DNA from: Strigamia acuminata | Lineage: Eukaryota; Arthropoda; Chilopoda; Geophilomorpha; Linotaeniidae | Direction: 5' to 3' | Length of the DNA stretch: 64,000 nucleotides | Assembly (NCBI GenBank): GCA_949358305.1 | Contig: OX442319.1 | Coordinates: 6,760,001-6,824,000 of the forward strand | Part shown: positions 1-64,000 of the stretch, piece by piece | Numbering within the stretch: the stretch's first letter is position 1 | Layout of the letters: each line of letters opens with the position of its first letter | Program-made: the position numbers and the translations under genes | Notes under the pieces: generated by a model | The model's input: only the letters and a program-made list of their open reading frames with translations | Database searches by the model: none | Told to the model about the DNA's origin: nothing

Positions 1-3000
1 TTCTTTTTTGTCCCCGCCCACTGGATTCGCGTGTTTAATCGCATGGTTTGTTCGCTGTCCATGAAACACGTCACATTTCGTAATATCGAATCTCGTTCGA
101 AACTCTGTTGATTTTTAATTGCTAAAAGTTCCTTTGAATAACTCTGTTGTTGCATTGTTTGCAACCAGTATCTTTCGGAATTGTTAATTTCGTCTGTCGT
201 CAATGGTGAACCGTCTCGCACTGCACTTTTACAATTGTTAAGAAAACGATTCACCCAGCTGGTTACACGCAACAATCTTCTCCAACTGCCGTATCGAGTG
301 GGCACATCTATCAACCAAGTTTGGGGAACGATGACTGTTGCTGCTAGAGTTTCTTCCAACTCCATCTCAAAATCGTCCGCCTGAGTCGTCGGAACACTTG
401 GCCATTCGTGTTCATCCATCGTGAGCCACTCGGGGCCGTTCCACCATGTCTTGGACTCCAATAACGATTTTGCATCTATCCCACGTGTGAGTAGGTCGGC
501 AGGATTCTGGACGCCAGGGCAATGACGCCAATTTGCAAACGGCACGTGCTGTTTTATCTCCTCGACTCGGCGTGCAACGAACGGAATCGCCTTTTTTCGC
601 TCTCCTAGCCAACACAAAACGATAGTGGAGTCGGTCCAGGCTGTGACCTTCGCAGTCGTGAACTGCTTCATTCGACCTGCGACTCGTGCCAAAAGTAACG
701 CGCCCATCAACTCGAGTCGTGGCAGCGTCAACGTTTTTATCGGAGCTATTCTGCATTTAGAGAGAACGAAAAAAGTATTGATTAGTGAATTACATTGACG
801 CACTCTTGTGTACGCCACGATGCCATATGCTAACGGACTGGCGTCGCAAAACAAATGAAGTTCAATTTCTGATGCATTTGGATCGATTCCATAATGTCTG
901 GGCACTCGAACTCGCTCTAACTCTGGCAATTGACTCTTCCAGTTTTCCCACTGTGGTATCAGTTCTTTCGGAAGTCGATCATCCCATTCCATTTTATGTT
1001 TCCACAATTGTTGGAAAAACATCTTTCCTGTCACCGTAAATGGCGATGCAAAACCCAACGGATCAAAAACTTGGGCCACTAATTGGATCACTCGTCGTTT
1101 GGTGATTAATTCACGTTCGAGAGTCGTTTTCACTTCCTCGAGATCGAGTGCCAATTCATCCAATTCACAGTTCCATTTCAGCCCTAACACTTTAACTTCA
1201 GTCTCGAGCTCTGTCTCCGGGTGATCGATTTTAAACTGTTCACGTAAAAGTTTCGAATTACTGTTCCATTTAACCAAATCCATACTTGCTTCACACATTA
1301 TTTCGGACACTTTCTTGTACGTTTCGATCGCCTCTTGGTCGGTGCTGACACTGTCTAAATAGTCGTCCACGTAGAATCGTTTCAACAGTCGCGCGATCAA
1401 TTCTGCATACTTTGTTGCGTACTTCTCCAAGTGATGTTGGATGGTCCCGTTCAGCAAATATGGGCTTGGAGACGCCCCAAACAGAACTCGAGTCTGTCGG
1501 AGAATCTCCACCTTAATCGGGCTCACTAAATCCCAGTCAGCGGCAATCCACAAGAATCGCACTGCATCTCTGTCGTCCAGATGGAGCAAAATCTGGTGGA
1601 ACGCTTGTTTGATGTCGCTTATCAACGCCACTATTAACTGTCTAAAAAATAACAATGCATTGATTAGTTCTGGTAACAAGTTTGGCCCAGTAAAGAGGCA
1701 ATCATTCAACGAGCGGCTTTTTTGCGCGTGCGACGAGGCATCGTACACGATACGCAATTTAGTTGTACTACGACGCTCTCGTATGACGGGACTGTGCGGC
1801 AAATAGTAACAACCGCTCTGATCTGACACTTCTGGGGCCGTCTCAATGATTCCTTCCGCCATCTGGTCATCCAAAACTTTCTTATAGCGATAATAAAGTT
1901 CGGGATCTTTTCTAAATTTTCGGACTAAATTCCACAATCTTTTTAAAGCGATTTGATAGTTACTGTCTAGTTCACTTTTCGGCATTAGCCACGGCAACCG
2001 CACTTCATATCTGTCACCAGTCCATTTAATCGACTTCTTGAACGCTGTCACTGCTTGATCGTCCTCGTCTTGATGGTCAGTAAGAGTCTCGTGTGGAATA
2101 CCCAAGTCTTCCAACTCCCAAAAACGTTTCAGCATGTTGTCCAGTCGATCCTCGTAACGCGCAAGATGCACCTGAATGGTCGGCTGTTTGGTTATCGTTT
2201 CCTCACTTCGAATCGCTCCGTGCATCGTCCACCCAAGTCCTGTATGCAAACACATCAGATTTTCGTCTAATCGTCTTGTCTCGCCGGTAACAATGCGCCA
2301 AAAGTTGTCAGCACCGATCAAAATTGACACTTCGTTCGGTTGAATTGAAAGCTGATCAATATTCAAAACAATGTTATTTTGCTTCAACTTCTCACGCACG
2401 TGAACTCCCGACTGTTTTGCTAAGGAATTGCTGATCCACGGCACTTCTATGAGTTCTAAATCGAAAGAATTGTCATTAATTTGGGTGTTTCGTAATGTAA
2501 TTTTAACTCTTCGACGACTCTCTGGCTTAGCTACTGTTTCACCAAAACCAGTAATGCTGATAAGTTGTTCTCCCACAACTTGAGCTCCAATTTCTTTAAC
2601 CAACTTCGAACTGATGAACGACCGGTGACTGCCTCCGTCGAAGAAACAGTGCACCGTTTTCGTCTTGTGGTTGGACTCCACGTTGGCCATTAGGACTTGC
2701 AAGAAAATGTCAGTGTTAGCTGTAGTTACTGTTGACGCCAAAACGTTCTCTGCTTTTTCTGTCGGCCCTTCGCACAACAATATGTGGTGAAATCGTTCGC
2801 ACTGTACGCATTTTTCCTTCTGTGGGCAGTTTCGGGCCATGTGTTTGTTCGCCAAACACTTGAAGCAACGTCGAGCTTGCTGGCAACGCTTCAATCGATC
2901 TGCAATTGATAAGGGACAGTCTTCCTTCTTGTGGCTGGTTTCGCTGCAGAAAATACAAGTAGAATCGGAAGTGTTGGTCATCAACGCGCTCGAAGAAGCT

Positions 3001-3995
3001 GGTTTCTCGAAACGTGTTGTCTTCTTGGTGTCTCCGTACGTCTTCGCGACGTTTTTCTCGACCTCTTTGGTTGCGAATCGTGCATTGTCGGCTGCGTTCT
3101 GTTCTCGAATTTCTAATTCTTCTCGCCAAAATTCTAAAAATAGCTTAAGGTCATGGGTATTATTACTGTTTTTCCGCGAAAAGTCTAAAGCGATCACGTC
3201 TGGAATCGCTGCACGCAACAAGGGACACAACATAACGCCAAACGTCGTGGTTTCTATTCCTTCATTTTCGAGGTTACGGACATGCATCTCGCACGTGTCG
3301 TACAATTTTCTAAGCTTGTCGAGGTCGTTGAGTCGCTTGACTGGCTCAAGCTTCATCAACATCTGCAAATGGGCATTCACAATCACCTCCTTTCTTCCAA
3401 AACGATTTTGAAGAAGCGTGACTGCCGCTGCATAATTCTCATCACTTATCTTTAGTCCTCGCACCACAGCCGCTGCTGTGCCTTCGAGAACCGAATTTAA
3501 GTACACAAACTTAGCTTTGGTAGTGATGGAAGTGTTCCCATTTACACTCAACTCGAAATTCGACCAAAAATCGCTCCATTCGATTGGGTTTCCCGAAAAT
3601 TTCTTCATTACGAGTTTCGGGAGTCTCACTGTCCAATCGTTCGTACTGCTGACCGATCCGTTGTTTGGAGCGCCTGGATTAATAACTACCGCTGGTGGAG
3701 CTAATACGTCTAATTTGATGTCGATATCTGTAAGCGCATCAATAATTTTCTCTCGATACTCTTCATTGTCCTCCTCTTCCTTTTGTAAGTCTGCTCGCGT
3801 TACAATGAATGGTGACACTTTCTCATCGAGATCATTTAATTGTTCAGATTTAGCGTTTAATTGGTTTTTTAGCTTTCTTAAAACTATCGCATCTGATTGC
3901 GCTAATGCTAATTCGACGATAACTGTATTTACCAATCGATCCGCTCCCAATCTGGCTGTTTCTTGCTGTGCGCGCAAACGATCAAGGGCGTCCAT
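1..3995 (-). CDS. BEL/Pao Gag-Pol polyprotein, copy A (partial)
   Basis: This single long ORF encodes the Gag-Pol polyprotein of a BEL/Pao element. It begins at the ATG at 3995-3993 and is still open at the window edge (about 1,331 codons). It has the same domain order as copy B. A Gag region of DUF1759 type comes first, then Cys/His knuckles (roughly residues 345-410) and an aspartic protease with DGGS (Asp at about 453). A Pao-type reverse transcriptase with YVDD (about 875-878) follows, then RNase H with CDAS (Asp about 1051) and the start of the region leading to integrase. No stop or frameshift is visible, so the copy looks young. The many plus-strand ORFs over this stretch are antisense shadows. 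Confidence 0.93.
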   Translation of the reverse strand, partial: MDALDRLRAQQETARLGADRLVNTVIVELALAQSDAIVLRKLKNQLNAKSEQLNDLDEKVSPFIVTRADLQKEEEDNEEYREKIIDALTDIDIKLDVLAPPAVVINPGAPNNGSVSSTNDWTVRLPKLVMKKFSGNPIEWSDFWSNFELSVNGNTSITTKAKFVYLNSVLEGTAAAVVRGLKISDENYAAAVTLLQNRFGRKEVIVNAHLQMLMKLEPVKRLNDLDKLRKLYDTCEMHVRNLENEGIETTTFGVMLCPLLRAAIPDVIALDFSRKNSNNTHDLKLFLEFWREELEIREQNAADNARFATKEVEKNVAKTYGDTKKTTRFEKPASSSALMTNTSDSTCIFCSETSHKKEDCPLSIADRLKRCQQARRCFKCLANKHMARNCPQKEKCVQCERFHHILLCEGPTEKAENVLASTVTTANTDIFLQVLMANVESNHKTKTVHCFFDGGSHRSFISSKLVKEIGAQVVGEQLISITGFGETVAKPESRRRVKITLRNTQINDNSFDLELIEVPWISNSLAKQSGVHVREKLKQNNIVLNIDQLSIQPNEVSILIGADNFWRIVTGETRRLDENLMCLHTGLGWTMHGAIRSEETITKQPTIQVHLARYEDRLDNMLKRFWELEDLGIPHETLTDHQDEDDQAVTAFKKSIKWTGDRYEVRLPWLMPKSELDSNYQIALKRLWNLVRKFRKDPELYYRYKKVLDDQMAEGIIETAPEVSDQSGCYYLPHSPVIRERRSTTKLRIVYDASSHAQKSRSLNDCLFTGPNLLPELINALLFFRQLIVALISDIKQAFHQILLHLDDRDAVRFLWIAADWDLVSPIKVEILRQTRVLFGASPSPYLLNGTIQHHLEKYATKYAELIARLLKRFYVDDYLDSVSTDQEAIETYKKVSEIMCEASMDLVKWNSNSKLLREQFKIDHPETELETEVKVLGLKWNCELDELALDLEEVKTTLERELITKRRVIQLVAQVFDPLGFASPFTVTGKMFFQQLWKHKMEWDDRLPKELIPQWENWKSQLPELERVRVPRHYGIDPNASEIELHLFCDASPLAYGIVAYTRVRQCNSLINTFFVLSKCRIAPIKTLTLPRLELMGALLLARVAGRMKQFTTAKVTAWTDSTIVLCWLGERKKAIPFVARRVEEIKQHVPFANWRHCPGVQNPADLLTRGIDAKSLLESKTWWNGPEWLTMDEHEWPSVPTTQADDFEMELEETLAATVIVPQTWLIDVPTRYGSWRRLLRVTSWVNRFLNNCKSAVRDGSPLTTDEINNSERYWLQTMQQQSYSKELLAIKNQQSFERDSILRNVTCFMDSEQTMRLNTRIQWAGTKK

Positions 3996-4074
3996 CTTGT
4001 CCTTGTCTGGTCTTGGTGCTTTTCTTTGAAATTACGAGTTCTTTCGAGCTGTTCTGTCCGGATTCACTGTTACT

Positions 4075-4092
4075 TCCCGGGTTTCGGCACCA
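4075..4092 (-). other. Primer binding site of BEL/Pao copy A
   Basis: TGGTGCCGAAACCCGGGA on the minus strand follows the LTR's terminal CA with no spacer, as expected for a tRNA primer site. I do not assign the tRNA. Confidence 0.75.
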
Positions 4093-4410
4093 TGTGAAAT
4101 CTCGCAATTTAAAAGAAGCTATTTTTGCTAAAAAACTGATTGAAATTCTAACTTAACTGGAATTTTTCTGAAGACAAAATAAAACCATGCTTTTAACATA
4201 AAGACAAGATTTATTGTAACAATATTTGGGGTTTACATTTGGAAAAACAGGAACAAAGGTCAAACATGATAATTTATGACGAATAACTGGACTTCCGTAC
4301 GCGCGTCATACAATCTCGCACAAGAAAGCACCGCCTGGATGATGGCTTCACTGCACGACACCGAACATGAACGCGCGACCCCAAACATCTAAAACTCGTC
4401 AGTTTTCACA
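4093..4410 (-). repeat. 5' LTR of BEL/Pao copy A
   Basis: A 318-bp LTR with TG...CA ends read on the minus strand, matching 31853-32170 in inverse orientation. It carries an AATAAA polyadenylation signal like its partner. It abuts the fibrillin-like gene's intronic sequence at 4411. Confidence 0.9.
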
Positions 4411-4455
4411 AGTTGCGTTTTAAGTGCCAATGAAAAATATCCCACCAACCGTCAC

Positions 4456-10686
<6,231 letters not shown>

Positions 10687-10690
10687 CTGA

Positions 10691-12740
10691 CGGGAATCGA
10701 CTTTTTAGCGCATTTTATACGTCTTAAGCATGTTTTTGGCACTTTTTAAAATTTGTCAAAAAAGCAAAGGCTAATGTATAGAGAAATGGCCAAAAATTGA
10801 AAAAGTTCCAGAAACGTGCTGGTTAGACGTAAAATGAGCTGAAAAATCGATTCCCGTGTGCGCAATTTGCATATCTGGCACTGTTGCAGAGATATAAGCA
10901 AAAAACTGACTTTTTGAACAGAAAAAGTGGTGTATCTCTGCAACGGTGCCAGATATGCAAATTCCGCCAACGGGAATCGACTTTTTAGCGCATTTTATAC
11001 GTCTTAAGCATGTTTTTGGCACTTTTTAAAATTTGTCAAAAAAGCAAAGCCTAATGTATGGAGAAATGGCCAAAAATTGAAAAAGTTCCAGAAACGTGCT
11101 GGTTAGACGTAAAATGAGCTGAAAAATCGATTCCCGTGTGCGCAATTTGCATATCTGGCACTGTTGCAGAGATATAAGCAAAAAACTGACTTTTTGAACA
11201 GAAAAAGTGGTGTATCTCTGCAACGGTGCCAGATATGCAAATTCCGCCAACGGGAATCAACTTTTTAGCGCATTTTACATGTCTTAAGCATGTTTTTGGC
11301 ACTTTTTAAAATTTGTCAAAAAAGCAAAGCCTAATGTATGGAGAAATGGCCAAAAATTGAAAAAGTTCCAGAAACGTGCTGGTTAGACGTAAAATGAGCT
11401 GAAAAATCGATTCCCGTGTGCGCAATTTGCATATCTGGCACTGTTGCAGAGATATAAGCAAAAAACAGACTTTTTGAACAGAAAAAGTGGTGTATCTCTG
11501 CAACGGTGCCAGATATGCAAATTCCGCCATTGGGAATCGACTTTTTAGCTCATTTTACATGTCTTAAGCATGTTTTTGGCACTTTTTAAAATTTGTCAAA
11601 AAAGCAAAGGCTAATGTATGGAGAAATGGCCAAAAATTGAAAAAGTTCCAGAAACGTGCTGGTTAGACGTAAAATGAGCTGAAAAATCGATTCCCGTGTG
11701 CGCAATTTGCATATCTGGCAATGTTGCAGAGATATAAGCAAAAAACAGACTTTTTGAACAGAAAAAGTGGTGTATCTCTGCAACGGTGCCAGATATGCAA
11801 ATTCCGCCAACGGGAATCGACTTTTTAGCGCATTTTATACGTCTTAAGCATGTTTTTGGCACTTTTTAAAATTTGTCAAAAAAGCAAAGCCTAATAATGT
11901 ATGGAGAAATGGCCAAAAATTGAAAAAGTTCCAGAAACGTGCTGGTTAGACGTAAAATGAGCTGAAAAATCGATTCCCGTGTGCGCAATTTGCATATCTG
12001 GCACTGTTGCAGAGATATAAGCAAAAAACAGACTTTTTGAACAGAAAAAGTGGTGTATCTCTGCAACGGTGCCAGATATGCAAATTCCGCCAACGGGAAT
12101 CGACTTTTTAGCGCATTTTATACGTCTTAAGCATGTTTTTGGCACTTTTTAAAATTTGTCAAAAAAGCAAAGGCTAATGTATGGAGAAATGGCCAAAAAT
12201 TGAAAAAGTTCCAGAAACGTGCTGGTTAGACGTAAAATGAGCTGAAAAATCGATTCCCGTGTGCGCAATTTGCATATCTGGCACTGTTGCAGAGATATAA
12301 GCAAAAAACAGACTTTTTGAACAGAAAAAGTGGTGTATCTCTGCAACGGTGCCAGATATGCAAATTCCGCCAACGGGAATCGACTTTTTAGCGCATTTTA
12401 TACGTCTTAAGCATGTTTTTGGCACTTTTTAAAATTTGTCAAAAAAGCAAAGGCTAATTTTTGGAGAAATGGCCAAAAATTGAAAAAGTTCCAGAAACGT
12501 GCTGGTTAGACGTAAAATGAGCTGAAAAATCGATTCCCGTGTGCGCAATTTGCATATCTGGCACTGTTGCAGAGATATAAGCAAAAAACAGACTTTTTGA
12601 ACAGAAAAAGTGGTGTATCTCTGCAACGGTGCCAGATATGCAAATTCCGCCAACGGGAATCGACTTTTTAGCGCATTTTATACGTCTTAAGCATGTTTTT
12701 GGCACTTTTTAAAATTTGTCAAAAAAGCAAAGGCTAATGT
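10691..12740. repeat. 280-bp satellite array, left part
   Basis: About 7.3 head-to-tail copies of a 280-bp monomer. Its left end replaces fibrillin-like coding sequence at 10690/10691. Its right end is the gypsy insertion at 12741, the last four bases (12737-12740, ATGT) being the target duplication. Each monomer contains a 47-bp inverted repeat, for example 10848-10894 against 10933-10979 with 43 of 47 positions matching and a 38-nt spacer. The recurring 74- and 83-codon ORFs are by-products of the repeat. Confidence 0.96.
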
Positions 12741-13879
12741 TGCGGCGATCCGGGTTTTTACTTATTAAATTAGGTAAATTCAATAAGCAATCGTCGTAGA
12801 GATGCCGTACAGGACTTCTACTCTGTGGCCAAATGTTTGTCTAGGGGAATGATTTTACACAGAGTAAAGGAAAAATTAGATAGTTTTAATTGTTCAAAAT
12901 ACAAAGGAGGTATTATTCAAAATGTTTGGGGTCGATCTGGCTTCTTCTTCAATATCTACACTCACAGTTGACCGTTGGCTCCAAGATGGCGTCGATGGCG
13001 TCGTGTGAGCGCGGGATTTTAGCGGAGTAAACTCGACGCTAAAATACGTTGCTAAAATATTCTAAAATCCTCGCGGAGCAAGCTCGACACGAGAATACGT
13101 CTTGCACACAGCGGTTTGATTATTACGGAGCAAGCTCGACGTAACAATCCGTCTTAACACAATTCGCTTTGTGGAGTTAAACTCAACACAAAGCCTTCAA
13201 ACTAACAGAGTAAACTCGATGTTAGTTTCACACAGATTTCTTTGTGGAGCAAGCTCGACACAAAGAACTACAAATCGACAGAGCAAGCTCAATGTCAATT
13301 CACACACAGAAATGGCTTAAATTACGTGTAGTAATTCAAGCTAGAAAGTTGCTATTCCGTACAGTGGGTACAGACCAGCGATGAAACTCAATTCGTCCAA
13401 GAATCACAGATCACACTTTGCAGTTTTGGCAGAAGTTTGACACGGTTGTGAACAGTTTGGAGGTGGAATCAAGAGTGCGGGAAGAGTGGGCCAAAACCGT
13501 TTGGCTCACTTCTAAATCTGCTCAGAAAAGCTGCGCAGATGACGAGTTGCATGAAGATCACACACGGCCGCCTTCGGGTCGTGTGCAACAATCGAGCCGG
13601 GCACGCGCGAGGGGAAGGGATGCTCCGCCCAGGCACACGCCTAGCAGCATCATCAAAGCAATGCACGCTGCAGCGCGATTGGTTGACGCTGTTGCTGGGC
13701 CAAAACTTGCTGCAAAACACAATATTATTTGGGTAATATTGTGTCTTGTTTTATATTTTATTAATGTATGTTTTATTTCAATTTACCTTGAAACAAAACA
13801 TATAAGCTTGTTGAATATGTTTATAAGACAATTTGGAAATATGGTGCGCACTCAAATAGGAATATTTGAGGTCACCACA
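12741..13879 (-). repeat. 3' LTR of the gypsy element
   Basis: 1,139 bp with TG...CA ends in element (minus) orientation. It is near-identical to 24555-25692, with one extra C around 13629. It contains the nested hairpin array at 13017-13341. It also has a CAAGATGGCG motif near 12981 that resembles a YY1/Pho site (GCCATCTT on the other strand). Confidence 0.97.
13017..13341 (-). other. Array of nested hairpins in the gypsy LTR (3' copy)
   Basis: Seven inverted-repeat cassettes lie at 13017-13044, 13068-13095, 13118-13149, 13166-13194, 13199-13228, 13238-13267 and 13272-13301. Each has a self-complementary core of the type GAGCAAGCTCGA or GAGTAAACTCGA, flanked by 8-10 bp arms. The arms differ from cassette to cassette but pair within each one. 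Cassettes 4, 5 and 6 have perfect 8-9 bp arms. In cassettes 2, 3 and 7 the imperfect positions become G-U pairs when read as minus-strand (sense) RNA. An eighth hairpin without the core follows (arms 13315-13325 and 13331-13341). Confidence 0.85.
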
Positions 13880-13893
13880 CTTCCCCCCCTTTT
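13880..13893 (-). other. Polypurine tract of the gypsy element
   Basis: AAAAGGGGGGGAAG on the minus strand ends exactly where the 3' LTR begins, the expected position of the plus-strand primer. About 160 bp of AT-rich untranslated sequence separates it from the ORF3 stop. Confidence 0.88.
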
Positions 13894-14055
13894 AAGAAAG
13901 AATCTTATTCTTTTCCAAAAAGAGACAGGTAAGTATAGGAATAAATACACAAGGTTTCAAAGTAAAATGGAACAGGATATATATTTATTCTTTTTTATTA
14001 CAATATAAAAAAAATAAAAAAGGAATTATTTTTAATGAACGGGCGTGTTCCCTAA

Positions 14056-16890
14056 TTATTTCGGCAACATGTCCGTCGAATGATCGTTTGGATCTTTGTG
14101 CTCCGTGACGGTGCACAAAGGTCGGCCGGCGTTTGGTCCTGACCGGAAGCCAGGGTTGATGTGGAGCCACACTTGTTTGATGCGGTCCACACCATCCCTT
14201 CGTCCAAAACCCATCTCGAAATACTCCTGCGGGTCTCGAGGCGTAATTCGAGCGAACACCAGGCGTTGATGTAGGATCCACGGCTGCTGTTCCTTGATGT
14301 GGTTTTCCAGCCACGCGAGGACTCGGTTGCATAAATCCTCGCTGTTCTGGAGAATCGTTTTCGTCGCGCTCGTTATGTAGCAAAAGGCGTATAAAGAGCG
14401 CAAACGTTGATAGGCGGTGAGGTGGGTGGCCATATTCGATCCCCTATCTCTTGGCGGCGAATCCTTTGGAGGAGGCGGCGGTGGCGGCGACTTCTTGCAG
14501 ATCGAGAGGGATCTGGATCTGCGCAAAGCCGGGGTGCGCGTCTTTGGTCTGGCACCGCAGGCCACAGGCACGACGAACTCGCGATCGTCGCTGTCGAGCC
14601 ACTCCATTGGAGACGAGATGTTGCAACTCGGTGCCTCGGTTGCACGGGAAACACTCGACGTTGCCGTGATGGCAGCGTGGAGTGGAGCTGCGGATGACGG
14701 TGGTGCGCCAGCGGGACGGGCGGTAGCTCGTTCTGCTGCGCGTCGCTGCTTCAGCGCAGCCCATTCCTGCCGTAGTCGAATGGCGGATCCAGCCGGAGTT
14801 TCGCCAGTCGCCTCGGCTTGTTGCGTCAATTCGGCGAGCATCGTTGGAGGATCGGGGCGAACTGACTCCCAGTCGTCCAGCAAGGCTCGTGGAAGCCCTA
14901 ACGGCACGGTCCACAATCGAGTGGCGGCCGCCAGAGCAATCTGTGGGTCGGGAAAGACTCCTTGGAACAGGATTCGAAGCAGTCCCTCCGACAATTTCCT
15001 GTTCATTTTCTGCAGCGTCCGTTGCAGTTGCTTGTCGGACTTGCACGACGCAAGCTCTCGCGCAAGCCATTGCCATTCCTTCTCACCTTCGCGGATCTGA
15101 GCGAGTTGGTATTCGTCCAGATGCGCGAGGTACATCGCTTGGGCTGTCTCGGGAAACGATGAGAATCGCCTCCAGAGATCAGCGCACTCCTGGGCGGGAA
15201 ACGGTTCGTGAGAGACGTATCCCTCAAAACGGATGACCGATGTCACTTGTGGCACGGGCACCGATGGGTCTGGTCGCATGTCGCTGGTAACTGGACGGCA
15301 AGCAAACGGCAAAGAGGTGTTGACGTCTCCTTGACCGGCTTGCAATGCGGCGATGCGTTGGTCTTCCTTCGCTATCTCGTCCGACCAGTCAATCCGGCCG
15401 GAGGAGGAAGCGCCAAGCTGTGAAGCGTTGGACCTTTCTTCACGCGACGAGAGTGAACTCCTCGTGGAAGATTGGCGCGATTGTACTCGAGGTCGGCTTC
15501 GAGATGTGGGTCTCGACACGGACTTCGAATGTCTTTTTGGCGGCGTCGGCTCGCGTCGGTGATGCGAGCGATGACGAGCCTTCTGGAGTGGAGGCAACCC
15601 TCCAATGGCGCCTTCCCCCGACGACTGTGTTGGGGAGGAGCGACGGCCACTGTAGGGCGACCTCGAAGATCGTGACCTCGACGTGGAGCGCGGTGGCACC
15701 ACGTGGATGGTGGAAGCGACCTGTACCCGGGGCTCAGGCTCTGGATACGGGTTTGGCACGAAATCAGCATGGAAACATCCGCCCATGGCTAGTTGATGCA
15801 TCTCCGATTGGCATGTCGGCACCCAACGTTTCTTTCCGTCCGTTGTTACACGGAAAGATTCGTTGTAGAGGCGTACAACCTCGGCTTTGGTTTGGTCCAA
15901 GCGTTGGAAAATATCCTCCAAAATCTGTCGACGCTCCCACGCAGGAGCGTTGAAGTAACGGCGATGGTCTCGCGTTTCTTGATTGATCACTGTGAAGGCG
16001 AAGTCGAGCAACACGTTTCGCAGTGGTCCGAAGGTATCGCGCTTCATTGCCCACTCGAGGGCGTCGCGATGACCGAATCCATCGATTAAATAGGCGATCC
16101 GAAACTTCGTTCCCCATCGCTTGTTTAAGGCCTTGGAGAATTTGTGTCGGGCCGCCCAAAACGTCAGTCGTCCTTTCGACTTTATGATTTCTGGCGGCAA
16201 TGCGTGTCGCCAGACACCAGGAGCGGTTGGAACATCGGGATGCAGTTCGAGATGTGTTTCCCGAAGCTGGATGATCTGTAAAATATTCGAAGAAATAATT
16301 AAAATCCATTTTTTCGTGTAAAATAATTATTTCCGAATTTTCAGTGAATAAAATCACGGGTGAGATTTCATTCGACAGTTTAGATTCATTAAATTTTTCA
16401 AAATATTTGAAAAATCGTGAAAAACGTTGTTTCCGACGGCTATGTTTCAATGTTGGAGCGTTACCGTAGCAACGCCTCAAAAACGAGACACAGCGCCATC
16501 TGATGATAATAATGGCGGCGCCTTCTTGCGAAGGCGTTACCAACGAACTTTTCGCTTTTTCTGAGTGAAAATGCACTTTTAATTACTTTTCATGACTGAA
16601 AGGTAATTTTATTTTAAATTATTTACCCGGTCGTGTCTCTGTGCACGAGTTTCGCCGTTTGGATCGGCGAATAGGCCTCCTCGAAGTTGTGGTCGGGGCG
16701 GCGTGACTGGCAAACGGGCAGCAGCGTCGGCCAGAGCGGCTTGAGCTTCGGCGGACGCTTCGGCGGACTCTTCGGTGACATCCACGGATGTATTCGAAGT
16801 GTTTGCGGAACCAAGCAGCGTCGAATTTGTTTCTAATTCGAGGCTGTTGGCGCCGGCTTCGCTTCCTTCTTTCGGTTCCTCTCCTTCCAT
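14056..16890 (-). CDS. Gypsy element ORF3, spliced, function unknown
   Basis: Two coding exons are inferred: 16627-16890 (88 codons from the ATG at 16890) and 14056-16275 (739 codons plus stop). They are joined in phase 0 by a 351-bp intron with donor GTAAAT and acceptor TATTTTACAG, giving about 827 aa. The first exon is acidic and Ala/Glu-rich. The second opens with a charged helical-looking segment, then an Arg/Ser-rich tract (about residues 283-373), then another charged segment and a Pro-rich stretch. I see no signal peptide, membrane segment or furin site, so it is not a normal Env. It lies where env sits in errantiviruses, and its first exon follows a good acceptor at 16899-16900, consistent with a spliced subgenomic mRNA. 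I do not recognise the family. An RNA- or chromatin-associated accessory protein is only a guess from its basic RS tract. Confidence 0.7.
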
Positions 16891-16898
16891 TTGAACGA

Positions 16899-16975
16899 CT
16901 AATCCAAATGGAAAGAAAAACGAAAATTAATTTATTAGTTTTTCTTTGGAAAATTCCAAAGAAAAAACTACTTAC
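16899..16975 (-). other. Putative 5' intron of the ORF3 transcript
   Basis: A 77-bp interval with a strong donor (GTAAGTAG, first base at 16975) and a pyrimidine-rich tract ending in TTAG at 16899. It lies just upstream of the ORF3 start codon. It implies a non-coding first exon ending at 16976, between the pol stop and ORF3. This is predicted from sequence only. Confidence 0.5.
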
Positions 16976-17098
16976 AATTGAAGATTCGGGAGAATTTATC
17001 CAGTTGTTTCGCTTTTGGTTTTTCGGAGATGAGCACTTAGCACACGTGTGAGATCGAAGTGAACTCAGACGCGAAGTGATCAGTTCAAATACCGGAAG

Positions 17099-20000
17099 TT
17101 ACGTTTGGGTAACGTCGCTGTTAGTGACGTCATCCAATCTTATTGTTTGATTGGTTTGAGTATGGCTTGAGGAATTGCTCCTTACGTCATACGGCTGATC
17201 CCTGGATCTCGAGGTTAGCGAGGGGAGAAGACACATGTTGTTTTTTCCTCTCGGTTTACGAGTCCGAAGATTATATCTCTTTGTCGGCGAGGGATTTATT
17301 GTATTTAAATCGCCGTCTTCATTGTCATCGGAGACTGAGTCAGATGAGTCTTTTATTTCAGATGTTTTTTGTTTCTTTTCTAAAAACACCTTTTTATTTA
17401 ATTTTTTAGCAATTTCAAGCTTGTTGAAACTGTCACGAAGTTCAACGTTGTTATTTACGAGGTCTGACTCCATTTGTGGTTTGGATGAATTATCAACAGG
17501 TATTTTCTTTAATTCATCGTCATCTAACGTATTAATTATATTTTCAGTCTTTTGACCGACTTCTTCGCCTTCTAACCATACTTCCTGGTCGAAACTCGGG
17601 AAATACGGAGTTAATTCAGACGAATGGACAGCTGGAAATATTTCGTTATTTTCTAGCTTTCTCAATTCTACGGATCCTCCCTGTAATACTTTGGTTATTA
17701 CATATGGTCCTGTTCTTTTATCAGCGATGCCAGCTGCAATGCCGCGGGCAGCGCTCGACAAAACATGAGAATCTCTCCAAACTAAATCGTTTAATTTAAA
17801 ATTGGAGAACTTCTCACCTTCTTTTTTAAGATTAACTCGTCTACGCAAATCTAATACGTGTGACATCATATGTTGATATGTTTCGGCGATAACGGCTTCT
17901 AATTTTTGCACGTATAAATGTGGGTTTTTTGGATCTACGACCAAAATTCCTTCAGGTATTCTTGGATCCCAAGGTACTCTGAGTTCGCGAAAAAAGTTAA
18001 GAAATGCGGGAGAGAAGTCTCTTCCTCTCGTCACCGTAGTTCTCAAACTAAATGCAAATTCACGCAAATATTCGTCCCATTTGGAATGAACAGATGAATA
18101 AATTGCAACCAAATATTTGATGTCACGGTTAACCCTTTCAACCGGGTTAGCTTGTGGGTGATACGTTGAAGTTGGTGTTGGAACCATCTTGAACTTTTCA
18201 CAAAATTTTTTAAAGACTTGGGCACGAAATTGCGGGCCGTTGTCAGAAATAATTTTACGAGGGAATCCCATGCTCATGGAAAGGTGATAAATGCAATTTG
18301 CCACTTTTCCTGCAGTAGGGTTACACATTGGATATAATTCTGGCCAATGAGTTGCTACGTCAAGTATGACTAAAATATGTGTGTTGTTTTTGCGCGTCCG
18401 AGGTTTCGGGCCGGTCAAATCAACACTTAGACAGTCAAATGGGCTGTAAGGACCCATTTGCGCTGCTTCAATTTGTCCTTTCGTTCGAGGCTTGCAAGCT
18501 TGACAGCGCTCGCAGTGTCGAATGAATCTCGTAATGTCCGATTTCATGCCTTTCCAGGTATAAATTCGGCGTGCTCGATAAAGAGTCCTTGCAATTCCTG
18601 GGTGGCCAGAAAGTGGGTGGCCATGCATCAGCCAAATAATTTTATACTTCAATGTCTGAGGTACAAAAACTTTGAGTGCTCTCCCATCCTCCCCCAATTC
18701 ATCAGACATTGTGGGATGAAATTGCATTAATAAGTCGTCTTCAATTAAGAAGGTGGTTGCGTGTTTTCTATATTGTTTCCTCTGGAGTCGCGTTGTGACG
18801 TCAGGCGGAAATTGATTACAATTTAAAAAATTACGCATCAATTGGCACACTTTATCTTCTTTCTGTGCCTTAATTATGTCTTCCCTTGTGGGAGGTTCAC
18901 AATCAAGACGTTCTACAATTTTGGCGACAAATGCTTTTATTAAAACATTTGACGAAGGAACTTGGAATTTCCTTGAAATTTGCGCTCTTATGACGTCATC
19001 TGATTCCTCAGAGGGGTCATAGATTTTAGTCCAATAGTTGACGAATTCATGATCTTCCTTTTCCTCCAGCGTGGAGACAGGAAGCTCATGAAACTTTCCC
19101 ATTTTCCAATTTCGTTGAGGTGATGGACAGTAAGATAATAATTCGTCATTATCTCCATCATCTTCAGGATTTTCCGGTTTGTCAATCGGTGATCTGGATA
19201 AAGCATCCGCTAAAACATTTAGTGGACCTTTAATGTATTGTATTTCGAAAGAATAGCGCATCAGCTCCATTTGCCAACGCGCTAACCTTCCGGCAGGTTC
19301 GTCTAACTGCATCAACCATTTTAGTGCTTGATGGTCAGTCCTAACTATGAATGTGGTAAATTCCAAATAATGTCGAAATTTACGTAATGCCCAGATTACC
19401 GCTAGGCACTCCAATTCTGTGGCGCTGTAATTTATCTCAGCAGGTTGCAAACTTCTGCTGGCATAAACACAAGGCACTTCGATATTTTGATCATCGATTT
19501 CCCTCATTTGCATAAGCGCGGCGCCTAATCCTTTTCGACTAGCGTCAGTATGCACAATGAATGGTTCTGTCAAATCGGGCATGGCCATTGTTTCTGCATT
19601 TGTTAAAGCATCTTTTATTTGATCAAAAGCTCCTTGATGAATTTCTGACCAAATAAATTCCACATCCTTTTTGAGTAAAGGACGTAGAGGTTCCGTCATG
19701 ACTGCTAGATTCTTGAGTAATCGGTGAAAAAAGTTTACCATTCCCAAAAATCTTTGCAACTCTTTCAAATTTGAAGGAGCTGGCATTTCCTTTATAGCGG
19801 CGACTTTTTTAGGGTCGACACTGACTCCTTGAACACTTAACTTGTAACCAAGAAAAGTTAATTCTTTTCTGCCAAATTTTGATTTTTCTGGATGAACATG
19901 AAGATTTGCATTTTCAAGTTTACTCAGAATTTCTTCCAGATGAATCATGTGTTCTTCAAAATTTTTAGATATAATAATTATATCATCGAGGTATGCCCAT

Positions 20001-21574
20001 GCGAATTTTCGATAGGCGTCACCCAAAATTTTTTCTATCAATTTTTGGAAAGTTGACGGCGCATTTACGAGGCCAAAGGGCATGACTCGAAATTGTAGTC
20101 GACCCAAAGGGCTCCAAAACGCAGTTTTAGCACGGTCGTTCGGATGAACCTCTATCTGCCAATAGCCTTTTGACAAATCTATCGTTGTGACCCATTCAAA
20201 TCTTCCGAGTTCTCGCAAGATTTCCTCAATGCTCGGCATTTGAGGAGGGTCGTATAATGTATGTGCATTGAGTGGTCTAAAATCAATGCAGAGTCTCGGA
20301 TCACAATCCGGACGCATCACTAGAACTATTCGCATTCCATAGTCTCCAGTGGCTTGTTCAACGTATCCATTATCCAACATGTCTTGACAGATTTGACGGA
20401 TAATTTCACGTTTTTGTGGATTTACACTTTTAAACGGAACTCTAATAGGAACTTTAGTGTCCAGTTTAATTTCATGCCTAACGAGGTGTGTTCTACCTGG
20501 TCGGCGTGATAAAATCTTTTCATGTTTCTTTAATACTTTTTCAAGCATTAAATTATTTTCCATTGACAAATTAGCGTCGCTAACAAGTCTTTGTACTATA
20601 TTTTCTTCATTTGCAACTTTAGCTTGACACGCAGTGGCAGAGCCAGCTTTCATGTGATTTGCTTTAATAAAGTCGCGTCTCATGATTTCTTCGGGTGGAT
20701 CAAGGAACTCTTGATAACGATCAAGAATCGCTTGAGGAACAAAAGGTAAATCTTCTTTCAAAGACTTGACAAAATTCCAAGACATGGTCTTAGGATTTGG
20801 TTGAATATTGAGTCGATTCATGAAATCACATCCTAATAAAATAATAGGATATTTATTTCTTAAAATTATGAATGGATGACTTAACATCCCGTGTGTCCAC
20901 GCAAAAGAAAGTAGGAGAGTTCCTTCAGGGACTACATCTTCAGAAGCAGTCGTAACTCTCACATCCGGTCCAATTGGTCGAATTTCATCTTCCAGTTTCA
21001 GCGAAATTACTACGGAGTAGGCCATGAAGCTTCGATTAGCTCCAGAGTCTAACATCCCTGTTATCATACCGTTTGCCGTCTGCAATCGAATCGTCGGCAA
21101 ATCATTGCTGTTTGGTATGTCCGCGTACTTGCACTTAAAACGTCGCGGTGGCTTAATTTCTATCGGCGGATCTAATGGTAATTCGTCCAATAAATCATTA
21201 GTGACTAGCGTTGCAGCCATTAATTTTTCAATACATTCATCAAGACCAGGTAAATCAATTTTATCTGACCTTTCAATGATTTCAGGTGTTGGCCTAGTTT
21301 TTTCATCAAGTAAAGTAACAGCATCTTTTATTTTAGATTCCCAATCAATTTTTATTTGTTGAACTTTTTCTTTAAAAAATTCTTCAGTGATGTTCTCATT
21401 TTGCAGCACAAGCCTTAAATTGGAAACATCAATTTTTGGAAATATTAAATTATTTTCTAATTCTAATTTAATCTGAGTATTTAAAAAATCATCTAAAATT
21501 TGAGATGGTGTTAGTTCATTTTCCGAGGCGGTAGGCGTCGCATCCACTAGACCGTCGGGATGCGCGCTTACAAG
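17099..21574 (-). CDS. pol: Gypsy Pol polyprotein (PR-RT-RNase H-IN), made by -1 frameshift
   Basis: This frame encodes the enzymes that copy and integrate the element. It is open from the gag overlap without an ATG; entry is by -1 frameshifting from gag at AAAAAAC (21574-21580). Numbering from the GTG codon at 21547: retropepsin DSGA with Asp 167; reverse transcriptase with TIDLSKGYWQI near 455 and YLDD at 519-522; RNase H with HTDAS (Asp 668). Integrase then shows a His/Cys zinc site ending HCERCQAC, a core with SVDLTGP and SDNGPQF, and a GPY/F-type segment (KTGPYVI) toward the C-terminus. About 1,491 codons plus stop. The C-terminal 150 residues are charged and unassigned. No disabling mutation is visible. 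Confidence 0.96.
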   Translation of the reverse strand, partial: LVSAHPDGLVDATPTASENELTPSQILDDFLNTQIKLELENNLIFPKIDVSNLRLVLQNENITEEFFKEKVQQIKIDWESKIKDAVTLLDEKTRPTPEIIERSDKIDLPGLDECIEKLMAATLVTNDLLDELPLDPPIEIKPPRRFKCKYADIPNSNDLPTIRLQTANGMITGMLDSGANRSFMAYSVVISLKLEDEIRPIGPDVRVTTASEDVVPEGTLLLSFAWTHGMLSHPFIILRNKYPIILLGCDFMNRLNIQPNPKTMSWNFVKSLKEDLPFVPQAILDRYQEFLDPPEEIMRRDFIKANHMKAGSATACQAKVANEENIVQRLVSDANLSMENNLMLEKVLKKHEKILSRRPGRTHLVRHEIKLDTKVPIRVPFKSVNPQKREIIRQICQDMLDNGYVEQATGDYGMRIVLVMRPDCDPRLCIDFRPLNAHTLYDPPQMPSIEEILRELGRFEWVTTIDLSKGYWQIEVHPNDRAKTAFWSPLGRLQFRVMPFGLVNAPSTFQKLIEKILGDAYRKFAWAYLDDIIIISKNFEEHMIHLEEILSKLENANLHVHPEKSKFGRKELTFLGYKLSVQGVSVDPKKVAAIKEMPAPSNLKELQRFLGMVNFFHRLLKNLAVMTEPLRPLLKKDVEFIWSEIHQGAFDQIKDALTNAETMAMPDLTEPFIVHTDASRKGLGAALMQMREIDDQNIEVPCVYASRSLQPAEINYSATELECLAVIWALRKFRHYLEFTTFIVRTDHQALKWLMQLDEPAGRLARWQMELMRYSFEIQYIKGPLNVLADALSRSPIDKPENPEDDGDNDELLSYCPSPQRNWKMGKFHELPVSTLEEKEDHEFVNYWTKIYDPSEESDDVIRAQISRKFQVPSSNVLIKAFVAKIVERLDCEPPTREDIIKAQKEDKVCQLMRNFLNCNQFPPDVTTRLQRKQYRKHATTFLIEDDLLMQFHPTMSDELGEDGRALKVFVPQTLKYKIIWLMHGHPLSGHPGIARTLYRARRIYTWKGMKSDITRFIRHCERCQACKPRTKGQIEAAQMGPYSPFDCLSVDLTGPKPRTRKNNTHILVILDVATHWPELYPMCNPTAGKVANCIYHLSMSMGFPRKIISDNGPQFRAQVFKKFCEKFKMVPTPTSTYHPQANPVERVNRDIKYLVAIYSSVHSKWDEYLREFAFSLRTTVTRGRDFSPAFLNFFRELRVPWDPRIPEGILVVDPKNPHLYVQKLEAVIAETYQHMMSHVLDLRRRVNLKKEGEKFSNFKLNDLVWRDSHVLSSAARGIAAGIADKRTGPYVITKVLQGGSVELRKLENNEIFPAVHSSELTPYFPSFDQEVWLEGEEVGQKTENIINTLDDDELKKIPVDNSSKPQMESDLVNNNVELRDSFNKLEIAKKLNKKVFLEKKQKTSEIKDSSDSVSDDNEDGDLNTINPSPTKRYNLRTRKPRGKNNMCLLPSLTSRSRDQPYDVRSNSSSHTQTNQTIRLDDVTNSDVTQT

Positions 21575-21580
21575 TTTTTT
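21539..21580 (-). promoter_or_regulatory. Programmed -1 ribosomal frameshift signal at the gag-pol junction
   Basis: On the minus strand the slippery heptamer A AAA AAC (21574-21580) is in register with the gag codons. The gag stop TAA (21570-21568) comes one codon later. After a 9-nt spacer there is a 7-bp perfect stem, CGCATCC (21558-21564) with GGATGCG (21539-21545), enclosing a 12-nt loop. Slipping back one base enters the pol frame, which is open across this point. Confidence 0.88.
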
Positions 21581-24462
21581 AGAAGTTCGCCGATTGATTT
21601 CATCGATTTTTCGAACTCCTCAATAATCTTGTCTTTGCTCGTTTTCCTATCAGGACATTCTTTAGCCCAATGTCCTAATTTTTTGCAAATGTTACACGGG
21701 TCAGTAGCAGGTGATTTTGCGACTTTTGGCGAAGGCGAGCTTGAGCGTTTGGCTTCGTCCTTTTTCGGGGTCGGCGACTTCGATCTACTGAGCGCGTCTG
21801 TCTTTGGTGAACCAAAAGTAACGTTTTTAGGCGCCATCTTTGGTCCAAATTTTCGAGCTACTGCGTTATTACGGGCTAATAAAGCAGCTGCAGCCTCGCT
21901 TTCTGGTTCCGAGTCAGATTTCTCTGGTTCAGAAGCAGCTTCCATATCTGTCACTTCGGCTAAGTGAGCTTTAGGGGTTGGATGTGGATTTTTCCCATCC
22001 GATCCCTTTCTAGATTCCTTAGCAGTCTCTGCCAAAAAATCTCCTCGTTTTGGGGGTTGCAAAAGAGGGGTGTTAGCAAAACGTGTGTCTTTTGCCAACT
22101 CCTTTCTCCGTTGCTGTCGCTTAGCGTACGCAACTTTTTCATCAGCTGGTAGATAAGCTTTATAATTTTCGTCAATCCTTATCTGATTAGCTCGCATAAA
22201 TTTGGCTAATTCAGCGAAACCACCCGGATAAGGTGCTCGTACAGAAAGTAGAACATTTTTTGAGTAATCTGTCAATCCACGACGGAATTGACGATCAATG
22301 GCTGCGTCTCCCATCGTATACGGGAGAGTGACCAATAAATCTTCAGTCCTTCTTAAATAAGAGCGAAGACTTTCGCCTTTATTTTGAGAAAGATTATCCC
22401 ACATTTGTAATAAGTCTTCACTTGACTCTCCATACTCAGTCATGAATTCTTCTACAAAGTGGTTCCAGTTTTGAAATTGTTTAGAATAAAACCATTTCTC
22501 AGCTCGATCTATAAGAGCTTTTGGTACTACTCTTTTCAAAGCAGTGTGACATGCAATGCCATTCAACCTTGAAATTCGTAAAACTTCATCTAAAAGAGTG
22601 GATCCAGCTTCCCATTCTCCATCGAATAAAGCGGGTTTGATGTGATCCCATCTAATAGTTCTTTCATCAACTAGATCGTGAGTCCAGTTGTTGGCAGTAT
22701 ATTGAGCAATTTTCTGTCGTAGTGCAATGTCAGCATTATCGGCAGTAGCGTCAGATCGATCGGAAGATCGACGATCAGCTAATAATCGATCAATTTCTTC
22801 AGCAGTGTAATAATGTGTATTACGCCGTGAAGAGTGGCCTCGATGTCGACGTCGATGAGATCGATGTCGATTATCGCGTTCTTGTTGCGCATTCGCATCA
22901 GAATCCGACCTTGAATCAGATTGTGAATTCAAAGGCGTGTTGAAATGTGGCGTTTCAGGTGGGTCGGGTGGGTCGCCGTCATCGTCTGGCGGTCGACGTC
23001 CACCTCCAGGTGGTCCATCTCCATGTCCATCTGGATTTCCTCCATCTGGTGGATTTCTTCTATACTGACCCCCACCTGGCGGGCTTTCATGTCCGTCGGG
23101 TGGTTCGCGTGCTGGATTCATTTCTCGTCGACTTCTTTTCGACGAATCTTGTTGTTGAGTCAGTGGTATCGTTCGAGCAACGTGAATACCTGTTTCATGC
23201 CGCCTATTTCGATCGTCTACCATCCCCAGCAGTCGGTCACTGTTGTGAAAAATAGGATTTCGATTACCTGGGAGCGGATTGCGATCAGCTCTCCGTTCCT
23301 CGGAATCTGAAGGACGTTTTCTTTTTGAGCGATGGCGGCGACGCGAACGTTGGTCGTCATCACTCGATAATCCAGATTGGCTACTTAACTCTGAAACAAC
23401 GGAAATTGTTATTGTTTCGGGAGTCAAAATAGGGACAGTTGGCGCAGCCATTTCTGGTTGCACCAATTGGTCAGTATAATTCCTTGCTTGCAAACGATCT
23501 TTCATTTCTGCAAGCTCTTCTTGAGCGCGCAACAAATCAGCTCGGAGAATTTCATTCTCATTTATTTGACTTTGCGATTCTTCTGGTTGTAATCGCTTAG
23601 CAGGGTTGCTAGACTTGACTTGTCCGCTCGTACTGGGTTGATCCAGCGAGTGAAAAATCTCGTCTTCACGCTTAGCTATTTTGCTTTCGCGAGTACGCTG
23701 TGTTTTAGCACGTGTGTCTAATTCAGCAGCATATCTCACTAGTTGATTATGATTGCGTTGGTAGTGGTCTGCCAAATCAATCAATTCTTTATTTTTCTGC
23801 TCCAGCTTACTTTTGGTAAGCTCGAGCTGTCTTCGCGCCTCTTGGTGTGAGCGAATTGAAAGTTCATTTCTAGTGTTCATTTTAGAAAGATCTTCCACTT
23901 CACCTTTTAATCGGTATTCTCTAGCTTTTTGGGCTAGAAATTCCTCATTTTGTCGATTGAGTTCCATATGTTGGAGTTCAACCTCCGCTTTTTGTTGTTG
24001 AAGCTCAGCTTCTTTTCGTTCCATTTCAAATTGTAAATTTGAAACGGCACGATCAGTGTGAAGTCGTATCATGGCGCGATGAATCTCTTCCACCGTCATG
24101 TCGTCCGTTATTTGGGCGCCATCTTGGCGTGCTTGATTTCTCAAAGCATCCAACATGGTCATGCGAGGAGGTGATTCGTGAGACGATTCACTTTCCATTT
24201 CACGTAACGTATTTTCCACTTCCTCCAGTGGAAGTGGCGGGAGTTCTTGGTCGTTAGAACTCGCACTTGAAGCGCTTAATGCTCTAGCAACTTCATTTTC
24301 AGCATCCTTAAGTTGTTTCGGATCTGGAACTGGTGTTATTTCTTCAGAAATAATTTTCTCTGTAAGCATTTCAGGCTCGAGAGCCGGCAAAACCGTCGCT
24401 GCTCGTTTCTGAGTGCTTGGTCGACCTCGCTGTCGTTTTACAATTTGCATTGGCGTCGCCAT
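21568..24462 (-). CDS. gag: Gypsy Gag polyprotein
   Basis: This encodes the capsid/nucleocapsid precursor, 964 aa, long for a gypsy Gag. The start is the ATG at 24462, about 70 bp after the primer site. The N-terminal third is Glu/Gln-rich and likely coiled coil (about residues 115-270). A basic SR/KR region and a Pro/Gly-rich tract (near 440-510) follow. A retrotransposon Gag core spans roughly 595-760 (WDHIKPALFDGEW to FMRANQI). One CCHC knuckle, CNICKKLGHWAKEC, lies at 923-936. The ORF ends at the frameshift signal and overlaps the pol frame by a few bases. The antisense ORFs here are shadows. Confidence 0.95.
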   Translation of the reverse strand: MATPMQIVKRQRGRPSTQKRAATVLPALEPEMLTEKIISEEITPVPDPKQLKDAENEVARALSASSASSNDQELPPLPLEEVENTLREMESESSHESPPRMTMLDALRNQARQDGAQITDDMTVEEIHRAMIRLHTDRAVSNLQFEMERKEAELQQQKAEVELQHMELNRQNEEFLAQKAREYRLKGEVEDLSKMNTRNELSIRSHQEARRQLELTKSKLEQKNKELIDLADHYQRNHNQLVRYAAELDTRAKTQRTRESKIAKREDEIFHSLDQPSTSGQVKSSNPAKRLQPEESQSQINENEILRADLLRAQEELAEMKDRLQARNYTDQLVQPEMAAPTVPILTPETITISVVSELSSQSGLSSDDDQRSRRRHRSKRKRPSDSEERRADRNPLPGNRNPIFHNSDRLLGMVDDRNRRHETGIHVARTIPLTQQQDSSKRSRREMNPAREPPDGHESPPGGGQYRRNPPDGGNPDGHGDGPPGGGRRPPDDDGDPPDPPETPHFNTPLNSQSDSRSDSDANAQQERDNRHRSHRRRHRGHSSRRNTHYYTAEEIDRLLADRRSSDRSDATADNADIALRQKIAQYTANNWTHDLVDERTIRWDHIKPALFDGEWEAGSTLLDEVLRISRLNGIACHTALKRVVPKALIDRAEKWFYSKQFQNWNHFVEEFMTEYGESSEDLLQMWDNLSQNKGESLRSYLRRTEDLLVTLPYTMGDAAIDRQFRRGLTDYSKNVLLSVRAPYPGGFAELAKFMRANQIRIDENYKAYLPADEKVAYAKRQQRRKELAKDTRFANTPLLQPPKRGDFLAETAKESRKGSDGKNPHPTPKAHLAEVTDMEAASEPEKSDSEPESEAAAALLARNNAVARKFGPKMAPKNVTFGSPKTDALSRSKSPTPKKDEAKRSSSPSPKVAKSPATDPCNICKKLGHWAKECPDRKTSKDKIIEEFEKSMKSIGELLKNL

Positions 24463-24534
24463 TTTGTCAAATTGAAAAAGAACAATGGAAATAAAGGATT
24501 TTTTCGCAAAAATCGGGTTTTAACAATCAAAACT

Positions 24535-24552
24535 ATCCCGGACGGGCCCCCA
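24535..24552 (-). other. Primer binding site of the gypsy element (proline-tRNA type)
   Basis: TGGGGGCCCGTCCGGGAT on the minus strand, two bases after the 5' LTR. It differs at one position from the classic tRNA-Pro primer site of gammaretroviruses as I recall it. Confidence 0.8.
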
Positions 24553-24554
24553 AG

Positions 24555-25692
24555 TGCGGCGATCCGGGTTTTTACTTATTAAATTAGGTAAATTCAATAA
24601 GCAATCGTCGTAGAGATGCCGTACAGGACTTCTACTCTGTGGCCAAATGTTTGTCTAGGGGAATGATTTTACACAGAGTAAAGGAAAAATTAGATAGTTT
24701 TAATTGTTCAAAATACAAAGGAGGTATTATTCAAAATGTTTGGGGTCGATCTGGCTTCTTCTTCAATATCTACACTCACAGTTGACCGTTGGCTCCAAGA
24801 TGGCGTCGATGGCGTCGTGTGAGCGCGGGATTTTAGCGGAGTAAACTCGACGCTAAAATACGTTGCTAAAATATTCTAAAATCCTCGCGGAGCAAGCTCG
24901 ACACGAGAATACGTCTTGCACACAGCGGTTTGATTATTACGGAGCAAGCTCGACGTAACAATCCGTCTTAACACAATTCGCTTTGTGGAGTTAAACTCAA
25001 CACAAAGCCTTCAAACTAACAGAGTAAACTCGATGTTAGTTTCACACAGATTTCTTTGTGGAGCAAGCTCGACACAAAGAACTACAAATCGACAGAGCAA
25101 GCTCAATGTCAATTCACACACAGAAATGGCTTAAATTACGTGTAGTAATTCAAGCTAGAAAGTTGCTATTCCGTACAGTGGGTACAGACCAGCGATGAAA
25201 CTCAATTCGTCCAAGAATCACAGATCACACTTTGCAGTTTTGGCAGAAGTTTGACACGGTTGTGAACAGTTTGGAGGTGGAATCAAGAGTGCGGGAAGAG
25301 TGGGCCAAAACCGTTTGGCTCACTTCTAAATCTGCTCAGAAAAGCTGCGCAGATGACGAGTTGCATGAAGATCACACACGGCCGCCTTCGGGTCGTGTGC
25401 AACAATCGAGCCGGGCACGCGCGAGGGGAAGGGATGCTCCGCCAGGCACACGCCTAGCAGCATCATCAAAGCAATGCACGCTGCAGCGCGATTGGTTGAC
25501 GCTGTTGCTGGGCCAAAACTTGCTGCAAAACACAATATTATTTGGGTAATATTGTGTCTTGTTTTATATTTTATTAATGTATGTTTTATTTCAATTTACC
25601 TTGAAACAAAACATATAAGCTTGTTGAATATGTTTATAAGACAATTTGGAAATATGGTGCGCACTCAAATAGGAATATTTGAGGTCACCACA
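24555..25692 (-). repeat. 5' LTR of the gypsy element
   Basis: 1,138 bp, TG...CA on the element strand, the partner of 12741-13879 (offset 11,814). The right boundary is fixed by the ATGT target duplication at 25693-25696 and by resumption of the 280-bp satellite in phase. Confidence 0.97.
24831..25155 (-). other. Array of nested hairpins in the gypsy LTR (5' copy)
   Basis: Same seven cassettes plus the eighth hairpin as at 13017-13341, shifted by 11,814. In this LTR the array may lie in the transcribed leader or in U3. I could not place the transcription start. Confidence 0.85.
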
Positions 25693-28600
25693 ATGTATGG
25701 AGAAATGGCCAAAAATTGAAAAAGTTCCAGAAACGTGCTGGTTAGACGTAAAATGAGCTGAAAAATCGATTCCCGTGTGCGCAATTTGCATATCTGGCAC
25801 TGTTGCAGAGATATAAGCAAAAAACAGACTTTTTGAACAGAAAAAGTGGTGTATCTCTGCAACGGTGCCAGATATGCAAATTCCGCCAACGGGAATCGAC
25901 TTTTTAGCGCATTTTATACGTCTTAAGCATGTTTTTGGCACTTTTTAAAATTTGTCAAAAAAGCAAAGGCTAATGTATGGAGAAATGGCCAAAAATTGAA
26001 AAAGTTCCAGAAACGTGCTGGTTAGACGTAAAATGAGCTGAAAAATCGATTCCCGTGTGCGCAATTTGCATATCTGGCACTGTTGCAGAGATATAAGCAA
26101 AAAACAGACTTTTTGAACAGAAAAAGTGGTGTATCTCTGCAACGGTGCCAGATATGCAAATTCCGCCAACGGGAATCGACTTTTTAGCGCATTTTATACG
26201 TCTTAAGCATGTTTTTGGCACTTTTTAAAATTTGTCAAAAAAGCAAAGGCTAATGTATGGAGAAATGGCCAAAAATTGAAAAAGTTCCAGAAACGTGCTG
26301 GTTAGACGTAAAATGAGCTGAAAAATCGATTCCCGTGTGCGCAATTTGCATATCTGGCACTGTTGCAGAGATATAAGCAAAAAACAGACTTTTTGAACAG
26401 AAAAAGTGGTGTATCTCTGCAACGGTGCCAGATATGCAAATTCCGCCAACGGGAATCGACTTTTTAGCGCATTTTATACGTCTTAAGCATGTTTTTGGCA
26501 CTTTTTAAAATTTGTCAAAAAAGCAAAGGCTAATGTATGGAGAAATGGCCAAAAATTGAAAAAGTTCCAGAAACGTGCTGGTTAGACGTAAAATGAGCTG
26601 AAAAATCGATTCCCGTGTGCGCAATTTGCATATCTGGCACTGTTGCAGAGATATAAGCAAAAAACAGACTTTTTGAACAGAAAAAGTGGTGTATCTCTGC
26701 AACGGTGCCAGATATGCAAATTCCGCCAACGGGAATCGACTTTTTAGCGCATTTAGAGCATTTTAGCGCATTTAGAGCAAAGTATGGAGAAATGGCCAAA
26801 AATTGAAAAAGTTCCAGAAACGTGCTGGTTAGACGTAAAATGAGCTGAAAAATCGATTCCCGTGTGCGCAATTTGCATATCTGGCACTGTTGCAGAGATA
26901 TAAGCAAAAAACAGACTTTTTAAACAGAAAAAGTGGTGTATCTCTGCAACGGTGCCAGATATGCAAATTCCGCCAACGGGAATCGACTTTTTAGCGCATT
27001 TTATACGTCTTAAGCATGTTTTTGGCACTTTTTAAAATTTGTCAAAAAAGCAAAGGCTAATGTATGGAGAAATGGCCAAAAATTGAAAAAGTTCCAGAAA
27101 CGTGCTGGTTAGACGTAAAATGAGCTGAAAAATCGATTCCCGTGTGCGCAATTTGCATATCTGGCACTGTTGCAGAGATATAAGCAAAAAACAGACTTTT
27201 TGAACAGAAAAAGTGGTGTATCTCTGCAACGGTGCCAGATATGCAAATTCCGCCAACGGGAATCGACTTTTTAGCGCATTTAGAGCATTTTAGCGCATTT
27301 AGAGCAAAGTATGGAGAAATGGCCAAAAATTGAAAAAGTTCCAGAAACGTGCTGGTTAGACGTAAAATGAGCTGAAAAATCGATTCCCGTGTGCGCAATT
27401 TGCATATCTGGCACTGTTGCAGAGATATAAGCAAAAAACAGACTTTTTAAACAGAAAAAGTGGTGTATCTCTGCAACGGTGCCAGATATGCAAATTCCGC
27501 CAACGGGAATCGACTTTTTAGCGCATTTTATACGTCTTAAGCATGTTTTTGGCACTTTTTAAAATTTGTCAAAAAAGCAAAGGCTAATTTTTGGAGAAAT
27601 GGCCAAAAATTGAAAAAGTTCCAGAAACGTGCTGGTTAGACGTAAAATGAGCTGAAAAATCGATTCCCGTGTGCGCAATTTGCATATCTGGCACTGTTGC
27701 AGAGATATAAGCAAAAAACAGACTTTTTGAACAGAAAAAGTGGTGTATCTCTGCAACGGTGCCAGATATGCAAATTCCGCCAACGGGAATCGACTTTTTA
27801 GCGCATTTTATACGTCTTAAGCATGTTTTTGGCACTTTTTAAAATTTGTCAAAAAAGCAAAGGCTAATTTTTGGAGAAATGGCCAAAAATTGAAAAAGTT
27901 CCAGAAACGTGCTGGTTAGACGTAAAATGAGCTGAAAAATCGATTCCCGTGTGCGCAATTTGCATATCTGGCACTGTTGCAGAGATATAAGCAAAAAACA
28001 GACTTTTTGAACAGAAAAAGTGGTGTATCTCTGCAACGGTGCCAGATATGCAAATTCCGCCAACGGGAATCGACTTTTTAGCGCATTTTATACGTCTTAA
28101 GCATGTTTTTGGCACTTTTTAAAATTTGTCAAAAAAGCAAAGAAATGGCCAAAAATTGAAAAAGTTCCAGAAACGTGCTGGTTAGACGTAAAATGAGCTG
28201 AAAAATCGATTCCCGTGTGCGCAATTTGCATATCTGGCACTGTTGCAGAGATATAAGCAAAAAACAGACTTTTTGAACAGAAAAAGTGGTGTATCTCTGC
28301 AACGGTGCCAGATATGCAAATTCCGCCAACGGGAATCGACTTTTTAGCGCATTTTATACGTCTTAAGCATGTTTTTGGCACTTTTTAAAATTTGTCAAAA
28401 AAGCAAAGGCTAATGTATGGAGAAATGGCCAAAAATTGAAAAAGTTCCAGAAACGTGCTGGTTAGACGTAAAATGAGCTGAAAAATCGATTCCCGTGTGC
28501 GCAATTTGCATATCTGGCACTGTTGCAGAGATATAAGCAAAAAACAGACTTTTTGAACAGAAAAAGTGGTGTATCTCTGCAACGGTGCCAGATATGCAAA

Positions 28601-31600
28601 TTCCGCCAACGGGAATCGACTTTTTAGCGCATTTTATACGTCTTAAGCATGTTTTTGGCACTTTTTAAAATTTGTCAAAAAAGCAAAGGCTAATGTATGG
28701 AGAAATGGCCAAAAATTGAAAAAGTTCCAGAAACGTGCTGGTTAGACGTAAAATGAGCTGAAAAATCGATTCCCGTGTGCGCAATTTGCATATCTGGCAC
28801 TGTTGCAGAGATATAAGCAAAAAACAGACTTTTTGAACAGAAAAAGTGGTGTATCTCTGCAACGGTGCCAGATATGCAAATTCCGCCAACGGGAATCGAC
28901 TTTTTAGCGCATTTTATACGTCTTAAGCATGTTTTTGGCACTTTTTAAAATTTGTCAAAAAAGCAAAGGCTAATGTATGGAGAAATGGCCAAAAATTGAA
29001 AAAGTTCCAGAAACGTGCTGGTTAGACGTAAAATGAGCTGAAAAATCGATTCCCGTGTGCGCAATTTGCATATCTGGCACTGTTGCAGAGATATAAGCAA
29101 AAAACAGACTTTTTGAACAGAAAAAGTGGTGTATCTCTGCAACGGTGCCAGATATGCAAATTCCGCCAACGGGAATCGACTTTTTAGCGCATTTTATACG
29201 TCTTAAGCATGTTTTTGGCACTTTTTAAAATTTGTCAAAAAAGCAAAGGCTAATGTATGGAGAAATGGCCAAAAATTGAAAAAGTTCCAGAAACGTGCTG
29301 GTTAGACGTAAAATGAGCTGAAAAATCGATTCCCGTGTGCGCAATTTGCATATCTGGCACTGTTGCAGAGATATAAGCAAAAAACAGACTTTTTGAACAG
29401 AAAAAGTGGTGTATCTCTGCAACGGTGCCAGATATGCAAATTCCGCCAACGGGAATCGACTTTTTAGCGCATTTTATACGTCTTAAGCATGTTTTTGGCA
29501 CTTTTTAAAATTTGTCAAAAAAGCAAAGAAATGGCCAAAAATTGAAAAAGTTCCAGAAACGTGCTGGTTAGACGTAAAATGAGCTGAAAAATCGATTCCC
29601 GTGTGCGCAATTTGCATATCTGGCACTGTTGCAGAGATATAAGCAAAAAACAGACTTTTTGAACAGAAAAAGTGGTGTATCTCTGCAACGGTGCCAGATA
29701 TGCAAATTCCGCCAACGGGAATCGACTTTTTAGCGCATTTTATACGTCTTAAGCATGTTTTTGGCACTTTTTAAAATTTGTCAAAAAAGCAAAGGCTAAT
29801 GTATGGAGAAATGGCCAAAAATTGAAAAAGTTCCAGAAACGTGCTGGTTAGACGTAAAATGAGCTGAAAAATCGATTCCCGTGTGCGCAATTTGCATATC
29901 TGGCACTGTTGCAGAGATATAAGCAAAAAACAGACTTTTTGAACAGAAAAAGTGGTGTATCTCTGCAACGGTGCCAGATATGCAAATTCCGCCAACGGGA
30001 ATCGACTTTTTAGCGCATTTTATACGTCTTAAGCATGTTTTTGGCACTTTTTAAAATTTGTCAAAAAAGCAAAGGCTAATGTATGGAGAAATGGCCAAAA
30101 ATTGAAAAAGTTCCAGAAACGTGCTGGTTAGACGTAAAATGAGCTGAAAAATCGATTCCCGTGTGCGCAATTTGCATATCTGGCACTGTTGCAGAGATAT
30201 AAGCAAAAAACAGACTTTTTGAACAGAAAAAGTGGTGTATCTCTGCAACGGTGCCAGATATGCAAATTCCGCCAACGGGAATCGACTTTTTAGCGCATTT
30301 TATACGTCTTAAGCATGTTTTTGGCACTTTTTAAAATTTGTCAAAAAAGCAAAGAAATGGCCAAAAATTGAAAAAGTTCCAGAAACGTGCTGGTTAGACG
30401 TAAAATGAGCTGAAAAATCGATTCCCGTGTGCGCAATTTGCATATCTGGCACTGTTGCAGAGATATAAGCAAAAAACAGACTTTTTGAACAGAAAAAGTG
30501 GTGTATCTCTGCAACGGTGCCAGATATGCAAATTCCGCCAACGGGAATCGACTTTTTAGCGCATTTTATACGTCTTAAGCATGTTTTTGGCACTTTTTAA
30601 AATTTGTCAAAAAAGCAAAGGCTAATGTATGGAGAAATGGCCAAAAATTGAAAAAGTTCCAGAAACGTGCTGGTTAGACGTAAAATGAGCTGAAAAATCG
30701 ATTCCCGTGTGCGCAATTTGCATATCTGGCACTGTTGCAGAGATATAAGCAAAAAACAGACTTTTTGAACAGAAAAAGTGGTGTATCTCTGCAACGGTGC
30801 CAGATATGCAAATTCCGCCAACGGGAATCGACTTTTTAGCGCATTTTATACGTCTTAAGCATGTTTTTGGCACTTTTTAAAATTTGTCAAAAAAGCAAAG
30901 GCTAATGTATGGAGAAATGGCCAAAAATTGAAAAAGTTCCAGAAACGTGCTGGTTAGACGTAAAATGAGCTGAAAAATCGATTCCCGTGTGCGCAATTTG
31001 CATATCTGGCACTGTTGCAGAGATATAAGCAAAAAACAGACTTTTTGAACAGAAAAAGTGGTGTATCTCTGCAACGGTGCCAGATATGCAAATTCCGCCA
31101 ACGGGAATCGACTTTTTAGCGCATTTAGAGCATTTTAGCGCATTTAGAGCAAAGTATGGAGAAATGGCCAAAAATTGAAAAAGTTCCAGAAACGTGCTGG
31201 TTAGACGTAAAATGAGCTGAAAAATCGATTCCCGTGTGCGCAATTTGCATATCTGGCACTGTTGCAGAGATATAAGCAAAAAACAGACTTTTTAAACAGA
31301 AAAAGTGGTGTATCTCTGCAACGGTGCCAGATATGCAAATTCCGCCAACGGGAATCGACTTTTTAGCGCATTTTATACGTCTTAAGCATGTTTTTGGCAC
31401 TTTTTAAAATTTGTCAAAAAAGCAAAGGCTAATGTATGGAGAAATGGCCAAAAATTGAAAAAGTTCCAGAAACGTGCTGGTTAGACGTAAAATGAGCTGA
31501 AAAATCGATTCCCGTGTGCGCAATTTGCATATCTGGCACTGTTGCAGAGATATAAGCAAAAAACAGACTTTTTGAACAGAAAAAGTGGTGTATCTCTGCA

Positions 31601-31852
31601 ACGGTGCCAGATATGCAAATTCCGCCAACGGGAATCGACTTTTTAGCGCATTTTATACGTCTTAAGCATGTTTTTGGCACTTTTTAAAATTTGTCAAAAA
31701 AGCAAAGGCTAATGTATGGAGAAATGGCCAAAAATTGAAAAAGTTCCAGAAACGTGCTGGTTAGACGTAAAATGAGCTGAAAAATCGATTCCCGTGTGCG
31801 CAATTTGCATATCTGGCACTGTTGCAGAGATATAAGCAAAAAACAGACTTTT
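25693..31852. repeat. 280-bp satellite array, right part
   Basis: About 22 further monomers continuing the array at 10691-12740 in the same orientation. Variants include a shortened junction with duplicated GCGCATTTAGAGCA (near 26750, 27280 and 31120) and a 24-bp deletion joining AAGCAAAG to AAATGG (near 28138, 29526 and 30352). These variants recur in blocks, so the array grew by segmental duplication. The array ends inside a monomer where BEL copy B begins at 31853. Confidence 0.96.
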
Positions 31853-32170
31853 TGTGAAAACTGACGAGTTTTAGATGTTTGGGGTCGCGCGTTCATGTTC
31901 GGTGTCGTGCAGTGAAGCCATCATCCAGGCGGTGCTTTCTTGTGCGAGATTGTATGACGCGCGTACGGAAGTCCAGTTATTCGTCATAAATTATCATGTT
32001 TGACCTTTGTTCCTGTTTTTCCAAATGTAAACCCCAAATATTGTTACAATAAATCTTGTCTTTATGTTAAAAGCATGGTTTTATTTTGTCTTCAGAAAAA
32101 TTCCAGTTAAGTTAGAATTTCAATCAGTTTTTTAGCAAAAATAGCTTCTTTTAAATTGCGAGATTTCACA
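31853..32170 (+). repeat. 5' LTR of BEL/Pao copy B
   Basis: 318 bp, begins TGTGAAAACTGACG and ends TTTCACA, followed directly by the primer site. AATAAA at 32048-32053 is the likely polyadenylation signal. Confidence 0.92.
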
Positions 32171-32188
32171 TGGTGCCGAAACCCGGGA
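32171..32188 (+). other. Primer binding site of BEL/Pao copy B
   Basis: TGGTGCCGAAACCCGGGA immediately follows the LTR's terminal CA. The primer tRNA is not assigned. Confidence 0.75.
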
Positions 32189-32267
32189 AGTAACAGTGAA
32201 TCCGGACAGAACAGCTCGAAAGAACTCGTAATTTCAAAGAAAAGCACCAAGACCAGACAAGGACAAG

Positions 32268-35200
32268 ATGGACGCCCTTGATCGTTTGCGCGCACAGCAA
32301 GAAACAGCCAGATTGGGAGCGGATCGATTGGTAAATACAGTTATCGTCGAATTAGCATTAGCGCAATCAGATGCGATAGTTTTAAGAAAGCTAAAAAACC
32401 AATTAAACGCTAAATCTGAACAATTAAATGATCTCGATGAGAAAGTGTCACCATTCATTGTAACGCGAGCAGACTTACAAAAGGAAGAGGAGGACAATGA
32501 AGAGTATCGAGAGAAAATTATTGATGCGCTTACAGATATCGACATCAAATTAGACGTATTAGCTCCACCAGCGGTAGTTATTAATCCAGGCGCTCCAAAC
32601 AACGGATCGGTCAGCAGTACGAACGATTGGACAGTGAGACTCCCGAAACTCGTAATGAAGAAATTTTCGGGAAACCCAATCGAATGGAGCGATTTTTGGT
32701 CGAATTTCGAGTTGAGTGTAAATGGGAACACTTCCATCACTACCAAAGCTAAGTTTGTGTACTTAAATTCGGTTCTCGAAGGCACAGCAGCGGCTGTGGT
32801 GCGAGGACTAAAGATAAGTGATGAGAATTATGCAGCGGCAGTCACGCTTCTTCAAAATCGTTTTGGAAGAAAGGAGGTGATTGTGAATGCCCATTTGCAG
32901 ATGTTGATGAAGCTTGAGCCAGTCAAGCGACTCAACGACCTCGACAAGCTTAGAAAATTGTACGACACGTGCGAGATGCATGTCCGTAACCTCGAAAATG
33001 AAGGAATAGAAACCACGACGTTTGGCGTTATGTTGTGTCCCTTGTTGCGTGCAGCGATTCCAGACGTGATCGCTTTAGACTTTTCGCGGAAAAACAGTAA
33101 TAATACCCATGACCTTAAGCTATTTTTAGAATTTTGGCGAGAAGAATTAGAAATTCGAGAACAGAACGCAGCCGACAATGCACGATTCGCAACCAAAGAG
33201 GTCGAGAAAAACGTCGCGAAGACGTACGGAGACACCAAGAAGACAACACGTTTCGAGAAACCAGCTTCTTCGAGCGCGTTGATGACCAACACTTCCGATT
33301 CTACTTGTATTTTCTGCAGCGAAACCAGCCACAAGAAGGAAGACTGTCCCTTATCAATTGCAGATCGATTGAAGCGTTGCCAGCAAGCTCGACGTTGCTT
33401 CAAGTGTTTGGCGAACAAACACATGGCCCGAAACTGCCCACAGAAGGAAAAATGCGTACAGTGCGAACGATTTCACCACATATTGTTGTGCGAAGGGCCG
33501 ACAGAAAAAGCAGAGAACGTTTTGGCGTCAACAGTAACTACAGCTAACACTGACATTTTCTTGCAAGTCCTAATGGCCAACGTGGAGTCCAACCACAAGA
33601 CGAAAACGGTGCACTGTTTCTTCGACGGAGGCAGTCACCGGTCGTTCATCAGTTCGAAGTTGGTTAAAGAAATTGGAGCTCAAGTTGTGGGAGAACAACT
33701 TATCAGCATTACTGGTTTTGGTGAAACAGTAGCTAAGCCAGAGAGTCGTCGAAGAGTTAAAATTACATTACGAAACACCCAAATTAATGACAATTCTTTC
33801 GATTTAGAACTCATAGAAGTGCCGTGGATCAGCAATTCCTTAGCAAAACAGTCGGGAGTTCACGTGCGTGAGAAGTTGAAGCAAAATAACATTGTTTTGA
33901 ATATTGATCAGCTTTCAATTCAACCGAACGAAGTGTCAATTTTGATCGGTGCTGACAACTTTTGGCGCATTGTTACCGGCGAGACAAGACGATTAGACGA
34001 AAATCTGATGTGTTTGCATACAGGACTTGGGTGGACGATGCACGGAGCGATTCGAAGTGAGGAAACGATAACCAAACAGCCGACCATTCAGGTGCATCTT
34101 GCGCGTTACGAGGATCGACTGGACAACATGCTGAAACGTTTTTGGGAGTTGGAAGACTTGGGTATTCCACACGAGACTCTTACTGACCATCAAGACGAGG
34201 ACGATCAAGCAGTGACAGCGTTCAAGAAGTCGATTAAATGGACTGGTGACAGATATGAAGTGCGGTTGCCGTGGCTAATGCCGAAAAGTGAACTAGACAG
34301 TAACTATCAAATCGCTTTAAAAAGATTGTGGAATTTAGTCCGAAAATTTAGAAAAGATCCCGAACTTTATTATCGCTATAAGAAAGTTTTGGATGACCAG
34401 ATGGCGGAAGGAATCATTGAGACGGCCCCAGAAGTGTCAGATCAGAGCGGTTGTTACTATTTGCCGCACAGTCCCGTCATACGAGAGCGTCGTAGTACAA
34501 CTAAATTGCGTATCGTGTACGATGCCTCGTCGCACGCGCAAAAAAGCCGCTCGTTGAATGATTGCCTCTTTACTGGGCCAAACTTGTTACCAGAACTAAT
34601 CAATGCATTGTTATTTTTTAGACAGTTAATAGTGGCGTTGATAAGCGACATCAAACAAGCGTTCCACCAGATTTTGCTCCATCTGGACGACAGAGATGCA
34701 GTGCGATTCTTGTGGATTGCCGCTGACTGGGATTTAGTGAGCCCGATTAAGGTGGAGATTCTCCGACAGACTCGAGTTCTGTTTGGGGCGTCTCCAAGCC
34801 CATATTTGCTGAACGGGACCATCCAACATCACTTGGAGAAGTACGCAACAAAGTATGCAGAATTGATCGCGCGACTGTTGAAACGATTCTACGTGGACGA
34901 CTATTTAGACAGTGTCAGCACCGACCAAGAGGCGATCGAAACGTACAAGAAAGTGTCCGAAATAATGTGTGAAGCAAGTATGGATTTGGTTAAATGGAAC
35001 AGTAATTCGAAACTTTTACGTGAACAGTTTAAAATCGATCACCCGGAGACAGAGCTCGAGACTGAAGTTAAAGTGTTAGGGCTGAAATGGAACTGTGAAT
35101 TGGATGAATTGGCACTCGATCTCGAGGAAGTGAAAACGACTCTCGAACGTGAATTAATCACCAAACGACGAGTGATCCAATTAGTGGCCCAAGTTTTTGA

Positions 35201-36234
35201 TCCGTTGGGTTTTGCATCGCCATTTACGGTGACAGGAAAGATGTTTTTCCAACAATTGTGGAAACATAAAATGGAATGGGATGATCGACTTCCGAAAGAA
35301 CTGATACCACAGTGGGAAAACTGGAAGAGTCAATTGCCAGAGTTAGAGCGAGTTCGAGTGCCCAGACATTATGGAATCGATCCAAATGCATCAGAAATTG
35401 AACTTCATTTGTTTTGCGACGCCAGTCCGTTAGCATATGGCATCGTGGCGTACACAAGAGTGCGTCAATGTAATTCACTAATCAATACTTTTTTCGTTCT
35501 CTCTAAATGCAGAATAGCTCCGATAAAAACGTTGACGCTGCCACGACTCGAGTTGATGGGCGCGTTACTTTTGGCACGAGTCGCAGGTCGAATGAAGCAG
35601 TTCACGACTGCGAAGGTCACAGCCTGGACCGACTCCACTATCGTTTTGTGTTGGCTAGGAGAGCGAAAAAAGGCGATTCCGTTCGTCGCACGCCGAGTCG
35701 AGGAGATAAAACAGCACGTGCCGTTTGCAAATTGGCGTCATTGCCCTGGCGTCCAGAATCCTGCCGACCTACTCACACGTGGGATAGATGCAAAATCGTT
35801 ATTGGAGTCCAAGACATGGTGGAACGGCCCCGAGTGGCTCACGATGGATGAACACGAATGGCCAAGTGTTCCGACGACTCAGGCGGACGATTTTGAGATG
35901 GAGTTGGAAGAAACTCTAGCAGCAACAGTCATCGTTCCCCAAACTTGGTTGATAGATGTGCCCACTCGATACGGCAGTTGGAGAAGATTGTTGCGTGTAA
36001 CCAGCTGGGTGAATCGTTTTCTTAACAATTGTAAAAGTGCAGTGCGAGACGGTTCACCATTGACGACAGACGAAATTAACAATTCCGAAAGATACTGGTT
36101 GCAAACAATGCAACAACAGAGTTATTCAAAGGAACTTTTAGCAATTAAAAATCAACAGAGTTTCGAACGAGATTCGATATTACGAAATGTGACGTGTTTC
36201 ATGGACAGCGAACAAACCATGCGATTAAACACGC
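32268..36234 (+). CDS. BEL/Pao Gag-Pol polyprotein, copy B (partial)
   Basis: This polyprotein carries out packaging, protease, reverse transcription and RNase H functions of a BEL/Pao element. The first ATG after the primer site is at 32268, and 1,322 codons are visible. A DUF1759-like Gag core spans about residues 128-275. Three Cys/His knuckles follow (from CIFCSETSHKKEDC to CVQCERFHHILLC, about 348-408). The DUF1758-type aspartic protease has FFDGGSHRS with Asp 453. The Pao reverse transcriptase shows KLRIVYDAS, SDIKQAFHQI and YVDD at 875-878. RNase H has LHLFCDAS with Asp 1051. A segment with HCPGVQNPADLLTRG leads toward integrase. The apparent read-through across the Ns to 36560 is artificial. 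Confidence 0.94.
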
Positions 36235-36434
36235 NNNNNNNNNNNNNNNNNNNNNNNNNNNNNNNNNNNNNNNNNNNNNNNNNNNNNNNNNNNNNNNNNN
36301 NNNNNNNNNNNNNNNNNNNNNNNNNNNNNNNNNNNNNNNNNNNNNNNNNNNNNNNNNNNNNNNNNNNNNNNNNNNNNNNNNNNNNNNNNNNNNNNNNNNN
36401 NNNNNNNNNNNNNNNNNNNNNNNNNNNNNNNNNN
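36235..36434. other. Assembly gap of 200 Ns
   Basis: Exactly 200 Ns, the kind of fixed size used by scaffolding software. It breaks BEL copy B in its pol region and joins it to an unrelated LTR fragment, so adjacency of left and right halves of the window is not proven by sequence. Confidence 0.98.
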
Positions 36435-37330
36435 TGTAGCCTGTCTAGTGAGCTAATTTCAAGCCTTTTTATCTTCCTGCAAGTGATCTCTGTTTACATT
36501 GTCGGCCATTACTGTGGGAGTGGTCTACTTGTATCTGTAAAGAGAGGAGAAAATGTTTAATCCCAAAGAGTTTTTGTGGGTTCTGATTAATAATTAATCA
36601 CTTAATTATTATGCAATGTAAAAGTGTTAAGTTTAAGATTTATCTGTGTTGATTTATAACTTAACTTCTGCACTTACTGTAAAGTTGCCAGCTCATTGGT
36701 CTAAAATGTCTTTACTTATTCTTTTCTCTATTTTATGAGTTGTTCAGTGTGTTTTAGAGTGAATAATTTAGTTCTCAATGAGCATTGTGTTTAGAGACTG
36801 TTGTTAATGTATACTTTTGCATTTAATGTCAAATACTTGCTGTTAGGCTTATGTGTTTTCAACTATTAACTTCTACGGTAGTTTTGTTGTGCCAGCAGTA
36901 CTTATTTCTCTTTACAAGCACTTAGAGACCTCTGTAACTTTAAGTGCAAGTGTCCTTATACAATGTGGAGATAGTTACACTTGTTGTTTCTTATTATTGT
37001 TAAAGTGTGACTTCTTTGTAAAATCCTCGTGATTCAATTGTAGTAGTCTTGTTAAGAATTTAGAGAATAAAATGGTTGCTTTTTATTTCTCTCCAAGTCT
37101 CATTTCTCTATACAACCAGAAAGCAATGTGCAGTGAGTAGAAAAATCCTCCTTCCTCCTCCTTGAACTCACCAGTGGCAGATCATCATGTGAAGCAGCAA
37201 GTTCAATTCCAGTGTTTGCATTTCTTCAAGTCTTTGGCCAACTTCTGTGTATCAGTTTTAGCCAAGCAGCAGTCAAGTATTGCCGCCCCTCCTTCTGGCC
37301 TGGTTGTCGCCTGCGACCTTGCCAGAAACA
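36435..37330 (+). repeat. LTR fragment of the TK-element family (5' side lost in gap)
   Basis: The last 896 bp of an LTR, matching 61365-62260 and 39616-40511 and ending GCCAGAAACA. What follows (37331 onward) is not a primer site, so this is a 3' LTR end or solo LTR. Small variants shared with the 60903 copy (for example GAAAATGTTTAA) make it closer to that copy than to the 39155 element. It interrupts the minus-strand element whose leader resumes at 37331. Confidence 0.85.
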
Positions 37331-38761
37331 CAACTAACAAGACGGTCAGACGTCTAGAAACTTTCTACTTAAAGCGACTTAAACTCCCCTGCTTTGTCCA
37401 GCAGTTATATGGAGCTAACACGATAAGATACTCTTTACACGAAAAGACACACTCTTTCCCCGAATCTGATACACACACTAAGCTAATTGACTCGAAAAAA
37501 CCCCCAAAAAGCCAAGAAAAGACACAAGAAATGTCATCTTCCAGAATGGAAAGCACAAATGCACGCTGCGTTGTGATCACACGACGAAATTCGGACGCCA
37601 ACTGGACGATCCACTCGACACGACGGCGTAAACTGGATGCGGCTTCTCTGCAGCTCGATTGCCTACAAGGAACCACACGCTGGACACACACGACAGCGAC
37701 GACTGGACTAAACACTGGCGCAAACTCAGGCAGGAAACAGACGGTCGAAGCTCGCAGTCGCACGCGATGATCAGGCGCACACAACTGGCGAAAACGGTCA
37801 TCTATCCTGGTCAAGCAAAACGGCACCACGAAGTGAATTCTGTTGCTAGCACTGGCAACAGACCAGGACGGGGAAACGGTCAGCGACGATGGCGGAAGAA
37901 ATCCCAGGAGAAAAGTGAAAGTATAGTGGGTGTGTGGACGTGCGCATGCGCAACCAGACAAGGTCGGGCCCAACCACGGCAATTTAGGGTTAACGATCTC
38001 AGGCATAAACGTTCGAATCAACTCACAAAGTGGCGGCCAGTAGGAGGAGAAAGCGCGCCCGGTTCTCTACTCACTACACATCATGTAGGCAGAAGCAATA
38101 GACTGGGTTGGGGAAGAAAACAGTAGTTTTATTCCAAAGTGAGAGAGAGGAAAATAAAACTCAACCGTTAGGGTTAAGTTTCAACAACACAAGAAGCACG
38201 CACTCATTGTTGGAATGCGTGACTATAGAAACAGGCAAAATGAGGAAATGCATCAGTTACATTACAAAATGTACAAAACCAAGAGAATAAAAGCTTATAA
38301 CTAACAGATGCATTGAAACAAGCAATCCTTTGTCTTAAAAGGCTTAACACTAACATCAGACACAGCTCAGATTTCTAGCACAATCAAGAGCAGTGTCACT
38401 TAAATCAAATAACACTTTTACACTTGCTAATAAAGCATATTAACAACAATCACTAATTGCAAAGCAGACCAAGAGATGGCGCTCAAACACGGTAGGCCAA
38501 AAACTAGTACAAACATAAGAGAAAATGCTCTAGGCTCTACTAAAATTTAAATCTAAAGCAGTGACGAGTTGGCATGGCAACGCAGCTCGTCCCAGACGGT
38601 CAAGACCAAGAAATCAGCGCAGGTAAGTGCTCTAAATTCCTGGCGATCAGGCTAGAAAATACTAAATGAAGACAAAAAGATTATTAAAACTCCAAAGACA
38701 CTTTCTGTCTAAAAAACCAAAAGTTGAACCGCTAACGATTCCATCGCGGTTGCTAGCAACA
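37331..38761 (-). mobile_element. Diverged BEL-like element, 5' LTR and leader only
   Basis: Read on the minus strand this starts TGTTGCTAGCAAC at 38761, like the LTRs at 39155 and 60903. It continues through AATAAA and a GTGAGTAG plus CTCCTCCT segment (38050-38075) that those LTRs share, and ends at about 37841. TGGTGCCG (37828-37821) and TGACCAGGAT (37813-37804) then follow. These are the two halves of the related element's primer site, split by seven bases. The rest to 37331 is leader without a supported ORF, cut by the LTR at 36435-37330. The boundaries and LTR call are inference from similarity judged by eye. Confidence 0.6.
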
Positions 38762-39154
38762 TCTCTGAATGTTCAGAAATAGTGTTTAAACCTTAGTAGA
38801 AGGCTCCAATGTAAGTTTTAGAAACATCCAACCGATGATTTGGGAGAATAGACTTTTGATCTCATCATAGTTGACTTAGCACAAACACCATAAGACCAAT
38901 GTCTCTGAATGTTCAGAAATAGTGTTTAAACCTTAGTAGAAGGCTCCAATGTAAGTTTTAAAAACATCCAACCGATGATTTGGGAGAATAGACTTTTGAT
39001 CTCATCACAGTTGACTTAGCACAAACACCACAAGACCAATGTCTCTGAATGTTCAGAAATAGTGTTTAAACCTTAGTAGAAGCCTTCAATGTAAGTTTTA
39101 GCAACATCCAAGCAATGATTTGGGAGAATAGACTTTTGATCTCATCACAGTTAC
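38762..39154. repeat. 140-bp satellite, left part
   Basis: About 2.8 monomers of the same 140-bp satellite that resumes at 45741. The last five bases (39150-39154, GTTAC) are the target duplication of the element at 39155-45740. Confidence 0.93.
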
Positions 39155-40511
39155 TGTTGCTAGCAACATAAAGGAAAGCTGCTAAACGTCTTAAAAATTA
39201 GTCATCTGGAATTATTAAAAAGGGTTTTTAATATTTATCTTAGATTGGGAATTTAATTAGACACTTATCTGAATATAAGTCTTCTTTGAGTTAGTTTGAG
39301 TGAATTTCTCAGTACTGGTTGATCTGACCGGATAAATCTGGGAAGAAAAGAGTTTTACATTAGTTATTTTTCCACTTAGAATTTATTTTCTATCTTGTTT
39401 ACCTGTGTTATACATGTTTTGATGTTTCCAAGTGTTTTCCTGTTTCCAGTCCACTACTGTCAATGTAGTGACAAGGTGTAGTGATGCTTTCAGACAGCAA
39501 AAGTGTACTAGAATGAGAAATGTATGTTATTATCAGTTTTAAGCTGTTTCAATCAATTTCTGTGAGTTTTCTGTATATTACTAACCAATTAAGCGTTTTG
39601 TTAACTTAGATTGTGTGTAGCCTGTCTAGTGAGCTAATTTCAAGCCTTTTTATCCTCCTGCAAGTGATCTCTGTTTACATTGTCGGCCATTACTGTGGGA
39701 GTGGTCTACTTGTATCTGTAAAGAGAGGAGATAATGTTTAATCCCAAAGAGTTTTTGTGGGTTCTGATTAATAATTAATCACTTAATTATTATGCAATGT
39801 AAAAGTGTTAAGTTTGAGATTTATCTGTGTTGATTTATAACTTAACTTCTGCACTTACTGTAAAGTTGCCAGCTCATTGGTCTAAAATGTCTTTACTTAT
39901 TCTTTTCTCTATTTTATGAGTTGTTCAGTGTGTTTTAGAGTGAATAATTTAGTTCTCAATGAGCATTGTGTTTAGAGACTGTTGTTAATGTATACTTTTG
40001 CATTTAATGCCAAATACTTGCTGTTAGGCTTATGTGTTTTCAACTATTAACTTCTACGGTAGTTTTGTTGTGCCAGCAGTACTTATTTCTCTTTACAAGC
40101 ACTTAGAGACCTCTGTAACTTTAAGTGCAAGTGTCCTTATACAATGTGGAGATAGTTACACTTGTTGTTTCTTATTATTGTTAAAGTGTGACTTCTTTGT
40201 AAAATCCTCGTGATTCAATTGTAGTAGTCTTGTTAAGAATTTAGAGAATAAAATGGTTGCTTTTTATTTCTCTCCAAGTCTCATTTCTCTATACAACCAG
40301 AAAGCAATGTGCAGTGAGTAGAAAAATCCTCCTTCCTCCTCCTTGAACTCACCAGTGGCAGATCATCATGTGAAGCAGCAAGTTCAAGTCCAGTGTTTGC
40401 ATTTCTTCAAGTCTTTGGCCAACTTCTGTGTATCAATTTTAGCCAAGCAGCAGTCAAGTATTGCCGCCCCTCCTTCTGGCCTGGTTGTCGCCTGCGACCT
40501 TGCCAGAAACA
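39155..40511 (+). repeat. 5' LTR of the TK element
   Basis: 1,357 bp starting with the perfect palindrome TGTTGCTAGCAACA and ending GCCAGAAACA. AATAAA at 40247-40252. A GTGAGTAG splice-donor-like motif follows near 40314, then a CTCCTTCCTCCTCC tract. The 60-codon ORF near its 3' end has no independent support. Confidence 0.95.
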
Positions 40512-40514
40512 ATT

Positions 40515-40532
40515 TGGTGCCGTGACCAGGAT
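40515..40532 (+). other. Primer binding site of the TK element
   Basis: TGGTGCCGTGACCAGGAT, three bases after the 5' LTR. Confidence 0.75.
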
Positions 40533-41330
40533 TTCTTCCAGTTATCTCAGTGGACCTTCATGTGTGCTGCAAAATTCATCAGTGGGTTTTGTTCTCAAGC
40601 TGTGCAAAGCTTTTATGTGTAAAGTGCCATTGAAGCTGTGCCACTACAGTGAAGTGTATGCTCTCGTCAGCCTTTCACAGGCAAAAAAGTGGGTTTTTCA
40701 AGTTGGATTCTCAAATTGTCAAGATGGTCAAGATGTTTTTCAACTTGGATCAAGCAAGGCTTCGAGAGTACGAGCGATCCTGCACGACAATCAATTCCAA
40801 ACACAACGCAATGTACATCCTACAAGAAGATTTGAAGAAATAATTATTAAGAATTATTATTTAAATAGAATAATATCCGAATTTGCTGCTGTAATTATTT
40901 CAAAAAGAGTTTTTGATTAGAAACTGGTGTAGTTGGGGGGAGAAGAAGTTTAAGTCTTAACCATTTGATAAAATTCTCGATTCCAGTTTGTGGAATTTAG
41001 AGAATATCCAGTGAATTAGTGAATAATACTAAGCTTTAGTGTTGGTATCCCAATTTAAAACGAGTATCTAGTCAGAAACTCAATTGTGAAAATAAGAGAA
41101 TTGTCAATTACCTTTAATTATTGAATTTTGGGGGTTAATTTGCCAATCCTGTTAACATCCCGTGTGTTTCAATCCTGTTAACAGCTTGTGGATATCCATC
41201 CCGTTTTTGTGTGTTCAGTAAATCCTAGAGTGTAAAAGAATTAGACAATTTCTTGTTAACCAATTTAGTCAGTTAAGTTGAGTTTGAATCCTGAACTGAT
41301 CCTTGAATTCTTCATTTCTCGGTGAGGATT
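40533..41330 (+). other. Leader between primer site and ORF of the TK element
   Basis: About 800 bp, nearly identical in the copy at 62284-63081. It is AT-rich with several upstream ATGs and a short ORF that overlaps the LTR end (to 40920). I see no recognised coding domain. It probably holds packaging signals. Confidence 0.6.
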
Positions 41331-44300
41331 ATGGCTACATTATCCGCTGCTGATCTCGAGGAAAAGGAGGTCATTTGGAAAGCAAAGGCTCAAGGAGCCG
41401 AGGATCTGCTGGGATCTTCAGTCAACATTCTAGACGGAGGAGAGCTGGAAGCCATGCAAATAACGGTTGACCAGCAATTGAGTGATCTCGCCGACGAATT
41501 GAAAGCTCTTAAAGACGAGTCAAAAAGAGAGGACTATTTAGCGGGGCTTCAACGAATTGAAGACATTAGAACCAGAGTAAATTTATTGAAGCAAAGAGCA
41601 AAAGTGTCTGGAAAAATGGCAGGGCAATTTGGTTCCCATCCGGGACAGAATTCCAGTTTAAACCAGACGTCCGCTTCATCTAGGAGAAACACGAGATTGC
41701 CGAAAACCGACATTGCCAAATTTAGTGGCGATGCAACTGAATATAGAGGCTTTGCGAATTTATTCGAATCAGCAGTTGATCAGAACACGGAGCTTTCGAA
41801 CGTGGAAAAGCTTATATATCTGAGGTCATGCTGCACTGGGGCTGCAGAATCCGCAATCAAGTCGTACCCAATAACTGATGACGCCTACCCATTAGCGAAA
41901 AATACATTGGAGAGTCTATTCGGTTCTGAAAACACGCAGAGAAATGCTATTTCAAAGATGATTAGGGAGTCGAAACCCGTTTTCGATCTCTACCCAATCG
42001 AGCCACTCAAAGCTCTATTCACGTCATTGGCATCTGCTGTCCGGACCATGGCGCAACTGTCTGTGTCAGTTGACACTACTGGAACGTACCTTATTCCAGA
42101 ACTACTTAGAAAATTTCCACCGGAGATCTCCCAACGTTTTTACCGAAAGCATCAAGGAAAAGTTGATGATGTTAACGTTTTTCTGGACTTCGTAGCAACC
42201 GAGATACAACTGGCTGAATTGTCGGAAGAAAGCGTTCTCCTTAAGCGCGCTCATCTGAAGAAGTCAGAAAAATTTGAGAAAACTTCAAAGGAAACAAGAG
42301 AAAGACCAACTGGAACCATGTCCTCATTCGTGACTTCCGAGAATGGAAAATTGAGTATGAATTCCAAGTCAAATCCAAACCGCAAACCCGCCTGCGCTTA
42401 TTGTGATGGTGATCACGCACACGCAAATTGTGATGCGGATCTCGATGTACCAGCGAGGATCGAAATAGTGAAGAAGAAACGACTTTGTTTCAACTGCTTG
42501 AGATATAACCACACAGCCAAAGAATGTACCGTGAAGTTTTGTTGTCGCTTGTGTGGTGGAAGACATCACACATCGATCTGCAACAAAAACAACAAAGAAA
42601 AAGCGATTACACCAAAAGAAGAAAACGTGTCTACTAATGTATCGCTTACCGAGTCGGTGGAGATTCAACTGATGGTCTTCACTGCTCTTTTTGTGAAGAA
42701 AAATGGAGACATGTACCCCGTCCGCGGATTATTAGATCCAGGAAGCCATCGCTCCTACGTCACGAAGAGACTAGTAAATAAATTCCGGATGCAAAAGATC
42801 GAGACACTACACACGATGACACAGTGTCTGCTCAACAAAAAGCCAGTTCCGACGACACATGATGTCTTTAGATTCGAACTACAATCAAGACACGGAACAA
42901 AAAAGACATCAATCCTTGCATTAGAAACCGACACACTCCCGAAAGTCAAAGGGATAATTGGAGCAGAAGCCATAAAGCAAGTCCAATCACTCGGACTTGA
43001 GATGGCTGAGATACATCCGTCAGAATCGGAAGACATTGACGTCTTATTAGGAAGCAACGCATGGTGGAAGATTTGTCAAGGTGGAAGCCGAAAAATCAAC
43101 GACGAGTTGGGATTAATGGAGACAATTTTTGGGTGGATTCTAAACGGTCGACTGAAACCAAACAACCCGCTTGAAGAAAACATGGCAGCGTGCAACATTT
43201 CTTGCATGGCGGTCGAGTCCAAAGAAGAAGTGATCTCAAATCAACCTGAAAATGACGAAAACAAAATAGTCCAATTAATTCCGAAATCACTGCCCAACAT
43301 GAATGGCGAACCCGGTGTGAATAAACAGACAGACGTCACACCTTCTTGTTTTGCCGCGAGCCTCTCCAGTGGTCTGGAGAAAGAGGAACTGGACACCACC
43401 CTCCAAAAAACGAAAAAGTCGTTTAAGGATGGAGGATTGGTCAACAGAACTCCAAGCTCGGACATGAAGCCGGAATTACGAGGGCGAAATCAGTTAGAGT
43501 CAGGGAGAAAGAACGTCGAATTACTTACAAACCAAGTGCCCAGTTTACCCAAATTGTGTGCAATCGTGAGATGGAGTGGAAACGTGATTCTGAATTTCTG
43601 GAAAAAGAAAATTGATTTGTCAACCAATCAAAAGGGAATTCATCTCATCATTGGTCCAATGTATGCGGGAAAAACGACCAAGTTATTGAAGCTTTTAGAA
43701 AAGGAAGAGAAGACGTCGTCCCTGCTAATTAAACACTCCAATGACGATCGTTACAGTAAAACCGAAGTCGTGACCCACGACGGTCATCGACGAGAAGCAA
43801 TTGCTACCAGTAGCCTAACCAATGCTGTGGAAAAAACGAAATTAGTGAAGACAATCAGAATTGACGAAGGACAGTTTTTTCCCGACATTTTTACTTTTTC
43901 AAATGAAATGGCTGAGCAAAAGAAAAAGGTAATAGTCGCCGCATTAGACGTCGACTTCAAGAGGAAGCCATTTGATCAGATATCCGAGTTAGTTCCACTA
44001 GCCGAGTCTGTTGTGAAACTACAAGCAAAATGTTATTTTTGCGGAGATAAAGCTGAATTTTCAAGACGAATTTCGCACGAAACCAGAGTCAAGATGATAG
44101 GAGGGATCGACAAATACAAACCAACCTGTCGAGTATGTTTCTCAAAGCCCATGAAGTCTCTAGAGACGAAAAGGAAAATCATCAACGGAATTATTCGACT
44201 TAGTTGTATGATTGTCAACCGAAGAATACCTCCGTGGATACCAAATTTGATCCGTCAAAGAATCATGCCACCCAGAGTGAAATACAAAAAGGTGAAAGAA

Positions 44301-44348
44301 GTCTCCCAAATATTATCATCAAAGACCAGAAGTAATCAAACTAAATGA
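41331..44348 (+). CDS. Gag-protease-thymidine kinase fusion protein
   Basis: 1,005 aa from the ATG at 41331. A coiled N-terminus precedes a BEL Gag core (FSGDATEYRGF near 127). Cys/His knuckles start at C355, C386 and C404. A DUF1758-like protease has LLDPGSHRS with Asp 469 and ends about 605. A low-complexity linker spans about 607-768, then a type II thymidine kinase about 769-940. The kinase has P-loop GPMYAGKTT (775-783), IDEGQFFPD (Asp 845, Glu 846 the expected catalytic base), DFKRKPF, LVPLAESVVKL, and zinc cysteines 901, 904, 933 and 936. A basic 65-residue tail follows. TK1-family enzymes phosphorylate thymidine to dTMP using ATP. The fusion is in frame without stops. That it raises dTTP for reverse transcription is inference; source (host TK1 or a DNA virus) is undecided. 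Confidence 0.93.
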   Translation: MATLSAADLEEKEVIWKAKAQGAEDLLGSSVNILDGGELEAMQITVDQQLSDLADELKALKDESKREDYLAGLQRIEDIRTRVNLLKQRAKVSGKMAGQFGSHPGQNSSLNQTSASSRRNTRLPKTDIAKFSGDATEYRGFANLFESAVDQNTELSNVEKLIYLRSCCTGAAESAIKSYPITDDAYPLAKNTLESLFGSENTQRNAISKMIRESKPVFDLYPIEPLKALFTSLASAVRTMAQLSVSVDTTGTYLIPELLRKFPPEISQRFYRKHQGKVDDVNVFLDFVATEIQLAELSEESVLLKRAHLKKSEKFEKTSKETRERPTGTMSSFVTSENGKLSMNSKSNPNRKPACAYCDGDHAHANCDADLDVPARIEIVKKKRLCFNCLRYNHTAKECTVKFCCRLCGGRHHTSICNKNNKEKAITPKEENVSTNVSLTESVEIQLMVFTALFVKKNGDMYPVRGLLDPGSHRSYVTKRLVNKFRMQKIETLHTMTQCLLNKKPVPTTHDVFRFELQSRHGTKKTSILALETDTLPKVKGIIGAEAIKQVQSLGLEMAEIHPSESEDIDVLLGSNAWWKICQGGSRKINDELGLMETIFGWILNGRLKPNNPLEENMAACNISCMAVESKEEVISNQPENDENKIVQLIPKSLPNMNGEPGVNKQTDVTPSCFAASLSSGLEKEELDTTLQKTKKSFKDGGLVNRTPSSDMKPELRGRNQLESGRKNVELLTNQVPSLPKLCAIVRWSGNVILNFWKKKIDLSTNQKGIHLIIGPMYAGKTTKLLKLLEKEEKTSSLLIKHSNDDRYSKTEVVTHDGHRREAIATSSLTNAVEKTKLVKTIRIDEGQFFPDIFTFSNEMAEQKKKVIVAALDVDFKRKPFDQISELVPLAESVVKLQAKCYFCGDKAEFSRRISHETRVKMIGGIDKYKPTCRVCFSKPMKSLETKRKIINGIIRLSCMIVNRRIPPWIPNLIRQRIMPPRVKYKKVKEVSQILSSKTRSNQTK

Positions 44349-44383
44349 TGGGTTGTTCGCACTTTCTTTTCGCCGGCAATCTA

Positions 44384-45740
44384 TGTTGCTAGCAACATAA
44401 AGGAAAGCTGCTAAACGTCTTAAAAATTAGTCATCTGGAATTATTAAAAAGGGTTTTTAATATTTATCTTAGATTGGGAATTTAATTAGACACTTATCTG
44501 AATATAAGTCTTCTTTGAGTTAGTTTGAGTGAATTTCTCAGTACTGGTTGATCTGACCGGATAAATCTGGGAAGAAAAGAGTTTTACATTAGTTATTTTT
44601 CCACTTAGAATTTATTTTCTATCTTGTTTACCTGTGTTATACATGTTTTGATGTTTCCAAGTGTTTTCCTGTTTCCAGTCCACTACTGTCAATGTAGTGA
44701 CAAGGTGTAGTGATGCTTTCAGACAGCAAAAGTGTACTAGAATGAGAAATGTATGTTATTATCAGTTTTAAGCTGTTTCAATCAATTTCTGTGAGTTTTC
44801 TGTATATTACTAACCAATTAAGCGTTTTGTTAACTTAGATTGTGTGTAGCCTGTCTAGTGAGCTAATTTCAAGCCTTTTTATCCTCCTGCAAGTGATCTC
44901 TGTTTACATTGTCGGCCATTACTGTGGGAGTGGTCTACTTGTATCTGTAAAGAGAGGAGATAATGTTTAATCCCAAAGAGTTTTTGTGGGTTCTGATTAA
45001 TAATTAATCACTTAATTATTATGCAATGTAAAAGTGTTAAGTTTGAGATTTATCTGTGTTGATTTATAACTTAACTTCTGCACTTACTGTAAAGTTGCCA
45101 GCTCATTGGTCTAAAATGTCTTTACTTATTCTTTTCTCTATTTTATGAGTTGTTCAGTGTGTTTTAGAGTGAATAATTTAGTTCTCAATGAGCATTGTGT
45201 TTAGAGACTGTTGTTAATGTATACTTTTGCATTTAATGCCAAATACTTGCTGTTAGGCTTATGTGTTTTCAACTATTAACTTCTACGGTAGTTTTGTTGT
45301 GCCAGCAGTACTTATTTCTCTTTACAAGCACTTAGAGACCTCTGTAACTTTAAGTGCAAGTGTCCTTATACAATGTGGAGATAGTTACACTTGTTGTTTC
45401 TTATTATTGTTAAAGTGTGACTTCTTTGTAAAATCCTCGTGATTCAATTGTAGTAGTCTTGTTAAGAATTTAGAGAATAAAATGGTTGCTTTTTATTTCT
45501 CTCCAAGTCTCATTTCTCTATACAACCAGAAAGCAATGTGCAGTGAGTAGAAAAATCCTCCTTCCTCCTCCTTGAACTCACCAGTGGCAGATCATCATGT
45601 GAAGCAGCAAGTTCAAGTCCAGTGTTTGCATTTCTTCAAGTCTTTGGCCAACTTCTGTGTATCAATTTTAGCCAAGCAGCAGTCAAGTATTGCCGCCCCT
45701 CCTTCTGGCCTGGTTGTCGCCTGCGACCTTGCCAGAAACA
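44384..45740 (+). repeat. 3' LTR of the TK element
   Basis: Same length and sequence as 39155-40511 as far as I could compare. The right end is fixed by GTTAC at 45741-45745 and resumption of the satellite. Confidence 0.95.
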
Positions 45741-48700
45741 GTTACTTAGCACAAACACCACAAGTCCAATGTCTCTGTATGTTCAGAAATAGTGTTTAAA
45801 CCTTAGTAGAAGCCTTCAATATAAGTTTTAGCAACACCCAAGCATTAAATTTTGAAGAAAAAAATTTTGAGCTTATTTCACATCGCAGTTGACTTAGCAC
45901 AAACACCACAAGACCAATGTCTCTGAATGTTCAGAAATAGTGTTTAAACCTTAGTAGAAGCCTTCAATCTAAGTTTTAGCAACACCCAAGCAATAAATTT
46001 TGAAAAAAAAATTTTGAGCTCATTTCACATCGCAGTTGACTTAGCACAAACACCACAAGTCCAATGTCTCTGAATGTTCAGAAATAGTGTTTAAACCTTA
46101 GTAGAAGGCTCCAATGTAAGTTTTAGAAACATCCAACCGATGATTTGGGAGAATAGACTTTTGATCTCATCACAGTTGACTTAGCACAAACACCACAAGA
46201 CCAATGTCTCTGAATGTTCAGAAATAGTGTTTAAACCTTAGTAGAAGGCTCCAATGTAAGTTTTAGAAACATTTAACCGATGATTTGGGAGAATAGACTT
46301 TTGATCTCATCACAGTTGACTTAGCACAAACACCACAAGACCAATGTCTCTGAATGTTCAGAAATAGTGTTTAAACCTTAGTAGAAGGCTCCAATGTAAG
46401 TTTTAGAAACATCCAACCAATGATTTGGGAGAATAGACTTTTGATCTCATCACAGTTGACTTAGCACAAACACCACAAGACCAATGTCTCTGAATGTTCA
46501 GAAATAGTGTTTAAACCTTAGTAGAAGGCTCCAATGTAAGTTTTAGAAACATCCAACCGATGATTTGGGAGAATAGACTTTTGATCTCATCACAGTTGAC
46601 TTAGCACAAACACCACAAGACCAATGTCTCTGAATGTTCAGAAATAGTGTTTAAACCTTAGTAGAAGGCTCCAATGTAAGTTTTAGAAACATTTAACCGA
46701 TGATTTGGGAGAATAGACTTTTGATCTCATCACAGTTGACTTAGCACAAACACCACAAGACCAATGTCTCTGAATGTTCAGAAATAGTGTTTAAACCTTA
46801 GTAGAAGGCTCCAATGTAAGTTTTATAACATTTAACTGATGATTTGGGAGAATAGACTTTTGATCTCATCACAGTTGACTTAGCACAAACACCACAAGAC
46901 CAATGTCTCTGAATGTTCAGAAATAGTGTTTAAACCTTAGTAGAAGGCTCCAATGTAAGTTTTAGAAACATCCAACGAATGATTTGGGAGAATAAACTTT
47001 TGATCTCATCACAGTTGACTTAGCACAAACACCACAAGACCAATGTCTCTGAATGTTCAGAAATAGTGTTTAAACCTTAGTAGAAGCCTTCAATGTAAGT
47101 TTTAGCAACATCCAAGCAATGATTTGGGAGAATAGACTTTTGATCTCATCACAGTTACTTAGCACAAACACCACAAGTCCAATGTCTCTGAATGTTCAGA
47201 AATAGTGTTTAAACCTTAGTAGAAGGCTCCAATGTAAGTTTTATAACATTTAACCGATGATTTGGGAGAATAGACTTTTGATCTCATCACAGTTGACTTA
47301 GCACAAACACCACAAGACCAATGTCTCTGAATGTTCAGAAATAGTGTTTAAACCTTAGTAGAAGGCTCCAATGTAAGTTTTAGAAACATCCAACGAATGA
47401 TTTGGGAGAATAAACTTTTGATCTCATCACAGTTGACTTAGCACAAACACCACAAGTCTAATGTCTCTGAATGTTCAGAAATAGTGTTTAAACCTTAGTA
47501 GAAGCCTTCAATATAAGTTTTAGCAACACCCAAGCATTAAATTTTGAAAAAAAAATTTTGAGCTCATTTCACATCGCAGTTGACTTAGCACAAACACCAC
47601 AAGTCCAATGTCTCTGAATGTTCAGAAATAGTGTTTAAACCTTAGTAGAAGGCTCCAATGTAAGTTTTAGAAACATCCAACCGATGATTTGGGAGAATAG
47701 ACTTTTGATCTCATCACAGTTGACTTAGCACAAACACCACAAGACCAATGTCTCTGAATGTTCAGAAATAGTGTTTAAACCTTAGTAGAAGGCTCCAATG
47801 TAAGTTTTAGAAACATCCAACCGATGATTTGGGAGAATAGACTTTTGATCTCATCATAGTTGACTTAGCACAAACACCATAAGACCAATGTCTCTGAATG
47901 TTCAGAAATAGTGTTTAAACCTTAGTAGAAGGCTCCAATGTAAGTTTTAGAAACATCCAACCGATGATTTGGGAGAATAGACTTTTGATCTCATCACAGT
48001 TGACTTAGCACAAACACCACAAGACCAATGTCTCTGAATGTTCAGAAATAGTGTTTAAACCTTAGTAGAAGCCTTCAATGTAAGTTTTAGCAACATCCAA
48101 GCAATGATTTGGGAGAATAGACTTTTGATCTCATCACAGTTACTTAGCACAAACACCACAAGTCCAATGTCTCTGTATGTTCAGAAATAGTGTTTAAACC
48201 TTAGTAGAAGCCTTCAATATAAGTTTTAGCAACACCCAAGCATTAAATTTTGAAGAAAAAAATTTTGAGCTTATTTCACATCGCAGTTGACTTAGCACAA
48301 ACACCACAAGACCAATGTCTCTGAATGTTCAGAAATAGTGTTTAAACCTTAGTAGAAGCCTTCAATCTAAGTTTTAGCAACACCCAAGCAATAAATTTTG
48401 AAAAAAAAATTTTGAGCTCATTTCACATCGCAGTTGACTTAGCACAAACACCACAAGTCCAATGTCTCTGAATGTTCAGAAATAGTGTTTAAACCTTAGT
48501 AGAAGGCTCCAATGTAAGTTTTAGAAACATCCAACCGATGATTTGGGAGAATAGACTTTTGATCTCATCACAGTTGACTTAGCACAAACACCACAAGACC
48601 AATGTCTCTGAATGTTCAGAAATAGTGTTTAAACCTTAGTAGAAGGCTCCAATGTAAGTTTTAGAAACATTTAACCGATGATTTGGGAGAATAGACTTTT

Positions 48701-51700
48701 GATCTCATCACAGTTGACTTAGCACAAACACCACAAGACCAATGTCTCTGAATGTTCAGAAATAGTGTTTAAACCTTAGTAGAAGGCTCCAATGTAAGTT
48801 TTAGAAACATCCAACCAATGATTTGGGAGAATAGACTTTTGATCTCATCACAGTTGACTTAGCACAAACACCACAAGACCAATGTCTCTGAATGTTCAGA
48901 AATAGTGTTTAAACCTTAGTAGAAGGCTCCAATGTAAGTTTTAGAAACATCCAACCGATGATTTGGGAGAATAGACTTTTGATCTCATCACAGTTGACTT
49001 AGCACAAACACCACAAGACCAATGTCTCTGAATGTTCAGAAATAGTGTTTAAACCTTAGTAGAAGGCTCCAATGTAAGTTTTAGAAACATTTAACCGATG
49101 ATTTGGGAGAATAGACTTTTGATCTCATCACAGTTGACTTAGCACAAACACCACAAGACCAATGTCTCTGAATGTTCAGAAATAGTGTTTAAACCTTAGT
49201 AGAAGGCTCCAATGTAAGTTTTATAACATTTAACTGATGATTTGGGAGAATAGACTTTTGATCTCATCACAGTTGACTTAGCACAAACACCACAAGACCA
49301 ATGTCTCTGAATGTTCAGAAATAGTGTTTAAACCTTAGTAGAAGGCTCCAATGTAAGTTTTAGAAACATCCAACGAATGATTTGGGAGAATAAACTTTTG
49401 ATCTCATCACAGTTGACTTAGCACAAACACCACAAGTCCAATGTCTCTGAATGTTCAGAAATAGTGTTTAAACTTTAGTAGAAGCCTTCAATATAAGTTT
49501 TAGCAACACCCAAGCATTAAATTTTGAAAAAAAAATTTTGAGCTCATTTCACATCGTAGTTGACTTAGCACAAACACCACAAGACCAATGTCTCTGAATG
49601 TTCAGAAATAGTGTTTAAACCTTAGTAGAAGCCTTCAATATAAGTTTTAGCAACACCTAAGCAATAAATTTTGAAAAAAAAATTTTGAGCTCATTTCACA
49701 TCGCAGTTGACTTAGCACAAACACCACAAGTCCAATGTCTCTGAATGTTCAGAAATAGTGTTTAAACCTTAGTAGAAGGCTTCAATGTAAGTTTTAGAAA
49801 CATCCAACCGATGATTTGGGAGAATAGACTTTTGATCTCATCACAGTTGACTTAGCACAAACACCACAAGACCAATGTCTCTGAATGTTCAGAAATAGTG
49901 TTTAAACCTTAGTAGAAGGCTCCAATGTAAGTTTTAGAAACATTCAACCGATGATTTGGGAGAATAGACTTTTGATCTCATCATAGTTGACTTAGCACAA
50001 ACACCATAAGACCAATGTCTCTGAATGTTCAGAAATAGTGTTTAAACCTTAGTAGAAGGCTCCAATGTAAGTTTTAGAAACATCCAACCGATGATTTGGG
50101 AGAATAGACTTTGATCTCATCACAGTTGACTTAGCACAAACACCACAAGACCAATGTCTCTGAATGTTCAGAAATAGTGTTTAAACCTTAGTAGAAGCCT
50201 TCAATGTAAGTTTTAGCAACATCCAAGCAATGATTTGGGAGAATAGACTTTTGATCTCATCACAGTTACTTAGCACAAACACCACAAGTCCAATGTCTCT
50301 GAATGTTCAGAAATAGTGTTTAAACCTTAGTAGAAGGCTCCAATGTAAGTTTTATAACATTTAACCGATGATTTGGGAGAATAGACTTTTGATCTCATCA
50401 CAGTTGACTTAGCACAAACACCACAAGTCTAATGTCTCTGAATGTTCAGAAATAGTGTTTAAACCTTAGTAGAAGCCTTCAATATAAGTTTTAGCAACAC
50501 CCAAGCATTAAATTTTGAAAAAAAAATTTTGAGCTCATTTCACATCGCAGTTGACTTAGCACAAACACCACAAGTCCAATGTCTCTGAATGTTCAGAAAT
50601 AGTGTTTAAACCTTAGTAGAAGGCTCCAATGTAAGTTTTAGAAACATCCAACCGATGATTTGGGAGAATAGACTTTTGATCTCATCACAGTTGACTTAGC
50701 ACAAACACCACAAGACCAATGTCTCTGAATGTTCAGAAATAGTGTTTAAACCTTAGTAGAAGGCTCCAATGTAAGTTTTAGAAACATCCAACCGATGATT
50801 TGGGAGAATAGACTTTTGATCTCATCATAGTTGACTTAGCACAAACACCATAAGACCAATGTCTCTGAATGTTCAGAAATAGTGTTTAAACCTTAGTAGA
50901 AGGCTCCAATGTAAGTTTTAGAAACATCCAACCGATGATTTGGGAGAATAGACTTTTGATCTCATCACAGTTGACTTAGCACAAACACCACAAGACCAAT
51001 GTCTCTGAATGTTCAGAAATAGTGTTTAAACCTTAGTAGAAGCCTTCAATGTAAGTTTTAGCAACATCCAAGCAATGATTTGGGAGAATAGACTTTTGAT
51101 CTCATCACAGTTACTTAGCACAAACACCACAAGTCCAATGTCTCTGTATGTTCAGAAATAGTGTTTAAACCTTAGTAGAAGCCTTCAATATAAGTTTTAG
51201 CAACACCCAAGCATTAAATTTTGAAGAAAAAAATTTTGAGCTTATTTCACATCGCAGTTGACTTAGCACAAACACCACAAGACCAATGTCTCTGAATGTT
51301 CAGAAATAGTGTTTAAACCTTAGTAGAAGCCTTCAATCTAAGTTTTAGCAACACCCAAGCAATAAATTTTGAAAAAAAAATTTTGAGCTCATTTCACATC
51401 GCAGTTGACTTAGCACAAACACCACAAGTCCAATGTCTCTGAATGTTCAGAAATAGTGTTTAAACCTTAGTAGAAGGCTCCAATGTAAGTTTTAGAAACA
51501 TCCAACCGATGATTTGGGAGAATAGACTTTTGATCTCATCACAGTTGACTTAGCACAAACACCACAAGACCAATGTCTCTGAATGTTCAGAAATAGTGTT
51601 TAAACCTTAGTAGAAGGCTCCAATGTAAGTTTTAGAAACATTTAACCGATGATTTGGGAGAATAGACTTTTGATCTCATCACAGTTGACTTAGCACAAAC

Positions 51701-54700
51701 ACCACAAGACCAATGTCTCTGAATGTTCAGAAATAGTGTTTAAACCTTAGTAGAAGGCTCCAATGTAAGTTTTAGAAACATCCAACTAATGATTTGGGAG
51801 AATAGACTTTTGATCTCATCACAGTTGACTTAGCACAAACACCACAAGACCAATGTCTCTGAATGTTCAGAAATAGTGTTTAAACCTTAGTAGAAGGCTC
51901 CAATGTAAGTTTTAGAAACATCCAACCGATGATTTGGGAGAATAGACTTTTGATCTCATCACAGTTGACTTAGCACAAACACCACAAGACCAATGTCTCT
52001 GAATGTTCAGAAATAGTGTTTAAACCTTAGTAGAAGGCTCCAATGTAAGTTTTAGAAACATCCAACCGATGATTTGGGAGAATAGACTTTTGATCTCATC
52101 ACAGTTGACTTAGCACAAACACCACAAGACCAATGTCTCTGAATGTTCAGAAATAGTGTTTAAACCTTAGTAGAAGGCTCCAATGTAAGTTTTAGAAACA
52201 TTTAACCGATGATTTGGGAGAATAGACTTTTGATCTCATCACAGTTGACTTAGCACAAACACCACAAGACCAATGTCTCTGAATGTTCAGAAATAGTGTT
52301 TAAACCTTAGTAGAAGGCTCCAATGTAAGTTTTATAACATTTAACTGATGATTTGGGAGAATAGACTTTTGATCTCATCACAGTTGACTTAGCACAAACA
52401 CCACAAGACCAATGTCTCTGAATGTTCAGAAATAGTGTTTAAACCTTAGTAGAAGGCTCCAATGTAAGTTTTAGAAACATCCAACCGATGATTTGGGAGA
52501 ATAGACTTTTGATCTCATCACAGTTGACTTAGCACAAACACCACAAGACCAATGTCTCTGAATGTTCAGAAATAGTGTTTAAACCTTAGTAGAAGGCTCC
52601 AATGTAAGTTTTAGAAACATCCAACCGATGATTTGGGAGAATAGACTTTTGATCTCATCATAGTTGACTTAGCACAAACACCATAAGACCAATGTCTCTG
52701 AATGTTCAGAAATAGTGTTTAAACCTTAGTAGAAGGCTCCAATGTAAGTTTTAGAAACATCCAACCGATGATTTGGGAGAATAGACTTTTGATCTCATCA
52801 CAGTTGACTTAGCACAAACACCACAAGACCAATGTCTCTGAATGTTCAGAAATAGTGTTTAAACCTTAGTAGAAGCCTTCAATGTAAGTTTTAGCAACAT
52901 CCAAGCAATGATTTGGGAGAATAGACTTTTGATCTCATCACAGTTACTTAGCACAAACACCACAAGTCCAATGTCTCTGTATGTTCAGAAATAGTGTTTA
53001 AACCTTAGTAGAAGCCTTCAATATAAGTTTTAGCAACACCCAAGCATTAAATTTTGAAGAAAAAAATTTTGAGCTCATTTCACATCGCAGTTGACTTAGC
53101 ACAAACACCACAAGACCAATGTCTCTGAATGTTCAGAAATAGTGTTTAAACCTTAGTAGAAGCCTTCAATCTAAGTTTTAGCAACACCCAAGCAATAAAT
53201 TTTGAAAAAAAAATTTTGAGCTCATTTCACATCGCAGTTGACTTAGCACAAACACCACAAGTCCAATGTCTCTGAATGTTCAGAAATAGTGTTTAAACCT
53301 TAGTAGAAGGCTCCAATGTAAGTTTTAGAAACATCCAACCGATGATTTGGGAGAATAGACTTTTGATCTCATCACAGTTGACTTAGCACAAACACCACAA
53401 GACCAATGTCTCTGAATGTTCAGAAATAGTGTTTAAACCTTAGTAGAAGGCTCCAATGTAAGTTTTAGAAACATTTAACCGATGATTTGGGAGAATAGAC
53501 TTTTGATCTCATCACAGTTGACTTAGCACAAACACCACAAGACCAATGTCTCTGAATGTTCAGAAATAGTGTTTAAACCTTAGTAGAAGGCTCCAATGTA
53601 AGTTTTATAACATTTAACTGATGATTTGGGAGAATAGACTTTTGATCTCATCACAGTTGACTTAGCACAAACACCACAAGACCAATGTCTCTGAATGTTC
53701 AGAAATAGTGTTTAAACCTTAGTAGAAGGCTCCAATGTAAGTTTTAGAAACATCCAACGAATGATTTGGGAGAATAAACTTTTGATCTCATCACAGTTGA
53801 CTTAGCACAAACACCACAAGTCCAATGTCTCTGAATGTTCAGAAATAGTGTTTAAACCTTAGTAGAAGCCTTCAATATAAGTTTTAGCAACACCCAAGCA
53901 TTAAATTTTGAAAAAAAAATTTTGAGCTCATTTCACATCGTAGTTGACTTAGCACAAACACCACAAGACCAATGTCTCTGAATGTTCAGAAATAGTGTTT
54001 AAACCTTAGTAGAAGCCTTCAATATAAGTTTTAGCAACACCTAAGCAATAAATTTTGAAAAAAAAATTTTGAGCTCATTTCACATCGCAGTTGACTTAGC
54101 ACAAACACCACAAGTCCAATGTCTCTGAATGTTCAGAAATAGTGTTTAAACCTTAGTAGAAGGCTCCAATGTAAGTTTTAGAAACATCCAACCGATGATT
54201 TGGGAGAATAGACTTTTGATCTCATCACAGTTGACTTAGCACAAACACCACAAGACCAATGTCTCTGAATGTTCAGAAATAGTGTTTAAACCTTAGTAGA
54301 AGGCTCCAATGTAAGTTTTAGAAACATCCAACCGATGATTTGGGAGAATAGACTTTGATCTCATCACAGTTGACTTAGCACAAACACCACAAGACCAATG
54401 TCTCTGAATGTTCAGAAATAGTGTTTAAACCTTAGTAGAAGCCTTCAATGTAAGTTTTAGCAACATCCAAGCAATGATTTGGGAGAATAGACTTTTGATC
54501 TCATCACAGTTACTTAGCACAAACACCACAAGTCCAATGTCTCTGAATGTTCAGAAATAGTGTTTAAACCTTAGTAGAAGGCTCCAATGTAAGTTTTATA
54601 ACATTTAACCGATGATTTGGGAGAATAGACTTTTGATCTCATCACAGTTGACTTAGCACAAACACCACAAGACCAATGTCTCTGAATGTTCAGAAATAGT

Positions 54701-57700
54701 GTTTAAACCTTAGTAGAAGGCTCCAATGTAAGTTTTAGAAACATCCAACGAATGATTTGGGAGAATAAACTTTTGATCTCATCACAGTTGACTTAGCACA
54801 AACACCACAAGTCTAATGTCTCTGAATGTTCAGAAATAGTGTTTAAACCTTAGTAGAAGCCTTCAATATAAGTTTTAGCAACACCCAAGCATTAAATTTT
54901 AAAAAAAAAATTTTGAGCTCATTTCACATCGCAGTTGACTTAGCACAAACACCACAAGACCAATGTCTCTGAATGTTCAGAAATAGTGTTTAAACCTTAG
55001 TAGAAGCCTTCAATATAAGTTTTAGCAACACCTAAGCAATAAATTTTGAAAAAAAAATTTTGAGCTCATTTCACATCGCAGTTGACTTAGCACAAACACC
55101 ACAAGACCAATGTCTCTGAATGTTCAGAAATAGTGTTTAAACCTTAGTAGAAGCCTTCAATATAAGTTTTAGCAACACCTAAGCAATAAATTTTGAAAAA
55201 AAAATTTTGAGCTCATTTCACATCGCAGTTGACTTAGCACAAACACCACAAGTCCAATGTCTCTGAATGTTCAGAAATAGTGTTTAAACCTTAGTAGAAG
55301 GCTCCAATGTAAGTTTTAGAAACATCCAACCGATGATTTGGGAGAATAGACTTTTGATCTCATCACAGTTGACTTAGCACAAACACCACAAGACCAATGT
55401 CTTTGAATGTTCAGAAATAGTGTTTAAACCTTAGTAGAAGGCTCCAATGTAAGTTTTAGAAACATTTAACCGATGATTTGGGAGAATAGACTTTTGATCT
55501 CATCACAGTTGACTTAGCACAAACACCACAAGACCAATGTCTCTGAATGTTCAGAAATAGTGTTTAAACCTTAGTAGAAGGCTCCAATGTAAGTTTTAGA
55601 AACATCCAACCAATGATTTGGGAGAATAGACTTTTGATCTCATCACAGTTGACTTAGCACAAACACCACAAGACCAATGTCTCTGAATGTTCAGAAATAG
55701 TGTTTAAACCTTAGTAGAAGGCTCCAATGTAAGTTTTAGAAACATCCAACCGATGATTTGGGAGAATAGACTTTTGATCTCATCACAGTTGACTTAGCAC
55801 AAACACCACAAGACCAATGTCTCTGAATGTTCAGAAATAGTGTTTAAACCTTAGTAGAAGGCTCCAATGTAAGTTTTAGAAACATTTAACCGATGATTTG
55901 GGAGAATAGACTTTTGATCTCATCACAGTTGACTTAGCACAAACACCACAAGACCAATGTCTCTGAATGTTCAGAAATAGTGTTTAAACCTTAGTAGAAG
56001 GCTCCAATGTAAGTTTTAGAAACATCCAACGAATGATTTGGGAGAATAAACTTTTGATCTCATCACAGTTGACTTAGCACAAACACCACAAGTCCAATGT
56101 CTCTGAATGTTCAGAAATAGTGTTTAAACCTTAGTAGAAGCCTTCAATATAAGTTTTAGCAACACCCAAGCATTAAATTTTGAAAAAAAAATTTTGAGCT
56201 TATTTCACATCGTAGTTGACTTAGCACAAACACCACAAGACCAATGTCTCTGAATGTTCAGAAATAGTGTTTAAACCTTAGTAGAAGCCTTCAATATAAG
56301 TTTTAGCAACACCTAAGCAATAAATTTTGAAAAAAAAATTTTGAGCTCATTTCACATCGCAGTTGACTTAGCACAAACACCACAAGTCCAATGTCTCTGA
56401 ATGTTCAGAAATAGTGTTTAAACCTTAGTAGAAGGCTCCAATGTAAGTTTTAGAAACATCCAACCGATGATTTGGGAGAATAGACTTTTGATCTCATCAC
56501 AGTTGACTTAGCACAAACACCACAAGACCAATGTCTCTGAATGTTCAGAAATAGTGTTTAAACCTTAGTAGAAGGCTCCAATGTAAGTTTTAGAAACATT
56601 CAACCGATGATTTGGGAGAATAGACTTTTGATCTCATCATAGTTGACTTAGCACAAACACCATAAGACCAATGTCTCTGAATGTTCAGAAATAGTGTTTA
56701 AACCTTAGTAGAAGGCTCCAATGTAAGTTTTAGAAACATCCAACCGATGATTTGGGAGAATAGACTTTGATCTCATCACAGTTGACTTAGCACAAACACC
56801 ACAAGACCAATGTCTCTGAATGTTCAGAAATAGTGTTTAAACCTTAGTAGAAGCCTTCAATGTAAGTTTTAGCAACATCCAAGCAATGATTTGGGAGAAT
56901 AGACTTTTGATCTCATCACAGTTACTTAGCACAAACACCACAAGTCCAATGTCTCTGAATGTTCAGAAATAGTGTTTAAACCTTAGTAGAAGGCTCCAAT
57001 GTAAGTTTTATAACATTTAACCGATGATTTGGGAGAATAGACTTTTGATCTCATCACAGTTGACTTAGCACAAACACCACAAGTCTAATGTCTCTGAATG
57101 TTCAGAAATAGTGTTTAAACCTTAGTAGAAGCCTTCAATATAAGTTTTAGCAACACCCAAGCATTAAATTTTAAAAAAAAAATTTTGAGCTCATTTCACA
57201 TCGCAGTTGACTTAGCACAAACACCACAAGACCAATGTCTCTGAATGTTCAGAAATAGTGTTTAAACCTTAGTAGAAGCCTTCAATATAAGTTTTAGCAA
57301 CACCTAAGCAATAAATTTTGAAAAAAAAATTTTGAGCTCATTTCACATCGCAGTTGACTTAGCACAAACACCACAAGTCCAATGTCTCTGAATGTTCAGA
57401 AATAGTGTTTAAACCTTAGTAGAAGGCTCCAATGTAAGTTTTAGAAACATCCAACCGATGATTTGGGAGAATAGACTTTTGATCTCATCACAGTTGACTT
57501 AGCACAAACACCACAAGACCAATGTCTCTGAATGTTCAGAAATAGTGTTTAAACCTTAGTAGAAGGCTCCAATGTAAGTTTTAGAAACATCCAACCGATG
57601 ATTTGGGAGAATAGACTTTTGATCTCATCATAGTTGACTTAGCACAAACACCATAAGACCAATGTCTCTGAATGTTCAGAAATAGTGTTTAAACCTTAGT

Positions 57701-58480
57701 AGAAGGCTCCAATGTAAGTTTTAGAAACATCCAACCGATGATTTGGGAGAATAGACTTTTGATCTCATCACAGTTGACTTAGCACAAACACCACAAGACC
57801 AATGTCTCTGAATGTTCAGAAATAGTGTTTAAACCTTAGTAGAAGCCTTCAATGTAAGTTTTAGCAACATCCAAGCAATGATTTGGGAGAATAGACTTTT
57901 GATCTCATCACAGTTACTTAGCACAAACACCACAAGACCAATGTCTCTGAATGTTCAGAAATAGTGTTTAAACCTTAGTAGAAGGCTCCAATGTAAGTTT
58001 TATAACATTTAACTGATGATTTGGGAGAATAGACTTTTGATCTCATCACAGTTGACTTAGCACAAACACCACAAGACCAATGTCTCTGAATGTTCAGAAA
58101 TAGTGTTTAAACCTTAGTAGAAGGCTCCAATGTAAGTTTTAGAAACATCCAACGAATGATTTGGGAGAATAAACTTTTGATCTCATCACAGTTGACTTAG
58201 CACAAACACCACAAGTCCAATGTCTCTGAATGTTCAGAAATAGTGTTTAAACCTTAGTAGAAGCCTTCAATATAAGTTTTAGCAACACCCAAGCATTAAA
58301 TTTTGAAAAAAAAATTTTGAGCTTATTTCACATCGTAGTTGACTTAGCACAAACACCACAAGACCAATGTCTCTGAATGTTCAGAAATAGTGTTTAAACC
58401 TTAGTAGAAGCCTTCAATATAAGTTTTAGCAACACCTAAGCAATAAATTTTGAAAAAAAAATTTTGAGCTCATTTCACAT
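45741..58480. repeat. 140-bp satellite array, right part
   Basis: About 91 tandem monomers of 140 bp (for example GTTGACTTAGC at 46175 and 46315). Two monomer classes alternate irregularly. One contains GATTTGGGAGAATAGACTTT. The other contains ATTTTGAAAAAAAAATTTTG, a self-complementary A/T block. A rarer junction, CAGTTACTTAGC, recurs and marks blocks of about 2-3 kb (near 45741, 48141, 51111 and 52945), giving a higher-order structure. No coding potential was seen. Confidence 0.97.
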
Positions 58481-59521
58481 TGTTGCGAGCAAGAACGCAA
58501 CAAAAAGATCTGGAGATTTCACGTTGTTTATCTTCTGAAAGGAAGAAAAGGCTTTTTTAATTTTGTTGTCAAGTTTGAATAGATTTTTAACACATATCTG
58601 ACATGTCCAGTTGGTTTGCTGCTTTGTTGACACGATCCTGGAAGTTCAAGGGGGTTGCCACTTCGCCTGCCACACCTGGAATGTTTGAAAGTTGTGTTTT
58701 TAGTCTTTTGTAATTGTTTTATGTGTCTTTTTCACTTTTAGGTGTTGTTTCTAGTATTTGTAAGTTCTCTCCCGTTTCCAGTTCACTTGCGAGGGAGATA
58801 GTCGTGCACCGGCAAGATGGCCGCCATAGCGCAAGTGAACTGGGAGACGGGAAGAACCTGAAATAAGCACAATTGCAGTTTTAGTGCTTGTTTTGCTTGT
58901 GATTTAATTTATACTAACTTGTATTGGTGTTTAAGGAACTCCCCAGGTGTCCTGGGTCGCTGGATGAACGTTGGACATCGTTTGTGAGCGTTCGGGAGCG
59001 TCGGGCGTGAGCGCACGCCTTGCGACGCCTCTCGTGGTCGTGTGGGTCCTGCAAATGAGTTGAATTGGTCGGGTTTCAATGTCCAAGCACTGGGAAAGTT
59101 GTACTGACCGTTCTAGGACGCAGATCCATCGTTGAGAAGGCCTGTGAGTCGCTTGCGACCTTGTTTGGCTCCATTCACGTCATTTTAGCAGTTGCATGGT
59201 CGCCATCTTGGATTTGGTGCTGCACTGGTGCCCTGTTATTATTTAGTTTGGGGTTTTAATGAAACCTGGACATAGGGAATATATACTAGTTATTGTTTGT
59301 ATAAATTACCAATATTAAGAGTTATTAATCTAAGCCTTTACCTTTGTTATTGCATGGTTGTAAAGGGGTTAAAACTGTGACACGTTGCGCCCTCTGTTGG
59401 TGGTGATTGGGTTTGGGCTAAGCATTGTGTTTTGAGTGTAATTAATGTTAGTTTTAGCCTTTGAATTATCTGTTAAGTTTAAGTGAAGTGCTGTTTGCAC
59501 AGGTCATAATGTTATCAAGGT
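58481..59521 (+). repeat. 1041-bp tandem copy 1
   Basis: First copy of the duplication. It holds a 28-bp imperfect inverted repeat (58764-58791 with 58830-58857) around AAGATGGCCGCCAT, and a second GCCATCTT near 59202. Confidence 0.93.
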
Positions 59522-60562
59522 TGTTGCGAGCAAGAACGCAACAAAAAGATCTGGAGATTTCACGTTGTTTATCTTCTGAAAGGAAGAAAAGGCTTTTTTA
59601 ATTTTGTTGTCAAGTTTGAATAGATTTTTAACACATATCTGACATGTCCAGTTGGTTTGCTGCTTTGTTGACACGATCCTGGAAGTTCAAGGGGGTTGCC
59701 ACTTCGCCTGCCACACCTGGAATGTTTGAAAGTTGTGTTTTTAGTCTTTTGTAATTGTTTTATGTGTCTTTTTCACTTTTAGGTGTTGTTTCTAGTATTT
59801 GTAAGTTCTCTCCCGTTTCCAGTTCACTTGCGAGGGAGATAGTCGTGCACCGGCAAGATGGCCGCCATAGCGCAAGTGAACTGGGAGACGGGAAGAACCT
59901 GAAATAAGCACAATTGCAGTTTTAGTGCTTGTTTTGCTTGTGATTTAATTTATACTAACTTGTATTGGTGTTTAAGGAACTCCCCAGGTGTCCTGGGTCG
60001 CTGGATGAACGTTGGACATCGTTTGTGAGCGTTCGGGAGCGTCGGGCGTGAGCGCACGCCTTGCGACGCCTCTCGTGGTCGTGTGGGTCCTGCAAATGAG
60101 TTGAATTGGTCGGGTTTCAATGTCCAAGCACTGGGAAAGTTGTACTGACCGTTCTAGGACGCAGATCCATCGTTGAGAAGGCCTGTGAGTCGCTTGCGAC
60201 CTTGTTTGGCTCCATTCACGTCATTTTAGCAGTTGCATGGTCGCCATCTTGGATTTGGTGCTGCACTGGTGCCCTGTTATTATTTAGTTTGGGGTTTTAA
60301 TGAAACCTGGACATAGGGAATATATACTAGTTATTGTTTGTATAAATTACCAATATTAAGAGTTATTAATCTAAGCCTTTACCTTTGTTATTGCATGGTT
60401 GTAAAGGGGTTAAAACTGTGACACGTTGCGCCCTCTGTTGGTGGTGATTGGGTTTGGGCTAAGCATTGTGTTTTGAGTGTAATTAATGTTAGTTTTAGCC
60501 TTTGAATTATCTGTTAAGTTTAAGTGAAGTGCTGTTTGCACAGGTCATAATGTTATCAAGGT
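59522..60562 (+). repeat. 1041-bp tandem copy 2
   Basis: Second copy. I saw no difference from copy 1. The same inverted repeat lies at 59805-59832 and 59871-59898. Confidence 0.93.
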
Positions 60563-60902
60563 GTTAGGTTAAGTTTTGCCTTTACTTATGTTAAGTTTGA
60601 CATCTGTTGTAGGAATACGGAAACCTTGTTGGCACTATTGTTATTATGCAAATCTGTATTGTTTGGTCACTGATATTTATTGTAAGCAGGTGACCAGTTG
60701 TTGTGTGGTTGCTAAAGAAGCAATCAGTTGTTACTTGTTGTTAAGATTAAAAAGTTGATGTGTTTTCACTCCTGCTTTGAACATTCTTTTCTGATCTTAT
60801 TTCCTACTCAGGGAAATATGCAAATGAGTGAGTAGAAAGCTTTGCATGCTCTCCTCCTCACTGGAGGCACAAGGTTTTCCCCAGTATCCAGAGAGCTTCC
60901 TT

Positions 60903-62260
60903 TGTTGCTAGCAACATAAAGGAAAGCTGCTAAACGTCTTAAAAATTAGTCATCTGGAATTATTAAAAAGGGTTTTTAATATTTATCTTAGATTGGGAAT
61001 TTAATTAGACACTTATTTGAATATAAGTCTTCTTTGAGTTAGTTTGAGTGAATTTCTCAGTACTGGTTGATCTGACCGGATAAATCTGGGAAGAAAAGAG
61101 TTTTTACATTAGTTATTTATCCACTTAGAATTTATTTTCTATCTTGTTTACCTGTGTTATGCATGTTTTGATGTTTCCAAGTGTTTTCCTGTTTCCAGTC
61201 CACTACTGTCAATGTAGTGACAAGGTGTAATGATGCTCTCAGACAGCAAAAGGGTACTAGAATGAGAAATGTATGTTATTATCAGTTTTAAGCTGTTTCA
61301 ATCAATTTCTGTTTGTTTTCTGTATATTACTAACCAATTAAGCGTTTTGTTAACTTAGATTGTGTGTAGCCTGTCTAGTGAGCTAATTTCAAGCCTTTCT
61401 ATCTTCCTGCAAGTGATCTCTGTTTACATTGTCGGCCATTACTGTGGGAGTGGTCTACTTGTATCTGTAAAGAGAGGAGAAAATGTTTAATCCCAAAGAG
61501 TTTTTGTGGGTTCTGATTAATAATTAATCACTTAATTATTATGCAATGTAAAAGTGTTAAGTTTAAGATTTATCTGTGTTGATTTATAACTTAACTTCTG
61601 CACTTACTGTAAAGTTGCCAGCTCATTGGTCTAAAATGTCTTTACTTATTCTTTTCTCTATTTTATGAGTTGTTCAGTGTGTTTTAGAGTGAATAATTTA
61701 GTTCTCAACGAGCATTGTGGTTAGAGACTGTTGTTAATGTATACTTTTGCATTTAATGTCAAATACTTGCTGTTAGGCTTATGTGTTTTCAACTATTAAC
61801 TTCTACGGTAGTTTTGTTGTGCCAGCAGTACTTATTTCTCTTTACAAGCACTTAGAGACCTCTGTAACTTTAAGTGCAAGTGTCCTTATACAATGTGGAG
61901 ATAGTTACACTTGTTGTTTCTTATTATTGTTAAAGTGTGACTTCTTTGTAATATCCTCGTGATTCAATTGTAGTAGTCTTGTTAAGAATTTAGAGAATAA
62001 AATGGTTGCTTTTTATTTCTCTCCAAGTCTCATTTCTCTATACAACCAGAAAGCAATGTGCAGTGAGTAGAAAAATCCTCCTTCCTCCTCCTTGAACTCA
62101 CCAGTGGCAGATCATCATGTGAAGCAGCAAGTTCAAGTCCAGTGTTTGCATTTCTTCAAGTCTTTGGCCAACTTCTGTGTATCAATTTTAGCCAAGCAGC
62201 AGTCAAGTATTGCCGCCCCTCCTTCTGGCCTGGTTGTCGCCTGCGACCTTGCCAGAAACA
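60903..62260 (+). repeat. 5' LTR of the second TK-family copy
   Basis: 1,358 bp, TGTTGCTAGCAACA start and GCCAGAAACA end. It has a few substitutions and one extra T relative to the LTR at 39155. Confidence 0.94.
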
Positions 62261-62263
62261 ATT

Positions 62264-62283
62264 TGGTACCGTGAACCAAGGAT
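62264..62283 (+). other. Altered primer binding site of the second TK-family copy
   Basis: Reads TGGTACCGTGAACCAAGGAT. Compared with the site at 40515 it has one substitution and two inserted A residues, which may weaken primer pairing. Confidence 0.6.
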
Positions 62284-63081
62284 TTCTTCCAGTTATCTCA
62301 GTGGACCTTCATGTGTGCTGCAAAATTCATCAGTGGGTTTTGTTCTCAAGCTGTGCAAAGCTTTTATGTGTAAAGTGCCATTGAAGCTGTGCCACTACAG
62401 TGAAGTGTATGCTCTCGTCAGCCTTTCACAGGCAAAAAAGTGGGTTTTTCAAGTTGGATTCTCAAATTGTCAAGATGGTCAAGATGTTTTTCAACTTGGA
62501 TCAAGCAAGGCTTCGAGAGTACGAGCGATCCTGCACGACAATCAATTCCAAACACAACGCAATGTACATCCTACAAGAAGATTTGAAGAAATAATTATTA
62601 AGAATTATTATTTAAATAGAATAATATCCGAATTTGCTGCTGTAATTATTTCAAAAAGAGTTTTTGATTAGAAACTGGTGTAGTTGGGGGGAGAAGAAGT
62701 TTAAGTCTTAACCATTTGATAAAATTCTCGATTCCAGTTTGTGGAATTTAGAGAATATCCAGTGAATTAGTGAATAATACCAAGCTTTAGTGTTGGTATC
62801 CCAATTTAAAACGAGTATCTAGTCAGAAACTCAATTGTGAAAATAAGAGAATTGTCAATTACCTTTAATTATTGAATTTTGGGGGTTAAATTGCCAATCC
62901 TGTTAACATCTCGTGTGTTTCAATCCTGTTAACAGCTTGTGGATATCCATCCTGTTTTTGTGTGTTCAGTAAATCCTAGAGTGTAAAAGAATTAGACAAT
63001 TTCTTGTTAACCAATTTAGTCAGTTAAGTTGAGTTTGAATCCTGAACTGATCCTTGAATTCTTCATTTCTCGGTGAGGATT

Positions 63082-64000
63082 ATGGCTACATTATCCGCTG
63101 CTGATCTCGAGGAAAAGGAGGTCATTTGGAAAGCAAAGGCTCAAGGAGCCGAGGATCTGCTGGGATCTTCAGTCAACATTCTAGACGGAGGAGAGCTGGA
63201 AGCCATGCAAATAACGGTTGACCAGCAATTGAGTGATCTCGCCGACGAATTGAAAGCTCTTAAAGACGAGTCAAAAAGAGAGGACTATTTAGCGGGGCTT
63301 CAACGAATTGAAGACATTAGAACCAGAGTAAATTTATTGAAGCAAAGAGCAAAAGTGTCTGGAAAAATGGCAGGGCAATTTGGTTCCCATCCGGGACAGA
63401 ATTCCAGTTTAAACCAGACGTCCGCTTCATCTAGGAGAAACACGAGATTGCCGAAAACCGACATTGCCAAATTTAGTGGCGATGCAACTGAATATAGAGG
63501 TTTTGCGAATTTATTCGAATCAGCAGTTGATCAGAACACGGAGCTTTCGAACGTGGAAAAGCTTATATATCTGAGGTCATGCTGCACTGGGGCTGCAGAA
63601 TCCGCAATCAAGTCGTACCCAATAACTGATGACGCCTACCCATTAGCGAAAAATACATTGGAGAGTCTATTCGGTTCTGAAAACACGCAGAGAAATGCGA
63701 TTTCAAAGATGATTAGGGAGTCGAAACCCGTTTTCGATCTCTACCCAATCGAGCCACTTAAAGCTCTATTCACGTCATTGGCATCTGCTGTCCGGACCAT
63801 GGCGCAACTGTCTGTGTCAGTTGACACTACTGGAACGTACCTTATTCCAGAGCTACTTAGAAAATTTCCACCGGAGATCTCCCAACGTTTTTACCGAAAG
63901 CATCAAGGAAAAGTTGATGATGTTAACGTTTTTCTGGACTTCGTAGCAACCGAGATACAACTGGCTGAATTGTCGGAAGAAAGCGTTCTCCTTAAGCGCG
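63082..64000 (+). CDS. BEL-type Gag, second TK-family copy (partial)
   Basis: Starts at the ATG at 63082 after a GAGGATT leader identical to that at 41331. It stays open to the window edge (306 codons). It matches the N-terminal Gag of the Gag-PR-TK ORF almost base for base: the coiled N-terminus and the Gag core with FSGDATEYRGF. Knuckles, protease and anything downstream are off the window. Confidence 0.9.
   Translation, partial: MATLSAADLEEKEVIWKAKAQGAEDLLGSSVNILDGGELEAMQITVDQQLSDLADELKALKDESKREDYLAGLQRIEDIRTRVNLLKQRAKVSGKMAGQFGSHPGQNSSLNQTSASSRRNTRLPKTDIAKFSGDATEYRGFANLFESAVDQNTELSNVEKLIYLRSCCTGAAESAIKSYPITDDAYPLAKNTLESLFGSENTQRNAISKMIRESKPVFDLYPIEPLKALFTSLASAVRTMAQLSVSVDTTGTYLIPELLRKFPPEISQRFYRKHQGKVDDVNVFLDFVATEIQLAELSEESVLLKR

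Follow-up and report, generated by a model that had tools for sequence, protein, structure and literature searches.

Why a BEL-type LTR retrotransposon of the centipede Strigamia acuminata carries a thymidine kinase (TK) fused to its Gag, and what the kinase might do there, are the questions raised by the present locus. The window, meaning the whole stretch of 64,000 nucleotides analysed (assembly GCA_949358305.1, contig OX442319.1, positions 6,760,001 to 6,824,000), had been read in an earlier note, made from the sequence alone, as holding an LTR retrotransposon with one uninterrupted ORF leading from BEL Gag into a TK. Both parts of this reading were borne out, as the ORF is a single 1005-aa frame (41331-44345, then the stop codon TGA), and the element has 1357-bp LTRs that are 100% identical, TG...CA ends (TGTT...AACA), and a 5-bp target duplication, GTTAC, at either side (Table 1). 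The window ORF is thus confirmed as an unbroken fusion of BEL Gag, a protease-like domain, and a full TK1-type kinase.

Table 1. Features of the Gag-TK element, in window coordinates
Feature	Position	Strand	Basis or remark
Whole LTR element, family A copy, 6586 bp	39155..45740	+	LTR pair by self-BLAST
5' LTR, 1357 bp	39155..40511	+	100% identical to 3' LTR (self-BLAST)
Leader, 819 bp, primer-binding site TGGTGCCGTGACCAGGAT three bases inside 5' LTR end	40512..41330	+	
Fusion ORF (Gag / protease-like / linker / TK / tail), 1005 aa from ATG	41331..44348	+	One frame
BEL Gag domain DUF1759, residues 131-272	41721..42146	+	Pfam E 2e-17
Three CCHC-like knuckles, residues 355-417	42393..42581	+	Pattern match
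Protease-like domain, residues 441-610, motif DPGSHRS at 469	42651..43160	+	Sub-threshold DUF1758
Fast-evolving linker, residues 611-768	43161..43634	+	28-30% identity, A to B
TK1-type thymidine kinase domain, residues 769-940	43635..44150	+	Pfam TK, human TK1 match
C-terminal tail, residues 941-1005	44151..44345	+	About 32-40 residues common to A, B, and D
3' LTR, 1357 bp	44384..45740	+	Self-BLAST; CGGCAATCT directly before

The window element, a member of the first (A) of two Gag-TK families, A and B, sits inside an array of an approximately 140-bp satellite, which was found on either flank. The LTR pairs of the window copy and of copy L009 are 100% identical and those of copy L010 99.93% identical, suggesting recent mobility of Gag-TK elements; the target duplications of L009 and L010, read by eye, are the 4-bp ACAG and CCTT, respectively. 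The primer-binding site of the window element is taken by us to match the 3' end of tRNA-His, and other A and B copies have TGGTACCG in this stretch. The stretch preceding the 3' LTR is pyrimidine-rich and has no plain purine tract, with CGGCAATCT at its end in A, B, and a third family, D.

The type II TK hallmarks and the four-cysteine zinc site named in the earlier note, which had proposed a profile search, proved genuine: Pfam TK (PF00265) matched residues 770-937 at E 8.4e-54 (182.5 bits; cut-off, 20.6), and the closest solved structure in a PDB search was human TK1 (2wvj, E 2.2e-41). A chance TK match was rejected on the Pfam E value. The functional residues of TK1 lie in the P-loop, in DEGQFF with its catalytic Glu, and in four zinc-site cysteines; the P-loop G-K-T, DEGQFF, and the four cysteines (CYFC at 901 and CRVC at 933 in the window TK) were unchanged in 11 of 11 aligned TKs, seven of them from Gag-TK ORFs. 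The domain thus shares its family profile and these motifs with TK1-type kinases, but differs in forming the C-terminal part of a Gag fusion with an extra tail, which is absent from the solo TKs in the alignment. Human TK1 carries a KEN degradation box, and no KEN motif was found in the A or B ORF. Counting against a catalytic reading, the window copy has a Gly-to-Arg change beside DEGQ, which is also present in L046; the TK score of the window copy recurs in four more rows of the genome TK search. Structure prediction for the TK domain gave a model of poor quality (mean pLDDT 57.8).

Upstream of the TK, DUF1759 was matched in all three families (Pfam E values of 2e-17 in A, 4.8e-15 in B, and 2.4e-19 in D), and the knuckles of the window ORF start at residues 355, 386, and 405, with a weak Pfam zf-CCHC score (E 0.14). 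The protease motif reported earlier was upheld in part: a protease-like domain is present, but DUF1758 reached 13.7 bits, below the Pfam cut-off of 22, and the motif is DPG instead of D-T/S-G in A, B, and D. DUF1758 was sub-threshold in A, B, and D and likewise in the window's own gag-pol BEL. DTG, in contrast to the DPG of Gag-TK elements, is present in two gag-pol BELs whose Gags are the closest (48% identity in the Gag domain).

Copies elsewhere bear on whether the fusion is an assembly error in which a host TK gene was joined to BEL Gag, a reading that has nothing but the oddity of the junction to recommend it. The genome-wide search for other Gag-TK copies suggested by the earlier note was carried out with PF00265 on the S. 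acuminata genome, 150 of 205 candidates being scored, and TK matches were assigned by profile range and frame length to family A (at least 51), family B (at least 41), or solo TKs (at least 58). Most of the 92 Gag-TK rows listed (84) fall within frames of full length (1013, 1009, 995, or 1002); a further seven have shorter frames, and the remaining one is interrupted by an internal TGA. The full-length frames, at least 47 in family A and at least 37 in family B, are spread over several chromosomes and further contigs of an assembly reported to be 98-fold HiFi with QV 59.6 (PMC10556566). Copies were counted from the TK side as well as from the Gag side, and a chimera was rejected because the junction recurs in both counts; with at least 84 full-length frames in one assembly, the chance of a single bad join is negligible. 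Of the grounds for refutation named in the earlier note, the lack of a significant TK match was contradicted by the Pfam result, and a join inside the ORF by this recurrence.

Families A and B are 65% identical in the protease-like domain, 56% in the TK, and 28-30% in the linker, and their synonymous sites are saturated or nearly so. In three within-family pairs (A window/L011, A window/L023, and B L009/L013), TK dN/dS was 0.18, 0.17, and 0.12, and linker dN/dS 0.55, 0.60, and 0.38, respectively (Fisher p, from rounded counts, 0.053, 0.002, and 0.0003); for the B pair, no difference between TK and Gag was seen (p 0.49). The TK is thus under purifying selection, and the linker is relaxed, in the three pairs tested. 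LTR elements can capture transcripts, and the TK could be a chance passenger carried along by Gag and LTR mobility, with which its loss in D agrees. However, such a passenger was rejected as very unlikely, since TK dN/dS of 0.12-0.18 stands next to linker values of 0.38-0.60, and since the A-B identity of the TK was held while synonymous sites approached or reached saturation.

In the TK tree, the seven Gag-TK kinases form one group (support 97/96), and in the Gag trees A and B group together (96/100 and 100/100), which is consistent with a single TK acquisition predating the A/B split. Capture from cellular cDNA, as the earlier note proposed, is plausible, candidate donors being a host gene, a solo TK repeat, or something else. 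Other repeats of this genome contain at least 73 additional TK ORFs that likewise lack introns (second TK search, 150 of 199 scored); both TK searches of the genome filled with repeat copies, and none of 10 scanned ORFs of solo-TK repeats scored above a Pfam cut-off.

The earlier interpretation of a TK-bearing element stood as far as the in-frame fusion of BEL Gag to a TK1-type kinase without introns is concerned, and its suggestion of dTTP supply in non-dividing cells is a conjecture; it had overlooked the absence of reverse transcriptase and integrase. No frame for reverse transcriptase, RNase H, or integrase was found between the LTRs and no such Pfam match in the fusion ORF; the longest other frame of the element is 200 aa, and the stop codon lies 35 bp from the 3' LTR. 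The element is thus non-autonomous. Past the end of the A/B alignment, the gag-pol BEL L036 has reverse transcriptase (RVT_1, 23.3 bits, below the cut-off of 29.6), Pao peptidase (1.2e-39), and an integrase zinc-binding domain (1.2e-9). The primer-binding 18 nt are identical to a stretch upstream of gag in a chromosome 2 gag-pol BEL (L037/L040); a search for the pattern next to L041, another gag-pol BEL, and next to D (L042) found nothing. In a leader DNA search for a helper, the best 40 of 58 candidates were all 98-100% identical to the query. LTR junctions occurred at 126 places in the genome (reversed control, 0), and the 100 listed were A, B, or D variants throughout. Fourteen of these 100 had no scored TK or D Gag match within 4 kb; one of the 14, on C7, adjoins a B-like Gag match, and the three that were read belonged to an A TK, to D, and to a decayed B tail. 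A helper sharing the LTR ends was thus not found among 100 of the 126 junctions, with three of the fourteen read, nor one sharing the leader among 40 of 58 candidates.

Family D is a third pol-less family, in which the TK is reduced to a remnant. Its LTRs, at least 602 bp, are 100% identical, pointing to recent mobility with only a TK remnant, and thus at least one relative can do without the TK. The tail of D was matched by BLASTP to that of A (1e-9 over 32 residues) and B (2e-6), and a grouping of A, B, and D in the Gag tree was not rejected (p-AU 0.321). By simple Gag-protease identity, however, D stands closer to two gag-pol BELs (50% and 48%) than it does to A or B (45% and 44%), and recombination may therefore be the source of the TK remnant and tail of D. 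Retention of the tail and not of the TK core in D suggests a non-catalytic role for part of the C-terminal extension, and the placement of the TK within the Gag fusion, downstream of a DPG-bearing protease-like domain, would also suit a TK kept non-catalytically, its oligomeric fold or nucleotide binding aiding Gag assembly, RNA binding, or localisation. We consider this unlikely, as a scaffold alone would not need the P-loop, DEGQFF, and four cysteines that are invariant in the aligned copies despite the divergence of A and B.

Considering these results, we tentatively propose, at slightly below an even chance, that the Gag-TK element is a non-autonomous, satellite-like derivative of BEL, with TK in the place of pol, that may raise dTTP in particles for a helper's polymerase. 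Reverse transcriptase and integrase would come in trans from an autonomous BEL element, and the TK, fused to Gag, would be carried into the particle at Gag stoichiometry. There, it would phosphorylate thymidine, cellular kinases would act subsequently, and the resulting local rise in dTTP would serve reverse transcription in cells with low TK1 of their own. We infer the enzymatic role, the existence of a helper, and the packaging. The DPG motif counts against this proposal, as it bears on whether the TK is cut free of Gag. A broader version, in which a long-lived pol-less satellite lineage borrows BEL reverse transcriptase and integrase and in exchange feeds that polymerase dTTP through its Gag-fused TK, is possible but rather doubtful. 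It is improbable that the TK, instead of serving DNA synthesis by the element itself, targets the host or competing elements, for example via shifted dTTP pools; the TK ORFs in other repeats suggest that carrying a TK may pay generally, but fusion to Gag suits a particle-local role better.

A salvage kinase apparently taken up in the polymerase's place, kept by selection in two diverged families, and let go by a relative makes one animal genome a natural setting for comparing elements that have TK with one that has lost it, and bears on the question of whether retroelements outside S phase are limited by nucleotide supply. A pol-less LTR lineage with its own Gag and a selected enzyme also bears on the evolution of satellite-helper relations among mobile elements.

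The earlier note knew of no comparable retrotransposon, and no TK-bearing one was found in searches of the open-access literature that paired TK with retrotransposons or BEL. With autonomous BEL/Pao elements, the Gag-TK element shares the DUF1759 Gag, the knuckles, the protease-like domain, the LTR layout, the 5-bp target duplication, and the primer-binding stretch of one gag-pol BEL of this genome, but it has TK instead of reverse transcriptase and integrase. TR-GAG elements are non-autonomous LTR elements with gag and without pol. They share this state with the Gag-TK element, but belong to plant lineages, and no captured enzyme is mentioned in the descriptions consulted. Retroviruses carry dUTPase, as do a few LTR retrotransposons. 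Those LTR retrotransposons that bear dUTPase are described from bdelloid rotifers, where dUTPase lies between PR and RT (PMC5408684), and from fungi, where the assumption is quoted that dUTPase permits replication in non-dividing cells (PMC2864245). As described there, these elements likewise include, within the polyprotein, an enzyme acting in thymidine-nucleotide metabolism, but it is dUTPase rather than TK, and they keep the pol that the Gag-TK element lacks.

The Gag-TK elements of Strigamia acuminata constitute a recently mobile, pol-less lineage in which the TK1-type thymidine kinase (TK) is under selection. The earlier note had claimed an unbroken ORF at window 41331-44348 running from a BEL-type Gag into a TK, and this was borne out: the frame is uninterrupted, and a Pfam scan of its 1005-aa product matched DUF1759 (2e-17) and, as the TK domain, PF00265 at residues 770-937 (8.4e-54). 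Residues 769-1005 had 18 distinct matches at ≤1e-3 among PDB sequences, every one named thymidine kinase and led by human TK1 (2.2e-41). The 6586-bp element, inserted in a ~140-bp satellite array, ends TGTT...AACA with GTTAC on either flank, and its LTRs are 100% identical in self-comparison. Because the fusion ORF, preceded by a leader of 819 bp, stops 35 bp short of the 3' LTR, and the second-longest frame between the LTRs on both strands is 200 aa, the element is without pol, a point that the earlier note missed.

Coordinates of window features and loci of the solo TK ORFs
Feature	Window position or loci	Strand	Size	Basis or count
5' LTR	39155-40511		1357 bp	self-comparison
3' LTR	44384-45740		1357 bp	self-comparison
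Gypsy-like element	17099-24519	-		by eye from translation
gag-pol BEL element	32232-36560	+		Peptidase_A17 2.7e-49; part reads N
Solo TK ORF C190	L025, L026, L027		190 aa	at least 55 rows among matches listed
Solo TK ORF C216	L020, L024, L028		about 216-269 aa	at least 13 rows among matches listed
Solo TK ORF C221	L015, L016		221-239 aa	at least 5 rows among matches listed

The window element belongs to family A, and the diverged family B has the same layout, its copy L009 being 6182 bp long with 965-bp LTRs that are 100% identical and family B TK matching Pfam at 4e-55. Identity between the window copy and L009 was 57% in Gag, 65% in the protease-like domain, 28% in the linker preceding the TK, 56% in the TK and 51% in the C-terminal tail. 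dN/dS was obtained from Nei-Gojobori counts for within-family pairs, A-versus-B values being left unquoted because their synonymous sites are saturated or close to it; the near-identical pairs window/L010 and L009/L012 had too few changes for a verdict. TK and linker values were 0.18 and 0.55 for the A pair window/L011 (Gag 0, protease-like domain 0.14), 0.17 and 0.60 for the A pair window/L023, and 0.12 and 0.38 for the B pair L009/L013 (Gag 0.10, protease-like domain 0.08). L011/L023, which shares both rows with these A pairs, gave 0.18 and 0.58. Fisher tests of TK versus linker on rounded counts gave p = 0.053 for window/L011, which is thus not significant by itself, 0.002 for window/L023 and 0.0003 for L009/L013. 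The 11 TKs aligned (seven Gag-TK, four solo) show no variation at the four cysteines, at DEGQFF or at G-K-T of the P-loop; outside that alignment, the P-loop of the solo TK L024 reads GPMFAEK. The window copy has RIDEGQ in place of GIDEGQ, a change found also in L046, and four further rows among the matches listed share its PF00265 score.

A PF00265 profile search of the genome (150 scored of 205 candidates) gave at least 51 family A, 41 family B and 58 solo TKs; among the matches listed, the frame was full-length in 84 of 92 Gag-TK rows, shorter in seven and interrupted by an internal TGA in one. A Gag-domain search scored 150 of 1028 candidates; assigned to families by percent identity and by the range matched, these include at least 55 family A rows, 47 of them with full frames, 43 family B rows, 37 of them with full frames, and 25 rows of the pol-less relative family D, 19 of them with an 892-aa frame, a tally excluding the other 27 rows of 42-48% identity, some with frames of 1742-2105 aa. 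A longer Gag-protease query (69 scored of 1314) returned A copies, plus B copies at 58%. The Gag matches listed fell mainly into 6.8-7.6 Mb of chromosome 6, on which the window lies, 12-15.5 Mb of chromosome 4, the terminal part of chromosome 1, the beginning of chromosome 7, the Y and further contigs; the Y (C13, 7.9-10.3 Mb) carried 13/55 A, 7/43 B and 11/25 D. L011 comprises two family A copies in tandem, with a 4361-bp direct repeat (99.1%) spanning LTR and gag, and window 60903-64000 holds the start of a second A copy (L010), from its 5' LTR to the window end.

In the D copy L035, with a frame of 892 aa, Gag is similar to that of A and B, the protease-like motif is DPGSHRS, and the linker is followed, at the TK position of A, by a shrunken stretch from IQSIKGPMFLGKKEKLLELL and then the A/B tail. 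No Pfam TK match was found in L035 at E 1. With the tail removed, the stretch scored 18.3 bits on a profile built from the 11 TKs, compared with 5.3 for the best of 2000 shuffles, and a second D copy matched A residues 746-805 (8.7e-6); BLASTP by itself gave a strong match for the tail (1e-9) and a weak one for the remnant (0.056). The D 3' LTR starts with TGTTGCTAGCAACA, as in A, and short pieces resemble the A LTR. A pyrimidine-rich stretch ending CGGCAATCT precedes the 3' LTR in A (window 44349-44383), B (L009) and D (L035), where a polypurine tract would be expected; no plain purine tract is seen there.

A and B grouped together in the Gag-protease tree (96/100 with ten rows, 100/100 with eight), and in the TK tree a branch (97/96) separated all seven A/B TKs from the solo TKs, human and Leishmania. 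This agreement fits one acquisition, which would predate the A/B split, on a TK tree that has two outgroups and whose arthropod sequences all come from this genome. Grouping of A, B and D was not rejected (p-AU 0.321), yet in plain identity D comes closer to two gag-pol BELs (50 and 48%) than to A and B (45 and 44%). By eye, the protease end of the gag-pol BEL L036 is followed by NVSCLSIEDPMEKLW and directly by RT, and family A reads NISCMAVESK before departing from this alignment, which places the exchange point there.

Three more kinds of intronless TK ORF occur in dispersed repeats (C190, C216 and C221). Two C216 loci are alignable over 9.9 kb (99.1%) and two C190 loci over 5.8 kb (99.7%), plus rearranged pieces. 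No gag was recognised in the solo TK loci examined, and none of ten ORFs of these repeats exceeded a Pfam cut-off. The C190 and C216 TKs share 76% identity (dN/dS 0.15), the alignment of two such loci ending outside about 520 bp of TK. The window also contains a long low-complexity repeat array (6493-10326) with several open frames on both strands.

We propose that a BEL element would mobilise the Gag-TK elements in trans, that fusion to Gag would package the TK, and that the TK would supply dTTP. With a protease motif of DPG, the TK may remain joined to Gag, which counts against the mechanism. The window element and the chromosome 2 gag-pol BEL L040 have an 18-nt primer-binding site in common; the pattern was not found beside the gag-pol BEL L041 or D, which slightly lowers our confidence in the mechanism, and family D manages without a TK, a further point against it. 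A genome-wide search for the LTR junction pattern CGGCAATCTNTGTTNCNAGCAACA gave 126 occurrences (reversed control, 0); among the 100 of these listed, three of them read in detail, no helper sharing these LTR ends turned up, which also speaks against the mechanism. The LTR-start pattern was not found in the pieces examined of three gag-pol BELs, which cover some of their own LTR starts and 3' ends. The mechanism as a whole is tentative, falling just short of an even chance. Of the protease motifs compared, A, B and D share DPG, L037 and L038 have DTG, L039 has DPA and the window's own BEL has DGG.

dUTPase is present in LTR elements of rotifers (PMC5408684) and fungi (PMC2864245), which keep pol, unlike the Gag-TK element. 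The TR-GAG elements of plants have gag and, like the Gag-TK element, are pol-less. A literature search pairing TK with retrotransposon or BEL, in part at the level of titles and abstract openings, turned up no TK-bearing retrotransposon.

The paper on the S. acuminata assembly (PMC10556566) gives 237.5 Mb, 158 scaffolds and a 15.07-kb mitochondrion, with C1 at 66.99, C3 at 37.79, C5 at 16.99, C8 at 14.7, C9 at 12.25, C12 (X) at 9.63 and C13 (Y) at 10.34 Mb. In the 15,068-bp mitochondrial contig, with genes named by eye from translations, cox1-cox2-cox3-nad6-nad2 and atp6-cob-nad3 lie on one strand, and nad5-nad4-nad4L (between nad2 and atp6) and nad1 on the opposite strand, consistent with the order termed unique for Strigamia maritima in PMC4368715.
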